DNA of 64,000 nt, taken from contig NZ_CP043006.1 of NCBI RefSeq assembly GCF_008086345.1, positions 5,330,032 to 5,394,031 on the forward strand. The letters are read 5' to 3'. This document shows positions 1 to 64,000 of the stretch, in pieces (within the stretch, counting starts at the first letter, position 1; each line of letters begins with the position of its first letter). The translations under genes and the position numbers were made by a program. The DNA comes from Chitinophaga sp. XS-30 (GTDB lineage: Bacteria; Bacteroidota; Bacteroidia; Chitinophagales; Chitinophagaceae). Below the pieces are notes generated by a model. That model made no database searches. It worked only from the letters and a program-made list of their open reading frames with translations, and was not told the DNA's origin.

Positions 1-1728
1 GGCAAGGCTGCTGAACAGGACTGTTCCGGATTCGGGATTTGGCATCGCCTTGTATATGCCGAAAGGATAAACAGTCGCGTCCGGCAACAGGCCGTTTACG
101 GTCCATCCAGCCCAGTTGAGGGAGCCGTTTGCATCGTATATACCGGGACCGTTGGGAGCATAGGCGCCAAATAACCCCTGGATCACATTTATATTACTGT
201 AGGTAAAATTCGTGCTCAGCGAAACGGAAAACTTCCGGTTAAGGGTAGCATGGCTGACGTTGGAGGACACCGTAACCCGTTGTGTGGCGCCTGAAAGGTC
301 CGTTGTATTGGTGGTTCGCGTATAGTTGGCGCTGATCCTGAAGTTGGTCTGATCGCTGCCGCCTGATACGCCTGCGGCGATCTCTGTGGTCCTGGCAATG
401 CCACCCATCAGTTTCCGCTGCCAGTCGGTATAGCCTGTAGTGTCCCAATACAACAGGTCGGGCGCTGTAGCCAGGGTGGGGGTCAGGCCGTCGTTCTTGA
501 ACGCTTCCCTCCGCATTTCCAGGTATTGCTGTGTGTTTAACATATCATAGTACCTGGCGTTCCGGCCTATCGTAAAAAAGGCGGGGGTTACCTGTAATTC
601 AAAACGGGTGGCGCCCGGTTTGCCTTTTTTGGTGGTAATTAAAACAATGCCATTGCCGCCACGGGCGCCATACACCGCAGTGGCATCGGCGTCCTTCAGA
701 ACTTCAATGCTTTCAATATCCTGCGGATTGATATTGAACAATGGGCTTTGCCCGCCAGTGGTCGCTGAATTTGGATTGTTGGGGCTTTGTTCATATCCGG
801 GCGACACCCGTTCCCTGCGTCCTCCGCCGGCATTCAGGGACAATACGTTGATGGGCACACCATCGACAATATACAGCGGGTCCGCAGGCACACTTTTGTT
901 TAATGAGTTCAGCCCCCTGATCTGTACGCTGACGGGAGAACTGGCGTAGCCGGTAGTAGGCGTGACCACCATACCCGGTACCCGCCCCTGTAAAGCCAGG
1001 AGGGGATTCATTACCGGTTGCCGCGCCAACTCCTCACCGCCAATTCTGGTGATGTTACCGGTTGCCAGCCTGCGGCTGGTTTTACCAAACGCCGTCAGCA
1101 CCACCTCATCCAAGGTACTGGTAGCCTGAACGAGGCTGATGAGGAGCGGCCGGCGATCAGCATTGTATGCAGGTGTTTCACGGGTATTATAGCCAATGCA
1201 GCTTATCGTCAGCGTATCATTGAGGCGAACATTATCCAGGTAAAACTCTCCTTTTTCAGTAGTTATTACACCTTTCCCAGTGCGCTTTACAATTACATTC
1301 ACATTGTCTATCCCCACATTGCGCTCGTTTACCACAACGCCCCTGATGGCGGTTACGACAACCTGTTGCCCTCCCGCTGTTTGCTCAGCCGGTACGTTTT
1401 CCGCATCTTTCCTTTCCTGTATGATGATCACTTCGCCGACCACCTGGTAGCGGACAGGCTGGTCTTTAAAACAATGGTCCAGCACGGTGGCAAGGTCTGC
1501 TCCTTTAACCGTCAGGGTAACCCTGATGTCATTCATTTTGGCAGGCATATACTCGTTGTAAAAAACGGTGTATCCTGTTTGCCGCGTTATTTCTTTCAGC
1601 ACTTTTTCCAGGCGCTCGTTTTTTACGGACAGGCTGATCTTTTTTACCGGCCGCCGCTGGGAAAAAGCCGGAAACTGTAGCAATAGGCATAAAGCCATTA
1701 ATGTGATGGTCAGTCTCATTGGCATCAT
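1..1728 (-). CDS. SusC/RagA-type TonB-dependent outer-membrane transporter, 3' end beyond window
   Basis: My own reading of the minus strand gives an open frame from an ATG at 1728 to the left edge, about 575 residues with no stop. A signal peptide ending FPAFSQ is followed by an STN (secretin/TonB N-terminal) domain at roughly residues 25-95, a carboxypeptidase-like regulatory beta-sandwich and a plug domain with the usual LQGRVPGM and LYIVDGVPINV signatures. The DADATAVYGARGGNGIVLITTKKG plug-end motif is also present in slightly varied form. The family imports oligomeric nutrients across the outer membrane with a SusD lid. No SusD is visible and it would lie left of the window. The FecR and sigma genes immediately upstream on the same strand fit the usual sigma-FecR-SusC order. 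A second ATG at 1725 is equally possible. Confidence 0.93.
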   Translation of the reverse strand, partial: MMPMRLTITLMALCLLLQFPAFSQRRPVKKISLSVKNERLEKVLKEITRQTGYTVFYNEYMPAKMNDIRVTLTVKGADLATVLDHCFKDQPVRYQVVGEVIIIQERKDAENVPAEQTAGGQQVVVTAIRGVVVNERNVGIDNVNVIVKRTGKGVITTEKGEFYLDNVRLNDTLTISCIGYNTRETPAYNADRRPLLISLVQATSTLDEVVLTAFGKTSRRLATGNITRIGGEELARQPVMNPLLALQGRVPGMVVTPTTGYASSPVSVQIRGLNSLNKSVPADPLYIVDGVPINVLSLNAGGGRRERVSPGYEQSPNNPNSATTGGQSPLFNINPQDIESIEVLKDADATAVYGARGGNGIVLITTKKGKPGATRFELQVTPAFFTIGRNARYYDMLNTQQYLEMRREAFKNDGLTPTLATAPDLLYWDTTGYTDWQRKLMGGIARTTEIAAGVSGGSDQTNFRISANYTRTTNTTDLSGATQRVTVSSNVSHATLNRKFSVSLSTNFTYSNINVIQGLFGAYAPNGPGIYDANGSLNWAGWTVNGLLPDATVYPFGIYKAMPNPESGTVLFSSLA

Positions 1729-1832
1729 TTTAATTCAATGAAATGTTTAATGCAGGAGATGGCATGTCCGCTGTATGCAGGCGGAAGCAGATACTCTCTG
1801 GTTGATAAAATATTAGATTGCTGGTTGTTTTT

Positions 1833-3044
1833 TTACTCTGGCAGTACGATAATTTTCTTCCCTTCTATTTTGAAATGTGCACCGGAAGCTTCAAGTATTC
1901 TTAATACCTCGGAAGCATCATGCGTTTTTGAAATTTCCCCGCTGAACCTTGTATCTGTTACCTTGCCCTGAAATTCCACGGTTACATCATACCATCGCTC
2001 CATTTGCCGCATGATCGTTTGCAGGTCGGTTTTGTAAAAATGGAAGAAGCCTCTTTTCCAGGCCATGACGGCTTGAATATCCGCATCCGGTACGATCCTG
2101 ATGGTTCCGTCCTTACCCAATTGCCCCTGCTGGCCGGGCTGCAGCAGCTGCTTTTTGCTGTCCTTTTTAAACTGGATGGCGCCTTCCAGCAAAGTGGCCG
2201 TCAAAGCAGGTTCATCTTCATACGCATTCACATTGAAGTGAGTGCCCAGCACTGCTATCTCTGTGTTTTCAGTTATTTTTACCCTGAAGGGTTTTGTTTT
2301 GTCCGGAGCCACCTCAAAATAGGCTTCCCCCTTCAACATGACGGTCCTCTCTTTATGCGTAAAAGCTACCGGGTAACTAATAGACGATCCTACATTGAGC
2401 CACACCCGTGTACTATCAGGTAGTTTCATTTCTATTACTTCACTGCCTCTCGGGTTGCTCAGGGTGTTCATTCCCACCTGACCTGTATGTTCAATATCCG
2501 CGGTATCGTTGCTATATTCATAAGCGATCCGCCCATTGGCCAGTTTCAGCAGTTTGACCCGGCCCTGAATGGCCAGCTGGCCGTTGTTTACACTATCCAG
2601 GTAAACATCGCTCCCGTCTGCAAGGGTCAGTATTGCCTTATTTGTTTGCGGCGACGGAACCACGACTTCCAGCCGGGGATCGATCCCCTCCACACCCGTA
2701 TTCTTTTGCAGTGTCCAGAACCAGGCTGCCAAACCCAAAAGCCCGGCCAGGCAGGCGGCTGCCAGCCATCGCAACCTGGTGATCTTTGGCTTGTCCGCCG
2801 GTGCCGGCCCGCTTTGCTGCTCCCCGAACTGCAACCGCGCCAGTATCTTCTCCCGGACCTTTTCTCCGTCAAAATCTTCATGCACGGCCAAAGATCTGTC
2901 TGTGTAAGCACTTGCCAGAAAATTATCCAGTTGCTCACCGGAGCCGGCCGCTGACATCAGGTCAACCAGTTCATGCAGTTCCGCAGGACTGATAGTATCC
3001 CTGACAAATTTCTGAAGTAAGGTTTCAAATCTTGAGTTTGCCAT
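1833..3044 (-). CDS. FecR-family anti-sigma factor
   Basis: This 403-residue protein has a cytoplasmic N-terminal part (about residues 1-90, anti-sigma contact), one membrane helix (about 93-110, alanine/leucine/tryptophan rich) and a periplasmic FecR domain. The FecR domain carries the family signatures SDVYLDS, VWLNVGSSISYPVAF and GEAYFEVAPDKTKPF. A C-terminal DUF4974-type domain, often taken as the STN partner, ends in KIIVLPE. In this family the periplasmic part senses the occupied TonB-dependent transporter and releases the cytoplasmic ECF sigma factor. It lies between the sigma gene (3203-3796) and the SusC gene (1-1728), 158 and 104 bp away, so regulation of that SusC is the natural inference. 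Confidence 0.93.
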   Translation of the reverse strand: MANSRFETLLQKFVRDTISPAELHELVDLMSAAGSGEQLDNFLASAYTDRSLAVHEDFDGEKVREKILARLQFGEQQSGPAPADKPKITRLRWLAAACLAGLLGLAAWFWTLQKNTGVEGIDPRLEVVVPSPQTNKAILTLADGSDVYLDSVNNGQLAIQGRVKLLKLANGRIAYEYSNDTADIEHTGQVGMNTLSNPRGSEVIEMKLPDSTRVWLNVGSSISYPVAFTHKERTVMLKGEAYFEVAPDKTKPFRVKITENTEIAVLGTHFNVNAYEDEPALTATLLEGAIQFKKDSKKQLLQPGQQGQLGKDGTIRIVPDADIQAVMAWKRGFFHFYKTDLQTIMRQMERWYDVTVEFQGKVTDTRFSGEISKTHDASEVLRILEASGAHFKIEGKKIIVLPE

Positions 3045-3202
3045 ATTCTATTTCTTAAAGACGGAAAAAAAAGCAGGGCTAAGACAAGAAAATTAAAAAA
3101 TTTGTCTAAAACGTCAATTTTGCCCCGGACAACAGGGCTTTGGAGAACAGGAACATACACAGGACGCCGCGGTGTTATGGCGCAGGTTAACAAATAAAGT
3201 GC

Positions 3203-3796
3203 TCAGCGAAGCGACACAACAGCCAACGCTGCAATAACGAGGCGATCCCCCGCATGGGTTTCCATATATTTCCGGATTTGCTGCAGGGCGCGTACCACAT
3301 AGGTTTTGGAAGAGACTACTGAAATACTCAGCTGCGCTGCAATCTGTTCGTGGGTGAGCCCGTGTTGCCTGCTTAATGCAAACACATCTTTTACTTTACC
3401 GGTCAGGGAGTTGACGGCCTGTTCCATAACAGCCTTCAGCTCATTCAGCTCCAGCTTTTCCTGCGGCGTTTGTGTAGTGACCTGAAAATACTGTATCAGA
3501 AATTCAATATTGGACGGATCAAACACCCTTTTCCGCAAATGATCCAACACCAGATTTTTCGATAAAATGTAGAGGTAGGAAGCGGGATTCTTCACGTCCC
3601 TGAGTTTCGAGCGGTTTTCCCAGAGCTTGATAAATATCTCCTGGGAAAGATCTTTTGCCTGCTCCGGATTTTTTGTCAGGTGTAAACTCGTACCATATAC
3701 CTGGGGCCAATAGTGATCAAAAACCTGCCGGAAAGCCTGTTCGTCATCATTTGCAATCCTTGCAAACCAGTCTGTTTCAATATCACTTTGTTGCAT
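3203..3796 (-). CDS. ECF RNA polymerase sigma factor, FecI-like
   Basis: The protein has 197 residues, normal for an ECF sigma factor. Region 2 (about residues 12-85) contains DDEQAFRQVFDHYWPQVYG, DLSQEIFIKLWENRSKL and ASYLYILSKNLVLDHLRKR. Region 4 (about 125-180) has the helix-turn-helix LTHEQIAAQLSISVVSSKTY. A short hydrophobic tail (LVIAALAVVSL) follows, as is common in Bacteroidota FecI-like factors. The ATG at 3796 fits the usual spacing to region 2. It is the promoter-proximal gene of the sigma-FecR-SusC set, so it should direct RNA polymerase to the adjacent SusC promoter when FecR is triggered. The signal is unknown. Confidence 0.94.
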   Translation of the reverse strand: MQQSDIETDWFARIANDDEQAFRQVFDHYWPQVYGTSLHLTKNPEQAKDLSQEIFIKLWENRSKLRDVKNPASYLYILSKNLVLDHLRKRVFDPSNIEFLIQYFQVTTQTPQEKLELNELKAVMEQAVNSLTGKVKDVFALSRQHGLTHEQIAAQLSISVVSSKTYVVRALQQIRKYMETHAGDRLVIAALAVVSLR

Positions 3797-4095
3797 ATGC
3801 GAGTAGCAGAAGTGGATTAATGCCCCCGAAAAATATGTTTAATATTTCATTTTGCCAAGCTTGATACCTGACTGATGATCCGTATTCATTAAATACCTCG
3901 TCAGGATAATGGTTGGTTCTTTGAAGTCCTGATATAAAAGGGTTTCAGCCGAATTTGATACCGTAACGATCAGAAAATGACAAATTCATAACTTTCTGAA
4001 AATCAGTCTGTTTATAAATCAAGGCAGATACGTCTTTGCGCAGATAAGTTCATTTCTGCCACAGCAAGCCTTTGGTACCATAGTCAGCCGTTATA
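3797..4095. other. Divergent intergenic region, no gene seen
   Basis: About 300 bases between the leftward sigma gene and the rightward small-ORF/immunity pair. The stretch is AT-rich and I see no coding pattern or strong hairpin in it. It should carry the divergent promoters, but no convincing Bacteroidota -33/-7 pair could be picked by eye. Confidence 0.4.
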
Positions 4096-4227
4096 ATGGA
4101 GACTATCGTGTTAGACATTTTGCTTGCTGGAACCAGTTGTTGTATATTGGGAAGTTCCTTATTGGATAAAACCCAAATAAATCAGCTTCTTAAAAAACCA
4201 AGCGATCAAGATATCAGAAGCCAGTAA
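4096..4227 (+). CDS. Possible 43-residue small protein upstream of the immunity-type gene
   Basis: An ATG-initiated frame of 43 codons ends 18 bp before the next gene. The first 20 residues are hydrophobic (VLDILLAGTSCCILGSSLL) and the rest is polar (QINQLLKKPSDQDIRSQ), so it could be a tiny membrane peptide. Base composition matches its downstream neighbour. I do not recognise it. Its only support is position, length and a plausible amphipathic layout, so it may be a chance frame or the scrap of a longer lost gene such as a toxin tail. Confidence 0.25.
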   Translation: METIVLDILLAGTSCCILGSSLLDKTQINQLLKKPSDQDIRSQ

Positions 4228-4245
4228 TACATCAATTTAAATATT

Positions 4246-4788
4246 ATGAAACACATAACTGATTTCCAACTGGAAAGTAAACCTGAAAATGATTTATTGG
4301 TAAAATATGAACCGTTGCTTCCTGTACAGCTCATACAGCTATGGCAAGAGTTTGGCTTCGGTTCTATTGTAGATGGATACCTTAAAATAGTTAACCCGGA
4401 TGATTATGAAGAATTATTACAAGAAGTTTATAGCCCTATTTTTAAGAACCCGATCGTAATGTTTGCTACAGGAATGTCTGATTTGATAATTTGGGAAGAG
4501 AATTATACTGTTCTTATTAATTGTAAATATGGGTTTTCTAAAGTAATTGAATCCGGGTTCGATTATTTTTTAGAAGATGTATATAATACAGCATACCTTG
4601 ATGACGAATTGAGTGGCGGGAACTATTTTAAAGCGAAGAATCAACTTGGTCGCATTGCCATTGACGAATGTTATGGCTATGTGCCGCTGCTAGGGCTAGG
4701 AGGGCCGGAAAAGGTGGAAAACCTTCAAATAGTAAAGATAAAAGAACATATCTCCATAATTGCCCAAATGCTTGGTAAGATTGAATAA
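4246..4788 (+). CDS. GAD-like / DUF1851 domain protein, probable orphan immunity protein
   Basis: The protein is 180 residues and soluble, with no signal peptide. The N-terminal half (LIQLWQEFGFGSIVDGYLKIVNPDDYEELL) resembles the GAD-like domain. The C-terminal half (VMFATGMSDLIIWEEN, INCKYGFSKVIESGFDYFLEDV) resembles DUF1851, also called the Tdi1-type T6SS immunity C-terminal domain. Proteins of this architecture usually neutralise an ADP-ribosyltransferase-type or other contact-delivered toxin in the cytoplasm. No cognate toxin lies beside it: the upstream space is non-coding apart from a tiny ORF and the next gene is convergent. It is therefore best read as an orphan immunity gene. Its composition is AT-richer than the flanking SusC loci, compatible with transfer. 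Confidence 0.72.
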   Translation: MKHITDFQLESKPENDLLVKYEPLLPVQLIQLWQEFGFGSIVDGYLKIVNPDDYEELLQEVYSPIFKNPIVMFATGMSDLIIWEENYTVLINCKYGFSKVIESGFDYFLEDVYNTAYLDDELSGGNYFKAKNQLGRIAIDECYGYVPLLGLGGPEKVENLQIVKIKEHISIIAQMLGKIE

Positions 4789-5025
4789 CATAGCAGATTA
4801 TTGCACATCTGCAGCGTTGACTGATTTCACTATCATCAGGTAATTACAATAGAGGAATTAAATTCGTTTAACAATTTTAGATCCTGCAAAAACCGGTTCG
4901 AAAATTGTCCACTAAGGATTGAAACGAAAAGCTCACAGGTCGCCATAAAGAAAGCGGGATCAGCTTCCGCTGACAGCGCATTTTCCAGAGCATGCATGAG
5001 TGATGCACCAGCGTACAATATACGA

Positions 5026-5850
5026 TCAGGGAACCTGTGAATATGTAAAATATGCATTGGCTGCCAGGTCAACCTTTAGCTCGTCGCGCCAGGAAGCTTC
5101 CACCACCTGGCGGCCGGTACTGTTTGCGGTCAGGTAACGTTCAATCGCAAAGGAATAGGGCCCTTCCAGTACCCAGTTGTTCTTTGAATAAAGGGGTAGC
5201 CGTTCTGCACCATAGCTATCCGGTATATTCAGGGCAAGGCCATGTTCCAGGTTGAAGAACAACTCTATGTTCGGCAGATTGTCAAAAGTAGTACCACGGT
5301 AACTATTCCAACCCAGGAAGTTGCCTTGTGCGCTATAGTGTCCACGTGAGGTATCTGCGCCAATGAGAACAAGCACAACAGTGTCCTGATAAACATACTG
5401 GTAGTTGCTGTATCTAAGGGTATCCGTCCATTCATCCGGCTTTTCATAGAATTCTACGGATGAAGGTAGCCGTTCTGTACCGTTATAGTGGAATATGCGC
5501 TGTCGGATCATCTTGTGAGGCTCAAGCTGGTACCCAACTACCCTGGTTACACGCTGCAGTTCGTCATAGTAAAGTGTGTCCGTCATGGTTTCGGTTAACT
5601 GCGTAGTATCAGCATCGGAGATACGCCTTACATGCAGCCATGGTTTGTGGTCATCGTTATAATGATAGACATCCAGCGCCTTTCTGTAACTCCCTGATCC
5701 CTGATAGTTGTATATGGTTCTTATTTCTGTCAGTAGCATATCCGGTTTACCCGGCAGGGGATTCATTGGATCCTCAACTTTGATACAGCCGCAGAGAACA
5801 GTGCAGTATAAACTAACCAGTAATGTGTACCTGTGAATTTGGTTTTTCAT
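5026..5850 (-). CDS. Secreted lipoprotein of unknown function
   Basis: This 274-residue protein begins with a short basic, hydrophobic leader ending in a lipobox-like VLCGC (lipidated Cys near residue 22). It is then a tyrosine-rich mature part with lines such as LYYDELQRVTRVVGYQLEP and IFHYNGTERLPSSVEFYEKP. These look like the loose YD-type beta-hairpins seen in many Bacteroidota DUF4595-like lipoproteins, but I cannot assign a named domain. It probably sits at the outer or inner membrane facing the periplasm. It is monocistronic as far as visible: 237 bp separate it from the convergent immunity-type gene and 667 bp from the next gene. Confidence 0.75.
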   Translation of the reverse strand: MKNQIHRYTLLVSLYCTVLCGCIKVEDPMNPLPGKPDMLLTEIRTIYNYQGSGSYRKALDVYHYNDDHKPWLHVRRISDADTTQLTETMTDTLYYDELQRVTRVVGYQLEPHKMIRQRIFHYNGTERLPSSVEFYEKPDEWTDTLRYSNYQYVYQDTVVLVLIGADTSRGHYSAQGNFLGWNSYRGTTFDNLPNIELFFNLEHGLALNIPDSYGAERLPLYSKNNWVLEGPYSFAIERYLTANSTGRQVVEASWRDELKVDLAANAYFTYSQVP

Positions 5851-6139
5851 AAGATGAATTTATTAAAGCATGAAATGCTCCATTTACAAATGGAGTTAAG
5901 CAGATATTACATGGGTTGAATCCAGGATCGGGCTAACGGTCAACTATTCATCGGGTGTTACTCTTCAAAATTGTTATAAAGCTAACAACAAATGTGCATT
6001 CCGTTCATTACTCATTTAAGTAAAAATTAGCGCCGCCGGAGCGGTAGCTGCGGAGGTGTCGTCTGTGAAGGAACGCCTGTAATGTGGGCTGGAGGGTTGC
6101 GGGATTGAGCTTTATCGCACAGTGGGGATACCAGATATT
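5851..6139. other. Intergenic space with a short inverted repeat
   Basis: No gene is visible here. At 5878-5895, 28 bp upstream of the lipoprotein start, CTCCATT and AATGGAG form a 7-bp inverted repeat around TACA. It could be an operator or chance. The remainder shows no coding bias. The degraded permease scrap lies further right. Confidence 0.35.
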
Positions 6140-6285
6140 TGAGGAGGTGATACAAAAATGCTTCGATCTCTTCATGCAGGGATTTGTTGCGAAAATCGCG
6201 GACCACCCCTACTATTGTACTTTCGTTCCCGTTAATGTTCGCTTCTTTCTGCCCCGATCTTTTTTTTGCGCCCGACAGGTAGAAA
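6140..6285 (-). pseudogene. Decayed scrap of a MacB/FtsX-type ABC transporter permease
   Basis: Read on the minus strand, one frame gives PVGRKKKIG and the next gives STIVGVVRDFRNKSLHEEI. Together these resemble the periplasmic core of Bacteroidota FtsX/MacB permeases, where a (N)PVGK..I motif is followed by a VVKDFHFKSLHE-type motif. The two pieces are in different frames and neither side continues into the family, so only about 50 codons of a frameshifted remnant survive. No intact permease or ATPase is nearby. The assignment rests on motif memory only. Confidence 0.42.
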
Positions 6286-6517
6286 GTGGTAAATTACGTA
6301 TAATTGTAAAGGCTAATGCAGTTCAGTTCAACAGACTTTTGGCTCAATCGAGGGTGATCCGTTTAAACAAGTGCGGTATTTCTACTGAGCATTTATGCAG
6401 ACTGACAGGTTTGTGCTTCCACGTTCGCCACTACCCAGGCCCCAAAACGTTAATAACAGCTTGCTAAAACAATACCATTTTCTAAACCCGGGACGGTCAA
6501 TAATTAAACAAGAAAAT

Positions 6518-7864
6518 ATGGAAACAAATAAAAAAACAATAGCCCTTTTATTTGTGATGATCTTCACAACTACGCTTTTCGCTCAGGAAGCCCCAACCAA
6601 AATATTAATCAATAACGTCAATATTTTTAATGGGAAAGACAATAAAATTATAACAGGGAACATTTTAATCGAAGGAAAGTTAATAAAAACCATTTCCGCG
6701 TCGGCGATAGCAACTGACAGAAGCGGGCTTACAAGAATTATTGACGGGAAAGGCAAATACCTGATTCCCGGATTAATCGACAATCATTCCCATTTACTGT
6801 TTGAAAGTATTCCCCAGATGCAAGCGATGGTATCCGATTTTGCATTCCTGAATTTATTTGCCGCAAAAGCGGCTGAAAGGCAACTATTGAGAGGGTTTAC
6901 TACAGTTCGGGACTTAGGCGGAGGTTCTATTACTTTGGCAAAGGCCATAGACATGGGCCTGGTAATTGGCCCAAGGGTTTATTCCAGCGGCGCATTTATC
7001 TCACAAACAGGCGGACACGGCGATTTTGGTTTACCAACAGATGTTCCGAGAAAAATTGGTGAAATGTCCTATGCGGAAAGGAACGGAATGGTAGCTATTG
7101 CAGATGGGGCAGACCAGGTTTTGCTTCGCTCCCGGGAACAATTACGGCAAGGGGCTACGCAACTGAAGTTAATGGCCGGCGGAGGAGTTTCTTCCAGCTA
7201 TGACCCTTTGGATGTTACGCAATATACAGACATGGAATTTAAAGCTGCCGTGCAGGCTGCTGAAAATTGGGGAACTTATGTAGCTGTTCACGCATATACT
7301 CCCACAGCAATAAAATCAGCTATTTCAGCAGGTGTAAAATGTATTGAGCACGGGAACCTGGCAGATGAGTCTTCGGCAAAAATAATGGCAGAGAAAGGCG
7401 TTTGGTGGAGTTTGCAACCCTTTCTGGACGATGAAGACGCCATACCTTTTCCGGAAGGCTCTGCAAACAGGAAAAAGCAATTGGAAATGACCAATGGAAC
7501 AGACAATGCATATAAGCTGGCAAAAAAATATAATGTAAAACTGGCCTGGGGAACCGACTGTCTATTTGACCCTGCATTGGCAGAAAAACAAGGTAAACAG
7601 TTATCTAAAATGACCAGGTGGTTCACTCCTTTTGAAGTCTTGAAAATGGCCACCTACAACAACGCCCAACTGCTTGCTTTAAGTGGAAAAAGAAGTCCTT
7701 ATCACGATGGCAAATTAGGCGAGATATCAGAAGGCGCTTATGCTGATCTGATTTTAGTGGATGGAAATCCCCTGAAAAACCTGAAATTGGTAGAAGACCC
7801 GAAAACGAATTTCAAACTCATTGTGAAAGATGGAAAAATATTCAAGAATACATTGGAAGAATAA
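6518..7864 (+). CDS. Secreted metal-dependent amidohydrolase (imidazolonepropionase-like)
   Basis: The frame is open further upstream, but the ATG at 6518 gives a clean signal peptide (ALLFVMIFTTTLFAQ, cleavage after residue 23) and is preceded by AAGAAAAT. The 448-residue product is a TIM-barrel amidohydrolase. HSH at residues 90-92 follows strand 1, a lysine near 216 (LKLMAGGG) is the likely carboxylated ligand, and His near 258 (VAVHAY), His near 278 (IEHGN) and Asp near 347 (AWGTD) complete the binuclear metal site. The C-terminal SEGAYADLILVDGNPLKN strand motif is typical. The family hydrolyses cyclic amides, dipeptides or similar amide substrates, and the export signal places this one in the periplasm. 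The substrate is not known. It stands alone on its strand. Confidence 0.9.
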   Translation: METNKKTIALLFVMIFTTTLFAQEAPTKILINNVNIFNGKDNKIITGNILIEGKLIKTISASAIATDRSGLTRIIDGKGKYLIPGLIDNHSHLLFESIPQMQAMVSDFAFLNLFAAKAAERQLLRGFTTVRDLGGGSITLAKAIDMGLVIGPRVYSSGAFISQTGGHGDFGLPTDVPRKIGEMSYAERNGMVAIADGADQVLLRSREQLRQGATQLKLMAGGGVSSSYDPLDVTQYTDMEFKAAVQAAENWGTYVAVHAYTPTAIKSAISAGVKCIEHGNLADESSAKIMAEKGVWWSLQPFLDDEDAIPFPEGSANRKKQLEMTNGTDNAYKLAKKYNVKLAWGTDCLFDPALAEKQGKQLSKMTRWFTPFEVLKMATYNNAQLLALSGKRSPYHDGKLGEISEGAYADLILVDGNPLKNLKLVEDPKTNFKLIVKDGKIFKNTLEE

Positions 7865-7867
7865 GAC

Positions 7868-7894
7868 CTGCCGCCATCAGCGTGCATGCGGCAG
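7868..7894 (+). terminator. Hairpin just after the amidohydrolase stop
   Basis: CTGCCGC and GCGGCAG form a 7-bp GC-rich stem around a 13-base loop, beginning 4 bases after the stop codon. No strong T-run follows, so it may be an mRNA-end stabilising structure rather than a full intrinsic terminator. Confidence 0.4.
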
Positions 7895-7962
7895 CTGAAA
7901 AAATCCTGCTTTGCGTTTTGCTGTAAAGTCCAATTTCTTTTTGTTGTGCGGTTCAGCCAGCT

Positions 7963-7992
7963 GTAAAAAACAGGGCATCAAAAAGATGCCCC
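7963..7992 (-). terminator. Intrinsic terminator of the SDR gene
   Basis: On the minus strand GGGCATC-TTTTT-GATGCCC forms a 7-bp stem followed at once by a T-run (TGTTTTTTAC), 31 bp downstream of the SDR stop codon. This is a standard rho-independent layout. Confidence 0.75.
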
Positions 7993-8022
7993 GGCTGTCA
8001 TTACCATCTGTTCCCCTATCGT

Positions 8023-8775
8023 TTACCGTTGGTTTTCGGGTTTCGATATCCATTCATTGTATTTGATGCTCCCCAAAAAAACGGGGTTGTCCGGCGTTAG
8101 TGTGGTCTGGCCGATAGCCGCTCCCGAATACAGTGCATTGGCATCCGTTACCACTTCCAGCGGGCTGTTCATCATTTTCAGGTATTGCCTTATCCAGGCA
8201 TCTATGGCAATGCGTTCCGGCCCGCCGATCTCCAGGGTAGCGTTGGCTGGTTCTCCTGTTGCTTTTTCCGCCATGAAGGACGCTACCTCGGCACTGGCAA
8301 CAGGCTGTGAAAATGCATCCGGCAACACGGCTTTGCCGTCTACCGTACCCATATATGCAATGCCGCCGGCAAACTCAAAAAACTGGGTGGCCTGAACAAT
8401 GGTATAGGGGATGCCTGATGCTTTAACAAGGTCTTCCTGCACTTGTTTGGCACGAAAATACCCGCTTGCCTGAAGCCGGCTGGTGCCTGCTACAGAGAGT
8501 ATGATCAGGTGTTTGATGCCCGCCTTTTTACTGGCGGCCACCAGGTTTTCAGTGGATGTTTTGAAGAAGTTCATTACATCGTCATCTGCAAAAGAGGGCG
8601 AGTTGGAAACATCCATTACCACGCTTGCATCTTTCAGCGCTTCATCCAGGCCTTCTTTTGTGAGGGTATTTACGCCTGTTTGGGGCGATGCTGCCAGCAC
8701 TTCGTAACGGTCAGATAATTTTTTTGTCACCTGGCTACCTATAAGGCCGGTACCGCCGATAATTACCAGTTTCAT
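8023..8775 (-). CDS. NAD(P)-binding SDR / NmrA-like oxidoreductase
   Basis: The protein has 250 residues with an N-terminal Rossmann glycine motif GGTGLIG at residues 7-13. ILSVAGTSR replaces the SDR serine strand, and a FRAKQVQEDLVKASGIPYTIVQATQFFEF segment is typical of atypical SDRs of the NmrA/NAD(P)H-binding class. The classical YxxxK dyad is not evident (YFRAK is the nearest match). It may act as a redox sensor or quinone/isoflavone-type reductase, and the substrate is unknown. It is divergent from the GlxA-type regulator, with a 166-bp shared promoter region that contains a likely operator. Control by that regulator is therefore the simplest inference. Confidence 0.85.
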   Translation of the reverse strand: MKLVIIGGTGLIGSQVTKKLSDRYEVLAASPQTGVNTLTKEGLDEALKDASVVMDVSNSPSFADDDVMNFFKTSTENLVAASKKAGIKHLIILSVAGTSRLQASGYFRAKQVQEDLVKASGIPYTIVQATQFFEFAGGIAYMGTVDGKAVLPDAFSQPVASAEVASFMAEKATGEPANATLEIGGPERIAIDAWIRQYLKMMNSPLEVVTDANALYSGAAIGQTTLTPDNPVFLGSIKYNEWISKPENQR

Positions 8776-8866
8776 ATTGTATTGTTTTTTTGATTTGATA
8801 ACACAAAGATGACAACTGTTTACCGGGGAAAACTTAAACTGGTTTAAGAAGTGAAACCGGCCCGAT

Positions 8867-8903
8867 ATGGCATTAATTGTATAAATTATGGCATTTGTGC
8901 CAT
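8867..8903. promoter_or_regulatory. Probable AraC-type operator between the SDR gene and the GlxA-type regulator
   Basis: ATGGCATT occurs at 8867-8874 and again at 8888-8895, 21 bp apart, which is two helical turns and places both half-sites on the same DNA face. The second copy is also the left arm of the inverted repeat ATGGCATTTGTGCCAT (8888-8903). Direct repeats at 21 bp are the usual geometry for AraC-family regulators. The site lies in the divergent intergenic region of an AraC-type gene. The ATG at 8888 is therefore better explained as an operator than as that gene's start. Confidence 0.5.
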
Positions 8904-8941
8904 CTGGCAGACATCTTACATTTGTAATACGCTATCAAATT

Positions 8942-9946
8942 ATGCGGAAAAAAACGAAGAAACTGATCGTTGTTGTACCCATGCCGGGTACATTTTTGCT
9001 GGATATCGCCGGACCGCTTGACATCTTCACAGCTGTGGACGGCCTGTTGGGCGAAAGGGCGGCATCATCCGCTGAAGGATATGAGGTATTGACCGCTTCT
9101 CCGCTCAGCACGAAAAAGATCCCGACAAAAAGCCATATGGAAATAAGTTGCGAGGTGAAGGTGCATGAGATCAGCCGGCCGATAGATACCCTGATCATTG
9201 CCGGTTTCCCGATGGCCATGCTGCATACCAGTGAGGGTTTCATCCGCTGGTTACGGGACACTTACCCGAAAGTACGGCGCATCTGCTCCGTATGCGTAGG
9301 CACCTACGCATTGGCAGAAGCTGGCATACTGAAAGGGAAACATGTCACTACGCACTGGCAGTTCAGCCAGGATTTCCAGCACAGGTATCCGGGCATAAAA
9401 GTAGATACAAATCCATTCTATACGCGGGACGGCAATGTGTACACTTCCGGAGGCGTTGCATCGGGAATAGACCTCTCCCTGGCATTGGTAGAGGAGGATT
9501 ATGGACGGGACCTGGCCCTTGCTGCCGCACGCAAACTCGTATTATACCTGAAACGTACCGGTTATCAATCACAATTCAGCTCGCTGTTGCAGGTGCATGC
9601 AATGGAGCATTCCATAGCAGGGAAATTGTATCCCTGGATGATCCGCCATTTGCAGGAAGACCTCCACGTAGCGCGCCTCGCTGAACACAGCCATATGAGC
9701 CTGCGGAACTTCAACCGCGTATTCATCAGGGAAACAGGCATGACACCCGCAAAATTCGTGGAGAAAGTACGGGTGGAAGTGGCCAGAAAATACCTGGAAG
9801 ACAGCGACCTGAGCATGGAGCAGATAGCCGTAAAATGTGGATTGGGAGGGCTTGTGTCCATGCGCCGCACCTTTATGCGGCATATGATGGTGTCGCCTTC
9901 AGATTACCGCCGGTCTTTCAGAACGGCATTACCAACAGTACATTGA
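8942..9946 (+). CDS. GlxA-family transcriptional regulator (DJ-1/PfpI plus AraC HTH)
   Basis: The 334-residue protein has an N-terminal DJ-1/PfpI-like domain (about residues 8-175, ligand-sensing). Its nucleophile-elbow motif is CSVCVGTYALAEAG, with Cys118, and THWQ follows. A C-terminal AraC domain of two helix-turn-helix units spans about 230-330 (LHVARLAEHSHMSLRNFNRVF and MEQIAVKCGLGG). The frame extends upstream to 8888, but that ATG falls inside a probable operator, and MRKKTKKLIVVVP starting at 8942 matches the usual start just before the first strand. It acts in the cytoplasm as a DNA-binding regulator. A GAPDH gene follows after 19 bp and an SDR gene is divergent; both are candidate targets. 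Confidence 0.9.
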   Translation: MRKKTKKLIVVVPMPGTFLLDIAGPLDIFTAVDGLLGERAASSAEGYEVLTASPLSTKKIPTKSHMEISCEVKVHEISRPIDTLIIAGFPMAMLHTSEGFIRWLRDTYPKVRRICSVCVGTYALAEAGILKGKHVTTHWQFSQDFQHRYPGIKVDTNPFYTRDGNVYTSGGVASGIDLSLALVEEDYGRDLALAAARKLVLYLKRTGYQSQFSSLLQVHAMEHSIAGKLYPWMIRHLQEDLHVARLAEHSHMSLRNFNRVFIRETGMTPAKFVEKVRVEVARKYLEDSDLSMEQIAVKCGLGGLVSMRRTFMRHMMVSPSDYRRSFRTALPTVH

Positions 9947-9965
9947 TATTGATCACCTAAAAAAT

Positions 9966-10979
9966 ATGATGATGAAAGTAGCTATTAACGGATTCGGACG
10001 GATAGGCAGAATGACGCTGAGAGCATTGCAGCACAAACAAGGCGTGGAAGTTGCGGCCATAAACGACCTTACAGATATCGGACTGCTCGCGCACCTGTTG
10101 AAATATGATTCCTCCCATGGTAAATTCCCCGGAACAGTATCCCACGATGATAAACACCTGATCGTAAACGGCAAAAATATATTGCTGCTGAATGAGCGTT
10201 CTCCCGAGAAATTGCCCTGGGGGGCATTGGGCATAGATGTGGTCATAGAATCAACCGGCCGCTTTACCCAGCGGGAGCTGGCACAACAGCATATTACGGC
10301 AGGCGCGGGAAAAGTGCTGATCACGGCACCCGCCACCGGCCATGTAAAAACGATCGTGCATGGCGTGAACGATGATCTGATCAGTATGGATGATGAGATA
10401 TTGTCTACTGCTTCGTGTACAACAAACTGCATCGCACCGGTACTCTACCTGCTGGATAAGGAATATGGCATCGCATCAGGGTTCATGAGCACGGTACACG
10501 CATTTACGATGGACCAGATGCTGCAGGATGGTCCGCATAAAGACTACAGAAGGGCCAGAGCGGCCACGCAATCTATCATTCCCACCACCACCGGCGCGGC
10601 AAAAGCAATCGGGGATGTACTGCCCGCGCTGAAAGGCAGGATGGATGGTTTCTCCTACAGGGTGCCTGTGATCGATGGCTCTATTGCAGATATGTCTTTG
10701 AACCTTGAAAAGCCTGCTTCAGCGGAAGAGATCAACCAGCTGTTCAAACATTATGCCGCTGCTTCGCTGAACGGCATCCTGGAGTACACGGAAGAGCCTT
10801 TGGTGTCCGCGGATATTCTCGGGAACACGCATTCCTCCATCGTAGATGGAACACTGACGCGTGCCATAGGCAATCTTGTAAAGGTAGTAGCCTGGTATGA
10901 TAATGAAGTGGGCATCTCCAACAGGATCGCAGAGCTGACCGTGGAACTGGCGAAGCAAGAGACAACGGTATCAGCATGA
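9966..10979 (+). CDS. gap: Type I glyceraldehyde-3-phosphate dehydrogenase
   Basis: The 337 residues match GAPDH end to end. The NAD-binding GFGRIGR is at 9-15, an Asp at the end of strand 2 (INDL) favours NAD over NADP, and the active-site SCTTNC carries Cys151. His178 in TVHAF is the base, and WYDNEVGISNR is near the C-terminus. The enzyme oxidises and phosphorylates glyceraldehyde 3-phosphate to 1,3-bisphosphoglycerate in glycolysis. The start is ATGATGATG, so the first Met could be 9966, 9969 or 9972. It lies 19 bp after the GlxA-type regulator with no terminator between them and is probably co-transcribed. No other glycolytic gene is near, so it may be a conditionally expressed second copy. 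Confidence 0.96.
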   Translation: MMMKVAINGFGRIGRMTLRALQHKQGVEVAAINDLTDIGLLAHLLKYDSSHGKFPGTVSHDDKHLIVNGKNILLLNERSPEKLPWGALGIDVVIESTGRFTQRELAQQHITAGAGKVLITAPATGHVKTIVHGVNDDLISMDDEILSTASCTTNCIAPVLYLLDKEYGIASGFMSTVHAFTMDQMLQDGPHKDYRRARAATQSIIPTTTGAAKAIGDVLPALKGRMDGFSYRVPVIDGSIADMSLNLEKPASAEEINQLFKHYAAASLNGILEYTEEPLVSADILGNTHSSIVDGTLTRAIGNLVKVVAWYDNEVGISNRIAELTVELAKQETTVSA

Positions 10980-10984
10980 ATGCA

Positions 10985-11035
10985 TAAAAAAAAGACTGTC
11001 TCCTGCTATTGCAAACACGGAGACAGTCTCTTTGT
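10985..11035 (+). terminator. Strong intrinsic terminator after gap, probably bidirectional
   Basis: AGACTGTCTCC (10993-11003) pairs perfectly with GGAGACAGTCT (11019-11029) in an 11-bp stem with a 15-base loop. A-rich bases lie before it and CTTTGTT after it. It ends the GlxA-type regulator/gap unit and could also stop the convergent TlpA transcript, whose stop is at 11080. Confidence 0.85.
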
Positions 11036-11079
11036 TATAAAACACTGCACTAATGATGACGCTGGTAAAGCTGTAACGG

Positions 11080-12516
11080 CTATCCTTTACTGTTTGCGGC
11101 CGCCATATCAATCATGGCTGAGAGTTCCTCTACCGCTGCATCATCGCCGCCGGTGAAGCCAGTCACCTTGAAACGGATGTTTCCACGGCCATCGATCACG
11201 AACTTGGCGGGAATGCCTCTGACCCCGAACATTGACACCGCATTGTTCTTTTTGGTCGCGGGATCTTTGGCGTCCATATACAGGTCGAATGTAAACTTGT
11301 TTTCCGCCAGGTAATCCTGCGCGTCTTGCTGCGGTGTTGCGGTACGTTCCCAGGTATGAATGAAAAGGAACTCCACATTCGGGTCCTTGCTGTATTTGTT
11401 TACCGCCATCTGCATGGCCGGGAATGATTTCTTGCAGGGGCCGCACCAGGTAGCCCAAAAATCGAGCACAATGGTTTTACCTTTAAAATCCGCCAGCGAT
11501 ACGGTTTTACCATTCACATCCTTCACTTCGAATGCGGGCGCCGCTTCATCCACCAGCATCTTCGCCACATCTTCCCGGATCTTTTCCCTCAGCACCTGCT
11601 GAACTTCCGCCATATACGCGGAACTCTCCCTGCCGGGGTTCAGTTGCTCATAAGCAAGCAATAACGCCTTCTTCATCTCCGCATCGGCTTTCCCCTCACG
11701 GGCGAATTTATCCAATATGCTGAAGGCTTCCCGGTATTTGCCATTGCGGCTCAGCAGGAGACCGTAGTTGCGGGCCATTTCCTCATCTTTGCCGCCGGTG
11801 CTGTCGTACGCCTCAGCGATGTATTTCAGCGCACCTGCGTAGTCTTTGTCCTGCATAAGTATCTTGCCGTACAGGTTCAGAAAACGGTAATAATCGTTCC
11901 GGGGGTTGTACAGGCGGTCGCCGGCACGGGCGGGATCCGGGTTTTCGTACAGCTTCCGGGCATTGTCCAGCTCCGTTTTAACCAGGGCTTTAGCGGATTT
12001 GTTGTCATACATCATCAGCTGACCGGCAATGATCGTGATCGCTGTATTACGGAAACCGGCCCCTTTCACCTGGCTTACATATTCCAGCGCTTTCTTCGTG
12101 TTCTTCTCTTCCACATAGGCATTGGCCACCGAATAGCGGATCATATCCATCTCTGCGTCAGGGAACTGGCGGCGGTAGGCCAGGTACATGTCCTCCTGCG
12201 TTTTTCCACCTTTTGCCTGGAAGAGTTTGTTCATGCCATCAACGGCGGCGAAGCGGCCGAGCGGATATTGCTTCACGATAGCTTCGAACAACGAGTCGGC
12301 ATTGCCGGCATCTGGTTTGGCATTGTAGTACTGCAGCAGGACGCCGAGGTCTTCCTCGTTGCCGGATGCCAGCTTCGCAACACGCTGTTGCACCACGGCC
12401 GGATCTTTTTCATTCACCAGCGAGTCGAGCCGGGGGTTGCTGCGCTGTTGAGGAGCTTGTTGCGCCACGGCGCAAGTGGCTGTTATCAACAACGATACCG
12501 TAAGTATTTTTTTCAT
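11080..12516 (-). CDS. Secreted TlpA-like thioredoxin with long TPR-like N-terminal part
   Basis: From the ATG at 12516 the product is 478 residues with a signal peptide (MKKILTVSLLITATCAVAQ). An upstream ATG at 12525 is possible, but 12588 would lie inside the SusD gene. Residues about 30-330 form an alpha-helical, TPR-like region. The C-terminal thioredoxin fold has WATWCGPCKK near residues 350-358 and the cis-proline element VRGIPAKFVID. The CGPC pair should be redox active in the periplasm. It follows the SusD gene by 34 bp and closes the sigma-FecR-SusC-SusD set. The second locus also ends in a thioredoxin, suggesting a recurrent operon job such as maintaining thiols of the surface lipoprotein or reducing the imported substrate (inference). 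Confidence 0.88.
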   Translation of the reverse strand: MKKILTVSLLITATCAVAQQAPQQRSNPRLDSLVNEKDPAVVQQRVAKLASGNEEDLGVLLQYYNAKPDAGNADSLFEAIVKQYPLGRFAAVDGMNKLFQAKGGKTQEDMYLAYRRQFPDAEMDMIRYSVANAYVEEKNTKKALEYVSQVKGAGFRNTAITIIAGQLMMYDNKSAKALVKTELDNARKLYENPDPARAGDRLYNPRNDYYRFLNLYGKILMQDKDYAGALKYIAEAYDSTGGKDEEMARNYGLLLSRNGKYREAFSILDKFAREGKADAEMKKALLLAYEQLNPGRESSAYMAEVQQVLREKIREDVAKMLVDEAAPAFEVKDVNGKTVSLADFKGKTIVLDFWATWCGPCKKSFPAMQMAVNKYSKDPNVEFLFIHTWERTATPQQDAQDYLAENKFTFDLYMDAKDPATKKNNAVSMFGVRGIPAKFVIDGRGNIRFKVTGFTGGDDAAVEELSAMIDMAAANSKG

Positions 12517-12550
12517 GTCGTACATTTTTGCGAGATAGTATTGGGTTGGT

Positions 12551-13924
12551 TTAGTAATCCGGATTATCATCAAGGACCGGGTTAGCATTACGTTCCTGCA
12601 GGGGGATGGGGTACAGCTGCTGGAAGGATTGCCATTGCGGCTTGATGAGGCTCAGCACTTCGGTGGCTTTATTCAGTCTCTTCAGGTTAAACCACCTGTC
12701 GGATTCCGTGAAAAGCTCCACCCAGTGTTCATGCTCCAGGGCGGCAAGCAACGCTTCCTTACCTGTATTGAGCGGCAACAGGCCGATCTGTGCGCGGCCG
12801 CGCACTTCATTGATATCCTTCACGCCGTCCTCCGTTTTGTTCTGATTGGCGCGGGCTTCAGCACGGATCAAATACATTTCGGCCAGCCGGAAAACGATGG
12901 GATACTCGGTCCCGGCAATCGTTTGCCGGACTTTGTACTTGTATGGGTAACGGTATTCCTTGCCCTGCCAGGTGATGGGCTGCGTCCAGAAAACCTTACG
13001 CTGATCGTTGGCTTCGAATGTATTGGCGAGCGTATCGTATAGCACGAACGTAGGCGTGCTCGCGGGTACGAACTCGGATGCTTGTATGGCGGCCTGGTTA
13101 GGCAGGCCCAACAGGGAGATATGCCAGATGGTTTCGCTGCTGTTGTTAAGAAAGACCTGGCTGAGATCGTTTACCAGGCTGTAATCAACATTGCCGATCA
13201 CTTCGGATGCCGCTGCTTCGGACGCCTCCCAGTTACCCTGGTACAGGTACACCTTGGCGAGCAGCGCCGCAGCCACGTAGCGGTTGGCTCTGGACCGGCC
13301 GGCTGAAGGATAGGTGGAGCGCATCAGCTCTTTGGCTTCCGTCAGGTCCGTTACCATTTGCTTGTACACATCTGCCACTTCCGCACGGGGCAGCTGGCTG
13401 TTCGCGATAGCATTGGTATTGGTTACGAGGGGCATTTTGCCGAAGAAATTGGTCATCTGGAAGTAGCACCACGCGCGGAGAAATTTCGCTTCGCCCAGCA
13501 GCTGGTTCCGCAACGATGCCGACAGCGCAGTCGTGGCCGTCAGCCCTTCGATGGCATAATTGGTACGGCCGATACGGGTATATATATTCAAATACATCTC
13601 GGCCAGTTCGTTGCCCGCGGCCAGCGTGTTATTCTTGAAATTATCGAAGCTGGTAGTGGAAACATAATATCCTTCATCGGCGCTCATCGCTCCATACTTG
13701 ATGCTGTTGAAAAAAACAGACCTGCTACCGGATGACAGGCCGCTGTAAATCCCCGAGATCACTGCCGAAGCGCTGGCGGAATCCACATAGGCGTTATCCG
13801 AACCGATGGCGTTGGGCGGTGTGCTGATATCGATGAATTTTTCGCACGAAGCCATGCCTGAAACGGCCGCCAGGAAAATGAGCCCTCCGCAGGTGTTTTT
13901 TATGCTGATATGTCTGAGTGTCAT
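12551..13924 (-). CDS. RagB/SusD-family nutrient-binding outer-membrane lipoprotein
   Basis: The ATG at 13924 gives a 457-residue lipoprotein precursor with lipobox SGMASC (Cys27). A frame extension to 13951 would overlap the SusC stop and precede the signal peptide with nine extra residues. Typical family features are the N-terminal alpha-helical region with NAYVDSASASAVISGIYSGL and GEAKFLRAWCYFQMTNFFG, and the C-terminal RLAEMYLIRAEARANQ and HWVELFTESDRWFNLKRL motifs. SusD lids close over the SusC barrel and bind the substrate outside the cell. It lies 13 bp after the SusC gene, its certain partner. Confidence 0.95.
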   Translation of the reverse strand: MTLRHISIKNTCGGLIFLAAVSGMASCEKFIDISTPPNAIGSDNAYVDSASASAVISGIYSGLSSGSRSVFFNSIKYGAMSADEGYYVSTTSFDNFKNNTLAAGNELAEMYLNIYTRIGRTNYAIEGLTATTALSASLRNQLLGEAKFLRAWCYFQMTNFFGKMPLVTNTNAIANSQLPRAEVADVYKQMVTDLTEAKELMRSTYPSAGRSRANRYVAAALLAKVYLYQGNWEASEAAASEVIGNVDYSLVNDLSQVFLNNSSETIWHISLLGLPNQAAIQASEFVPASTPTFVLYDTLANTFEANDQRKVFWTQPITWQGKEYRYPYKYKVRQTIAGTEYPIVFRLAEMYLIRAEARANQNKTEDGVKDINEVRGRAQIGLLPLNTGKEALLAALEHEHWVELFTESDRWFNLKRLNKATEVLSLIKPQWQSFQQLYPIPLQERNANPVLDDNPDY

Positions 13925-13937
13925 GCTGTAATCGGTT

Positions 13938-16900
13938 TTAAAGTGAAACATTGATACCGGCTGTGATCACGCGCAGCGGCGGCATGTTGAGGCCTGTTTC
14001 CGGGTCGTACACATATTTCTGTTTAGATATCCATCCAAGGTTCTGCCCCTGCAGATATACACGGAGATTGTCCATCCTGATGCGGTGGGCCCATGCCTCC
14101 GGCAGCTTGTAGGAAATATTCACGTTGCGCAGGCGCAGGAAGGAGGTATTCCCGAACACTGCATCGGATGACGAATAGCCCGAGTAAATAGTGGTAGCGG
14201 AAGAATAGCGCGGTACATTGGTGGGATCGCCGGGTTGCTGCCAGCGGTCAAGCCAGTGTACGGGCATATTGCCGTTGCTCAGTGCGCCGGGCGATGAAGT
14301 GGGCAGCAATGTTCCGTCCTGGAAAGTATATTGAAGGAAGAAGCTCAGATCGAAATTCCGGTAGGTGAATGTATTATTCAGACCGCCGTAAGCCTTGGGG
14401 GCGGTGTACCCCACTACCGCCCGGTCTGTGGAAAAGTTGGGCGTGAAGGTGAGACTGTCTTTACCCATATCACGGTACATGGGCCGCCCGGTGCCAGGGT
14501 CCACTCCGGCATACCTGAAACGCAGCAGGTAACTGAGCTGTTGCCCGATGGCATTGGCGTTGTAGTAGAAATAGCTTTTGCTCGCGCGCACTACTTTGGT
14601 ACGGGGGATGGTGAGATTGAACGAAGAACTCCAGCGGAAGGCCTTCGTCCTTACATTCACCGTATTCAGCTCGAACTCTACGCCGGTGTTCTGAATGAGG
14701 GCATCGAAGTTGGCGCTGTAAGAGTTGAACCCTGCCTGTGATGCCATGGAAAGGAAGCCCAGTTGATTGGGGGTGCGGTTGCGGTAATAGTTGGCCGTGA
14801 GCTGCAGCCTGTCCTGAAGGAAACCCAGATCAAGACCAAACTCCATTTTATAGGTGGTCTGCCATTGCAGCGTGGGATTGTCGATCCGGTTGGGTGCAAC
14901 GGCCGCACCGTTCTCATAAGGCGTTTGCGGCGTGTACAGCGTACGGTAAAGGTAATCGCCGATCTGGTCGTTACCTGTTACGCCGTAGCTGGCACGCAGT
15001 TTCCCAAAGTTCAGCCAGTGCTGCGCATTCAGGAAATGCTCGTTAGAAAAGACCCATGCCGCACCTACCGACCAGAAGTCACCGAAGCGGTTGCTGGCGC
15101 CGAAGCGGGACGAGCCATCACGGCGCAGCACAGCATTGAAGATGTAGCGGGAATCCCAGTCGTAGGTCACGCGGCCGAAGACGGAGTTATACCGGTATTG
15201 CGTATGGCTGGTGCCCGGTGTGCCATAGGAACCGGCGCCTGCTAAAGATCCCAGCAGTGCCGCCGTGCTGTAGTTGTCGGCCGTCATGCTGAAGGAAGTA
15301 TTGAGACTGTGCTGAAAAGTGGAACCCAGCAGCGCCAGCAGCCTGCCTTTGGCAATGTTACGGCTGTAGGTGACTTGCGGCTCCAGTATCCAGGAACGCT
15401 GATCGAAATTATCGAACAAGGCGGAGTTGGTGGGGGTTCCGCCGAGGGGGCTTTTCGAAATAGCGGGCATCCGGGTATTCTGATCCAGCGAGATACTGTT
15501 GAACCCAAAGCTGGTTTTGATATCCAGCCCGGGGATCACCGTGTAGCGCAATACCGAGTTAACCATCAGGTTGCTGGTTTTGCCGAAATATTTCTGCAGC
15601 AGGTATGTCTCAGGGTTCGGGAAATTGCCCACCCATACCAGGTTGCCGTTATCATCGTAAAGCGGAAAGTTCGGCGGCAGGATGTACCGGCTGCTAAGGT
15701 CCTGCCGGAGCAGGTTGCTTTCACCGAAGGAATAGTTCACGGCCACGGCAGCGTTGAACTTTTGATCCTGAGAACTATGGTCCGCATTCAGGCGGGCGGA
15801 CACGCGATAGTCATCAAATCCGCCGGGGAATACGGTGGTTTCTTTATGGTAACCGGCATTCAGCAGGAAGCGGTTCCGGCCATCCCCGCCTGAAACGGTA
15901 GCCTGTGCATCAGTAGTATTGGCGGTGCCTCCCAGGTACTTGCTTTGCCAGTCGGTGGTTTTGGTGGAATCCCAGACCAGCAGATCGGGCGCATTGGCCG
16001 CAGTGGGTGTGATACCATCGTTGGCGAAAGCTTCGTACCGCATCTGACGGTATTGCTGGTTGTTCATCATCGGGATAAAGTGGCCTACCTTACCGGCTCC
16101 CCGGTACACGTTCACATCAAATTTCGTTTTACCGGCTTTGCCTTTTTTTGTAGTGATGAGCACCACGCCGTTAGCGCCGCGGGTGCCGTAGATAGCTGTA
16201 GCGTCCGCATCTTTGAGCACATCTATCCGCTCGATCTCGGAGGGATTGATGATACTGAAAGGGCTGATACCGCCCTGTGCCGCGTAGGAGCCCCCCCGGG
16301 CATTGACATCATTGTTAACGGGAATTGCCCCATCCTGTATATTGAAAGGCACCCCATCAACGATGTACAGCGGCTGCGCACCCGCACCTGTAGGATCAAG
16401 GGTATTAATGCCGCGTACCACGATGGTCACGCGGGAGCCGGGCAGGCCGTTGGACTGGGTTACCAGTGCACCAGCCACACGGCCCTGCAGGGCGTTGAGC
16501 GGGTTGGCAATGGGCTGTTTGGCGATCTCTTCGGCCGATATGGAGCTGATGCTGCCCGTATTGCGCGTCCTGGTAGTGGTGCCATAACCGATCACCACCG
16601 TTTCGAGGGTGCTCACGCTTTGCTTCAGTTGAATATTGATCGTTTCGCGGCCTTTCACCTGCGTGCGCACCGTTTCATACCCTACGTAGGAAAAGGCCAC
16701 TTCCCCTTCACGATATGCGTTGCGGAGCACATAAGTGCCATCACCCCGGGTCAGCGTACCGAAAGACGTACCGGGGATCACCACGGAAACGGAAGCGACG
16801 GGATGGCCGGTTTCATCTGTCACACGGCCCCGCAGGGTGAAGGTATCCAGCGGCTGGCGGGCTTCCCTGGCCGGAACGACCGGCTGTTCCGCGGGGCGTT

Positions 16901-17264
16901 GCTTCCAGCTCAGAATAATCGTTTTACCCTGCACCACATAATCCAGTGGCTGATCTTTCAGTACCGTATTCAAAAACTCGAATACCGGCATATTTTCCGC
17001 TTTGAAAGTAACCGGCAACGTTTTGTCAAAAAAACGTTCGTTGGCGAAGAACACATAACCGGTCTGCTTTTCCACAGCCGAAAAAACCTGTTTCAATTTA
17101 GCTCCCGTCCCGGACCAGGACACATTTTGCGCGGAGCCCACAGCATAGGTATGCACTAGCAATAACGTCAACAGAAAGGCAGTCCATCTCATGACCCTCA
17201 GGATTTTGGTTAGGCGATGGCGGGTGTATGCGTCCCCCATCCGCCAATGGCAGATTTTTTGCAT
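13938..17264 (-). CDS. SusC/RagA-family TonB-dependent transporter with STN domain
   Basis: The 1108-residue protein has an unusual basic lead of about 25 residues (MQKICHWRMGDAY...) before the hydrophobic signal core TAFLLTLLLVHTYAVG. An STN domain (about 50-115) is the FecR contact in this class. A CarboxypepD-reg-like domain (RGRVTDETGHPVASVSVVIPG) and a plug with LQGRVAGALV and YIVDGVPF follow, and then the 22-strand barrel. The C-terminus is VITAGINVSL, as usual for outer-membrane insertion. It imports an organic nutrient in a TonB-dependent way with the downstream SusD. The start ATGCAAAAAA lies inside a sequence block shared with the second SusC locus, supporting 17264 as the start. 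Regulation by the upstream FecR/sigma pair is expected. Confidence 0.95.
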   Translation of the reverse strand: MQKICHWRMGDAYTRHRLTKILRVMRWTAFLLTLLLVHTYAVGSAQNVSWSGTGAKLKQVFSAVEKQTGYVFFANERFFDKTLPVTFKAENMPVFEFLNTVLKDQPLDYVVQGKTIILSWKQRPAEQPVVPAREARQPLDTFTLRGRVTDETGHPVASVSVVIPGTSFGTLTRGDGTYVLRNAYREGEVAFSYVGYETVRTQVKGRETINIQLKQSVSTLETVVIGYGTTTRTRNTGSISSISAEEIAKQPIANPLNALQGRVAGALVTQSNGLPGSRVTIVVRGINTLDPTGAGAQPLYIVDGVPFNIQDGAIPVNNDVNARGGSYAAQGGISPFSIINPSEIERIDVLKDADATAIYGTRGANGVVLITTKKGKAGKTKFDVNVYRGAGKVGHFIPMMNNQQYRQMRYEAFANDGITPTAANAPDLLVWDSTKTTDWQSKYLGGTANTTDAQATVSGGDGRNRFLLNAGYHKETTVFPGGFDDYRVSARLNADHSSQDQKFNAAVAVNYSFGESNLLRQDLSSRYILPPNFPLYDDNGNLVWVGNFPNPETYLLQKYFGKTSNLMVNSVLRYTVIPGLDIKTSFGFNSISLDQNTRMPAISKSPLGGTPTNSALFDNFDQRSWILEPQVTYSRNIAKGRLLALLGSTFQHSLNTSFSMTADNYSTAALLGSLAGAGSYGTPGTSHTQYRYNSVFGRVTYDWDSRYIFNAVLRRDGSSRFGASNRFGDFWSVGAAWVFSNEHFLNAQHWLNFGKLRASYGVTGNDQIGDYLYRTLYTPQTPYENGAAVAPNRIDNPTLQWQTTYKMEFGLDLGFLQDRLQLTANYYRNRTPNQLGFLSMASQAGFNSYSANFDALIQNTGVEFELNTVNVRTKAFRWSSSFNLTIPRTKVVRASKSYFYYNANAIGQQLSYLLRFRYAGVDPGTGRPMYRDMGKDSLTFTPNFSTDRAVVGYTAPKAYGGLNNTFTYRNFDLSFFLQYTFQDGTLLPTSSPGALSNGNMPVHWLDRWQQPGDPTNVPRYSSATTIYSGYSSSDAVFGNTSFLRLRNVNISYKLPEAWAHRIRMDNLRVYLQGQNLGWISKQKYVYDPETGLNMPPLRVITAGINVSL

Positions 17265-17289
17265 AAATTGCGATCAGTTTGGTTGTTAA
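17255..17289 (-). promoter_or_regulatory. Conserved leader/start block of the first complete SusC locus
   Basis: The minus strand reads TTAACAACCAAAC, a short variable stretch, then GCAATTTATGCAAAAAA, where ATG is the SusC start. The same block occurs at the other SusC start (25820-25857), while flanking sequence differs. Conservation reaching from the untranslated leader into the first codons suggests a translation or transcription control element of this operon class. Confidence 0.5.
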
Positions 17290-17329
17290 TTAAATGGTTT
17301 TCCAGACCTGTTTGATTTCGATCGAATAC

Positions 17330-17363
17330 GCCGTCCGGGGTGCAACCCGGGCGGCTTTCTTTT
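17330..17363. other. GC-rich hairpin in the SusC leader
   Basis: GCCGTCCGGG (17330-17339) pairs with CCCGGGCGGC (17346-17355), a 10-bp stem with one G-T wobble and a 6-base loop, followed on the plus strand by TTTCTTTTTTTCT. It looks like a plus-strand intrinsic terminator although no plus-strand gene precedes it. On the minus strand it lies in the 173-bp FecR-SusC gap and would fold in the SusC leader. It could block antisense transcription or attenuate SusC expression. Confidence 0.45.
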
Positions 17364-17437
17364 TTTCTACATAGTTGGCCCCGATCTGTTCTCTTTCTTG
17401 TTTTCTCTCCGGTTGGCAAATAAATATCTCATGTATG

Positions 17438-18592
17438 TCAAGGTAATATTGTCAGCTTGCGCCCTTCCAGCCTGAATTTCACGTTCGATTTCTCCAGTAC
17501 TACCAGGAGTCCCGACAAGGGAATATCTCTCGTCATTTTGCCCCAGAATGTCATGTCCGGAACGCCTTTTTCATATACCACATCAATGTCGTACCATCTT
17601 TCCACCTGCTGCAGGAATTCCGCAAGTTTCGCGCCTTCAAAGTTGAAGATGCCGTTCTTCCAGGCTATCACTTTATCCAGATCCACATCAGCCGTCACAG
17701 TCAGCCCATTCTCTTTTTCCGGTTCCAACCGGGCCTGCTGCCCAGGTTTGAGCAATGCGCGCCGGTTGCCGTGCAATACCGCCAGGCTTCCTTCCAGCAA
17801 TGTTGTTTGCATTACCGGCTCGTTGCTGTAGGCATTGATATTAAAATGCGTCCCCAGCACCTGTACCGTTGCGGTTTGGTTAACCACCACGTTAAAGGGT
17901 TTGCGGTCGTCTTTGGCCACTTCGAAGTAAGCTTCCCCCGTCACTTCCACTGTACGGTCCGCCCCGAGGAAAACCATCGGGAACCGAAGGGAGCTGGCGG
18001 CGTTGAGCCAGACCTTTGTTCCATCGGGCAGTGTCAGCCTGAACTGGCGCCCCTTGGGCGTGGTCATGGTATTATAGATCAATTCTTTCGCACTTTGGTC
18101 CGCATCATCGTACGCCACCTCTCCATTCTCCAGTTTCACATCCACCCCCTGTTGCGAAGCGATCAGGCCGTTGCCCAGGCTATCCAGCTCCACCTGCGTG
18201 CCGTCGGCCAGCGTGAGGATCGCACCGGACCTGCCGGGGGCAATGTCCTGCACCACGGCTGCCTGCTCCGGTGCGGGCGTTCCATTTTCGCCTGTCAGCA
18301 GGTAGGTTACCAGTCCAATCAAAAGAATGGCGGCGGCAGCCCAGCCCCAGCGGCGCATGAAATGCACACGATGCACGGTCACCGGCGCCAGGTCCGCTTT
18401 CTCTTCCCCGATCCTTTCCATCAGGCGCGCATGCACCGCTTCCTGCCAATCCTTCATCCGGGGCACATTGGTGATCTCATCACCCGAAGCTTCCAGCTCC
18501 TCCTCCCAGGCCTCAACGAGGCGCTTTTCCTCTGCGGTACAAAGACCCTGATTATAGCGTTCGAGCAGTTCTCTGGCTTTATTTGCGTCCAT
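17438..18592 (-). CDS. FecR-family anti-sigma factor
   Basis: The frame is open to 18634, but the ATG at 18592 begins MDANKARELLERYNQG, the usual start of this class, and gives 384 residues. There is a cytoplasmic anti-sigma part (1-80), a membrane helix (about 82-99, WGWAAAAILLIGLVTYLL) and a FecR domain with VELDSLG, KVWLNAASSLRFPMVF and GEAYFEVAKDDRKPF. A DUF4974-type C-terminus follows, ending LEGRKLTILP. It should hold the adjacent ECF factor (18657-19268) until the SusC transporter of 13938-17264 signals occupancy. It is one of three FecR paralogues in the window, each next to its own sigma gene. Confidence 0.93.
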   Translation of the reverse strand: MDANKARELLERYNQGLCTAEEKRLVEAWEEELEASGDEITNVPRMKDWQEAVHARLMERIGEEKADLAPVTVHRVHFMRRWGWAAAAILLIGLVTYLLTGENGTPAPEQAAVVQDIAPGRSGAILTLADGTQVELDSLGNGLIASQQGVDVKLENGEVAYDDADQSAKELIYNTMTTPKGRQFRLTLPDGTKVWLNAASSLRFPMVFLGADRTVEVTGEAYFEVAKDDRKPFNVVVNQTATVQVLGTHFNINAYSNEPVMQTTLLEGSLAVLHGNRRALLKPGQQARLEPEKENGLTVTADVDLDKVIAWKNGIFNFEGAKLAEFLQQVERWYDIDVVYEKGVPDMTFWGKMTRDIPLSGLLVVLEKSNVKFRLEGRKLTILP

Positions 18593-18656
18593 AATATTTA
18601 CGTGGTTATAGTATAGTCGGTTGAAAAAGCCCAACCGGGTATAAAAAGGGGAAAAA

Positions 18657-19268
18657 TTATTTCAGCAGGCCGGAAAGAGCCATAATGACGGCTACACCGG
18701 TGTACCCCAGCGTATTTTTTATGAGTATCATCGCCTGTTGCACCTGTTTCCGGGCGGTTTCGGGAGATGTGCCCATTTTTCCGGCAATTTCCGCGTAGCT
18801 GAGATGGTGTTCCCGGCGGAGGGTGTAGGCTTCGCGCACCCGGGCAGGCATGCGGGCAACCGTGGATCGTATGGCTTCCTGGATCTCTTTTAGTTCGAGC
18901 CGGAGCAGGGAATTTGGGGGAAGGGTATGAACAGCGGTATCCGTGAGCAGCGACAGGTAATCCCTGCGGGTGATGTTTCTGGCGATATAATCCCGCACCC
19001 GGTAGCGTACGCTGGTATGGAGGTAGGCGGATACTGAACCGCTGACGGCCAGTTCTTCCCTACGTTGCCAGAGAGAATAAAATACATCCTGCAACACATC
19101 CGCCGCTTCCTCCTCTGCTCTCAGCATCCTTGCCGCCAGGGTAAAAAGCTCGTCCCAATACCGGTTATAGAGTTGGCTGAAGGCCGCGGTATCACCAGAC
19201 GCCATCCGCGTCAGCAAATCCCTTTCAGCCTGTGATTGGTCGGTTGACAATTTTTTCTCGTTTAACAC
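18657..19268 (-). CDS. ECF RNA polymerase sigma factor, FecI-like
   Basis: The 203-residue frame contains region 2 (GDTAAFSQLYNRYWDELFTLA, AADVLQDVFYSLWQRREEL and VSAYLHTSVRYRVRDYI) and region 4 (LSYAEIAGKMGTSPETARKQVQ), then a hydrophobic tail (VAVIMALSGLLK). The start at 19268 is a GTG. TTG at 19250 and ATG at 19205 are alternatives, and a promoter-like motif directly at 19275-19282 makes a later start attractive. It controls the FecR-SusC-SusD-TlpA set downstream. The preceding hairpin at 19380-19411 separates it from the second locus. Confidence 0.92.
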   Translation of the reverse strand: MLNEKKLSTDQSQAERDLLTRMASGDTAAFSQLYNRYWDELFTLAARMLRAEEEAADVLQDVFYSLWQRREELAVSGSVSAYLHTSVRYRVRDYIARNITRRDYLSLLTDTAVHTLPPNSLLRLELKEIQEAIRSTVARMPARVREAYTLRREHHLSYAEIAGKMGTSPETARKQVQQAMILIKNTLGYTGVAVIMALSGLLK

Positions 19269-19274
19269 CCCATT

Positions 19275-19282
19275 GCAAACTA
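19275..19282 (-). promoter_or_regulatory. TAGTTTGC promoter-like element before the sigma gene
   Basis: TAGTTTGC on the minus strand resembles the Bacteroidota -7 element TAnnTTTG with one base less spacing. The same 8-mer, followed by a similar GGG-containing stretch and a TTAAACG, precedes the other complete-locus sigma gene at 27855-27862. Shared position and flanks are the support; no -33 element was identified. Confidence 0.35.
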
Positions 19283-19379
19283 TGACAAAAAACGGAAAAA
19301 TTGAACACAGAATGGACAGGGAGATTGCATTGCTGCTGTTAACGAGGACTTGCAGTTTTGGAATGGCGCAGTTAATCCA

Positions 19380-19411
19380 GGGGCCGTTTCAGCTATTTCC
19401 GAAACGGCCCC
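19380..19411 (-). terminator. Hairpin ending the second SusCD-TlpA operon
   Basis: GGGGCCGTTTC and GAAACGGCCCC form a perfect 11-bp GC-rich stem with a 10-base loop, 24 bp downstream of the TlpA stop codon at 19435. There is no strong T-run on the minus strand, so this may be a weak or factor-assisted terminator. Its place between two operons supports that role. Confidence 0.65.
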
Positions 19412-19434
19412 GTTATCCTGCTATTGCCTTACGC

Positions 19435-20601
19435 TTATTTTATCTTTTCCCGGATCTGATCCAGCGTTACATTCTCCGCCACCACAATTCCTTTTGCATC
19501 GAGCAGGAACATGGCGGGAATGGCTTTCACCTGGTAAGCGTTGGCAAGGCCCTGACGGTCGAGATAGCTGTGCCAGGGGAAGTTTTCTTCCTTGTCGGCT
19601 TTCGTCCAGTCGGTGTCTTTCTTGTCGATCGACACGCTGATGATCTCCACGTCTTTGCTATTTTCAGTATAGAACGCTTTCAGGGCAGGCACCGCCTTGC
19701 GGCAGGGCGCGCACCAGGAAGCCCAGAAATCAACGACCACATATTTCTTCCCTTTCGCGATGGAGGCGAAAGATACCGGTTGCTTGTTCACATCGGCAAA
19801 CGCCAGCGAGGGAGCTTTCTGGCCGATATAGCTTTTCGGGTAAAGGTTGGCATATACCGCCTGGCCGTAATAGCTTTCTTTTGCTTCTTTGGAGAATTGC
19901 TCGAAAAGAGGCTTTTGTTCCGGTGTTAAATAGCTGAAATTATTGAGCAGGAGGAACGGTCCCCACCAGGTATCTTTATTGGCGATAACCAGGGAATCGA
20001 TGGCATTGCCAACCGTCTGGAAGAATTCATGCTCTTCTTTTTCGAACTGCTTCCAGGCATCCGAAGTCATGATTTTTTTCTGCAAAACGGTATCCTTTGC
20101 ATTGCGGGCTGCGGTCAGCTCATCGGTAACGGCTTTGCCGCGTTCATGATAGGCTTCATACAGTACATTCAGGCGGCTGCGCAGGGAGGATTTTTCTTCA
20201 TACGCTGCGTGCGACTGGCTGCCTTTCACCTGGATATCAGAGAAAGTCAGGCCCTTGCCGCCTTTGCCCGGCGCTGCCTTCCCGGTTACGCTGATCGCTG
20301 CATTTTCCACCATCAGTGAAAAGCCGCTGTAGCCGCCGTCGGCGATCTTCACGAAAAAGTAACGCGGACCGTCCACGCTGCCGGTAAAAGTAAACTGGCC
20401 GGATTTCACGATAGCGGTGCCAACGGGTTTTTCGTCCTTGTGGGTACCGGCAGGGATCATTTCCATGACGGTGCCGTCGGGCAGTTCGCTGAAATGTCCG
20501 GTGATGGTGTATTTTCCTTCAGGCTGGAAAGATGAAAATATCACCGCGAGCGCCAGAACGGCCGCGGTGAAGAAGGTTTTGCTGAGCAGTGTTTTTCTCA
20601 T
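19435..20601 (-). CDS. Secreted TlpA/AhpC-type thioredoxin with DUF4369-like N-terminus
   Basis: The 388-residue precursor has a signal peptide (VLALAVIFSSF). An N-terminal beta domain (YTITGHFSELPDGTVMEM..., FTFTGSVDGPRYFFVKI) is typical of DUF4369, followed by a helical linker. The C-terminal redoxin domain begins near residue 255 (IGQKAPSLAFADVNKQPVS), with active-site WASWCAPCRK near 293-301 and cis-proline KAIPAMFLLD. It is a periplasmic thiol-disulfide protein. It follows the SusD gene by only 6 bp and is the last gene of the locus. It is not closely alike in its N-terminal part to the thioredoxin of the first complete locus, so the two operons acquired functionally similar but different terminal genes. 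Confidence 0.92.
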   Translation of the reverse strand: MRKTLLSKTFFTAAVLALAVIFSSFQPEGKYTITGHFSELPDGTVMEMIPAGTHKDEKPVGTAIVKSGQFTFTGSVDGPRYFFVKIADGGYSGFSLMVENAAISVTGKAAPGKGGKGLTFSDIQVKGSQSHAAYEEKSSLRSRLNVLYEAYHERGKAVTDELTAARNAKDTVLQKKIMTSDAWKQFEKEEHEFFQTVGNAIDSLVIANKDTWWGPFLLLNNFSYLTPEQKPLFEQFSKEAKESYYGQAVYANLYPKSYIGQKAPSLAFADVNKQPVSFASIAKGKKYVVVDFWASWCAPCRKAVPALKAFYTENSKDVEIISVSIDKKDTDWTKADKEENFPWHSYLDRQGLANAYQVKAIPAMFLLDAKGIVVAENVTLDQIREKIK

Positions 20602-20607
20602 GGCGGG

Positions 20608-22020
20608 TTATTGATTTACGTTTTGATGAATGGTTCCGTTGCCGGGATTGTTGATGGCGCCTTGCGGGAAGGGCATCGTCCACATATGTGAGCCTGGCGC
20701 AAGCGTCAGGGCGGTTCCGTTCTCGGTTTTTGCGAGTGTACGCGCGTACTGGGGCTCTTTGTTGAACCTCCGCATGTCCGCAAATGCCACGATGGAAAAG
20801 AGCGTTATGCTTTCCTTGGTGCGGCGGATGTATTCGATGGCTTCGGCAGTGGAGGCTGCGGTGAGCGCAGTGTATTGCGCAGGCAGGATGCGTTTTATGC
20901 GAACGGCGTTCAGCGCCTGCATGGCACCGGACCAATCGTCTTCCCGTGCCAGGCATTCCGCCTTGATCAGGTACACCTCGGAGGTGGTGATGCCGCCATC
21001 GTTAAACCGGCCGGTCATGATACTGTAGTAGTACGTGTCCGTTCCGATGGTACGCAGTTTCCAGCGGCTCATGAAGCTGGCGTCGCCGGCTTCGAAACGG
21101 GCCGCACGGTCCGTACGGATATTATACTCTCTTTTGCTGTAAGTGGCATCTTCATGTCCGAAGATGTAATTCTCTTCGAAATCGTATGTGCGCGGCGAAG
21201 GGAGGCTGGGATATACGCCCGGCTGATCGATCTGGGTTTGGTAGCTATTGTAAAAGGCCACCCAGTCGAAGAGTTTGTCATTTTGCGCCAGGGCCTCGTT
21301 GGCGGAGGTAAGGGCTTTATCGTAGTCACCCATCTGGAGATATACCCTGGCCAGGAAGGCATGCGCCGCGCCTTTGGAGCCATGCAGGATGGTAGCGCCT
21401 TTCACGGGCAGGTCGGGCAAAGCTTCGCTGGCGTTGCGAATGATGTAATCGTACATTTCCTGGATGGTCACCTGCTGGTAGGGCGCCCCGATGTCCGCGC
21501 TTTCGATAAGCGGAACAGACAGTTTGGTACCGGCACTGGAGGCATCGTAGGTATCTGCATAATAATTCACCAGCAGGAAGTAATGCATGGCGCGGCCCAG
21601 TTTGGCTTGTGCTATGAGGACCTTCCGTTCCGCATCTGTGGCTTCGGTAGCTTCCGGCGCGTACTGAACGAGGAGATTATAGCTGGAAATGGCTGCGTAG
21701 GCGGTGTAGTAAGCGGATTCGTCGCTGTTGTTGTAGGTGACCCTGTTCTCCCCTTCGGACCACATGTAATTGGCCTTGTTAAGCGGGTAATAATTCAGGG
21801 CCTCCGCCCGCTCGAAGCGGTCGTTAAGAAGATATATTGCCTGCAGATGCGGGTAGCGGTGATTGCCATACTCGTCGCGCATCAGGGCTTCGAAATCTGC
21901 CAGCGTGGTGGGCATTTTGCGACCCTTGGGCACGATGTCGAGATACTTGCTGCAGCCGCTTGTCAGCACTATACCCAGTATCAGGGCGATGTATATGTTA
22001 AATCTGATAATTCGCTTCAT
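20608..22020 (-). CDS. RagB/SusD-family lipoprotein
   Basis: The 470-residue precursor has lipobox LTSGC (Cys23) and mature start SKYLDIVPKG. A TPR-like helical scaffold includes AKLGRAMHYFLLVNYYADTY, an ARVYLQMGDYDKALTSANEAL repeat, and C-terminal EVYLIKAECLAREDDWSGAMQALNAVR. These are standard SusD features. It binds substrate at the cell surface with the SusC protein encoded 113 bp upstream. It differs substantially from the 12551-13924 SusD, so the two loci probably take up different substrates. Confidence 0.94.
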   Translation of the reverse strand: MKRIIRFNIYIALILGIVLTSGCSKYLDIVPKGRKMPTTLADFEALMRDEYGNHRYPHLQAIYLLNDRFERAEALNYYPLNKANYMWSEGENRVTYNNSDESAYYTAYAAISSYNLLVQYAPEATEATDAERKVLIAQAKLGRAMHYFLLVNYYADTYDASSAGTKLSVPLIESADIGAPYQQVTIQEMYDYIIRNASEALPDLPVKGATILHGSKGAAHAFLARVYLQMGDYDKALTSANEALAQNDKLFDWVAFYNSYQTQIDQPGVYPSLPSPRTYDFEENYIFGHEDATYSKREYNIRTDRAARFEAGDASFMSRWKLRTIGTDTYYYSIMTGRFNDGGITTSEVYLIKAECLAREDDWSGAMQALNAVRIKRILPAQYTALTAASTAEAIEYIRRTKESITLFSIVAFADMRRFNKEPQYARTLAKTENGTALTLAPGSHMWTMPFPQGAINNPGNGTIHQNVNQ

Positions 22021-22133
22021 CTGTTAATGTTTATTTTTTACGGGCCAAATGGAACCTCGCATTAACATGGCCCTGTGTGATAAAATGTATCTTGCTCGGT
22101 TTCATAGCCTTTTCTTTTTTAAAGGTTCGATGA

Positions 22134-25100
22134 TTACAGTCCAAGTTGCAGGCTCCACACATAATTGGGTCTTACATATCCTCCCATCAGGTATTTGGCG
22201 TTCTTGTCAGCCGCAATGGTAAATGCGTTCTCGACGTTGAACTGGAAACGCGCGCTTTGCAGGAAAGCCCTGCGGATAAAGTGCTCCGGCAGATTGTAAG
22301 CCAGCGAAATATTCCGCATGCGGATGTTGGCCGCATTCAGCACGTTAATGGAAGCCCTGCTATACAGACTGTATGTATCGGAGCTGAAAGCCGGGTCTTC
22401 CGCAAAGATTGCCCTCGGCACATTGGTGGTGGCCTCGTCGCCGGGCTCGCGCCAGCGGTTGACGATATCCTTGTTCACAGCGCTGAACTGGGTCATGTAG
22501 CTGAACATATTGTAATTGTAGGCATTCCCGAGCATGGGCAGGAATGTGTTCCGCATTTTGTGCCCACCTTCGTAGGTGAGCAGGAACGCGAAGGTGAAGC
22601 GCTTATAGTCGAGGGCGCTGCTGAATGATCCGCTGTATGTGGGCACGGTGGTACCGAGGTACTTGATGGCGTCCAGCTCACTTGGCGAGAACGTGGCGAT
22701 GCTTCCCTTTTCGTCATACACCTGCGGCAAACCTTCTGCGCTGAGGCCTGCCCACTCATACCCGTAGAGTGCCTGGTAGGGATTGCCGACGCGGGGATAA
22801 GCCATCGGATAGTCCAGCTGGAGGAAATATACCGGTGCTTCCACGTTCACATACGTTACTTTGTTCTTGTTGTAGGCGAAGAGGCCGGTGAGGTTCCACT
22901 TCCAGTTTTTGGAACGGATGATGTCGGCACTGATGGTAGTTTCCAGGCCGTGGTTGGTCATTTCACCGTTATTGATCTCATAGGTGGAATATCCGAACCC
23001 TTCGGTGGGCACCCCCATGGTGTTGGCCAGCAGGTCTTTCCCCTGTTTGCGGTAATAATCCACGGAACCGGTGATCCTGTTGTCGTACATCGTTACATCC
23101 ACGCCTATGTTGCCGGTGAACGTGCGCTCCCATGACAGCAACGGATTAGGTCTGGAACTGATGCTGCCCTGGACTCCCCCTACCTGGAAGTTCGGACTGT
23201 AGTAAGCGGTCATGTACGGTGCGGCGTTTTTGGAAATATTACCACCTACACCATACGAACCGCGCAGCTTCAGGAAGGTCACAAAACCGGGCGTAAAGAA
23301 GGGCTCGCGGTAGATGTTCCAGCCCAGGCCCGCAGACCAGAGGGGTTTGTTCTGATATTCGGAGTTGGTGCCCCAGAGGTTGGAACGGTCCCAGCGGAGA
23401 CTGCCTGTTACCAGGTATTTGTCATCATAAGCATATCCCACGTTACCGTAAAACGACACGAAGCGGTTGATGATCTCCCGGTCGAAGCCCAGGTCGCTGG
23501 CAGAAAAATTGCCGTTGAAGAACGTTCCCTGCGCATTAGCCAGTGCCGGCGCATCGATCAGGTTATAGGAAAGCACATGAGGGTCGTAATTATATTGCGT
23601 CTGGTCGTTCAGTTCCAGCTTCATGTTCTTCGTTTCCGAACCCATGATCGCCGTAACGTTGTGATGCTGACCGAAACGCTTGTCGAAATTCAGCTGCTGG
23701 CGGAAGTTGTAGGCCGTATTCAGCTGGTTCTCGCGGTTGTAGATGTTGCCGTACGGAAGCAGGTAGAAGAACCCCTGATCTGCCGTGTATCCCGCAAAAC
23801 TGTTGACCCGGTTGCGCACGTAATAGCTGTTCTTGTCGTACAGGGTATTGCTGCGCATGTTGTTATTTTCGTACTGGAACGACACCTGGTAGTTCAGCCA
23901 TTTCGTGAACTTCACATCCAGCTTCGCATAGCTCCGGCTCATGAAGCTGCTCGTCCGTTCCAGGTTACGCCCGATCTCGTCCAGCGGGGTAATGTCCATG
24001 TTGTAGAGATCGTACTGGTTGATGATCGACAGGGAGTTCTGATTGAGGCGGCGATCGGCTGTCATGGTAAAATTGGAGCCGTCGGAGTTTTTCAGATAGT
24101 CGTACGGCATCACGCCATATCCGGGTGACATGGCATTATAGGTTTGCCTTTTGCCATCGGCGTACTGGAGATAGGAACTTACTTCAAAATCAAGCCAGGG
24201 TGTAAGGTGCGCGGTGTTCCGAATGTTCAGGCCGAGGTTCTTGTTGGCGGTGAATTTATCTTCCAGCGCATTGTGGCGGTAGGTCACGGAAGCATAGAAA
24301 GCATTCCTGTCGCTCGCATTGGCCACGTTCACGTTGTACTGTTGCAGGAAGGTATTGCGTTTGGCATAGTCGGCCACGTCGTCGTAAAACTTGTATCCCT
24401 GTCCCGCCAGGCTGTTCAGCTTAGCATCCAGTTCCTGCTGGCTGATGTTGCCGGCGTGGAAATTGAGGTAAGCGTCGGCCCCCTGGTTGATATACACTTT
24501 ATTTTCCAGGAGCGACTGGGCGTAAGTAGCTGCGCCGGAGCCCTGAAAGTTGGGATTGCCGGCGGCCCATTCCTTTTCCAGTTCAAGGATTTCGGCGGAA
24601 TTGGTGAGCCTGCCGGTATAATAATTGAAAGGCCGGTAGGTAATGGTAGAAGATGCGTTCACCTGCGGACGGCCTTTCTTCGCTCTTTTGGTAATGATCA
24701 CCACCACGCCGTTGGCCGCGCGTGCGCCGTAGATGGAAGCGGCAGCCGCGTCTTTCAGTACGGTGATCTTTTCAATGTCTTCCAGGTTGAGGCCGGGGAG
24801 GTTTTCCTGGAGGGAATTTCCCGAGAAAGTGGTATTCTCCACCGGGAAACCGTCTATCACGTACAGCGGGGTGGTAACGCCGTTCATGGAGGTGGTGCCG
24901 CGGATCAGTCCATTATTGTAGCCGGCTACGCGCCCTTCGAGCAGTGCGCCCAGGTCGCTGAGGCGTTGTTGCTTCAGGGAAGAGGCGGTAACGGTGGCGA
25001 AAGCGCCGGTAGAGCGCTCCTTGCTGAGCGTCTGGTAACCAGTGGCGTAGTTATTAACGGTAATCGCGTCGAGGGAGTCTACCATCATGGTGAGCACCAC

Positions 25101-25829
25101 TTCGAAATTTACGGACGCATCATCGCCGGGCAGGCGTTTCACATCCGGTATGGTCCGGCCGGATACAAGCCGGGCAATAGCCACTTCCTTCATCTGGAAA
25201 CCGATGGAGGAGATCTGTAGCACCGCGTCTTCCGGCACCGCAGCCAGGGTAAACATCCCTTCGCCGCTGGTAGAAGCGCCGGTCTGCGTGCCTTTCACGC
25301 GAACGGAAGCACCCGGAAGCGGTTGCCGCTCCTGGGTATAGACGATGCCCGATACCTTCACGTCCCGCACCGGCACCTGCTGGTCCGCAGGTTTTTCGGA
25401 GAGGAAAATGGTTTCCACCGAAATACGGTAGTTGAGCGACCGGTCTTTGAGCACCCTGTCGAGAAATTCGCCGAGCGGCATATTCCGGGCGGAAATGCTC
25501 ACCGGTTGCTTGTCGCGGATGAGCTGTTTGTTGTACATCACCACATAACCCGCCTGTTCCTTGATGACGGAAAACACTTTTTCCAGCGACACGTTGTTGC
25601 CGGAGAATGTGATGTGTTGGGAACGGACGCTCCCGGAAACATGAAGGCATACAGCCAGCAGCAGAAAGCTCACAATTTTCATGATACGCAGCATTTGTTC
25701 AAATTGCCGCCGTGTCGCGCTGTGTGGTAGAGATACTGAATCGTTCTTTCTACATACATCGGTTAAGGGATAGCTGAACCGGCCTCTTACGGGCACGCGC
25801 CACCGCTTGCAAATAGCAGTTTTTTGCAT
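22134..25829 (-). CDS. SusC/RagA-family TonB-dependent transporter with STN domain
   Basis: Starting at the ATG in the conserved leader block (25829) the protein has 1231 residues. A 36-codon alternative arrangement would begin 9 bp earlier at 25838. A long basic pre-sequence of about 50 residues precedes the signal core MKIVSFLLLAVCLHVSG. An STN domain (ITFSGNNVSLEKVFSVIKEQ...), a CarboxypepD-reg-like domain (GIVYTQERQPLPGASVRVKG) and a plug with LLEGRVAGYN, LYVIDGFPVENT and DAAAASIYGARAANGVVVI follow. The barrel ends VWSLQLGL. The presence of STN fits FecR signalling. It pairs with the SusD at 20608-22020. Confidence 0.95.
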   Translation of the reverse strand: MQKTAICKRWRVPVRGRFSYPLTDVCRKNDSVSLPHSATRRQFEQMLRIMKIVSFLLLAVCLHVSGSVRSQHITFSGNNVSLEKVFSVIKEQAGYVVMYNKQLIRDKQPVSISARNMPLGEFLDRVLKDRSLNYRISVETIFLSEKPADQQVPVRDVKVSGIVYTQERQPLPGASVRVKGTQTGASTSGEGMFTLAAVPEDAVLQISSIGFQMKEVAIARLVSGRTIPDVKRLPGDDASVNFEVVLTMMVDSLDAITVNNYATGYQTLSKERSTGAFATVTASSLKQQRLSDLGALLEGRVAGYNNGLIRGTTSMNGVTTPLYVIDGFPVENTTFSGNSLQENLPGLNLEDIEKITVLKDAAAASIYGARAANGVVVIITKRAKKGRPQVNASSTITYRPFNYYTGRLTNSAEILELEKEWAAGNPNFQGSGAATYAQSLLENKVYINQGADAYLNFHAGNISQQELDAKLNSLAGQGYKFYDDVADYAKRNTFLQQYNVNVANASDRNAFYASVTYRHNALEDKFTANKNLGLNIRNTAHLTPWLDFEVSSYLQYADGKRQTYNAMSPGYGVMPYDYLKNSDGSNFTMTADRRLNQNSLSIINQYDLYNMDITPLDEIGRNLERTSSFMSRSYAKLDVKFTKWLNYQVSFQYENNNMRSNTLYDKNSYYVRNRVNSFAGYTADQGFFYLLPYGNIYNRENQLNTAYNFRQQLNFDKRFGQHHNVTAIMGSETKNMKLELNDQTQYNYDPHVLSYNLIDAPALANAQGTFFNGNFSASDLGFDREIINRFVSFYGNVGYAYDDKYLVTGSLRWDRSNLWGTNSEYQNKPLWSAGLGWNIYREPFFTPGFVTFLKLRGSYGVGGNISKNAAPYMTAYYSPNFQVGGVQGSISSRPNPLLSWERTFTGNIGVDVTMYDNRITGSVDYYRKQGKDLLANTMGVPTEGFGYSTYEINNGEMTNHGLETTISADIIRSKNWKWNLTGLFAYNKNKVTYVNVEAPVYFLQLDYPMAYPRVGNPYQALYGYEWAGLSAEGLPQVYDEKGSIATFSPSELDAIKYLGTTVPTYSGSFSSALDYKRFTFAFLLTYEGGHKMRNTFLPMLGNAYNYNMFSYMTQFSAVNKDIVNRWREPGDEATTNVPRAIFAEDPAFSSDTYSLYSRASINVLNAANIRMRNISLAYNLPEHFIRRAFLQSARFQFNVENAFTIAADKNAKYLMGGYVRPNYVWSLQLGL

Positions 25830-25857
25830 AAATTGCAATGTTTGGTTTGGTTGTTAA
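25820..25857 (-). promoter_or_regulatory. Conserved leader/start block of the second complete SusC locus
   Basis: This is the second copy of the block at 17255-17289. The minus strand reads TTAACAACCAAACC, a short spacer, then GCAATTTATGCAAAAAAC. The ATG inside is at 25829, which decides the start of this SusC over 25838. Confidence 0.5.
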
Positions 25858-25987
25858 ACGTAATTACTGTACGGCATTATAACCTTGCTGAACCTTCGCC
25901 GGGAGTGACCCCATCACTTCCGGTTTTTTATTCGGCAAGACCTCGATTTTTTTTCAGGCAACGCGCAGGGATGAAGGCAGACCGGCT

Positions 25988-27151
25988 TCAGGGCAAAACT
26001 ACCAGCCGCCGGTTTGTGTCTATCCTGAATTTCACGCTGGCGTCCTGCAGACCGAGGAGTACGTTGGACAGGGGTTCGTTCCTGCCCATTTCCCCACCGA
26101 ACATGATATCCGGTATTCCCTTTTCGTAGACGATCTCCAGATCGTACCACCTGGCCAGTTCACGCATCACTTCATCCAGTTTTTTATTGTCGAAATTGAA
26201 CAATCCATTCTTCCAGGCTACAGCAGCTTCAGCGTTGGGCACGTTGCGCTGCTGCAATTGCGTGCCTTCCATCACTGCCTGCTGACCGGGATTGAGGATG
26301 GCCTGATTACCACCCGTTACCGCTACAGCCAGCCTGCCTTCCAGCAGGGTAGCAACGGTCACCGTTTCGTCCGGGTACGCCTTTACATTGAAGCGGGTGC
26401 CCAGCACACGGAGCGATGTTCTGCCAGGCACGTTCACGATGAAAGGCAGTTGTTTGTTTTCCGTCACTTCGAAATAGGCTTCGCCTGTTACCGTGACCTC
26501 CCTTGTGGTTCCGGTGAACGCCACCGGGAAGCGGATGCTGCTGGCGGAATTGAGCCATACCTTCGATCCATCGGGCAGCAGGAGCCTGAACTGCCTGCCG
26601 CGCGGGATGGTAATGGTATTGAACTCTGCAACTTCCTTCCCGTGCGCGCCGGCGTCGTACGTCAGCTGCCCTTTGCCAAGCGTCAGTTTGCTCCCGCCCT
26701 GGCGGGCTATTTCGCCCCCGGAGGTACTGTCAAGCGGGATCTCGGACCCGTCGGCCAGCGTCAGGATTGCGCCTTCATGCCCCGGCTGTACATCGGGCTC
26801 CGCAGGGGCCTGCACGACGGGAGGGCGTTGTACGGCGGGTTGCCGGGTCAGCCACAGGGCGGCTCCCGCCCCCACGAGGCATAAAACGGCCGCAGCCCAG
26901 CCCCAACGGCGGAAAAAAGACGGGCGGCGAAGAGGCACTACCGCCGGTTCCCGCATGGGAATTTCAATCGCTTCCAGTTCCGTCATCTGCTCCATCATCC
27001 ATTCCCGATCGGACAAGACCTCCGTCAGCCGGCCGTTTTCCGGATTTTCCGCGGCCCAGCTTTCCAGGTGCCGCAGCTCTTCTTCGGAGATCTTCCCTTC
27101 CAGCTTTTTCAGCAGAAGGTGTTCCAGTTCATGCATTCTTTGCGCATCCAT
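25988..27151 (-). CDS. FecR-family anti-sigma factor
   Basis: The 387 residues comprise a cytoplasmic part (1-80), a membrane helix (about 83-101, RWGWAAAVLCLVGAGAALWL) and a FecR domain with EIPLDSTSGG, KVWLNSASSIRFPVAFTG and GEAYFEVTENKQLPF. The DUF4974-like C-terminus ends FRIDTNRRLVVLP. It is the anti-sigma partner of the ECF factor at 27243-27830 and the expected periplasmic sensor of the SusC at 22134-25829, 158 bp downstream. Confidence 0.93.
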   Translation of the reverse strand: MDAQRMHELEHLLLKKLEGKISEEELRHLESWAAENPENGRLTEVLSDREWMMEQMTELEAIEIPMREPAVVPLRRPSFFRRWGWAAAVLCLVGAGAALWLTRQPAVQRPPVVQAPAEPDVQPGHEGAILTLADGSEIPLDSTSGGEIARQGGSKLTLGKGQLTYDAGAHGKEVAEFNTITIPRGRQFRLLLPDGSKVWLNSASSIRFPVAFTGTTREVTVTGEAYFEVTENKQLPFIVNVPGRTSLRVLGTRFNVKAYPDETVTVATLLEGRLAVAVTGGNQAILNPGQQAVMEGTQLQQRNVPNAEAAVAWKNGLFNFDNKKLDEVMRELARWYDLEIVYEKGIPDIMFGGEMGRNEPLSNVLLGLQDASVKFRIDTNRRLVVLP

Positions 27152-27242
27152 ATCGTGGTAGTAAGATGTTATATGAGGTCGCCCCTTTAGTATAACACAA
27201 CTAAAAGACCGTTTTAACCAAAAGAGGCGAAAAAAAAAATTT

Positions 27243-27830
27243 CTATAGCAATTTCATCAGCAGGAGTAAAGTCAGGAAGCCCTTTTCGGAAAGCCGGTAA
27301 CGTAATAACCTGATGGCTCTGGCCTTTTGATTCAGGACGGTTTGAGGGGAAATGCCCAGCCTTTCCGCCGCTTCGGCGGTACTGAGCTTGCGAATGAAAA
27401 TAAGCCGGAAAACTTCGCCGCATTGGGTGGGCAAGGCAGCCACCTCCTGGTAAATTTCGGTCAGCACTCTCGACTTCAGCATTTCCAGGTCCGCGGTCTC
27501 CTCTCCTTCCGGGGTCAGGTAGCGCAGCTCCTGATGCGACAGTTCGTGCCGGTCGCGTGCCTTTAAATAATTGAAGCAGGCGTTGCGAACGCTAACGTAT
27601 AAAAAAGATTTGATATCCGACAAGTTGTTAAAGTCGTTCTGCTTGCCGAACAGTTTCACCATGCTGTCCTGCGCAATATCCTCGGCTTCTCCGGCATGCC
27701 CAACGATCTTGCGCGCGAAATACACCAGGCCCTTGTAAAACCTTCCGTATAGTTCCGTTGCCGCCTCGCTGTCCCCATCCCGGAACAGCCTTATCAGTTG
27801 TTGCTCATTATGTAGGTCCCTCTTATGCAA
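27243..27830 (-). CDS. ECF RNA polymerase sigma factor, FecI-like, probable TTG start
   Basis: Region 2 (SEAATELYGRFYKGLVYFA, EDIAQDSMVKLFGKQNDF and IKSFLYVSVRNACFNYLKAR) and region 4 (LSTAEAAERLGISPQTVLNQKARAI) are clear, with a hydrophobic tail (FLTLLLLMKLL). The frame is open to 27908, but the first 26 residues there look unlike sigma factors and contain a TAGTTTGC promoter-like motif. I therefore place the start at TTG 27830, giving 195 residues, normal for the family. It heads the FecR-SusC-SusD-TlpA locus that ends near 19435. Confidence 0.88.
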   Translation of the reverse strand: MHKRDLHNEQQLIRLFRDGDSEAATELYGRFYKGLVYFARKIVGHAGEAEDIAQDSMVKLFGKQNDFNNLSDIKSFLYVSVRNACFNYLKARDRHELSHQELRYLTPEGEETADLEMLKSRVLTEIYQEVAALPTQCGEVFRLIFIRKLSTAEAAERLGISPQTVLNQKARAIRLLRYRLSEKGFLTLLLLMKLL

Positions 27831-27854
27831 ATGTCCGTTTAATCCCTCCGTTCC

Positions 27855-27862
27855 GCAAACTA
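27855..27862 (-). promoter_or_regulatory. TAGTTTGC promoter-like element before the sigma gene
   Basis: This matches the element at 19275-19282, preceded on the minus strand by TTATTTT and followed by a GGG-containing stretch and TTAAACG. It sits about 25 bp upstream of the TTG start of the sigma gene. Confidence 0.35.
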
Positions 27863-27955
27863 AAAATAAATTGTCATAAAACTGAAGGCATTTCCCTGAC
27901 CGGGGCATTGCCCGGCCGGGAATCCAGCGCTTTGCGGAACACGCCTGAACACTTG

Positions 27956-27990
27956 AAAGCCCTGCAAATCAATGATCTGCAGGGCTTTTA
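27956..27990. terminator. Hairpin ending the ATPase/RteC-like unit
   Basis: AAAGCCCTGCA (27956-27966) pairs with TGCAGGGCTTT (27978-27988), an 11-bp stem with an 11-base loop, with a TTTT on the plus-strand side. It lies 46 bp beyond the stop of the small 54-residue gene, so it should end that leftward unit. The T-run is oriented better for plus-strand transcripts. Confidence 0.6.
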
Positions 27991-28033
27991 TGCAAAGGCG
28001 CCTAAAACCCACGCTGTTTTTACAACGAACTTT

Positions 28034-28198
28034 TCACCATGCCTGCATCTCTTTTTCCAGATCGAACAGTGTGGTAAATTTCTCTTCCTCCACGGTCTGG
28101 GGTACAATATGCTCTTTTCGTCCCTTCAGAAATGTTTTCAGCATCTGTAATACCGACTTCTTTTCCGCATCACTGAGCCGCTTAAAGTATTCATGCAT
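28034..28198 (-). CDS. Small 54-residue protein, possibly related to short antitoxin-type proteins
   Basis: The ATG at 28198 is preceded by GGAGCAGGAA, a good ribosome-binding site for this phylum. The product is charged and helical (YFKRLSDAEKKSVLQMLKTF, then GRKEHIVPQTVEEEKFTTLF). The first part resembles the N-terminus of short Bacteroidota addiction-module antitoxins, where a LSxxEKxxLLxMVKTF-type helix precedes a YNKEL segment, but here the C-terminal part is shorter and different. No toxin lies beside it. It is the last gene before the hairpin and 107 bp after the ATPase gene. Confidence 0.5.
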   Translation of the reverse strand: MHEYFKRLSDAEKKSVLQMLKTFLKGRKEHIVPQTVEEEKFTTLFDLEKEMQAW

Positions 28199-28305
28199 TT
28201 CCTGCTCCAAGGCTTTGCCTATATTAACTCATTTTCTACAAATTCAAGATTTCATGGCCAAATATCAGCCTGTCATGACGTAGCTTTCACAACTCCACTG
28301 CCCCA

Positions 28306-28971
28306 CTATCGCCGCTTATCCGGCGTATCACCCGGAAACGTGATGAGGTTCAGCATCTGCCGCAACCGGCTGCGCACCCTTTTGCCGTACACCTCTTCAA
28401 CATCCTGGCTGTTCAGGTTGGTGGTAACATGGGTGATCATACCGTAGTTGACAAAAAGATCGTAGCGGCTTAGCAGGATCTCCCCCATGACCTGGCAGTG
28501 GCTGCCAAAGTGCATGGCGCTGCATTCCAGTCCCAGGTCATCGAAACAATAGGCTTTGGGTTCATAGCTGTGTGCGCGAAAGCTCTTTTTGGCATAGCGG
28601 GCAATCACTTCATATCCATCGGCGGAAAACTCGAAACTGATATCCCGGCAGGAACGCATGGCATGTACCTGGCTGGCTTCCATGAGGTAGTTCAGCAAAT
28701 GCATAAGGCTCGTTTTTCCCGCTCCAACGGGACCGTTAAGGAAAATGCCTTTATGTATCTCGATGTCCATTTTCTTTGCTACCGGCTCGTCTTTCAATAC
28801 CCAGCATATCATCCGGGCAATAACCGGCGCATCATCTTCCCTGAGCTGGAATTGCTCACCATATTTTTCGCGGCCTTTGAGTGTCAGTTGCACCCAATAT
28901 TCTGCGTAATCAAAACGGCTCTGCATAGTTTTTATCATCCTGGGAATGGAGATGGGTTTTACTGTTTCCAT
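28306..28971 (-). CDS. DnaC/IstB-like AAA+ ATPase
   Basis: The 221-residue protein has Walker A GPVGAGKTS at about 80-88 and Walker B YCFDDLG at about 141-147. A sensor-type THVTTNLNSQ near 190 and an arginine-rich end (GKRVRSRLRQML) suit an arginine finger. This is the fold of DnaC-type helicase loaders and IstB transposition helpers. The N-terminal 45 residues are not zinc-binding. The start at 28971 overlaps the upstream gene by 62 bp; Met16 at 28926 would reduce the overlap to 17. Its pairing with a winged-helix, DnaD-like protein resembles phage or plasmid replication modules. No transposase is present, so an IstB role is unlikely. Confidence 0.78.
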   Translation of the reverse strand: METVKPISIPRMIKTMQSRFDYAEYWVQLTLKGREKYGEQFQLREDDAPVIARMICWVLKDEPVAKKMDIEIHKGIFLNGPVGAGKTSLMHLLNYLMEASQVHAMRSCRDISFEFSADGYEVIARYAKKSFRAHSYEPKAYCFDDLGLECSAMHFGSHCQVMGEILLSRYDLFVNYGMITHVTTNLNSQDVEEVYGKRVRSRLRQMLNLITFPGDTPDKRR

Positions 28972-29659
28972 AGACTGAAGGTGTTTTTTTAGGGTTGATA
29001 TTCAGCATCCATTTATCGGCAGCGGCCTGCCAGTTGGTGATCGGGGTTTGGCGGCCAGTAAGCCAGCCGGTGCTTTCATAGTGCAGGAAGAACTTTTTTC
29101 CTTCCGCGGGGTCATAGCCTTTTTGCCGGCAATAGGCTGCTGTTTCGGCGCCGGACGGGATTGTTTGCTGAAAGATATTTTTTGTACCGGAAAGGGTGCT
29201 GTGACTGTTTACACTGTTTATTAATTTGTTTATCTGTTTATAAATGCGTCCCGTTTCCGGTACCGGAGCAGTATCATTTCCGGTACCGGTATGGGTCAAA
29301 ACCGGCCCGTTATCAGTACCATTTCCGGGTGGCGGGAACAGTTCCGCCTGGGGCACTGTTGCGGCGCCCGAAGGCAATGACAATATCTTCACCTTTGCCT
29401 TCGCGAACTTGTGCAGCGGCGGCTGGTACACGATATAACGGGCCAGGTGCAGTTCCTTCATGCAGGCATGATAGGTGTTCTTCGAACCGATCTTGCAAAG
29501 CTGCATGATCTGTTCCCGATGAATGGTGAATGCACTGCTGAAATGCACTTCATTCCAGCGTTGAAAGAGTGCCATGTAAAGGCTGATATGACTGGGTTTC
29601 AGGCGCTCATCCTGCCGTACCAGGCGAAAAAAGCTGTTGAGATGTATCACATAATTCAT
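28910..29659 (-). CDS. Winged-helix protein of replication-initiator/regulator type
   Basis: The ATG at 29659 gives 249 residues beginning MNYVIHLNSFFRLVRQDERL. The N-terminal 95 residues (SHISLYMALFQRWNEVHFSS, REQIMQLCKIGSKNTYHACM and ELHLARYIVY) match a winged-helix family common in Bacteroidota mobile regions and usually called a transcriptional regulator. The middle is a low-complexity proline/glycine/threonine linker (residues about 110-150). The C-terminal part (YCRQKGYDPAEGKKFFLHYESTGWL) resembles DnaD/replication-protein ends, with GWLTGR...ITNWQAAADKW. The role in the cytoplasm is likely DNA binding next to the ATPase encoded by the overlapping gene downstream. The function is inferred from architecture only. 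Confidence 0.72.
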   Translation of the reverse strand: MNYVIHLNSFFRLVRQDERLKPSHISLYMALFQRWNEVHFSSAFTIHREQIMQLCKIGSKNTYHACMKELHLARYIVYQPPLHKFAKAKVKILSLPSGAATVPQAELFPPPGNGTDNGPVLTHTGTGNDTAPVPETGRIYKQINKLINSVNSHSTLSGTKNIFQQTIPSGAETAAYCRQKGYDPAEGKKFFLHYESTGWLTGRQTPITNWQAAADKWMLNINPKKTPSVYGNSKTHLHSQDDKNYAEPF

Positions 29660-29770
29660 AGCCGGGGTTTTAAGCATTCGGATCAATGATCTTTAACCTG
29701 GCAGCGAATTAAGCGAATATTTTCATTCAGCAAACCTGTAAACTTTCCGGTAACAGGTGTAACCGGGTGA

Positions 29771-30622
29771 TTATGAGACTGATATTTTACCCTTTTTTTG
29801 TCTGCCGATCCTTTTTGTCATTTCATTCAGCAGGTCGGTGATCTTATCACGGACGCCTATCATGGCTGAAAGCCGGTTCTTGTAGTAGAGGGTTCTCAGG
29901 GAGCCGGGGTCAATTACATCCTGCGTGTTGGTAGCGTATATCCGGGCGGCTGCTTTCAGGAATTGCGTGGTGTTGCGCACCTTTACGATGCCCACGGCTT
30001 CGGCTGCATTCATCAGGCAGGCCAGTTCCTGGATATTCAGATCGAACACGATCTTGTCACCGGCATATTCGGGGTCTGCATCAGCCTCTTTATCCAGCCC
30101 GAGCGTCATCCGCTTTTCGAGATAAGCTATTTCTTCATCTATCCAGATATTCAGTTGCTTCTTCAGGTCCGGTAGTCCTGCTTCGTAGACGTGATCGTCT
30201 TTACCGGTGATCTGGTTGATCCGTTTGCGAATGAGTGCCAGTTTGTCAACTTTCGCGGCCAGGCTGGTTACTGCGGAGATCTTTGTTTCTATCGTCTCTT
30301 TGCAATACTGTATGGCTTTCTGATGATTGATATTGTAGCTGCAAAGCAGTACATGCAACTCCCGCTGCACCTGTCCGCCCCGGGCCACCACTGTCAGCAC
30401 ATCTTCCAGGAAAGCCAGGAGGCAATTGAACCGGCTGAATGTAGCGGGTTTGCTGTTCTCATAGGTCATGTTCTCCGTAGCGACGTCCAGTATCAGCTGA
30501 TGGAGGCGCTCGTTGATGTTGGCATCCGGCAGGCTGGATTTGATACGCTCAAGCAGTCCGCCGGGTTCGGGAGATAGCACAGCACGGATCAGTTGCTGTA
30601 ACGCCAGGATCTCTGCATTCAT
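29771..30622 (-). CDS. RteC-like domain protein
   Basis: The 283-residue protein is soluble and mostly helical, without signal peptide. The C-terminal half (IWIDEEIAYLEKRM..., KIVFDLNIQELACLMNAAEA, VGIVKVRNTTQFLKAAARIY and PGSLRTLYYKNRL) follows the pattern of RteC-type proteins. In those a W-x-G-S-like strand is followed by an LxxLIYAL helix, a variable loop and a final basic helix. RteC regulates excision of Bacteroides conjugative transposons. Here the W-x-G-S strand is replaced by a KIVFDL one, so homology is uncertain. It lies 111 bp upstream of the winged-helix gene and probably shares its transcript. Confidence 0.55.
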   Translation of the reverse strand: MNAEILALQQLIRAVLSPEPGGLLERIKSSLPDANINERLHQLILDVATENMTYENSKPATFSRFNCLLAFLEDVLTVVARGGQVQRELHVLLCSYNINHQKAIQYCKETIETKISAVTSLAAKVDKLALIRKRINQITGKDDHVYEAGLPDLKKQLNIWIDEEIAYLEKRMTLGLDKEADADPEYAGDKIVFDLNIQELACLMNAAEAVGIVKVRNTTQFLKAAARIYATNTQDVIDPGSLRTLYYKNRLSAMIGVRDKITDLLNEMTKRIGRQKKGKISVS

Positions 30623-30709
30623 AAGATGGTTTTGATTTTGGTTATGGTTTTGGTGTAATTCGCTGAACGGATCAAGGGGTTGAAAGTGCTAAAACTAAGA
30701 TTTTTTTTA

Positions 30710-30750
30710 GCAAAACAAAAAAAACCGTTCCCGATATGCCGGGAACGGTC
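30710..30750 (-). terminator. Strong intrinsic terminator after the small membrane-protein gene
   Basis: On the minus strand ACCGTTCCC-8 bases-GGGAACGGT is followed by TTTTTTTTGTTTTG. It begins 6 bp after the stop of the 69-residue gene, and it separates that two-gene unit from the RteC-like gene. Confidence 0.85.
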
Positions 30751-30755
30751 TGCAA

Positions 30756-30965
30756 TTATGCCTGCTTTCTGGCAGGTCTTCCGTAAGCCGCCTGGCTCAC
30801 CGCTGTGAGTACGCCGCCCGCAACTGCGAGGTATTGTGCAATATCGGTAACGATGGCCGGCATTGTTACCGGGGCGGTGATGATGGCGCCGCCTGCTGCT
30901 GCCAGTATTAAACCGGCGGTCCTGAGTTTGCGGAGGAGCGGTACCTTAGGTTTCCGCGGTTTCAT
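30756..30965 (-). CDS. Small two-helix membrane protein, holin-like in layout
   Basis: The 69-residue protein has a basic N-terminus (MKPRKPKVPLLRKLR), two hydrophobic segments (about 17-31, alanine/glycine rich, and about 41-58) joined by a short loop with prolines, and a basic tail (GRPARKQA). Size, two helices and charged ends match phage holins and other pore-type peptides, but no lysin gene is nearby and the match is structural only. The start overlaps the upstream stop as TGATG, indicating translational coupling with the 253-residue gene. Confidence 0.7.
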   Translation of the reverse strand: MKPRKPKVPLLRKLRTAGLILAAAGGAIITAPVTMPAIVTDIAQYLAVAGGVLTAVSQAAYGRPARKQA

Positions 30966-31726
30966 CAGGCATGTGATACTTTCACCAGCGCCAGGGCATT
31001 GAACGTGCCGTTGTTCATCACGTAACGGTTGCCATTAACCAGCTGGACGAATGAAATACCCAGTGCCAGGAAGAGCGGCTTTGCGCTGTTGGCAGGCAAC
31101 GGCATAGCCAGCGTCAGTGGTGCGGTGGCTGTGCCATTGATGGGCAGGTCTCCACTCGCGGCCACTTCACTTTTGTACAGGTTATTCACAAAATCCAGTT
31201 CCGCTGCAACGGCATGCAGTTCAAAGTGCGTGGCCCCAGCCGGGCTGGCAATAGCCGTCTCCGGAACGAATGGTGCAAAATCTACCTGCAGGTTGCCCGT
31301 TGCCCGGTCAATCACCGCCGTGTAAGGCGCAAAAAGCGATGTGCTGAGCGGCGAGGCGATGTTGAACTCAAAGCCTTCCAGCAGCGCGGTATCGCCATCT
31401 GCTATATTGCGCATGCCCCGGGGGCTGAGCGGGTCCGCTTTGACGGCGCGCATCATTTCGCGGGTGAGGCGGGTTACCAGCTTCCTGTCTTTCGACAGTA
31501 CAATGGCCGTTGCCATGGCCGAACGAAGCAGCTTGCTGCCTTTGCCCGCACGGCCAAATTCCGAGAGGTTTTCGCGGGTACGCGCGAACTTCGGGTCCGT
31601 GGCTATGCGTTCCGCGGAAACACCACCTTTCGTTCTTACGCGGTAGCCGTCTTTGGTTTTATAGAAGCTGAAGTTCCCTACAACTCCTTCGATTTGTATC
31701 ACACCGGATTGTTTTCCCATGATCAT
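30965..31726 (-). CDS. Conserved hypothetical 253-residue protein of Bacteroidota
   Basis: I do not recognise a named domain. The N-terminal third is basic and highly patterned (GVIQIEGVVGNFSFYKTKDG, RVRTKGGVSAERI and FARTRENLSEFGRAGKGSKL), followed by an arginine-rich helical part (TRLTREMMRAV). The C-terminal half is beta-rich (FEFNIASPLSTSLFAPYTAV, LFLALGISFVQLVNG). The TRENxxEFGRAxKxxKLLR signature is one I associate with a widespread but unnamed Bacteroidota protein group. No signal peptide is seen. The gene is coupled to a two-helix membrane protein and is divergent from a small HTH gene, so it could be a structural or DNA-binding protein of a reduced element (speculation). Confidence 0.72.
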   Translation of the reverse strand: MIMGKQSGVIQIEGVVGNFSFYKTKDGYRVRTKGGVSAERIATDPKFARTRENLSEFGRAGKGSKLLRSAMATAIVLSKDRKLVTRLTREMMRAVKADPLSPRGMRNIADGDTALLEGFEFNIASPLSTSLFAPYTAVIDRATGNLQVDFAPFVPETAIASPAGATHFELHAVAAELDFVNNLYKSEVAASGDLPINGTATAPLTLAMPLPANSAKPLFLALGISFVQLVNGNRYVMNNGTFNALALVKVSHA

Positions 31727-31884
31727 TTCAGTTTTAGTGTAAAAAATGTGGACACTTGCAAGGCGTGCCCGGTAAGCCTTTGGTGACGAGGCCAGGGAAC
31801 GTCTTCCCTGATTTCGTACATTCGGTACCGATAACAGCGAAGCTAGACCAGTCGCATTCCGTACAAAAAACAGATGACCGTTTT

Positions 31885-32097
31885 ATGCCAAAGTTTCCTG
31901 AAATGTCCCCCAGGCGAATAGTGATCTATCCCAAGGATATAGCGATGATGACGGGCCGTACCGAGCGTACGGCGCGGAGGATACTGGCACAGGTACGAAA
32001 AGCTTATGGGAAGAAATCGCGGGATTTTGTGACGGTGAGTGAATTTTGCTCGTTTGCGGGGTTTGCGGAGGATGAAGTGCTGGAGATGTTGCGGTGA
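31885..32097 (+). CDS. Small helix-turn-helix protein
   Basis: From the ATG at 31885 the product is 70 residues. IVIYPKDIAMMTGRTERTAR is a helix-turn-helix core and ILAQVRKAYGKKSRDFVTVSEFCSFAGFAEDEVLEML a second helical unit. A longer frame reaches 31756 but adds an unlike tail. The pattern is that of small excisionase/MerR-like DNA-binding proteins in Bacteroidota islands. It is divergent from the 253-residue gene (158 bp apart) and is followed after 19 bp by four 11-bp tandem repeats, which may be its binding sites. Confidence 0.68.
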   Translation: MPKFPEMSPRRIVIYPKDIAMMTGRTERTARRILAQVRKAYGKKSRDFVTVSEFCSFAGFAEDEVLEMLR

Positions 32098-32115
32098 CCG
32101 GTGGGGTTAAAGGGA

Positions 32116-32159
32116 GGGATGTCCCGGGGATACTCCGGGGATTACCCAGGGATACCAGC
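32116..32159. repeat. Four 11-bp tandem repeats, consensus GGGATACYCCG
   Basis: Units at 32116, 32127, 32138 and 32149 read GGGATGTCCCG, GGGATACTCCG, GGGATTACCCA and GGGATACCAGC. GGGAT is invariant and the right side drifts. An 11-bp period places every unit on the same DNA face. They lie 19 bp downstream of the small HTH gene and next to a long AT-rich stretch, an arrangement reminiscent of iterons or a regulator-binding array. Confidence 0.7.
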
Positions 32160-32476
32160 CTGGAATAGCCTGGGGGGCGTTCAGGGTCAGGGTATAAAAA
32201 GAGGGACCGATTCAGGTACGATCCTTCCTTTGGAACTCAATTCTCCGATAACCAGGAGTTAACTGGATTGGAATCAAAACCTCACACTAAAACCAATAAA
32301 TTCAACAATAAAATGGATACTATCCGCTTAATAAATTAGCGCAAATATTCTTCCTGAAATCACACAATAAATTGATTTACAAACACTTAATATTCACACC
32401 TAAATAAATGCCAAGATACTCTGCATGCTTATGCATTATCTCTTCCCGAACTCTATAATTCAGTCATAGGTACTCC
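32160..32476. other. Non-coding AT-rich spacer
   Basis: A short GC-rich transition (32160-32200, CAGCCTGGAATAGCCTGG type) is followed by roughly 260 bp of AT-rich sequence. No ORF, terminator or RNA gene is evident. It separates the divergent HTH gene from the end of the fibre operon. Confidence 0.45.
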
Positions 32477-33229
32477 CTAATCACAGGGAACCGTAAAATC
32501 AGGGGTGTACCGGGGCGGTAATCCTGATGGGAAAACAGGAGGCCTGATCTGCTGTTCCGGGAAAGCGCTGTGCGCAACAAGATACAGGAAGCAATGTATA
32601 TCGTACCAGAGCAGGTTGCCGTATTCATCCAGCTCGTCAAAACTCTCGTAACCGTATAGCAGATCATGATCATAGATCCGTACCTGACTGTTTCCCGCTG
32701 CAACCGTCAGCGTGGCCACCGGTGAAGTATAATCCCCTACAACGGTGATATCGTTCTCATACGCGATCTCACGGATGATGTATTGAATGTTCACAGATTG
32801 GGGCAACACCAGCGGTTGCGTGCATGCGGCATCGCTGTAAAACCGGACATAGGCCAGCGGCTCATAATAGGCCCAGTAATAATCCGGCGGCGGATCGTCC
32901 GGGAAATAATACAGCGCGTCTATTTCCACCCTCGCATACAAATCGGCCGGAGGGCATCCCTGCAGTGGCACCAATTCGCTCCACCAGGGCATCCGGTTAT
33001 CGGAAGGCAGATGGCTTTCCTCCAGGTACAACCAGTTCAACGCCTCCGTTTTGCTAATGCAGAAATTGTCCTGTGGAATGGTGGTGCCGGCTTTCTGTAC
33101 AAAATATCCTTCCGACACTTTCTGCCGGATAAAATTATGGGTAACCAGGTGGTTCTGCGCTTCGGCGGACGCAGTTATCAGTATCAGTAATGCTGATAAT
33201 AAAAAGGGTGTAGTTATTGAAATCTTCAT
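32477..33229 (-). CDS. Secreted protein, shared N-terminal module with its neighbour, unique C-terminus
   Basis: The ATG at 33229 gives 250 residues with a signal peptide (ITTPFLLSALLILITASAEA). Residues about 24-95 are nearly the same as in the upstream neighbour: HNFIRQKVSEGYF, TTIPQDNFCISKTEALNWLY and LPSDNRMPWWSELVPL. The C-terminal part (about 100-250) is tyrosine/proline rich and beta-like (YYWAYYEPLAYVRFYSDAAC, VATLTVAAGNSQVRIYDHDL), with no recognised family. It is the last gene of the fibre operon. The module-plus-variable-tail layout suggests a common anchoring or export domain carrying different binding or effector ends. Confidence 0.75.
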   Translation of the reverse strand: MKISITTPFLLSALLILITASAEAQNHLVTHNFIRQKVSEGYFVQKAGTTIPQDNFCISKTEALNWLYLEESHLPSDNRMPWWSELVPLQGCPPADLYARVEIDALYYFPDDPPPDYYWAYYEPLAYVRFYSDAACTQPLVLPQSVNIQYIIREIAYENDITVVGDYTSPVATLTVAAGNSQVRIYDHDLLYGYESFDELDEYGNLLWYDIHCFLYLVAHSAFPEQQIRPPVFPSGLPPRYTPDFTVPCD

Positions 33230-33257
33230 TTGTATCTTTTGTATGCATTCGCGCCCG

Positions 33258-33842
33258 TTACTCCAGCAATAAATATACATCTCCTCCATTATACAGGTGG
33301 TGAGCCTCAAAATAAACCGTGCGGGGCAAATTGTCCCATTCATTATTGTCGTAAGCCTGCACTTCCACACCATTAACGATCATGACAAACCGGTAAAATT
33401 GCGCATTGCTAACGGTCGCTTGTATATAGGTGGGAGACCCGGTATAGGAACCATAGACCTCCAGGTCGCCCGGGCACAACTGATATGGCAACGAAAAACC
33501 CTGCAGGCCGGAAACACTGGTAATACAGCTTCCCCAACCCCAGGATTGGTTATAGACGGTCACCTGCCGGGAGACTGAGGGGAGCGGAACGATCTCGCTC
33601 CACCAGGGCATCCGGTTATCAGAAGGCAGGTAGCTTTCATCCAGGTAAAGCCAGTTGACCGCCTCCGTTTTACTGATACAGAAATTATCCTGCGGTATGG
33701 TAGTGCCCGGTTTTTGGGTAAAATACCCTTCCGTTACCTTTTGCCGGATAAAGTTGTGGGTAACCAGGTGATTCTGGGCATCCGCTGACTGCCTGAGCAG
33801 CAGCATTAACGTGATCTGTAATATTTTTATCCCTATCCTCAT
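33258..33842 (-). CDS. Secreted protein, paralogous N-terminal module, different C-terminus
   Basis: The 194-residue precursor has a signal peptide (ILQITLMLLLRQSADA). Its module HNFIRQKVTEGYF through LPSDNRMPWWSEIVPL is nearly identical to its downstream neighbour's, with over 80 percent of positions matching by eye. The tail (about 95-194) is short and beta-like (SWGWGSCITSVSGLQGFSLP and FYRFVMIVNGVEVQAYDNNE) and unrelated to the neighbour's tail. The start overlaps the preceding fibre stop by four bases (ATGA), so the pair is translationally coupled to the fibre gene. Confidence 0.75.
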   Translation of the reverse strand: MRIGIKILQITLMLLLRQSADAQNHLVTHNFIRQKVTEGYFTQKPGTTIPQDNFCISKTEAVNWLYLDESYLPSDNRMPWWSEIVPLPSVSRQVTVYNQSWGWGSCITSVSGLQGFSLPYQLCPGDLEVYGSYTGSPTYIQATVSNAQFYRFVMIVNGVEVQAYDNNEWDNLPRTVYFEAHHLYNGGDVYLLLE

Positions 33843-36800
33843 TTTGCATCCTGTTTTTGTTCAAGTAATTTTTCTACGAGCGCTTCCAGATTTTTCACTT
33901 TCTGTTCCAATGCTTCATTCTGCTGGTTCAACTCCTGTACGGACTTCACCAGTAGCGCCACCGTACTGGCCTGATCCACTCCCTTTCTACCGGGAATGGC
34001 GATCTCATCCGGCACCTCGTCCGCAATGAAGCCGATATTGGTTTTGCCTGTGCTGTCTGATTTGAACTGGAAGGTCCTGACCTGGGCGCTGCCGAGTATT
34101 GACAACGCCGAGGCTGTAAATGGCAGAATGTTCTTTTTGAGGCTTCTTAAAGACGATTGATAAAAGGAAGTAGCCAGGATGCTGGCGTTTGATGCGATGG
34201 ATCCGTTTACCTGGAGGGTGTTGGCGCCGTCATTCGTGGCGCCGTTCATGAGCGTTTTGCCATCTGCGAGGATTTCCATGCGTTTAGTCCAGCTACCGGC
34301 GGCATTGGTAACCCAGACAGCCAAGCCGGGATTGGTGTCGCCGTTGATCTGGAAATTAACACCTCTGCTTCCTGCGGCATTTCTCACCTCAAGCATATCC
34401 ACTACAGCATTGCTTCCGTTCTTGTATATCTGTATCTGGTTGGTGGAGCGGAAGATGCCGTTTATCATGGCGTTTGCAGATTGCGCGGTGGACAGCTGGT
34501 TCTGGATGTAATTACCGGAGCCGGAGGTGGGGGCTGCGCCGATGTCGGAGAGCATTTGGACGGGGGTTCGGCTGCTGATCGTACCAGCGTTGGAAACAAG
34601 ATAGGCTGATGCTGCGGTAGCGAGGGCTGGTATATTACCTAGTTTGAGCGTCTTATCAACATTAAATGTTGCGGCTGGCAATCCACCGCCCGGGAGCAAT
34701 TCTATAGGCTGGGCCACGTCCGTATAAATCCTGGCAGAGCCGGCCGGGCGGAATTGAATGAAACCGGTTCTCGCATTGTTCGCTGTATTCCAAACCGAGA
34801 GATATCCATCATCTTTTTGAATCCTGACCCCTTCCGACCCGGTGGATGCTTTGGATATCAGTTGTCCTTCGACTGTCAGTATCCCGGTACCATCCAGGCG
34901 TGCGATCTGGGTTGTGCCGCCGTACCATTTGAAGCCGTAATTAGCGGCATTTTGTGGAATGCTGTACCATTGATGTGAAGACTCCATACCCTGCGCATAA
35001 TCTACTGCTGTGGTGCTTAGCGAAGGATACATCACGATCTTTGTTCCTGCACTGAGGGTGGTAAAAGACGGGGCGGCAACTCCTACATTATTGAACTGTA
35101 TATGGTTACTGGTAGTATTGCTAAGGCTCAACTTACCGGGTGCAAAAACAGCAGTAACCAATCCTGCTGCGCCTATGTTCACCGGTCCTCCATCGGACAA
35201 TACATACATCCCATTGTTAGATCCACTGCCTATCCCTACATATCCCTGTCGCGTTGTGCCATTGGACTCATAGAAGCCCATCCATGACATATTTCCCACT
35301 CCAGTCCCTGATCCGGCTATCCCGGAAGTATTGGGTACGAGGGTTTTAACATTGTTCTTTATAAGTGTTGAACTCATTCTGGCACCTTCCAGCAATACCG
35401 TTGATCCCGCTTGTCCAACAAAGAAAGAAAGGTAAGCAGGATGAGAGCCTCCTGCCGTCCAGGCGGCGGCTGACCTCGCTTCAATCTGTGCGCCGGTGTA
35501 TGCACTGGCACCGGAGTAAGGGCCAAACAGCACACCGCCAAGTCTTTGATCACCGGCCGTAGGGATGCCGTTGTTATAAAACCTGGCAAAAGCCCCTGAT
35601 GTTGAAGAGATCCCCTCGGAGTTGTAAACACCAAGCCCTATTGTCCCTGCCCCGACAATTTGTAATTTGTTGGCGGCATTCGTTATGCCGATTCCCACAT
35701 TTCCACCGGCGGCGATATCCATGCGCACAGTTCCATTGGTACCGAACCTCAATGCCTGATTTATGTCAACCATCAGAGCACTGTTGGTGGCGGCATTGAA
35801 TTGCAAATATCCCGTTCTTGTGGTGTTGGTTGCATTATACCCGGATACAAAGGCAGCATTGTTCACCATGCGCAGTGCTTCGGTTGTTGATGTGGGATAA
35901 AGAGACATTCCTCCTCCGGCAGTCAGTTCCATGTTTTTCACCCATGCACTACCGTTATGTGTCCAGGTTGCGAGACCAGGGTTTGTATCCCCATTCAACT
36001 GAAATATTGCACCCCGCGTTCCAGCAGCATTCCTCAGTTCCAGTCCATTTATTATTCCATTGCTCCCATTCCGCCAGACCCCTACACTACCATTGGCACG
36101 GAATCCCCCGGTGATCCAGGCATTAGCGGCCTGGGCAACTGATATCTGGTTCTGTATATAGTTTCCTGAACCCGTGACCGGACTAAAAGTACTATTCACC
36201 CACGATCTGGATGCAACCTGATACCACGTACCCCATGATCCATCATTCGCTCCTCTTCTGTACCATACATTATCCTCCGCCACATAATCCTGGAATATCT
36301 GGAACTTCCCCTGAGTCGCCGCGGAACTGTTGCCGGCGGCAGACAAAAAGCCAGGATTCCCGGTAGGCCTGTTGGTGGCCGTGCCTACATGCAAGATCGC
36401 CGTATTGGTGATATCGTTCAGATCAGCGGTATATGGACTGATATACGGAGGGTTAGTGGTAGCAGCTATACGGCTAACTCCTGACAGATCGTCTGTCGTC
36501 AACGTTCTCGTATTGATGCCAACAATATGCCCGCTGGCATTACTTTGTATACCCTCCAATACTTTTGCGCCGGATAAATCAGGATTAAATGCATTACCAG
36601 CTGCATGATTATTGGAGTGCCAAACATCGTATGTATTAACCCCTCCATTCGGACTGTACCTGGGAGCTGTTCCGTTGAACGGAAGGTAGAATATTTTACT
36701 GTTTGCACCTGATCCATCCATTGAGGCGAAACTCGCACCGGGAAGCCCCCCTCCCGCTACACCAAATGACGCTGTATAGTTGGTTGCGTTCACATTTCTT

Positions 36801-37738
36801 ACTGCCTGATAAGTGTATTGGTTGAGATTCCCGTTTGCCCCTAACACAATATTATTTGTTGCCGTATTCCCATTCGCCAGAACCATCTGCAAAGGAATGC
36901 CAGCGGAAGCCGCACCAATATCCGATGGCGTTAATGTTCTTGTGGTAAACCCGGTAACATGGCCGCTGGCGTTGCTGGTGAAGCTGGCCGGGACATTCGC
37001 CCCTGTGAGTACCGGGGAGAAGGCTGATCCGGAAGCATGGTTGGCCGAGTGCCAATACTTCCCATCGGCATAATCCTTGAAAACCAGTTCCCTCCAAGCG
37101 CCCCAGGTGGTTTGCGTATCGTCCTTATTGCGGATAAAAACACCTTTGGGACCGGTAAGTTCTCCATCCCAGTTTACAGCCATCTGGTAACCGGCGGAGC
37201 CGTTCCATATTACATGGCCTGCATAGTAATTATTCCCCGATCCCGGATTGGTCAGCGCCTGATCGGATACTGCCGGCATATCCGGAGAACTATATGCATT
37301 GAAACCGGAGATTCGGCTGGCGGGGTACTCACCCACCGCGTAAGATACGCCCTGCGGGATAGCTTTGAATGATGGAAGCGGGGCGTAGATAGTATGCTGG
37401 ACGCCCCTTTTTACATACAGTATGTTATCTCCCGAGCGGTAAATGGTATCGACACTCCCTATTCCGGGAAGTGTGCTGATATCGAGGGTATCCTGACCGG
37501 AAATGGCGATCTGGCTGCCGCCGATGCTCTCCAGCCGAATACGGCGGAATTCCGTACGGCCGTTGCCTTTGTTGTATAAAAAGCCATTTACCCCACGGGT
37601 ACGATTTTCGATGATCAGCTCCGCGGTATCGCAGACATTGTAAATGCGCACACTGTCCGCACGGATCTGGTAAACGTGCTGGGCATTGCCTTGCTGACTA
37701 AGCAGTAATACAAACAGTACCTTGATGAGTTTCTTCAT
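33839..37738 (-). CDS. Giant secreted fibre-like protein with S74 chaperone end
   Basis: The 1299 residues start with a signal peptide (LFVLLLSQQGNA) and the module common to all five fibre genes (about 20-120: HVYQIRADSVRIYNVCDTAE, NGRTEFRRIRLESIGGSQIA). There follow fibre modules with RISGFNAYSSPDMP..., NYYAGHVIWNGSAGYQMAVN and WGAWRELVFKDYADGKYW (pyocin-knob-like), then repeated SDIGAA and NYIQNQ units with GLELRNAAGTRG...GDTNPGL. The C-terminus (about 1191-1299) is an S74-type intramolecular chaperone, with the putative catalytic Ser1196 and Lys1201 in SLRSLKKNI, then IGFIADEVPDEIAIPGRKG and a coiled coil. In phages this domain folds the trimer and cleaves itself off. A surface or extracellular trimeric fibre is the inference; its target is unknown. 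Confidence 0.85.
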   Translation of the reverse strand: MKKLIKVLFVLLLSQQGNAQHVYQIRADSVRIYNVCDTAELIIENRTRGVNGFLYNKGNGRTEFRRIRLESIGGSQIAISGQDTLDISTLPGIGSVDTIYRSGDNILYVKRGVQHTIYAPLPSFKAIPQGVSYAVGEYPASRISGFNAYSSPDMPAVSDQALTNPGSGNNYYAGHVIWNGSAGYQMAVNWDGELTGPKGVFIRNKDDTQTTWGAWRELVFKDYADGKYWHSANHASGSAFSPVLTGANVPASFTSNASGHVTGFTTRTLTPSDIGAASAGIPLQMVLANGNTATNNIVLGANGNLNQYTYQAVRNVNATNYTASFGVAGGGLPGASFASMDGSGANSKIFYLPFNGTAPRYSPNGGVNTYDVWHSNNHAAGNAFNPDLSGAKVLEGIQSNASGHIVGINTRTLTTDDLSGVSRIAATTNPPYISPYTADLNDITNTAILHVGTATNRPTGNPGFLSAAGNSSAATQGKFQIFQDYVAEDNVWYRRGANDGSWGTWYQVASRSWVNSTFSPVTGSGNYIQNQISVAQAANAWITGGFRANGSVGVWRNGSNGIINGLELRNAAGTRGAIFQLNGDTNPGLATWTHNGSAWVKNMELTAGGGMSLYPTSTTEALRMVNNAAFVSGYNATNTTRTGYLQFNAATNSALMVDINQALRFGTNGTVRMDIAAGGNVGIGITNAANKLQIVGAGTIGLGVYNSEGISSTSGAFARFYNNGIPTAGDQRLGGVLFGPYSGASAYTGAQIEARSAAAWTAGGSHPAYLSFFVGQAGSTVLLEGARMSSTLIKNNVKTLVPNTSGIAGSGTGVGNMSWMGFYESNGTTRQGYVGIGSGSNNGMYVLSDGGPVNIGAAGLVTAVFAPGKLSLSNTTSNHIQFNNVGVAAPSFTTLSAGTKIVMYPSLSTTAVDYAQGMESSHQWYSIPQNAANYGFKWYGGTTQIARLDGTGILTVEGQLISKASTGSEGVRIQKDDGYLSVWNTANNARTGFIQFRPAGSARIYTDVAQPIELLPGGGLPAATFNVDKTLKLGNIPALATAASAYLVSNAGTISSRTPVQMLSDIGAAPTSGSGNYIQNQLSTAQSANAMINGIFRSTNQIQIYKNGSNAVVDMLEVRNAAGSRGVNFQINGDTNPGLAVWVTNAAGSWTKRMEILADGKTLMNGATNDGANTLQVNGSIASNASILATSFYQSSLRSLKKNILPFTASALSILGSAQVRTFQFKSDSTGKTNIGFIADEVPDEIAIPGRKGVDQASTVALLVKSVQELNQQNEALEQKVKNLEALVEKLLEQKQDAK
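37397..37700. repeat. Repeated 5' coding block of fibre genes (copy 1 of 5)
   Basis: The DNA encoding the common N-terminal module is repeated with high nucleotide identity at about 37397-37700, 40820-41110, 43860-44160 and 47164-47480, with a shorter, more diverged copy at 49200-49330. Runs such as GCGCACACTGTC-type signal and ATCTGGTAAACGTGCTGGGC are shared almost base for base. Such blocks invite homologous recombination between genes and explain mosaic central modules. Confidence 0.75.
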
Positions 37739-37754
37739 TGGGCAAGGGAATTAT

Positions 37755-40700
37755 TTATTTTTTATCCTGCAATATCTTTTCAACAACCGCTTCCAGTTGC
37801 TTTACCTTCTGTTCCAATTCCTGATTTTGCCGCCCCAGCAATTGGTTTTGCGCCTCCAGTTCCTGAACGGACCTCACCAGCAGGGCTACTGTGCTGGCCT
37901 GATCCACGCCGGTCCTTCCCGGAATCGAGATCTCTTCCGGTACTTCATCCGCAATGAACCCGACATTCACCTTCCCGGTGGTATCTGCCTTGAAGCGGAA
38001 GGTCCTGACCTGGGCTTCTTTCAATATCGATAAAGCGGATACTGCAAACGGACGGATATCGTACTTCAGACTTCTGAGTGAGGTTTGATAGAACGATGCC
38101 GCATGCACCTGGCCTGTAACGGTCAGGGCGCCGGACATGCTAACATTCCCCGCGCCGTTAACGGAGAGGGCTTTAACTGCCACCCCCGCTCCGGAGGGAT
38201 TGTACACCTGCAGGTCAAGGAAATCCGAGGCGGCAGTGGTACTGGCAGTATGTGTAAACTGGTAGGCATGGCCCGTGTTGGTGTAAATAGCACCGTTGTT
38301 GACGTTTCGGTTAAATGCCAGCGCGCTGTGCCGGAAGGACATCCGTTCGCTGCCTGCTGTTCCGATGGCTAACAATCCTCTCATATCAAAATTGCCCACG
38401 CCGTCCAGTCTGGCTACTTCCGTGGTGCCGCCGTACCACTTGAAACCGTAGGTAGTGCTATTCTGCGGCACCGCGTTCCAGATGTTCGCCGTTTCCATAC
38501 CCATGCCGTAGTCTAATGCCGTAGTGGAAAGAGAAGGGTACAACACTACTTTTGTTCCGGCACTTCTGGTTGTCATAGCAGGTGGATTAACGCCCCCTGT
38601 GCTATAGATCAATGTATTTTTCGAGCCGTTGGAAAGATTGATATAGCCACCTGCATTCAGGTTGATATTGTTTGTACCGCTTGCGGCGGAGATATTCAAA
38701 CTGCCATTATCGGACAACAGCGAAATGTTCCGGCCGGTTCCGCCTGCATTGCCTACATATCCGTCTCTTGTCACCTGATCCGACTGCATAAACTGGATGA
38801 AGGACTGGTTGGTGGTTGTGCCGGTACCTACGGTAAAAGACCCGTTTGCCATTCGCAATGTGCCGGGGATGTAAACGGCTCCGGTGCTTCTGTATATGGT
38901 GAGGGCATCGGGTAATGGCGAACCGTCATCGGCACGCCTGTTAATAATAAAATCATATCCTATGTTACCACTGCCTGTTTCGTTGGTCCCGCCTCTTATA
39001 ATCCAGCGCAGTGCACCTGATGCATTCCTCAAATGATAACCTCCAGTTGCCGGCGCCGAATTATTCTCAAACTGGTTATTTGATCTGAATACTCCTGAAA
39101 TCCATGCATTTGCCGTCTGCGCAGCCGAGAAAGAATTACTGATATAATTGCTGCTGCCTGACAGCGGAGCGGCTCCAATATCCGAAAGTACCTGTGCCGG
39201 GGTCCTGCTCTGGATATTCCCACTTACATGCGTCAGAAAAGAAGAAGCAGTTGTACCGCTTGCCGGTATGCTGCCCAGGGTGAGCGATTTATCAGTGTTA
39301 AATGTAGCTCCCGGATTCCCGCCACCGGGAATGATCTGAATAGGTTGAGGTACATCCGTATATATCCTTGTAGCGGCATCTGCGCTGATCTGCACAAAAC
39401 CGGATCTGGCTGTATTTCCTGTATTGTAGAAGGCGATATATGACCCGTTATTGATTAACCTGATGCCTTCGGCCGCATTGGAATACATTGTGCCGCTGAC
39501 AAAAGCGCCGCCGTTAACCTGAAGTTTCTGCCCGTTGTCGTTTGTACTGCCGATCATGACGTTTCCCAGATGATTGATCCGCATTTTATTCGTCAGCTGG
39601 CCAGCCTGACGGGTATTGAAATCCAATGCTCCGTTTTCCACACCTGCCGTATTACCAAGTATGACTCCCCACATTTGCGCATAAGGCACGGCAGCTGATG
39701 AAGCATTAAGCGCGCTAAACTGTACACCACCAGTAGCAACGCCGCCGGTAGCCAAATTGCGAAATAGGTTTAGCGTGCTTTCCCCGCCGTTAAGGCGCAA
39801 GACACCATCAAACGTAACACTACCATTAGCAAAATACTCCTGCCGCTTCACCCATGTGCTGCCGTTGTGTATCCATGTTGCGAGGCCGGGATTGGTATCC
39901 CCGCTGAGTTGGAAACCGACACCTCTATTTCCTGCGTTATTCTGAAACAGGACATGTGGTGATGATGCAGGGGTATATGTATTACTGCCGTCTTTAGCAA
40001 CATCAAATCTATTGTTTGCACGGGCGATACCGGATACCCATAGATTGCCAATTTGCGGGGTTGAGAATTGATTCTGTATATAATTCCCCGATCCGCCAAT
40101 TGGTGCAAAAGTACTGTTTGCCCAGTTTTGAGAAGCCAGCTGAAACCAGGGACTGATTGCCCCCTCATGCTGTGTACGGTAATACATAGCGCCGCTCTTA
40201 AGCGCCACCTGGGCTCCATTTAATCCATCACCTGGAATATGCAAACCGTAATGCGTTCCGGTAACCGGGGCATTTGTGGCAACGGCGACAAACCGGCCTG
40301 CCGTGTTTCCGAAATAGGTATTCCACGCATAGGCAACCGGAACTTCAGGAACAGCCCCAATATCCGAAGCAGTCAACACCCTTGTCGTAAACCCCGTCAC
40401 ATGCCCGCTTGCATTACTGGAAAAACCCGCAGGTACATTCGCCCCCGTCAGCACAGGCGAAAATGCGCTACCAGGAGTATGGTTCCCCGCATGCCAGACT
40501 GCGCCACCCTTGTAATTGAACTTGTCACGACCCAGTGATAAAACATCCATCACCCCTTGTTCATTCGGCGCATTGCTCCGGAATATCCATCCTTCCGTTC
40601 CGTTGTCTGTTGATTCAAAGATCAGATTACCGGCAGGCGTATCCTGCGCCGACTCTGCAAATATCTTCCAGCTATCCGTATTATAAGACCATAAAAGCCC

Positions 40701-41156
40701 ATTGGACGGATTCCCCGATGCACTGTTGAACTGGATATTGTGGGTTGTGCTGGCTCCGCGGGAGGTAACGCTTTGCAGCGTTTCATTGGTGGACAATGGC
40801 GCAAATACAGTATAAGGTATTCCCTTCTTTACATACACAATATTATCCCCGGAACGGTAAACCGTATCAATGCCCCCGATCCCCGGCAGTGTACTGATAT
40901 CCAGCGTATCCTGCCCGGAAATAGCGATCTGGCTACCGCCGATGCTCTCCAGCTGCAACCTGCGGAACTCCGTACGGCCGTTGCCCTTGTTGTACAAAAA
41001 GCCATTTACCCCGCGGGTACGGTTTTCGATGATCAGCTCCGCGGTATCGCAGACGTTGTAAATGCGCACACTGTCTGCACGGATCTGGTAAACATGTTGG
41101 GCATACACCGGACTTCCCAGCAACAGTGCAAATAATAACTTGAAAAGCTTTTTCAT
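37755..41156 (-). CDS. Secreted fibre-like protein with S74 chaperone end
   Basis: The ATG at 41156 gives 1133 residues; an upstream TTG at 41165 is less likely. Order: signal peptide, common N-terminal module, a distinct early segment (LWSYNTDSWKIFAESAQDTP), SDIGAV/DIGAA modules, NGDTNPGLATWIHNG-type units, and a segment ending VNGAGNVSMSGALTVTGQVH. The C-terminal S74 domain keeps the Ser-Lys pair in SLRSLKYDI and GFIADEVPEEISIPGRTG, then a coiled coil (ELEAQNQLLGRQNQELEQKV). It follows the next fibre gene's start by 12 bp and precedes 33839-37738 by 16 bp, within one operon. It contains mixed segments from neighbours, consistent with recombination among paralogues. Confidence 0.83.
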   Translation of the reverse strand: MKKLFKLLFALLLGSPVYAQHVYQIRADSVRIYNVCDTAELIIENRTRGVNGFLYNKGNGRTEFRRLQLESIGGSQIAISGQDTLDISTLPGIGGIDTVYRSGDNIVYVKKGIPYTVFAPLSTNETLQSVTSRGASTTHNIQFNSASGNPSNGLLWSYNTDSWKIFAESAQDTPAGNLIFESTDNGTEGWIFRSNAPNEQGVMDVLSLGRDKFNYKGGAVWHAGNHTPGSAFSPVLTGANVPAGFSSNASGHVTGFTTRVLTASDIGAVPEVPVAYAWNTYFGNTAGRFVAVATNAPVTGTHYGLHIPGDGLNGAQVALKSGAMYYRTQHEGAISPWFQLASQNWANSTFAPIGGSGNYIQNQFSTPQIGNLWVSGIARANNRFDVAKDGSNTYTPASSPHVLFQNNAGNRGVGFQLSGDTNPGLATWIHNGSTWVKRQEYFANGSVTFDGVLRLNGGESTLNLFRNLATGGVATGGVQFSALNASSAAVPYAQMWGVILGNTAGVENGALDFNTRQAGQLTNKMRINHLGNVMIGSTNDNGQKLQVNGGAFVSGTMYSNAAEGIRLINNGSYIAFYNTGNTARSGFVQISADAATRIYTDVPQPIQIIPGGGNPGATFNTDKSLTLGSIPASGTTASSFLTHVSGNIQSRTPAQVLSDIGAAPLSGSSNYISNSFSAAQTANAWISGVFRSNNQFENNSAPATGGYHLRNASGALRWIIRGGTNETGSGNIGYDFIINRRADDGSPLPDALTIYRSTGAVYIPGTLRMANGSFTVGTGTTTNQSFIQFMQSDQVTRDGYVGNAGGTGRNISLLSDNGSLNISAASGTNNINLNAGGYINLSNGSKNTLIYSTGGVNPPAMTTRSAGTKVVLYPSLSTTALDYGMGMETANIWNAVPQNSTTYGFKWYGGTTEVARLDGVGNFDMRGLLAIGTAGSERMSFRHSALAFNRNVNNGAIYTNTGHAYQFTHTASTTAASDFLDLQVYNPSGAGVAVKALSVNGAGNVSMSGALTVTGQVHAASFYQTSLRSLKYDIRPFAVSALSILKEAQVRTFRFKADTTGKVNVGFIADEVPEEISIPGRTGVDQASTVALLVRSVQELEAQNQLLGRQNQELEQKVKQLEAVVEKILQDKK

Positions 41157-41168
41157 TGGGTACAAGAA

Positions 41169-44100
41169 CTACTTATTCTGATGACGTAATATTTTTTCCA
41201 TACGGACTTCAAATGCCTCCATCCGCTGCTGCAGCATCATATTATCCTTTCGCAAGGCTTCATTCTCCAGCTTCAGTTCCTGGATGGATTTCACCAGTAA
41301 GGCAACAATGCTCGCCTGATCCACACCTTTTCGTTCGGGGATAGCGATTTCATCGGGCACCTCGTCCGCGATAAACCCGATATTCGTTTTTCCTGTGCTG
41401 TCTGCCTTGAACTGGAATGTTTTGACTGCTGCACGGGCAAGAATTGAAATAGCAGAGCCGGTAAAAGGATGAATGTTCATCTTTAGTTCACGCAGGGAAG
41501 TCTGGTAAAAAGAAGTTGCCGTCATGCTGCCTGTTGCGGACACCGACCCGTTCACCTGCAGTTTATCCGTGAAATTGTCCACGGTTGTGCCAATAAGTAT
41601 GTTGCCCCCGGTGTTTGCCCGCATCCTTTCTATACCGCTTGTATAAAGGGCGAAAGGATGGGCCGTGGAAGTGCCGGCGACACCTGCATTCCCTGAAGCG
41701 GAATAAGTGAGGTATGAATTGACCGTTCCGTTATTGGATGTTAAAGACCGTGCGCTGAAGTTCCCTGTGCCGTCCAGCCGTGCAATTGCAGTTGTGCCGC
41801 CATACCATTTGAAACCCCGGATAGTAGAATTAAGGGGTACGCTATACCACTGGTAGCCGCTCTCAATTCCTATGGCATAATCAGTGGCAGAGGCTGTAAG
41901 TTCAGGATACAGTACTATTTTGGCACCTGCACTACGTGCTGTAAATGCCGGAACGTCAATACCTGCAGTATTAAATGACAAATGATTCTTCGTGTTATTA
42001 GTCAGCACAACCTCACCAACTGCATTTAGCTTAATATCAGCAATCGTGGATTGCAGCAACAAATTATCCACATCCGCAACCAACTGCACCTCCTGATTCC
42101 CTACACCACCATCACCTACATAACCTTTCCTTGTCGATCCATCATTCTCATAAAAGGAAAAGTATGCCAGGTTTGCCGCACCGGTATTGTTGCCCATTAT
42201 GCCTGATTGTACGGGCATGAGGGTTTTGCCCCTGAACGTAGCATTTTTGTTGGCCGCAATTGTCAATGCCGAACTTGCCTCTGAATCAGCAGCTCCTCCA
42301 GTTATGAAGTTGAAATATCCAGCTGTCCCATTGGCCTTAATATATATTGCTCCTTCTCTATCGAAAGACAATTTTTGTGCAACATTGCCCCCTAGCCGCA
42401 AGTGAGGGGCCGCCAGAGTTATTTCCGACCCATTCCCCGCCATTATGTTTGGAAAATGAAAAGTGCCGGTTGCAAATAATTCAAATCTTTTAACCCATGT
42501 GCTGCCGTTGTGTATCCAGGTTGCGAGGCCGGGATTGGTATCTCCGTTGAGTTGAATATTAGCACCCCTTGACAGATCGGAATTACTGAGCAAAAAAGAA
42601 CCAGACAATATGTTCAAACCGTTTTTCTGAACCCTGAACTGCCCACTGGAACGGCCTTCTCCGCTAATCCAAAAGTTAGAAGACGATTGTGTTGATGCAT
42701 TTTGACTTTGTATATAATTCCCTGCCCCCCCGGACGCCGCAAAATTGCTTGTCACCCAATCGCGATCCGCCAATTGTACCCATGGGCCGAAAGTACCGCC
42801 AGCCCTCCCCCGGAAAAACAGGTAATTAGACGTTGAGCTGGTATTCCCAAGTTGAAACCCATAGTTAATATCATATTTGGCATTGATTACAGCCCCCGCC
42901 AGTGCCAAAGCGCTGTTAGGCGAATTAAGCGGTATGGAGCCGCCGTTGTACAAGCCAACAATATTCGCCTGAAACGCAGTACCAATTGCCGTGTATGAGG
43001 TATTGAAATCTCCCTGTGAAATGTTGGATGTGATAGGCGCTCCAATATCCCCCGGTGTGAGCACACGGGTATTTATACCAACGATATGCCCGCTCGCATT
43101 GGACATTATTCCCTGCAGCACCCTTGCGCCGGAAAGATCAGGATTAAAAGCACTGCCTGCAACGTGGTTATCGCTTCTCCAGATATCAACATGTGAACCG
43201 TTATTATAATATTTTAGTGTACCGGTTCCGATATCTACCCGATACGTCGCCAGCGGAGCTGAAATATCCGGCGTCCAGGACAAGGAAGTATTGTTGTTGT
43301 TCGCGATCTGCGCTGACGCCGTAACGCCGTTTACCAGCCGCTTTATTGAGAATGCCCGGAATGCGGCGGAGGAGGGATTTATTTCCATGGAATTGGTGGT
43401 AACGGCGCCATTGTCCGTAACCGCCTGAAGATCACTGGTAGTGGGGAAAGACAAGGGCCTGCTGGTAATGTTATTCCAATGTACCTGCGCCTGTCCGCTG
43501 ATCAGCAGTGAAGAAACAGCCGCATATTTTCCGTCTGCATAATCCTTGAATACCAGTTCCCGCCAGGCGCCCCAAGTAGTTTGCGTATCATCCTTATTAC
43601 GGATAAAAACGCCTTTGGGACCGGTAAGCTCACCGTCCCAGTTCACTGCCATCTGGTAACCTGCGGAACCGTTCCTTACTACATGTCCGGCATAATAACT
43701 ATTCCCCGATGCAGGGTTGGTCAGCGCCTGATCCGAGACAGCAGGCATGTCCGGGGAGCTATAAGCATTAAAACCTGTAATGCGACTGGCCGGAAAATCC
43801 CCCACTGTATAAGATGTTCCATTGGGTATTTCCTTAAAGGCAGGCAGGGGTGCATAAATGGTATGCAGCGTCCCTTTTTTCAGGTACAGGATATTATCAC
43901 CAGAGCGATATATGGTGTCTATGCCGCCTATTCCGGGAAGAGCCCCGATATCCAGCGTATCCTGCCCGGATATTGCGATCTGGCTACCGCCAACACTCTC
44001 CAGCCGGAGACGGCGGAACTCCGTACGGCCATTGTTTTTATTATACAGAAAACCATTTACGCCACGGGTACGGTTTTCAATGATCAATTCCGCCGTATCA

Positions 44101-44207
44101 CATACGTTATAAATCCGGACGCTATCTGCGCGGATTTGATAGATGTGTTGAGCATAGGCCTGCTGACCAAGCAAAAGTAAAAACAGTACCCTGATGAGCT
44201 TTTTCAT
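41169..44207 (-). CDS. Secreted fibre-like protein with S74 chaperone end
   Basis: The 1012-residue protein has a signal peptide (LIRVLFLLLLGQQAYA), the common N-terminal module, the RITGFNAYSSPDMP...WGAWRELVFKDYADGKY knob-like segment, a SSLLISGQAQVHWNNI insertion, and repeated VDIWRSDNHVAGSAF, NPDLSGARVL and GDIGAP modules. The S74 end (SLRELKMNI, GFIADEVPDEIAIPERKGVD) retains Ser and Lys at five-residue spacing and finishes in a coiled coil. The distances to its neighbours (12 and 15 bp) show one operon. It shares the N-terminal 300 residues with the 33839 and 44223 genes but different central modules. Confidence 0.83.
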   Translation of the reverse strand: MKKLIRVLFLLLLGQQAYAQHIYQIRADSVRIYNVCDTAELIIENRTRGVNGFLYNKNNGRTEFRRLRLESVGGSQIAISGQDTLDIGALPGIGGIDTIYRSGDNILYLKKGTLHTIYAPLPAFKEIPNGTSYTVGDFPASRITGFNAYSSPDMPAVSDQALTNPASGNSYYAGHVVRNGSAGYQMAVNWDGELTGPKGVFIRNKDDTQTTWGAWRELVFKDYADGKYAAVSSLLISGQAQVHWNNITSRPLSFPTTSDLQAVTDNGAVTTNSMEINPSSAAFRAFSIKRLVNGVTASAQIANNNNTSLSWTPDISAPLATYRVDIGTGTLKYYNNGSHVDIWRSDNHVAGSAFNPDLSGARVLQGIMSNASGHIVGINTRVLTPGDIGAPITSNISQGDFNTSYTAIGTAFQANIVGLYNGGSIPLNSPNSALALAGAVINAKYDINYGFQLGNTSSTSNYLFFRGRAGGTFGPWVQLADRDWVTSNFAASGGAGNYIQSQNASTQSSSNFWISGEGRSSGQFRVQKNGLNILSGSFLLSNSDLSRGANIQLNGDTNPGLATWIHNGSTWVKRFELFATGTFHFPNIMAGNGSEITLAAPHLRLGGNVAQKLSFDREGAIYIKANGTAGYFNFITGGAADSEASSALTIAANKNATFRGKTLMPVQSGIMGNNTGAANLAYFSFYENDGSTRKGYVGDGGVGNQEVQLVADVDNLLLQSTIADIKLNAVGEVVLTNNTKNHLSFNTAGIDVPAFTARSAGAKIVLYPELTASATDYAIGIESGYQWYSVPLNSTIRGFKWYGGTTAIARLDGTGNFSARSLTSNNGTVNSYLTYSASGNAGVAGTSTAHPFALYTSGIERMRANTGGNILIGTTVDNFTDKLQVNGSVSATGSMTATSFYQTSLRELKMNIHPFTGSAISILARAAVKTFQFKADSTGKTNIGFIADEVPDEIAIPERKGVDQASIVALLVKSIQELKLENEALRKDNMMLQQRMEAFEVRMEKILRHQNK

Positions 44208-44222
44208 TAGGCAAGGGAATTA

Positions 44223-47200
44223 TTATTTTTCGTTTAAAGCTTTCTTCATCATGGCTTTCAATTCCTGCACTTCTTCCTTCAATGCTTTATTCTCCTCATT
44301 CAGTTCTTGTACCGACTTCACCAATAATGCAACAGTGCTCGCCTGATCCACGCCCGTCCTTCCGGGAGTAGACATCTCCTCCGGCACTTCATCCGCAATA
44401 AACCCGATGTTCATTTTGCCGGTGGTATCCGCTTTGAACTGGAATGTTCTCACCTGCGCGTTGCTTAATATCGACAAAGCAGAGGTGTTGAAGGGAAGAA
44501 TGCTTTTCTTCAGGCTGCGAAGGGAAGACTGATAAAACGATGTAGCCTGTACCTGTCCGGTTACATAAGCATTACCGCTCGCATCTGTCCGCAAACGCCA
44601 TCCGCTGCCATTGGCATTCACAATACCAACATCGTTAGCGCTATTGGCGTACAGTCCTCCGCGATTCGTTCCCTCTCCTGTCTGCAGCTCCAGCCAGGAA
44701 GCAGCCAGACCGGTGCCGCTTCGCATGGCCCAACTGCCTGGGGCATTGTTATAAAAATATTTCCCGGAAGATGTAAAAAAGCCCGTCCCGTCAATTATCC
44801 TGATCCAGTTTTCAATACCCAGGTAACCGTTCGCTTCAGTTTTCAAACCGATGTTGGCGCCTTTTGTGGCAAAATTGATGTTACCGGCATGCCAGACAAC
44901 GTTGTCATTTACGCGCATTTCGTTTTGCTGCATGAAAGTAGTGGGCGTAGTTCCGCCATTGTACACACCGATCTGCGTAGTGCCTACCAATTCTTTGTTG
45001 AAATAGAACCTGTCCCGGTCGGTGGTGAAATGCGCCCATATGGTGTTTTGTGGGCCGATGTCTATATAGCCGTGGGTTGTTCCAATCCTTGCCCCATAAT
45101 TAGTCCCCTGGCCTAAATATGTATTTTCTGTATTCAGGTAGATATTTGTCGGCCGGCCGGTACTGTGATTTACGGCAACATTGTCTGTCCAATGAGCGGC
45201 ATTGGTGTTTTTTGTATCGAAATAAGCAACATACACATCGATGTTAGCCGCCGTACCTTCAATATAAAAGTAGTTTACCGTTGAGAACGTGCCACCGCTA
45301 CCGGCGCGCCACATCACCATATAGTCCTTCCATTTGCCGTTACCGGCCCTGTCTGTCAGCCAGACCGCTTCCTGACCTGTTCCGAAAGCATTGGCGGCGA
45401 CCTGCAGGGAATATCCGGAGGGAATTTTCGCCCTGATCCGGGTGACATATACCTGGTTAACCGCAGTGCCCATGGCACTCGTAACACCCCCCAAACCGGG
45501 CGTAGTGCCATTCGAAGTGCCCGGCCGTATTTGTATTCTCAGGTAATAGCCGGAATAATTCGGCACCGCCTCTGAAACCGCGTTTTCCCTGAACAATTGC
45601 ACTGCGCTGCCCCCGGCATTATTATACACAAACAGGCTATTATTCCCAAGCCGGAACTCCGGATCAGGATATAAATTACTGCCGCCGAGACTGTTCCATA
45701 ATTGTATCCCCGCATCATTGGACGCATTCAGGGCATTTCTTTGTTGTGTCAATACGCCGTCAATACCCACGCCGGTAGAAGAAATCTGCATTCTCTCCAC
45801 ATTCGCTGTAAGGAACCGATGGGCCGCACTGCCTTCCGCCGCATAAGATATGTTGGTATTGTCGTACCCGATATAACCGAGCCTGGTGTTCGATCCATTG
45901 TATAATGCCAGATATCCGGCCTGCGTTCCCGTACCCGGCACAAGGCGGGCGTTACCTATCGATCCTGAACCCGACCGGATCTGTCCACCTACCAGCAGCG
46001 CACTGCCGCCATCGTCCACCGCGCCATTCAGCAGCATCCGTCCGGAAGCCAGCAATTCCATATATTTCACCCATGTCGTGCCATTATGCAGCCAGGTGGA
46101 AAGACCCGGGTTGGCATCCCCATTCATTTGAAAGTTGACCCCGCGGGTTCCGGCATTGTTACGCAAGCCCAACCCGGTCACAATAGCGTTTGAGCCATCC
46201 TTTCTTACGATCAACCCATCACTTGCCCAGCCTATGCCCTGCACCCAGAAAGACCCTCCCGCCTGTTCGGAGCCACTTCCGTTACGGATATAATTGCCGC
46301 TTCCGGTAGCCGGAGCAGCGCCGATATCTGATAAAACCTGTGCGGCCGTTCTGCTTTTGATGATCTGCCCGTCCACCGTTAAAAACCGTGCGGCAGCTGT
46401 TCCCCATGCCGGGATGTTGCTCACGGAGATTTCTCCGTTCTCCGCAATCGCCATCCTTCTATTCCAGGTGCCTGCGCTGTTGGTAAGCCAAAAAGCCAGG
46501 CCCGGGGTAGCGTCACCCGTCAACTGGATATTCGCGCCGCGATTTGCGGCGGCGTTGGTCAATTGAAAGCCGTTGCTGTAAGCATTATTACCATCTCTTC
46601 TGATCGTGTAGGTTCCGCTGATCACCGCATTCGCCGTCTGTACCGATGCAATCTGGTTCTGGATATAGCTGTTTGAGCCTGTTGCGGGAGCCGCGGAAAT
46701 GTCCCCGGCTGTTAGTGCTCTTGTGGTAAAACCGGTAACATGACCGCTGGCATTGCTGGTGAAACTGGCAGGGACGTTGGCGCCGGTTAGTACCGGGGAG
46801 AAGGCGGTGCCGGAGGCGTGATTGGCGGAGTGCCAGTACTTCCCATCGGCATAATCCTTGAAAACCAGTTCCCGCCAGGCGCCCCAGGTGGTTTTGGTAT
46901 CGTCCTTATTACGGATAAAAACACCTTTAGGGCCGGTAAGCTCCCCATCCCAGTTTACGGCCATCTGGTAACCGGCAGAGCCGTTCCATGCCACATGCCC
47001 AGCATAATAATTGTATCCTGAAGTGGGATTTGTCAAAGCCTGATCGGATATCACAGGCATGTCGGGGGAACTGTATGCATTGAAGCCGGAAATACGGCTG
47101 GCGGGGTATTCTCCCACTGCATAAGATACGCCCTGCGGGATAGCTTTGAATGATGGAAGCGGGGCGTAGATGGTATGCTGGACGCCCTTTTTTACATACA

Positions 47201-47519
47201 GTACGTTATCGCCTGAGCGGTAAATAGTATCGATACCTCCTATTCCGGGAAGCGTGCTGATATCAAGGGTATCCTGACCGGAAATCGCGATCTGGCTGCC
47301 GCCGATGCTCTCCAGACGGAGACGGCGGAATTCTGTACGGCCGTTGCCTTTGTTGTATAGGAATCCATTCACCCCACGGGTACGGTTTTCGATGATCAGC
47401 TCCGCGGTATCGCAGACGTTGTAGATGCGGACACTGTCTGCTCGGATCTGGTAGACGTGCTGGGCGTAGGTTTGTTGGGTAAGCAACAGAAGAAATAATA
47501 TTCTGACAATCACTTTCAT
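44223..47519 (-). CDS. Secreted fibre-like protein with S74 chaperone end
   Basis: The 1098-residue protein has a signal peptide (VRILFLLLLTQQTYA), the common N-terminal module, the knob-like WGAWRELVFKDYADGKYW, two DIGAAPATGS modules, RDGNNAYSNGFQLTNAAANR units, and an unusual middle (WLTDRAGNGKWKDYMVMWRA... beta-rich lectin-like segment). A PilV-tip-like stretch (IGLKTEANGYLGIENWIRII, GSWAMRSGTGLAASWLELQT) precedes the S74 end (SLRSLKKSI, GFIADEVPEEMSTPGRTG). It is separated by 102 bp from the small 49-residue gene upstream. The middle insertion is not present in the other fibres, giving this one a potentially different receptor specificity. Confidence 0.83.
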   Translation of the reverse strand: MKVIVRILFLLLLTQQTYAQHVYQIRADSVRIYNVCDTAELIIENRTRGVNGFLYNKGNGRTEFRRLRLESIGGSQIAISGQDTLDISTLPGIGGIDTIYRSGDNVLYVKKGVQHTIYAPLPSFKAIPQGVSYAVGEYPASRISGFNAYSSPDMPVISDQALTNPTSGYNYYAGHVAWNGSAGYQMAVNWDGELTGPKGVFIRNKDDTKTTWGAWRELVFKDYADGKYWHSANHASGTAFSPVLTGANVPASFTSNASGHVTGFTTRALTAGDISAAPATGSNSYIQNQIASVQTANAVISGTYTIRRDGNNAYSNGFQLTNAAANRGANIQLTGDATPGLAFWLTNSAGTWNRRMAIAENGEISVSNIPAWGTAAARFLTVDGQIIKSRTAAQVLSDIGAAPATGSGNYIRNGSGSEQAGGSFWVQGIGWASDGLIVRKDGSNAIVTGLGLRNNAGTRGVNFQMNGDANPGLSTWLHNGTTWVKYMELLASGRMLLNGAVDDGGSALLVGGQIRSGSGSIGNARLVPGTGTQAGYLALYNGSNTRLGYIGYDNTNISYAAEGSAAHRFLTANVERMQISSTGVGIDGVLTQQRNALNASNDAGIQLWNSLGGSNLYPDPEFRLGNNSLFVYNNAGGSAVQLFRENAVSEAVPNYSGYYLRIQIRPGTSNGTTPGLGGVTSAMGTAVNQVYVTRIRAKIPSGYSLQVAANAFGTGQEAVWLTDRAGNGKWKDYMVMWRAGSGGTFSTVNYFYIEGTAANIDVYVAYFDTKNTNAAHWTDNVAVNHSTGRPTNIYLNTENTYLGQGTNYGARIGTTHGYIDIGPQNTIWAHFTTDRDRFYFNKELVGTTQIGVYNGGTTPTTFMQQNEMRVNDNVVWHAGNINFATKGANIGLKTEANGYLGIENWIRIIDGTGFFTSSGKYFYNNAPGSWAMRSGTGLAASWLELQTGEGTNRGGLYANSANDVGIVNANGSGWRLRTDASGNAYVTGQVQATSFYQSSLRSLKKSILPFNTSALSILSNAQVRTFQFKADTTGKMNIGFIADEVPEEMSTPGRTGVDQASTVALLVKSVQELNEENKALKEEVQELKAMMKKALNEK

Positions 47520-47618
47520 TAGGTAAACGGATAATTCAGGTTTAATTTTATTTAATTCTTCTAGATTTTCTTTTGCACCGAAATAACAATGCTATAATGC
47601 GAATTTGACCTGCACTGT

Positions 47619-47768
47619 CTACCAATTGCATATTATGACACAGGCCATTGCAAGGAAATACAGCGCCATGATCCTGGTGCAGCGGAGCGCATTCAGGTTC
47701 AGTCCAAAAATTTTGAATTGGTAGTACAGCCCAAATTGCTTTATAATAGATTTTCTTACTTTATTCAT
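47619..47768 (-). CDS. Possible 49-residue small membrane protein between fibre genes
   Basis: A 49-codon frame (MNKVRKSIIKQFGLYYQFK...) starts 12 bp after the previous gene's stop, with a basic N-terminus and one hydrophobic stretch (MALYFLAMACVIICNW) at the end. This is a single-pass or tail-anchored layout. No ribosome-binding site is obvious and nothing similar is seen beside the other fibre genes. Its place inside an otherwise tightly packed operon argues for it; size argues against it. Confidence 0.35.
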   Translation of the reverse strand: MNKVRKSIIKQFGLYYQFKIFGLNLNALRCTRIMALYFLAMACVIICNW

Positions 47769-47780
47769 AATGCCATCTGA

Positions 47781-49376
47781 TTAGGGGGTAGCAGATTTGT
47801 TATTTGAAAAGCAGACATACGTGAAAAACCCGTTCCTATCAAAACCACAGCAAAGGATACCGAGCATCTGCCCTGTTGGTGAGATTTCAGAGGGCATTCC
47901 GGAAACAGCAACCCCTGGTGGACAAATCACATTCAAAGGACTATTCGATCCCCATCCATGGTACATGACGTACATTTTTTGTCCAGGAGTAAGGCAGTTT
48001 GTTATATCCAATGTTATGGAGGCAACAGAGGTTGTCCCAATAAAGTTTACAAATTCCTCATTTTTTGTTCCAGTGAATACATAACTATCCGGAATCGGGT
48101 CACTTTCGTAATAAACCTGCTCAAATAAAAAGGATGGCGATGCGGCACTTCCTGAAATCCGGCTATCCAGCGAATCCGTGAGCTGCCCTCTCGTGATATA
48201 TTGATTTGATTCGAGTGCCGGAGCGCCCGTTGCGGTTCCTGCGATCTGCAAGGTTCCAGTTCCTCGTATATTGCCATTTACTTGAAATTTTTCAGTTGCA
48301 GTGATACCTTCTCCAACTCTCATAAACCCGGTCGCACGATCTACTGAAAAAGCGTCACCAAGAAGGTTCCCCGCATCATCATAATATGACAGGGTTAATC
48401 CATATCCGTGGTTGCCTGAACCCGGCTCAAAACCTTCTATAATCCATTCCCAGCGGCGCAGTCCCGCCAAATTCTTAATGCTCCATGCCGCTGCGTTCGG
48501 TGATCTGAACATTGATATGCCTCCATTCATCACCAGCCGGGCCGCTGCGTCATCAGTAACTGTTCCGAGAAGGAGCCGCCCACCGGCTGAAAAACTCCCA
48601 CGCTCCAAATTGTTTGTAAAAAACTTCAATCCATGATTACTGGTTGAGCCGATCTCAGCAGCGGTAGTCCCATATCCAAATCTATTTGTGACACCACCAT
48701 CAGAGGATAGTATTTGATCATCTGTTATGTTACCTTTATCAGTAACAGATTGCAAGTCCTGGGAAGTTCCACCATCCACAACGATGGTTTTCCAATGAGA
48801 TGAATCAAAAGGTTCTATGGCCGGATTAAAAACAAAATGAACGGGCGTGATATGTTGAGGATTCAGACCGTCTAGGTGCCAGCTTACTCCACTACCCACC
48901 ATCATGTCTGTCATTCCAACAGAATCGTATTCTCTGGATGCATAAAAATATACGTTATTGCGGTAAGCACTTTGAGATACAACCGGGGCGTCCGGGGACG
49001 TAGATGGCAGATAATACCATCCTGATCTGGTAATAACATTTACATCTGTTATTCTGATTGCCCTCCCATCTGTATGTGTAACTCTTGGAGATTGGAAATT
49101 ATCAAGGATCGTCTTTAAATTCAGTGTATCCTGCCCAAGAATTGCAATAGCGTCACTACCGATGGTTGACAGCTGCATCTTTCTGAACTCAGTACGGCCT
49201 TTACCCTTGTTAAATAAAAAGCCCAGGGTGTCCTGGGTATGATTCTCCAGAATCAGTTCCGCGGTGTCGCAGACGTTGTAGATGCGGACGCTGTCTGCAC
49301 GGATCTGGTAAACGTGCTGGGCGAAACAAAAATTGGTCAACAATAAACCGGCAATGGCGAAAAATACAGTTTTCAT
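47781..49376 (-). CDS. Fibre-like secreted protein lacking the S74 chaperone, first gene of the array
   Basis: The 531-residue protein has a signal peptide (FFAIAGLLLTNFCFA) and the common N-terminal module with diverged middle (LENHTQDTLGFLFNKG), then VNVITRSGWYYLPSTSPDAP and SRPNAAAWSIKNLAGLRRWE-type fibre segments. It ends in a unique beta-rich domain (about 410-531: SFLFEQVYYESDPIPDSYVF, SIGQKMY-like CLTPGQKMYVMYHGWG, GILCCGFDRNGFFTYVCFSN). There is no S74 end and no coiled coil. It may be an anchor or minor fibre, or it may depend on the other genes' chaperones. It is the promoter-proximal gene of the operon. Confidence 0.78.
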   Translation of the reverse strand: MKTVFFAIAGLLLTNFCFAQHVYQIRADSVRIYNVCDTAELILENHTQDTLGFLFNKGKGRTEFRKMQLSTIGSDAIAILGQDTLNLKTILDNFQSPRVTHTDGRAIRITDVNVITRSGWYYLPSTSPDAPVVSQSAYRNNVYFYASREYDSVGMTDMMVGSGVSWHLDGLNPQHITPVHFVFNPAIEPFDSSHWKTIVVDGGTSQDLQSVTDKGNITDDQILSSDGGVTNRFGYGTTAAEIGSTSNHGLKFFTNNLERGSFSAGGRLLLGTVTDDAAARLVMNGGISMFRSPNAAAWSIKNLAGLRRWEWIIEGFEPGSGNHGYGLTLSYYDDAGNLLGDAFSVDRATGFMRVGEGITATEKFQVNGNIRGTGTLQIAGTATGAPALESNQYITRGQLTDSLDSRISGSAASPSFLFEQVYYESDPIPDSYVFTGTKNEEFVNFIGTTSVASITLDITNCLTPGQKMYVMYHGWGSNSPLNVICPPGVAVSGMPSEISPTGQMLGILCCGFDRNGFFTYVCFSNNKSATP

Positions 49377-49429
49377 TTAATTATAATGTTGGTATAACAA
49401 TAAATAGTTCATTGTGCTCCCATGAAGCT

Positions 49430-49831
49430 ATGACGGCTGGAGCCACACTACTTTCACTTTCTTCCGGTGGCCCCTGACTTCCAGTTTGAGCGCCGCATAC
49501 CTGTTTAGTGAGGGCGTGTAATCAGCCCCCTGCACGACTGCCAGATCATGTCCCTTTTTTTAACTTCACCGACATAGTAAAGTCAATAGCTTTAGCATTA
49601 TCAAATGTCCCCTCCGAGTCATAGATTGCGGTCGAAACGGCCCTGCCGTAAAGATTCGTGGATAATGTGCACATACTCTAAAGGGCGGTCATACACAACT
49701 CCATCTTGTGTGTCAACATAGCCTGTTTCATTCTCTTCAAGACTATCGGCTCACAAAGTCGCTGATCAAGTGGGCAGGCAGCAAGAAGCATAGCTCTTTC
49801 AACTCCGCTTCTTGTTTTATTGGCAGATAAT
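49430..49831 (-). pseudogene. Degenerate coding stretch, no intact gene
   Basis: On the minus strand several broken frames are readable: FLLPAHLISDFVSR (49743-49800), EENETGYVDTQDGVVYDRPL, NLYGRAVSTAIYDSEGTFDN leading to a stop after an A7 tract near 49558, and then, shifted by one base, HDLAVVQGADYTPSLNRYAA to a stop near 49430. The last two join cleanly if one A is removed. I cannot name the ancestor. FLLPAHLISDFVSR vaguely resembles the start of ISAon1-type transposases, which I hold only weakly. Confidence 0.35.
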
Positions 49832-50227
49832 TTAAACTGACCTCCACCTTTCGATTGTTTCCTGCGCTATTTCGTCAACACCTTCTAACTTATCCTCTTT
49901 TGAAGGATTGTCAATAATTCTTTGCAACTCTAAAACCAAATCCTGATCTATTATGAACTCTTTAGAATGATATATTAATTGGTTAATACACCAATATTTC
50001 CATAACCCATCATTGCTTCTTAAAACCTTAATAATATTCCCCTTTATACTATTTGTATGCGCAGACAGCTTTTCAGCAATAGCCCTTGCATCTGGCCAAT
50101 TAAAATCTTGCAGCCACTCTAACAAAATATCTACATGAGGTATTAACTCATCCCAGGCAGCTTCTTGTAAATGTTGCATAGCAACATGATCATCTTTATA
50201 TCTTGGAATAAAATTTATTTGATTCAT
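49832..50227 (-). CDS. DUF5071 domain protein, immunity-type
   Basis: The 131-residue soluble protein has repeated short helices: WDELIPHVDILLEWLQDFNW, ARAIAEKLSAHTNSIKGNII and KYWCINQLIYHSKEFI. The DW/NWP-type signature before ARAIAEKL is typical of DUF5071, a helical-repeat family seen in toxin-immunity loci. It follows the immunity-type gene by 340 bp in the same direction, at the tail of the RHS locus, where accumulated immunity genes are common. The partner toxin is not identified, so it may protect against a relative's tip. Confidence 0.68.
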   Translation of the reverse strand: MNQINFIPRYKDDHVAMQHLQEAAWDELIPHVDILLEWLQDFNWPDARAIAEKLSAHTNSIKGNIIKVLRSNDGLWKYWCINQLIYHSKEFIIDQDLVLELQRIIDNPSKEDKLEGVDEIAQETIERWRSV

Positions 50228-50566
50228 ATGATTACGGTTTGGGTATTGGAGGTGTTTTCTAAGGCTTCAACTGCGTCGGACTTTAAAATTGACTACATAT
50301 TTACAATTAGTTCGATACTCAAATCAAAATAACTACTATCGCAAATTAAATGTATGTCTCTCATCTAAAAAAGACAATGAAAACAAATCAATTAGCTAAT
50401 ATCGATAAAAACCCACACCATTTTTGCCTCGCCCGTATTACACTTTCGCCCCACTTCTCTACTCAAGTTCATGATATTTCTATTTTACTGTTATCTTCGG
50501 AATAGCTCGGAAAAGTAAATCGTCCGCGTATTCAAATATTTTCCTATACCGATCAAGAGCCGTCCC
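50228..50566. other. AT-rich spacer between immunity-type genes
   Basis: About 340 AT-rich bases with several stops in every frame. No hairpin, repeat or coding pattern is seen. It may be the graveyard of a displaced toxin tip, but nothing recognisable remains. Confidence 0.4.
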
Positions 50567-51079
50567 TTACGCTGGTAAATTAAAAAATTGACTCTGAGAT
50601 TTGCCTATCCATAAGACGTCATCTTCAGCGCTTCTAAAAAAAACAAATCCATTATAATGACTTATAATCTGCTTCCATGAAAGCTTTTCAATTAAACGAA
50701 AATCCACATCATTTCGATCACCATTTATCCCGGCTTCGTAAAAACAAAACACAGGCTGCTCATAAGAAAACCAGATTCTTTCCAACAAATAGACCAATTC
50801 CTCTCTTCTTTTTTCAGCATGAAAAGTAAAACTAAGTTCAAATTGATCATCACTATATTGTAAACAATCAATCTCGCACAACAGCTTTTCAATTTGAATT
50901 TTTTGCATCAAACTCGTTAAGTCAAAATTATTCCTACGAGCAACCACAAAACCATCTTTGCTATTTTCTAGAAAAAATCTTAATAATACTAGGAGATAGT
51001 CATGACCAGGGCTACTATCACCTATACCCTTTATCGAGCATATATCTTTATCGTCTTCGTAAAAATGTAACTTAATCAT
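50567..51079 (-). CDS. Probable cognate immunity protein of the RHS tip
   Basis: The 170-residue acidic, soluble protein has no recognised domain and no signal peptide (residues IKLHFYEDDKDICSIKGIGD, FTFHAEKRREELVYLLERIW and FVFFRSAEDDVLWIGKSQSQ). Its start overlaps the toxin stop as TAATG, which couples the two translations, the usual arrangement of RHS toxin and immunity. AT-rich composition matches the toxin tip and differs from the GC-richer RHS body, as expected for a swapped tip-immunity cassette. The assignment rests on position and composition. Confidence 0.62.
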   Translation of the reverse strand: MIKLHFYEDDKDICSIKGIGDSSPGHDYLLVLLRFFLENSKDGFVVARRNNFDLTSLMQKIQIEKLLCEIDCLQYSDDQFELSFTFHAEKRREELVYLLERIWFSYEQPVFCFYEAGINGDRNDVDFRLIEKLSWKQIISHYNGFVFFRSAEDDVLWIGKSQSQFFNLPA

Positions 51080-53211
51080 TATCTAATTGGTTTAAAGAAC
51101 GGTGCCATAAAAGAAGACGGATACCAATTTCGTTGCGATGTGTTTCCGTATTGTATACCTTTCCAATGAAATCTGATAGTAGAATGATACCCAAGCTTGC
51201 CTGTTGTATGCAATTTTCCATAGTCCCACCTGAATAGTGCACCTCCTCTTTTTGACTGTTTAATTGACAGAAGGGTTCCCGCTCCTTCACCTGCAGCAGG
51301 ATTAGCGTACATAGCTTCCATCTTATACCCACCGACACTCAAACCTCCACGACCAAAAAGGCCATAGCCTCCGTTAGCGCTAAAGGCTACACCCGAGGTA
51401 ATCGCCTTTGAAAGAGCAAATCTCCCGATCGCATAAGCCCCAGTTACTGTGTACGCCGTATTCATAATACTATTTAAGCTCGAAACAAAAGGCATACTTT
51501 TTTGATAAGCCGCTGCACTCATAACGCCTATATCTTTGCTTTCCTTCGCATAATCCTCCAATAACCAAGCAGGCGAATTTGCTGCAAGTGCATATCTATC
51601 ATCAACGTAGCCAGGCATATTATGTCCGCCACTTCGATACATGGTGGCAGGATTATTTAACAACAAAGTATAGGTTTTACTAGTTTCATGAACCATTTCA
51701 TTTTCATCAATTAGAATATTTCTATTTGTAATCTCCCAAACGTCCTCTCCTTCCGACTGGGTTATATCGATATTTCCATAGTTAGAAACTATATCAGGAA
51801 TCTTTGTCTTGGGATGTCCATCTAAGCCTCCACCTAATGAACGAAAGACCTTTCTATAACTAGTATTAGTAATTCTAATAGTATCCGCACCACTCGGATC
51901 AATATTCAACATTGGGTTACCACCGAAGGCCAAGTAGGAACTTTCATATGGTTTAGCTACTATATCCACGTTCAGCCGCCTGCCCGTTCTCGGATCATAC
52001 TCCCAAAACTCAGCTGTATAACTATTCCCTTCGCCCTTTATTTCATCCGATTTCTCTTGCCCATTAAAACCATACCTATACCCCCCAACATCAAAACCCC
52101 TCCCCACCATCAACATCCCGAACGGATAATAATCCTGCGCCGAAACGATCTTCGCCACATAGTAATCCACCAGACTACCACCATCCGAAACCGCTTCCTT
52201 GCTATCCCGCACCGTTGCCATCACATTCCCCAAATGGTTCCCCAACTCAAAGAACTTCTTCCCTCTCGTAAAGTTAGCACCTAATCCGGTTCCAAGGTTG
52301 CCCAAATTATAAGCAGGCACAAGCCCCGGATTCTCCACATTCAGCGCCACATCCATAATACCGAGGCGACTGCTTCCATACAGATGCACTTCCCGCTGCG
52401 TCAGGTCTCCGCCGTTCAGCGCGGCATCCCCGCTAACGTATATGCTCATCACATTACCGGTAGCATCACGGATGTACCGCGTTTCCACATCATTTACCTG
52501 TTTGCTCAGCCGGTTTCCGGATGCATCATAGGTATAATCGATCACCGTGCCATTCGCCTTCGTAATACGTTTGATCTTCCCGTACACCGTCCATTCGATG
52601 CTCAGCAAGCTGTCCTTGCTGTCGCTGATCAGGTTGCCGATGGCGTCATAGGCATAATTCCCGGCCTCCTGTTCGTCAATATCCACATCGTAATTCCCCG
52701 CGGGCACCGAATCATGCACCCAGTTCAGCTTATTTGTACCGGCATTGTAATGATACGTGAGCTTGTCCATCGCAGACGGCTTTCCCGCCCAGGTGTTGTT
52801 ACCGTTCCGGTGATAGGTGAGGATATTACCGTTAGGATCATACGTCACGCGCTCTTTAAAATCATCGACTGAAATGGGCGTCCATGTATTTGAGGCGGCA
52901 TTCAATCCATGCTCTGCATTCATGCCCTTCAGGCGGTTCAATACATCATAACTGTACTGATACAGCATTGGATCACCTACTTTCGGAACGTTCACAGACA
53001 TGGCGGATATATTCCCGTTATACAACGGCTTGTTGGCTCCGCTGATAGCTGCAAACGGATTTACCGTGTTATTGATCGCTTTATAATCCTCATTTCCAAA
53101 ATAATGCAATGCAAACCCGAAAGCGTCCCTCGCGGTGATACCACCGGCAGCGCCGTCACCACCCATATCAAAACCGGAAGAACCGCCGTACTGTTCACGC
53201 CTTTCAGCCAA
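51079..53211 (-). CDS. C-terminal portion of a frameshifted RHS protein with unassigned toxin-like tip
   Basis: The 710-residue frame starts with TTG, not a real start. It is the continuation of the RHS protein after a one-base frameshift. Residues 12-440 are RHS/YD repeats (FDMGGDG, HYFGNEDYKAI, YQYSYDVLNRL, YTYDASGNRLSKQ), ending in the RHS core (YDPRTGRRLNVDIVAKPYES, LAFGGNPMLNIDPSGAD). After it comes an AT-richer tip of about 260 residues (TIRITNTSYRKVF..., HNMPGYVDDRYALAANSP). Its last 70 residues (GGALFRWDYGKLHTTGKLGY, HSTIRFHWKGIQYGNTSQRN) look like a compact catalytic domain with His and Arg/Trp residues. I do not name its activity. Upstream initiation for this frame is lacking. Confidence 0.8.
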   Translation of the reverse strand: MAERREQYGGSSGFDMGGDGAAGGITARDAFGFALHYFGNEDYKAINNTVNPFAAISGANKPLYNGNISAMSVNVPKVGDPMLYQYSYDVLNRLKGMNAEHGLNAASNTWTPISVDDFKERVTYDPNGNILTYHRNGNNTWAGKPSAMDKLTYHYNAGTNKLNWVHDSVPAGNYDVDIDEQEAGNYAYDAIGNLISDSKDSLLSIEWTVYGKIKRITKANGTVIDYTYDASGNRLSKQVNDVETRYIRDATGNVMSIYVSGDAALNGGDLTQREVHLYGSSRLGIMDVALNVENPGLVPAYNLGNLGTGLGANFTRGKKFFELGNHLGNVMATVRDSKEAVSDGGSLVDYYVAKIVSAQDYYPFGMLMVGRGFDVGGYRYGFNGQEKSDEIKGEGNSYTAEFWEYDPRTGRRLNVDIVAKPYESSYLAFGGNPMLNIDPSGADTIRITNTSYRKVFRSLGGGLDGHPKTKIPDIVSNYGNIDITQSEGEDVWEITNRNILIDENEMVHETSKTYTLLLNNPATMYRSGGHNMPGYVDDRYALAANSPAWLLEDYAKESKDIGVMSAAAYQKSMPFVSSLNSIMNTAYTVTGAYAIGRFALSKAITSGVAFSANGGYGLFGRGGLSVGGYKMEAMYANPAAGEGAGTLLSIKQSKRGGALFRWDYGKLHTTGKLGYHSTIRFHWKGIQYGNTSQRNWYPSSFMAPFFKPIR

Positions 53212-56200
53212 CCCTGCAGGTTGTAGGCATAGTCAACGCCCTGCACCTGCTGTTGCCCAAGTACCATCCTCGCCAGGGGGCCATGCTTATAATATTGATA
53301 GTAAGCATCATTTTCCCAATACACGCTATCCCTGCTGGTCTCCACATTCGTAATGCGGTTCTCCGCATCATATTGATAGCGATGATAAAACGCATCGGCC
53401 TGGCCGGGCTGATAGCTCACCATATTCACCTTTCCACTGATCAGGTCATAAACATATTCGATCTTTTTAAACCTGTTCGCTGCATTCGAGGCTGTACCGG
53501 GATTATAATCCTGTACCAGCGTTTTCACGTTCCCATGAATATCATAGCTGTAGAAAGAGCCTGAAGCCCGGTTACCGCTGTTCATATCGGCTGCGGTATT
53601 GTAAACGGCTGACCAGGAAACCCTGTTCCGCAGGTTCTTCGCATACCATACCAGGCCATCGAACGGCGCATGGGGCAGGTCGTACACCGTTTTGGTGATC
53701 TGCGTTTTGCTGCCGGAAGCATTGGTGATCCATGCCGCCAGATCCACTGCTTTCCGGCTGATCTGGTCATTCATGGCTGTGTTGCTGGTGATCTCCCCTA
53801 CTTCTGTGATCCTGCCCAGGTCATCATACGTTGTGTAGCTATAATGATTGTCCAGTATCTGCTTCGCGTTCTGCGATGCCACCAGTCTGCCTAATCTGTC
53901 GTACCAGAAACGGCTCTCACCGGCATCCGGTGTTTTTTGCGCAATTACCTGGTTAAGCGTATTGTAACGGTAGTTGGTAGCCATGGTATGCGGAGGCGTC
54001 AGTTGCTCTGCTCCGGCGCGGGCAAGGGCCACGCTATCCGTCCATGATTTTTCTCTTCTTTTTATCACACCAGCGGGAGGAACGGTTTTGACAAGGTTTC
54101 CGACCTGATCGTAATAATATAGCGTGTAATGATATTCGCTGGATTGATAGGTCATGGAGAACTGCTCCATGGAGGCAGCCTGCAAAGCCATCTGCATGTA
54201 GGCTACGTCAAAATCGTTCTTGACGGAATCAACATACAGGTTATACAGCGTTTTACCCGCGCTTACGGCAAAGAAGGTACTGTCAGCACATGCACTGACG
54301 TCATTCAGATCTACAGCAGCGAATACCGGTGCGGCATTTCCGCATAACAACGGCCCGTTGCTGACGAGGTAACAACTATCCAGCCCCGGGCAATTCAGTG
54401 CTGTCCTTTCCGGATTGCTCGCCAGTTCCACCAGGTTTACCGTACTGATGCTGTTGCTCGACAGCATAATGCTCAACTGAGGGGCAGTTGTTTTCCGGAT
54501 GCTGGCGGTCATGATATCCGTTCCAGTCATTGTTACCATGGTATCGTTACATCCGGTTTTACCCAGGATGTTGGCTAGCATCAACATGGATGACTGGCCA
54601 TTATACAAACCAGCCCCGGCAAGGCTGCCATCCGGTTGCTGCAAAATGCGGAATAAGCGGTCTGTTCCGGTTGTCCGCACCTGCCTCGACCATTCAATAG
54701 AGTTATCTGCTCTCAGCTTATGCCAGAAAACATCCTGCGTTGATTGAGACGCGTAATATCCCCCGTCGAGCGCGGGACTGATCGTCCAGGATTCGGGAGT
54801 GATATTACCGGGACTTGATACCTTTTGCGCGGCAACGATATCACCGGATTGATCAACATCCATTAATACCCCATTCCCGTATGGATTTGCGCCATCGGCC
54901 AGGCTCACAACGGCGAGCTTGTATCCGGTGGATGTTTTCAATATACCGCCGGATATATTGTCACGGCCTTCCAGATCATACTGAACAATATCAATAAGAT
55001 CACCGGTGTGCTTGTCCAGTTTCATCACTGCCACGTCGTAATTGCCGCCATCTGTAATAGCCGTTGCTGCCATCAGCGTATCACTACTTTCCAGCAAGCT
55101 GCCCCCCTTACGAGCAGCTGCGGAACCTGTCTGACGCATCCAGACCAGCTCTCCTTCACCGTCCAGCACACCTGTCACCCAGTCCACAGGAATATTCGTC
55201 AACGTCCGCAGTCCTGCAAATGCATACCTGCCGTCTACCAGCTGGATAACATCCGTCCCACGTCCCCCATATACTCCCCCGAAATCAATGACTTTGTTCC
55301 AGCTCACGTTCCCATTAGCATCCAGTTTTACTACCAGTATCGCCCCCCTGTCATAACAGTAGGAAAAAGTATGGCCAACGGCGATGAACCCACCATCTGA
55401 AGTACGCTTCAACCGCACAAATTCATCGTCCTGCTCGGCGCCATAGGTTTTAGACCATAAAAACAAACCGTTCTTATCGGTCTTGATCAAATAACCGTCC
55501 CTACCTCCGCTACCGGAGCCACTTGTTGAACCAGCCAGAACATAGCCGTTGTCTGCCGTGCGTTGTATATCTGTAATGTTATCAGTTCCCCCATTTGAAT
55601 AGGTATTGACCAGCTGTTTCGACAAATCCCCACCTGGCCGGCAAACGACCGTACCGCCTTGTTGCGGCCCTGCGGCACAGCTATCCATGAACTGTATATA
55701 CTCCCACGCCTGCTTTCCAAAGCCCAGGCGGCTATTCATATAACTGGCGAACAGCTCGTTTTTCTTCTGCTGAACGCTGTCAATATCCACCAATGAAGGG
55801 GTTATGCCCGGGTAAGCGGCTGTAAATGAGGTGTAGTAACTGCCTATTTCTTCGCAACTCGCACAGGCAGGAGCTGTCAGGCACTGGATCAGCGCGGGAA
55901 TAGTAATTGGCCTGGGAAGGAAATTACACCCGTCTGTACCGGGCAGGCTGCAGGCATCCAGCAGCGCATTCAGATCGGATTGAGATATGCTTACTTTCCG
56001 GGTCCGCAGCAGGTAGGCAGACAGATTGGCATCTTCCGGCTGCTTCATGGCTTCATACTCCCGGTTAAGGTCTCCGAGTTTGCCGCATTCGCAATCGTCC
56101 GGCTTCGTATAACTCGGTTTGTCACCATACACCGGCTCCATGCCATATGCTTTGGGAGCGGTGATCAGCTGAGCATTACACTCCAGGGGATCAGTGATGC

Positions 56201-59200
56201 CATGTTGTGCATTATACTCATTCAGCACATCCTCAAAACTTCTGTAGGTGTATATGCTGGATGGCTTTACCGTTCTGGCGCCACGGGGATGGTCCCTGTC
56301 TGCCCCCTCACGGCACACCATTTCCAGCCGCGGAATAATAATGCCGTATAAGGCTGCGGAATCGTACTTGCAAGGGGCAAGCTGTTGTACCCATAACTGC
56401 ACATAGGCTTTGCAGTTGTCTGCGTAGGCCTGGTTCATGGATGCATCGGCTATTGCCTGTACATCTTCCTCGCTCTGGTTATCTCCTGTCAATCCGCCAA
56501 GGCCATTTTCTTCCAATAAGTTTGCGGCATTGTTGAAATGGGAAAACTTCCCGTCAGATAAAACCTGTTGCAGGCTGGCACCGCAATTGACGGCAGACAC
56601 CTGCGCATCTATCAACTCTTTTCTGATATCCAGGTAAAACTGCCGGAAAGTGCGCCAGGCCATATTCAGGTCACCTTCGCACATGGTGGCCTCATCGAAG
56701 GAGGTTGTAGGCGTATTGTATAGCGCCTGACATGCCTCGTCCCCGGATGGACATTTTGTTAATATCGTAGCCAGGCTCCATATGGAAAGGTTCGCTTTAT
56801 AGTGCTGCAGCTTTCCGTTAAGCTGAGTTGCATAATCAACTGCCAGCGGATCGGCTCCGGCGGGGAACGGCAAACCTGGAAGCGCTGTAGGGTTCAGATA
56901 TCCTGCCAGTTTGGCCTCCTCATAAGTATCTATTTTTGCAAAATCCCTTGCCCAAAAAGTGTTGTCGCGGAACTTCTCCAATTCCAGCAGTTTACAATAC
57001 TCCGGATGGAATTTTAACAATGCTTCCGCCCAGGATGCTTTGAACTTTTCGGCAAACTGAGCCGGCGTCAATTGCTGCGGCGTTACATAAGCATTGATGT
57101 ATTCGTTAAAAACAAGGTCTGGCCGGCCGGCATCATCAAGGTACGTCACACTGTCCCGCTGGTAAGGCCGCAGAGTATTCTCATCCGGATGATAAAAAAT
57201 GGAGAATTTACTGGCACTGTCACTTACAGTGGCATACTGGCCGGAAGGGCTGCTGACATCTGCCAGCATCAGCAACCTGATATCATCGGCCTCGGATGCT
57301 ATACCGCAAATATCATCACAGCTGGCAACTGCTTTCCGGTAAGCCGACCAAGCTTCTCCGCTGTAGACAGCGGTATCCGCCAGCTCGTATCCGGCATTCA
57401 GCACATAACTTTCCCGGAAATCCGTGAAGGAGCCGATACTGTCCAGGCAGCTCTGGCAATCGGGGAAACAGTCCGTTGTATGCTGCAGCTGGCGTTGTTC
57501 CTCGATCATTTGTTCGAGTGTCACGCAAACATTGGATTGCAGGAAGATGCTATCCCTATAGAAATCCATTCCCTGTTTACTGATCGTCAGCGTTTTGGTG
57601 ATCTCGTAACTTCCTTTTTCCAGGTAGATGTCAAACTCCAGCGTGATCGGTTCAGGAGCTTCGCAACCCGGCAGTATCTCCCCTGCGTCATAGTTACGCA
57701 GCACAGTATCGAAAGGTTCCCCGCCAAGGCGCAGGTTATAGGCATCGTCCGTAATCCTGATCTGCAGGTCATACAAGCCCTTGTAGCATATAATATTATT
57801 ATCACAATCAGGCTTCTGCAGCACGGGCGGCGTCAGCTGATACCTGAAATTGTAGTAACCGTCCTCCGTAACAAGATGGGATGTATGATTGGAGATCTTA
57901 AGATCTCGGATAATATTCTTGCCGGCGCCTGAAAGACTGTCTGTCACGGTAATCACCTCCTTGCCCGGCAGATCTTCCAATTCCGCGCCGGAAGGCGAGC
58001 CCACAAGCGCTGTTGCTATGGTGCGGCCATGCATGTCCAGATACGATACCGAATGCTGACCATTGGCATCGCTGACCATATTCTTGAAATAATGGCTGCT
58101 CAGGCCAGCTTCCGTTCCAAATAGCGCATCAAGGTCTTCCTGTGAAGGTGTTGAATAATAATATTTTGTTTCATGATTCGTCCCCAGTTGAAAAGCAGGC
58201 CCAACTCCCCCCTGCCGGGCTATCCGCCCGGTATTGTCCTGCGTATATTGTGTTTCCGCAAAGGCGTGCCCTTCCGCATCAGGGATGAACTGGTGAATAC
58301 TGGTATTCTTGTCAGGATTGGAAGGTGAATAGTATCGATTCGCGCCAGATACCGTACTCATCGGTTTGGCACTGGCTGTCAGATACTCGGCTTCAGTATT
58401 GATCTCATCGTAATTGCTCTTGTCGTATTCCGCTCCGTTGATCGCCGGATTGAGGTTAGCGGTGTATTTCAATACATTGTCAAGCGTTGGGGCCGGCAAT
58501 ACCTGAATAACGGGGCGGCCCTGATAATCGTAAAAAGACTCTGCAACTACGGTGGTGTTGGTGCTGTTATCCTTCGTTACGGTCTGCCGGCTACGCAGGC
58601 TTCCATCGAAGTATTGTACCACTACTTTCCGTTTGCCGTCTTCCGCGAAAGTGATGGAGGATTGCCAATTGAGATTCCGCTCGTGGCCGCAAAAACCGTA
58701 AATACCCAGCCCGCCGGGAAACTCCGAACTCCAGGCGGTTTCCGTCCTGACGAAACCCTCCTTCTCCTGAACCGCTCTCACACGGAAGTATAACACGCCC
58801 CCATTATCATACAGCAGGGGTATTGCGTAGCTGTTCCCGGTAATGGTCACACGAGTGGTATTATTCACAAATACCAGTTCCGGGTTCAGGGGATTGCCAT
58901 ACCGGTGATCGGTCAGTACGGATGAATCAATGTACGCCCATTCCAGATCGTACACATTCGCCCCCACCGTAACAGGCCAGCTTACCATGATCTCATCCGT
59001 TGTATCCGTTACAGGCGGATTGTCAGACGAAATTGACTTCACTGCATCCTCCGTACATAAAAGTTTATAAACCGGATGCACCTCCATTTCGTTCTCCAGC
59101 ATCAGCACGGGCAATACGTCATAACCGGCGGTGTTGGTCAATTCCAGCACCTTTACTTCCACCCTGTGCGAATTATTGAACACAAAACTGCTCCGGACGG

Positions 59201-59585
59201 CATATGCATTTGCCGTATCATACCTGATGCTCAGCTGCTGATCCACAGAATCCACCACCAGGTCCGGCCGGGTATAGTATATGCGAACATTGGCTATCGC
59301 GCTGAATGTATCTGGCAAAAAATGGCTGGAATATTCGTTGATCTTGAACGTAATGATGTTTCTGACCTTATAGGGCGTATCCAGCTTGTTGCCAAGTGCC
59401 GCATTAAAGTAAATACTATCCTGTACCAGGATGGATGAATCCTGTACCAGTTGACCTTCTGCGCCATCCAGCACCTTCTTCAATACAATCCCCGGGGCCG
59501 TCTGGGCCTGGCTTCTGCCTGTGATGAAGAGCAGCAGGACAAGCATTAATATTCTACCTGTCAGTTTCAGCAAATAAGGTTTCAT
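53061..59585 (-). CDS. Giant RHS-repeat protein, N-terminal portion, ending early by frameshift
   Basis: The 2174-residue frame has a signal peptide (LMLVLLLFITGRSQA), an early DUF6443-like region (NRYYSPSNPDKNTSIHQFIP, TQYTQDNTGRIARQG), a helical cysteine-containing central part (about 700-1300), and a beta-propeller-like segment with NGYVLAGSTSGSGSGGRDGY and GGFIAVGHTFSY repeats (about 1325-1680). YD repeats follow (about 1815-2120: YRYNTLNQVIAQKT, FWYDRLGRLVASQNA, YAYNLQGWLKGVN). After GVNST the reading frame changes and this ORF ends in 40 unrelated residues. The correct continuation is in the next ORF (51079-53211). The whole gene would be about 2835 codons. RHS proteins export toxins inside a YD shell. 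Confidence 0.85.
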   Translation of the reverse strand: MKPYLLKLTGRILMLVLLLFITGRSQAQTAPGIVLKKVLDGAEGQLVQDSSILVQDSIYFNAALGNKLDTPYKVRNIITFKINEYSSHFLPDTFSAIANVRIYYTRPDLVVDSVDQQLSIRYDTANAYAVRSSFVFNNSHRVEVKVLELTNTAGYDVLPVLMLENEMEVHPVYKLLCTEDAVKSISSDNPPVTDTTDEIMVSWPVTVGANVYDLEWAYIDSSVLTDHRYGNPLNPELVFVNNTTRVTITGNSYAIPLLYDNGGVLYFRVRAVQEKEGFVRTETAWSSEFPGGLGIYGFCGHERNLNWQSSITFAEDGKRKVVVQYFDGSLRSRQTVTKDNSTNTTVVAESFYDYQGRPVIQVLPAPTLDNVLKYTANLNPAINGAEYDKSNYDEINTEAEYLTASAKPMSTVSGANRYYSPSNPDKNTSIHQFIPDAEGHAFAETQYTQDNTGRIARQGGVGPAFQLGTNHETKYYYSTPSQEDLDALFGTEAGLSSHYFKNMVSDANGQHSVSYLDMHGRTIATALVGSPSGAELEDLPGKEVITVTDSLSGAGKNIIRDLKISNHTSHLVTEDGYYNFRYQLTPPVLQKPDCDNNIICYKGLYDLQIRITDDAYNLRLGGEPFDTVLRNYDAGEILPGCEAPEPITLEFDIYLEKGSYEITKTLTISKQGMDFYRDSIFLQSNVCVTLEQMIEEQRQLQHTTDCFPDCQSCLDSIGSFTDFRESYVLNAGYELADTAVYSGEAWSAYRKAVASCDDICGIASEADDIRLLMLADVSSPSGQYATVSDSASKFSIFYHPDENTLRPYQRDSVTYLDDAGRPDLVFNEYINAYVTPQQLTPAQFAEKFKASWAEALLKFHPEYCKLLELEKFRDNTFWARDFAKIDTYEEAKLAGYLNPTALPGLPFPAGADPLAVDYATQLNGKLQHYKANLSIWSLATILTKCPSGDEACQALYNTPTTSFDEATMCEGDLNMAWRTFRQFYLDIRKELIDAQVSAVNCGASLQQVLSDGKFSHFNNAANLLEENGLGGLTGDNQSEEDVQAIADASMNQAYADNCKAYVQLWVQQLAPCKYDSAALYGIIIPRLEMVCREGADRDHPRGARTVKPSSIYTYRSFEDVLNEYNAQHGITDPLECNAQLITAPKAYGMEPVYGDKPSYTKPDDCECGKLGDLNREYEAMKQPEDANLSAYLLRTRKVSISQSDLNALLDACSLPGTDGCNFLPRPITIPALIQCLTAPACASCEEIGSYYTSFTAAYPGITPSLVDIDSVQQKKNELFASYMNSRLGFGKQAWEYIQFMDSCAAGPQQGGTVVCRPGGDLSKQLVNTYSNGGTDNITDIQRTADNGYVLAGSTSGSGSGGRDGYLIKTDKNGLFLWSKTYGAEQDDEFVRLKRTSDGGFIAVGHTFSYCYDRGAILVVKLDANGNVSWNKVIDFGGVYGGRGTDVIQLVDGRYAFAGLRTLTNIPVDWVTGVLDGEGELVWMRQTGSAAARKGGSLLESSDTLMAATAITDGGNYDVAVMKLDKHTGDLIDIVQYDLEGRDNISGGILKTSTGYKLAVVSLADGANPYGNGVLMDVDQSGDIVAAQKVSSPGNITPESWTISPALDGGYYASQSTQDVFWHKLRADNSIEWSRQVRTTGTDRLFRILQQPDGSLAGAGLYNGQSSMLMLANILGKTGCNDTMVTMTGTDIMTASIRKTTAPQLSIMLSSNSISTVNLVELASNPERTALNCPGLDSCYLVSNGPLLCGNAAPVFAAVDLNDVSACADSTFFAVSAGKTLYNLYVDSVKNDFDVAYMQMALQAASMEQFSMTYQSSEYHYTLYYYDQVGNLVKTVPPAGVIKRREKSWTDSVALARAGAEQLTPPHTMATNYRYNTLNQVIAQKTPDAGESRFWYDRLGRLVASQNAKQILDNHYSYTTYDDLGRITEVGEITSNTAMNDQISRKAVDLAAWITNASGSKTQITKTVYDLPHAPFDGLVWYAKNLRNRVSWSAVYNTAADMNSGNRASGSFYSYDIHGNVKTLVQDYNPGTASNAANRFKKIEYVYDLISGKVNMVSYQPGQADAFYHRYQYDAENRITNVETSRDSVYWENDAYYQYYKHGPLARMVLGQQQVQGVDYAYNLQGWLKGVNSTAVLPVLIWVVTALPVVSPRGTLSGLHCIILEMRIIKRSITR
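53170..53190 (-). other. Site of the one-base frameshift in the RHS gene
   Basis: Minus-strand codons for GVNSTA end in the frame of the N-terminal ORF; SSGFDMGGDG follows in the other frame. Adding one base after the GCG Ala codon restores a continuous GVNSTAxSSGFDMGGDG, the usual RHS sequence. No slippery heptamer is present. Confidence 0.75.
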
Positions 59586-59591
59586 ATATTC

Positions 59592-60347
59592 CTATAGGTT
59601 AGGCGATCCTTTAAATATTGTATAGTCTGCATACTCCGGAGCAGGTGTGAATTCGTCCCCCTCCCGGTGGAAAAAATTATGTTCATCAAACCGCGCCCCG
59701 CCAGCTTCCAGTTTTTTATAGCCGGAAAGCTCCATTTTCACCACCGCATATTCACCATAATACGCCTGCGCGTCTTTATCTGATGACAATCCTTGCCCAG
59801 GCAGCAAAGCTGCCTTCAGAACATAGGTCACTCCGCTCATATACCCTGTTTTCCGGCTGACGTACATGCTCATCTCGCGGCAGGCTCCGCCTTCCTTAAA
59901 ATCTATCCTGATTGTCCGGGTATCACCCTCTTCCACTATACTGCAACTCTCCACACCAGACCCTGCGAGTATAGACCGGATCTGCTGTAATGGGTCATCT
60001 TTACGAATCTTCGAAGGCCGCGAGAGATACATCAGCTTGTCCTCTCTGAACAGGATAATATTATACCGGTCGTTGGATACAGATTCCATATGGGCCACTT
60101 TATACCAGGTGTTTGGGCCGGACAGCTGAACGCTCCCTTTTAATGAATCCAGTATCATATCAGGATCTTTTTCACTGGTATAGGTATATCTGATGTCAAA
60201 CGACACCGGGACCGATTGCATCACCTGCTGCAGCCGGCCGATTTCCATGAAAAATTTGCCTGTATCAATAGTTGCCTGCGCTACCGAGGCGTTACACCAG
60301 GCCAGCAACGTGACAGACAAAACGATAAATACCCGTTGTATATTCAT
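59592..60347 (-). CDS. Small secreted protein of the RHS operon
   Basis: The ATG at 60347 gives 251 residues (a TTG at 60353 is the alternative), with a signal peptide (RVFIVLSVTLLAWCNASVAQ). The mature part is beta-rich (FDIRYTYTSEKDPDMILDSL, VQLSGPNTWYKVAHMESVSN and YNIILFREDKLMYLSRPSKI), a fold like small outer-membrane or periplasmic carrier proteins such as LolA-type sheets; this is a guess from pattern. It lies 6 bp before the RHS gene and 7 bp after the PKD-like gene, so it is co-translated with both and probably supports secretion or anchoring of RHS. Confidence 0.7.
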   Translation of the reverse strand: MNIQRVFIVLSVTLLAWCNASVAQATIDTGKFFMEIGRLQQVMQSVPVSFDIRYTYTSEKDPDMILDSLKGSVQLSGPNTWYKVAHMESVSNDRYNIILFREDKLMYLSRPSKIRKDDPLQQIRSILAGSGVESCSIVEEGDTRTIRIDFKEGGACREMSMYVSRKTGYMSGVTYVLKAALLPGQGLSSDKDAQAYYGEYAVVKMELSGYKKLEAGGARFDEHNFFHREGDEFTPAPEYADYTIFKGSPNL

Positions 60348-60354
60348 GTACAAG

Positions 60355-63300
60355 TTATTCTTTAATTAAAGCGCTTCTGGTTTCCTTAAGTGTTTTGACA
60401 CCTCTTTCCGTTTCCTTCTTCACACGCGTGAGCGTACCATCGTCATCGTACTCAAAGAAAGTAGCATAGTTATGTTCATCCAGTTCCGCCATCAATCTGA
60501 GGGTAACCGGATCGTAAACAAATGATTTCATATTAGCGTGATACGGATGAAAGCGGATATCATCGAAATAGACGTTCGCAGCACCGGTAGCCAGCATCAC
60601 CATTGATAGTGCTGTAGTTCCGGCAGGCAGTTCTATTACCTGCTCATAGCGCTGCCATCCTTCTATAATACTACCTTCAGGCATAACAGTGATCGTAGTA
60701 TTACCGGAAGGGCTCATTACCACGATATCTATTCTGTTGCTGCTATAGGAGGTACAATTGCAATCCCGGTCTTCTTTTACCCATGCACTAAAAACCACTT
60801 TTCTGCCGGACAGGGGGGTAAACCCGGGCAACAGCACACCTTTATTCGCCCGGACGCTTTTCAGTACCGGAACAGGACTGCAGGCATTGGCACCCGTATT
60901 GAAAGCAGGAGCCGTTAATATCATGGCTGTATCGGCCACATTGCAGACGATGCCCACGGTATCCCCGGGCTGTACCCGCAAGCTATATCTGCCGCTATGA
61001 TGTTCCGCGCTATCGATATAATTCGCGTAAGGAGAAAAATCAACCCTGCGGTCAGCCGGGCAGCTGGTGTCGCAAGCATTGACGGCAAATCCATAATCCT
61101 CAAATCCATCATATGCCGTCTCCTGATAGCGGGCATTTTGCACTACCGCTACCGGGAAAGCATTGTCGTAACCATAAATGGCAGCATTATACCGGCCAAG
61201 GGGATCTTTATTTTCCAGCTCAAAGCCTTTGCTGTTGAATAATGTGGATTCCGCATTCCATACCCAACGTGTAGTGTCCTGCCGGGCTTTCCATTTACCC
61301 TGTTGCAGCTCCCAGAAAGCCATAAAATCGTTAAAGGTGCCATCCTTGCGTATGTTAGTTTGCGCGGCCGGGTCTGATTCTTTGCGCGCACCGTAGTAAG
61401 CATAGGAGCGGAATGGCCGCCAGTTACCCAACAGTCCGTATGTGTAGGGATTTACGCTAGTATCCGTAACTGCGCTGTAACAAGTTTCTATGTATGGCGC
61501 CAGACCAATAGTCACCTCATCATGGATTGAATTCTCACAGATATCCGCACTGATCTCTACATGATAGGTTCCTGCATGAGCAGCTGTCATCCCTGCAATG
61601 ACCGGGTTCTGCAAAGCGCTTGTAAAACCATTAGGCCCGGTCCAGCTGTAGGTGATCGCTGTTGTGGGCAGGTTAATGACTTTGAACCGGACAATATCAC
61701 CGACGCAATGCATCGGTTTATCGGCAGAGGCTACCTGGGCCGTGGCGAAGTCAATGACCTTAACCGTTTGTACAACGGCTGCACCACATTCATCCTCCAC
61801 ACGTATATCATAGTTCTGATTCACCATAAGCGTATATGCCCCACTTGAAGTAGCGGTACTGAACTTGCCTGTAGTATTAGTAGCCAGATACGGACCTGTT
61901 GCACCATTACCCTCAGCGGCTAGCTTGTATGTGTAATTGCCTGTAGCCTCCGTACTTCCGTTTATAGCATAAGCGGCAATACTTCCCGAATTGCTGGCAC
62001 CGCCGGGACAGATCCAACCGATCGTCCTGTTCACATCTACCGCCAGCGGATGATGCACATAAGTGATGCTTTTTACATTTGCCCCGTTGCCATTAGCTAC
62101 CTCCGGAGAATACTCGTTAACAGACGCCGGGCTTGCGGACATGGCGATCTTATAAGTACCGGGGACCGGCAAAGTCAGTATTCCCTGGTTAGGTACGATG
62201 GCCGGATCAAAACCCTGTTGCCCCTGAGGCCCTGATAATATCCGGAAATATGCAGGCCGGCTTGCATCGTTGTACATCGCTGTGCCGTCCGGAACAACTT
62301 TCAGGCCCTCGCAGCTTTGCTGTTGTGTATAGGTAAAATTGTAGCGATATACATCCCGCTCCTCAACAATGAGCGGCAAATCATATACACCGCATTCGTC
62401 CGTTATCCGGAACAGGTATTCCCCCGGACGGAAGTAAACATTCGGGTAAGGTGACTGAGAGGCGCCTATTGAGAACGAAATGCTGGAGTAACCACCAGGG
62501 ATGGTATAGGAATAATCGTAGATACCCGGGCTGACCAGCTCAATTTCGGTACCAGGGGTAAATGCTCCGGAAGATTTAATGAGCCGGATCCCTGTTGTAC
62601 CGTCATTACCTGTGGCCCCGTTCGCAAACAGCTGCGCAGAGTAGGGATTCGCCGGTGGAGCCAGTACAGGCCAGGTGCGTTCCACATAATAGCCATCGCC
62701 GGTTGTAATACTGTAGGTATATGTACCAAAAGGAAGATTCTGAAAATTATTGAAGGTGCCGTAACTCGTTATCGTATCATGCCATAGCTGGTTGGTGCTT
62801 GTATTCCGCATAGTGGCATATGCCGGCAGGCAATAGTTGTTATTGCTTCCGGGAACAATAGATCCGTTAAAGTCGATTGCACAGTTCGCTGTCGTATTAA
62901 GTTGCGGGTACGGTGCAGTCAATAACACAGGAAAATCATATACCTGACCGCATGCAAAAAGTACATGGAAGGTCACATATTTATTATAGGCATCCTTAAC
63001 CGTCCAGCCACCAGGCAGTACCAGCGTATCTCTTACCTCCGGGTCCATAGGCATATAGGGTGACATTGGCCCTCCGTCAAAGGACACACTCCAGTGAAAG
63101 GGAGAAGCATAGCCAAAATAAGGACCAAAAACCGAAGAGGTATTAATCCTGAGCGATCCGATGACATAGGTATTGCATGTACCGGCCATGGGCGATAATA
63201 CCGGCAGAACGAACGATGAAGCCGTTGGCGCAGGAAGTGAGCCCATTGACACGGTTTGCTGTGAAGCAATAGCATTACAGGCATCCGAAATGGAAAATGT

Positions 63301-63864
63301 ATAGTCTCCTTCCACCAGGCTGTCTACCGTATAGCCGGCGGCGGAGGTAGTAAAAGACAATGGCCCGGTATATGCTGCGGGGGCTGCGGTTATATTGATC
63401 TGATAAGGCGCCTTTCCACTCTGCAACGTCACTCCCATCCGCCCCGTATTGCACATGTACAAAGTACTCCGTATGGGTGATACAAAGGCTGCAAACTGCA
63501 CGTAATTGCCGGGCACCACTACATCTTTTGTTCTGGAAACAGCATCGCCGTTACAAACACCGGATACCACTACCCTATAGCTGCCAGCCGGTATATTTTC
63601 CAATTCCGGGGATGTTCCCGGGGAAATCCCGTACCCGCCGGATGTCAGTGGCTCAAGACTAAACAACAGATTAGTAACAGCGCCTGCATCAGCACCGGTC
63701 AGGGAAACGGTTATGGTCCCACTGGCAGCACACCTGGAACTGTCTATGACCGTGGAGATATCCCATTCGCATTGTGCACGGGATTTCAGAGCGGTCATTA
63801 ACAGCATGCACAGCATGAGCTGAGGCAGGAGTAACTTCTTTATGTTGGAAGTAAATCTTTTCAT
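60355..63864 (-). CDS. Large secreted protein with Ig/PKD-like repeats, RHS partner
   Basis: The 1169-residue precursor (signal peptide LLPQLMLCMLLMTALKSRA) has several beta-sandwich repeats of the SprB/Ig type with cysteine pairs (CAASGTITVSLTGADAGAVT, CNGDAVSRTKDVVVPGNYVQ, DKPMHCVGDIVRFKVINLP, YSWTGPNGFTSALQNPVIAG). A large jelly-roll-like domain follows near residues 930-1120 (SAEHHSGRYSLRVQPGDTVG, WQRYEQVIELPAGTTALSMV). A C-terminal YD-like end (SFVYDPVTLRLMAELDEHNY, TFFEYDDDGTLTRVKKE) is typical of proteins encoded ahead of Bacteroidota RHS genes. It is likely surface-exposed and carbohydrate- or partner-binding. It sits 22 bp after the gene at the right edge. Confidence 0.8.
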   Translation of the reverse strand: MKRFTSNIKKLLLPQLMLCMLLMTALKSRAQCEWDISTVIDSSRCAASGTITVSLTGADAGAVTNLLFSLEPLTSGGYGISPGTSPELENIPAGSYRVVVSGVCNGDAVSRTKDVVVPGNYVQFAAFVSPIRSTLYMCNTGRMGVTLQSGKAPYQINITAAPAAYTGPLSFTTSAAGYTVDSLVEGDYTFSISDACNAIASQQTVSMGSLPAPTASSFVLPVLSPMAGTCNTYVIGSLRINTSSVFGPYFGYASPFHWSVSFDGGPMSPYMPMDPEVRDTLVLPGGWTVKDAYNKYVTFHVLFACGQVYDFPVLLTAPYPQLNTTANCAIDFNGSIVPGSNNNYCLPAYATMRNTSTNQLWHDTITSYGTFNNFQNLPFGTYTYSITTGDGYYVERTWPVLAPPANPYSAQLFANGATGNDGTTGIRLIKSSGAFTPGTEIELVSPGIYDYSYTIPGGYSSISFSIGASQSPYPNVYFRPGEYLFRITDECGVYDLPLIVEERDVYRYNFTYTQQQSCEGLKVVPDGTAMYNDASRPAYFRILSGPQGQQGFDPAIVPNQGILTLPVPGTYKIAMSASPASVNEYSPEVANGNGANVKSITYVHHPLAVDVNRTIGWICPGGASNSGSIAAYAINGSTEATGNYTYKLAAEGNGATGPYLATNTTGKFSTATSSGAYTLMVNQNYDIRVEDECGAAVVQTVKVIDFATAQVASADKPMHCVGDIVRFKVINLPTTAITYSWTGPNGFTSALQNPVIAGMTAAHAGTYHVEISADICENSIHDEVTIGLAPYIETCYSAVTDTSVNPYTYGLLGNWRPFRSYAYYGARKESDPAAQTNIRKDGTFNDFMAFWELQQGKWKARQDTTRWVWNAESTLFNSKGFELENKDPLGRYNAAIYGYDNAFPVAVVQNARYQETAYDGFEDYGFAVNACDTSCPADRRVDFSPYANYIDSAEHHSGRYSLRVQPGDTVGIVCNVADTAMILTAPAFNTGANACSPVPVLKSVRANKGVLLPGFTPLSGRKVVFSAWVKEDRDCNCTSYSSNRIDIVVMSPSGNTTITVMPEGSIIEGWQRYEQVIELPAGTTALSMVMLATGAANVYFDDIRFHPYHANMKSFVYDPVTLRLMAELDEHNYATFFEYDDDGTLTRVKKETERGVKTLKETRSALIKE

Positions 63865-63886
63865 TGCTATCGTGAATAGTGTACGG

Positions 63887-64000
63887 TTAAGGCTGGTTTT
63901 TCTTGCGGAAGTAACACACGACAGATTGCTTCACCGGCAAATTCCGTTCTGTGTCTTTATAATACGAGTTCGGCAAGGTCAGGCAAAACGTGTCAACGCC
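63887..64000 (-). CDS. C-terminal end of an upstream gene, running in from the right edge
   Basis: The minus-strand frame from the edge to a TAA at 63887-63889 is fully open for 37 codons and reads like real protein (VDTFCLTLPNSYYKDTERNL, then PVKQSVVCYFRKKNQP). Only 22 bp separate it from the 60355-63864 gene, so it is probably the preceding operon member. Too short to identify. Confidence 0.55.
   Translation of the reverse strand, partial: GVDTFCLTLPNSYYKDTERNLPVKQSVVCYFRKKNQP

Follow-up and report, generated by a model that had tools for sequence, protein, structure and literature searches.

The cassette at 28.3-32.1 kb of the window, that is, of the whole 64,000-nucleotide stretch of Chitinophaga sp. 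XS-30 DNA analyzed here, probably belongs, as a compact form without an integrase, to a family of integrative elements of Bacteroidota, in which two adjacent genes would form a replicon with its origin inside one of them.

Gene content and borders of the cassette

Six intact ORFs, encoding a small HTH protein, p253, TM69, p283, a winged-helix protein (WH) and a DnaC-like ATPase, make up the cassette (Table 1). All ORFs named in an earlier sequence-only reading, including that of the 54-residue protein, were present, and the hairpins with which it had closed the two leftward units were both real. Likewise, the overlap that it had described between WH and the ATPase was found to span 62 bp, with PHROG matches as DnaD-like and DnaC-like, respectively, and the p253 and TM69 genes are coupled by TGATG. 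The tandem repeats that it had pointed out exist but are weak, and it had missed the stronger, 23-bp-spaced iterons in the WH gene. No homologue of the 54-aa ORF turned up in those fetched loci that were searched. The small HTH protein belongs to no Pfam family and, in the elements described below, is a conserved feature of the att end.

Table 1. Features of the cassette (positions of the window)
Feature	Position	Strand	Remarks
Terminator-like hairpin, left edge of cassette	27956..27988	-	16-nt arms, 94%
54-aa ORF	28034..28198	-	ATG start; cassette membership uncertain
DnaC-like AAA+ ATPase, putative helicase loader	28306..28971	-	phrog_50; alignment A4
WH, initiator-like	28910..29659	-	PHROG DnaD-like/replication initiation; AF2
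AT-rich tract, TTTATAAACAGATAAACAAATTAATAAACAGTGTAAACAG on coding strand, adjoining iterons	29200..29243		similar motif in most WH genes
Putative origin, TTTCCGGTACCGG iterons, inside WH gene	29254..29328		spacing 23 and 45
p283	29771..30622	-	tblastn match to ~400-aa gene between integrase and xis
Terminator-like hairpin 3′ of TM69	30722..30751	-	13-bp stem and T run
TM69, two-helix membrane protein	30756..30965	-	alignment A6, 30 members
p253	30965..31720	-	251 aa from second Met; 64 loci; AF2; alignment A1
Small HTH protein, 70 aa	31885..32097	+	divergent from p253; tblastn matches next to p253 at most loci
Weak 11-bp tandem repeat near HTH end	32123..32156		TRF score 43, 3.2 copies

Around the cassette, neither an integrase nor a relaxase nor a capsid gene could be recognized, as had been noted earlier, and the nearest integrase gene (PF00589) of the same genome lies ~180 kb away; an int/xis pair of this genome is at 157.95-159.68 kb. 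The window copy also lacks xis, DUF5675, TM61, DUF6943 and any peptidoglycan hydrolase, has no tRNA beside it, and carries its p283-WH-ATPase block inverted relative to the full elements. Three relatives keep the left flank up to 27868-27892 but have no cassette there, and synteny with relatives ends just left of the hairpin at 27956-27988. Att-like direct repeats, proposed as a check on the island, were not found at the window's own edges, where only repeats of chance length occurred; this counts against the element model. A PADLOC search for a defense system gave weak P-loop matches only. The S74/RHS genes of the right flank were rejected as a phage tail module, because their products look secreted, judging by eye from signal peptides, and some encode RHS proteins of cellular type.

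Relatives of the cassette in Bacteroidota

p253 was found at 64 loci, nearly all in Bacteroidota. It had been placed in the cassette correctly, but it is not confined to it, for it is found by itself or within other modules too, with up to 15 copies per genome. It belongs to no known family. The proposed structure prediction gave an AF2 model (pLDDT 91.8) with N-terminal β-hairpins and helices and a C-terminal β-sandwich, but Foldseek returned no confident match among PDB and viral structures (best TM <0.5). A phage or IMG/VR origin was also rejected, since none of 110 pattern matches was confirmed and p253 is absent from the viral collections; the reduced phage once considered thus found no evidence. 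The p253 domain also occurs fused to a large RHS-type protein.

To judge the association of the genes, we used 40 ATPase loci of the window's genus, mostly picked for lack of an integrase; in 15 of them p253 was no farther than ~4 kb from the ATPase, versus ~0.5% expected at random positions (p ~1e-24). The gene order of the window recurs in loci L152, L157 and L176, so that co-occurrence in conserved order, which the earlier reading had proposed as a test, was borne out. Although p253 also occurs alone, this co-occurrence and the repeated gene order indicated that the cassette is not a chance cluster, and a gathering of neighbors from unrelated sources is refuted for practical purposes. Integrase-less compact forms with the same genes were found in about a dozen genomes. 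One of them occupies orthologous sites in two species (L152/L157), and two copies in one genome of the window's genus (L101/L102) are 88.6% identical over 4773 bp with different flanks, their borders showing no convincing target-site duplication or dif-like site. Other loci (L104-L106, L110) are remnants keeping two or three backbone genes.

Full elements of 15-60 kb were also recovered, and the fetched ones, from several orders of Bacteroidota, keep the backbone [att] HTH-p253-(DUF5675)-TM69-TM61 ... cargo ... ATPase-WH-xis-(p283 or RteC)-tyrosine integrase [att]. They are bounded by att repeats and encode an xis-like HTH protein besides the tyrosine integrase; the absence of an integrase held for the window copy but not for these full-length relatives. 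An integrase gene lies on the opposite strand 22-60 kb downstream of p253 in 11 of ~60 copies (p ~4e-14), and a circular 25.3-kb Marivirga record has the same gene order with HTH adjoining int. A 17-nt att repeat at a tRNA 3′ end is exact in Shiella and matches at 15 of 17 positions in Cecembia. Furthermore, the element ends of Cecembia and Shiella are 98% identical over 3 kb, indicating that the elements do move between genera. The cargo includes metal-resistance or restriction genes. The existence of such integrase-bearing relatives marks the element as probably a tRNA-targeting integrative element, of which the window copy, judged from its sequence, is the integrase-less compact form. The suspicion of an undescribed element was upheld: the cassette is a compact, replication-like one from a mobile-element family, and no description of such elements, nor of DUF6943, DUF6266 or DUF5675, was found in the open-access literature. 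Among known systems, Bacteroidetes IMEs and CTns (NBU1, Tn4555, CTnDOT) share with them the tyrosine integrase (Arm-DNA-bind_5/Phage_int_SAM_5/PF00589), the HTH_17 xis-like gene and, in some elements, RteC. However, all the Bacteroidetes IMEs that PMC5704250 reviews have a relaxase gene, whereas no relaxase or T4SS gene was seen on reading the ORFs of the present elements by eye.

p283 is homologous to the ~400-aa gene between integrase and xis (tblastn identity 23-29%, E 6e-9 to 7e-17), and its family occurs in 40 of 296 family genomes. The earlier designation of p283 as RteC-like failed, as it had no Pfam hit (PF09357) and an hhalign comparison of alignments A2 and A3 gave a probability of 0.4; in other elements, the slot of p283-family genes holds a true RteC (PF09357).

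TM69 had been called holin-like. Its two helices and its coupling to p253 were confirmed, but a PHROG holin match was weak (0.0035) and seen in one member only, so TM69 is at best holin-like. The family is conserved, and the window TM69 has partly lost its PTPxFF motif. TM69 travels, in modules or elements, with interchangeable peptidoglycan hydrolases (DUF5675, Amidase_2, Muramidase), suggesting a lysis- or export-like module, of which TM61 may also be part and which p253 may serve. Phage lysis cassettes and holin-hydrolase (type 10-like) export likewise pair a small membrane protein with interchangeable hydrolases; the present case differs in the weak holin match and the missing hydrolase of the window copy.

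A putative origin inside the WH gene

The AF2 model of WH comprises a winged helix (residues 1-95), a disordered linker (106-164) and a C-terminal helical domain (170-222). WH belongs to no Pfam family, and hence has no Pfam RepA_N match, but it matches PHROG DnaD-like/replication initiation profiles, and Foldseek gave a weak match (E 0.3) to the N-terminal domains of the RepA_N plasmid initiators 5kbj, 4pql and 4pt7. The ATPase matched phrog_50 (DnaC-like helicase loader) at 6e-16 and has an invariant Walker A GxxGxGK in its alignment, which together mark it as an AAA+ ATPase related to DnaC loaders.

Within the WH gene lie TTTCCGGTACCGG iterons of 22-24 bp, followed by the AT-rich tract, where the disordered linker is encoded. 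The window gene scored 13 versus 1.3 expected under synonymous shuffles. Across WH genes, 257 pairs fell at lags of ~22-25/44-49 not divisible by 3, versus 69 expected, whereas control lags gave 47 pairs versus 36 expected. This synonymous constraint indicated a DNA-level function of the WH gene. A similar AT-rich motif comes after the iterons in the majority of WH genes, with significance reached in just 8 of 35 when each gene is taken singly. Clear iterons are absent from the WH genes of L155, L157, L153 and Cecembia, and those of L101/L102 lie outside the WH gene, which counts against the element model, as do the few significant AT-rich motifs, the weak Foldseek match, the genes that the window copy lacks and the partial loss of its TM69 motif.

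In lambda O and RepA_N plasmids, the origin lies within the initiator gene (PMC7466680, PMC5703833), and we regard the iterons and AT-rich tract as a putative origin of this kind. Their position makes WH and the ATPase most likely an initiator and helicase-loader replicon. WH shares with the RepA_N initiators of pSK41 and pTZ2162 the N-terminal winged helix, the C-terminal helical domain and, as read from sequence alone, a central linker encoded by origin iterons; it differs in the Pfam and Foldseek results above and in being partnered by a neighboring DnaC-like ATPase. The lambda O/P module also has iterons and an AT-rich tract mid-initiator gene, next to which the cassette has an overlapping helicase-loader gene, but no sequence relation was shown, the cassette loader is AAA+ DnaC-like, and the hosts are Bacteroidota.

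In the proposed mechanism, the winged helix of WH would bind the iterons, after which the AT-rich tract would melt; the WH C-terminal domain and the ATPase would then load host DnaB helicase, so that the excised circle would replicate by theta mode. The small HTH protein and p283 (RteC in other elements) may regulate excision and replication, and TM69, TM61 and an interchangeable hydrolase, served by p253, could act in lysis or export. The window copy, if still mobile, would require an integrase supplied in trans.

Competing explanations and meaning

The window copy could instead be a functionless remnant of a full element that lost integrase, xis and cargo, which we regard as a serious but lesser possibility. 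The missing int, xis and hydrolase, the inverted block, the diverged TM69, the edges without att and the other remnants all fit such decay, but six ORFs are intact, the iterons are conserved, and integrase-less forms recur, one at orthologous sites and one duplicated. A phage-satellite reading, in which the elements excise, initiate their own replication and rely on a helper phage for packaging while TM69 and hydrolase aid lysis, appears rather unlikely. An iteron-bearing initiator, an integrase, a lysis-like module and the lack of structural genes do resemble PLE-type (or PICI-like) integrated satellites, the PLE satellite using a RepA_N initiator (PMC7145576), and the ATPase has weak relatives in phages. 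However, phages and IMG/VR lack p253; sizes of 4.8-60 kb and a variable cargo of metal-resistance or restriction genes give no hint of a headful limit; no packaging gene or helper function was recognized in the elements by eye; and the cassette has no virion, packaging or helper-hijack genes.

A domesticated regulatory or envelope island, in which HTH, WH and p283 control p253/TM69 or neighboring SusC/D and secreted-protein genes and replication no longer matters, also seems improbable. Some compact copies (window, L153, L110) adjoin sigma/anti-sigma and SusC/D genes, some carry a LytTR gene, and the RHS fusion of p253 would suit it; yet loci of this sort abound in these genomes, which makes adjacency weak evidence, and the synonymous constraint on the iterons points to a DNA-level function. 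An extension of the integrative-element reading, which we offer as a long shot, is that replicative elements with neither relaxase nor virion, and with the origin in the initiator gene, exit as circles via their own membrane-protein/hydrolase module, in which p253 would be a carrier or a surface protein, and that compact, integrase-less units of <5 kb spread with integrases in trans.

If the integrative-element reading is true, Bacteroidota would harbor a widespread element family that carries metal-resistance and restriction cargo and embeds its origin in the initiator gene. A family in which neither conjugation nor virion genes are recognized raises the question of its route between genera. 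It would also give a first context for p253, present in several copies per genome, and for DUF5675 and DUF6943.

Cassette genes and flanking DNA

The sequence-only reading had given each leftward transcription unit of the cassette its own hairpin, and this was confirmed. Searches of the cassette proteins against Pfam and NCBIfam returned almost no recognised family. With PHROGs, the AAA+ protein (ATPase) was identified as a DnaC-like helicase loader (6e-16), and the winged-helix protein (WH) weakly matched DnaD-like or replication initiation proteins. Both flanks were cellular: a sigma/anti-sigma/SusC locus lies to the left, and the right flank encodes secreted S74 and RHS proteins. In three relatives, with 86%, 77% and 75% identity to the left-flank query, synteny ended at 27868-27892 and no cassette followed; one of them carried a solitary gene resembling that of the 253-residue protein (p253) at the cassette position.

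Positions of the cassette genes and hairpins in the window
Feature	Position	Strand	Remark
ATPase	28306-28971	-	intact ORF; overlaps WH
WH	28910-29659	-	intact ORF
p283	29771-30622	-	intact ORF
TM69 (two-helix membrane protein)	30756-30965	-	intact ORF
p253	30965-31720	-	intact ORF
HTH (small helix-turn-helix protein)	31885-32097	+	intact ORF
Hairpin	27956-27988		end of a leftward unit
Hairpin	30722-30751		end of a leftward unit

To the right, the adjacent secreted paralogues p298 and p194 (32477-33842) have N-termini of 75% identity and different C-termini. They are followed by a tandem array of five secreted proteins (33839-49376) with the common N-terminus HVYQIRADSVRIYNVCDTAELI, four of which end in a Peptidase_S74 domain, and by two overlapping ORFs (51079-59585; 2174 and 710 aa) representing one RHS-repeat protein, probably split by a frameshift.

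Full-length elements and their shared genes

The cassette genes were found together in conserved order elsewhere, as the backbone of full elements in several Bacteroidota genera. Scanning 84,980 species genomes for p253 yielded 64 loci, nearly all in Bacteroidota, and in most of them small HTH and TM69 genes adjoin p253. In Cecembia rubra and Cyclobacterium lianum, HTH-p253-DUF5675-TM69-TM61 (TM61, a further small membrane protein) forms one end of a ~40-46-kb element, whose opposite end carries the block ATPase-WH-xis-RteC together with a tyrosine integrase of 415 aa (Arm-DNA-bind_5, Phage_int_SAM_5 and PF00589 domains); copper/heavy-metal resistance cargo, read from the ORFs by eye, lies between. 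The same order occurs in Marivirga, Brumimicrobium, Lishizhenia and Paraflavisolibacter, and Lacibacter has the same gene set with the integrase adjoining HTH. In 11 of ~60 copies an opposite-strand integrase lay 22-60 kb downstream of p253, for which a rough uniform model gives p about 4e-14. The integrase end (int, xis, WH, ATPase) was also seen in IMG/VR UViG contigs (L195-L197), one of which (L195) has an amidase-like gene directly after ATPase.

In the circular Marivirga record NZ_CP129969.1 (25.3 kb), the genes stand in exactly the order predicted for an integrated form closed HTH-to-integrase. In Shiella, the 17-nt GTCGGGGTGGCAGGATT occurs at both ends, on the p253 side (L015:7355) and on the integrase side (L079:11034). 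Of the Cecembia copies, the right one is inside a tRNA-Pro gene and the left one has two mismatches. These repeats are ordinary tRNA-targeting att sites. Given that the Shiella and Cecembia copies are 98% identical over 3 kb, the element was recently transferred.

The label "RteC-like" did not hold for p283, which has no homology to RteC and is instead a homologue of the gene that full elements carry between integrase and xis. In some elements this slot holds a true RteC (PF09357), and RteC and p283-like genes stand side by side at 125 kb and 290 kb of the genome that contains the window, the latter pair (L233, 289.8-292.0 kb) without integrase. A regulatory role common to both is a reasonable guess. 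A probable mobilisable element in this genome (L231, 153.2-159.7 kb) has, besides int and xis genes of the same type, two ORFs read as mob-like (510 and 127 aa).

The p253 model (pLDDT 91.8) has a C-terminal beta-sandwich and gave no confident structural or sequence match. p253 was absent from phages and IMG/VR and, among plasmid records, occurred only in the circular Marivirga one. It is also found outside elements, in up to 15 copies per genome; the fifteen family genes of Litoribacter (G025) occur without an integrase of the 415-aa type. Once, in the window's genus, p253 is the N-terminus of a 1732-aa RHS-type fusion (L109:3930-9128). A DUF6266 gene lies immediately upstream of p253 in Algoriphagus (L044:7406-7873), and p253 may be distantly related to DUF6266, a candidate link. 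Other Chitinophagaceae carry RteC-p253 modules (L185-L188, L192-L194), mostly with TM69 and some with an AbiJ_NTD4-domain protein ahead.

TM69 is a conserved family with marginal holin matches. Full elements and modules bearing it also contain a gene for a peptidoglycan hydrolase, whose type varies between DUF5675, Amidase_2 and Muramidase. Lysis modules typically show this kind of exchange; the window cassette has no hydrolase gene. Any function ascribed to p253 and TM69 is provisional.

Origin-like repeats within the WH gene

WH genes carry direct repeats at ~nt 320-500, spaced 22-24 or 45-48 bp. Repeat pairs at lags not multiples of three numbered 257 against 69 expected from codon-synonymous shuffles (control lags, 47 against 36), and the window gene alone had 13 against 1.3. 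Because these lags are not divisible by three, the repeats are not protein-level; they are DNA-level iterons. In most WH genes the repeats are followed by an AT-rich run of TAAACA motifs, individually significant in only 8 of 35; in L101 and L102 the iterons and a TGTTTAT tract instead lie past p283. The AlphaFold model of WH comprises a confident winged helix (1-95), a confident helical domain (170-222) and disorder at 106-164, which coincides with the repeat region. RepA_N plasmid initiators were the best structural neighbours, albeit weak; their origin boxes lie centrally in rep (PMC5703833), much like the WH repeats, and lambda likewise places its origin within the O gene (PMC7466680). From sequence, the WH gene would thus carry a replication origin within an initiator gene. 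Taken together, the repeats, the AT-rich run, and the WH fold and its neighbours make WH and the overlapping ATPase best read as a putative initiator and helicase loader, by which the elements may replicate.

Compact versions in the genus

ATPase was found in 26 of 40 genomes of the window's genus. Many copies have int and xis within ~5 kb, as full elements (L164-L168, L172), and L171 has xis nearby; many others are integrase-less, and of the 40 ATPase regions inspected, 15 have p253 at most ~4 kb away. Read from p253, WH and ATPase either face it (L101, L102, L142, L155, L159, L163) or share its orientation (the window, L141, L144, L146, L152, L153, L157, L176). One genome (G035) holds two compact copies sharing 4773 bp (88.6% identity) but not their flanks, indicating that the compact form was copied as one unit. 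Orthologous loci have been retained in two species (L152 and L157). Compact versions could be mobilised in trans, and the window copy itself may be a relic.

We found no description of this integrative-element family in open-access papers. The integrase-less cassette, suspected from sequence to be an undescribed element, is real: it is a compact, integrase-less form of this Bacteroidota family, which makes it more interesting than the sequence-only reading had stated.
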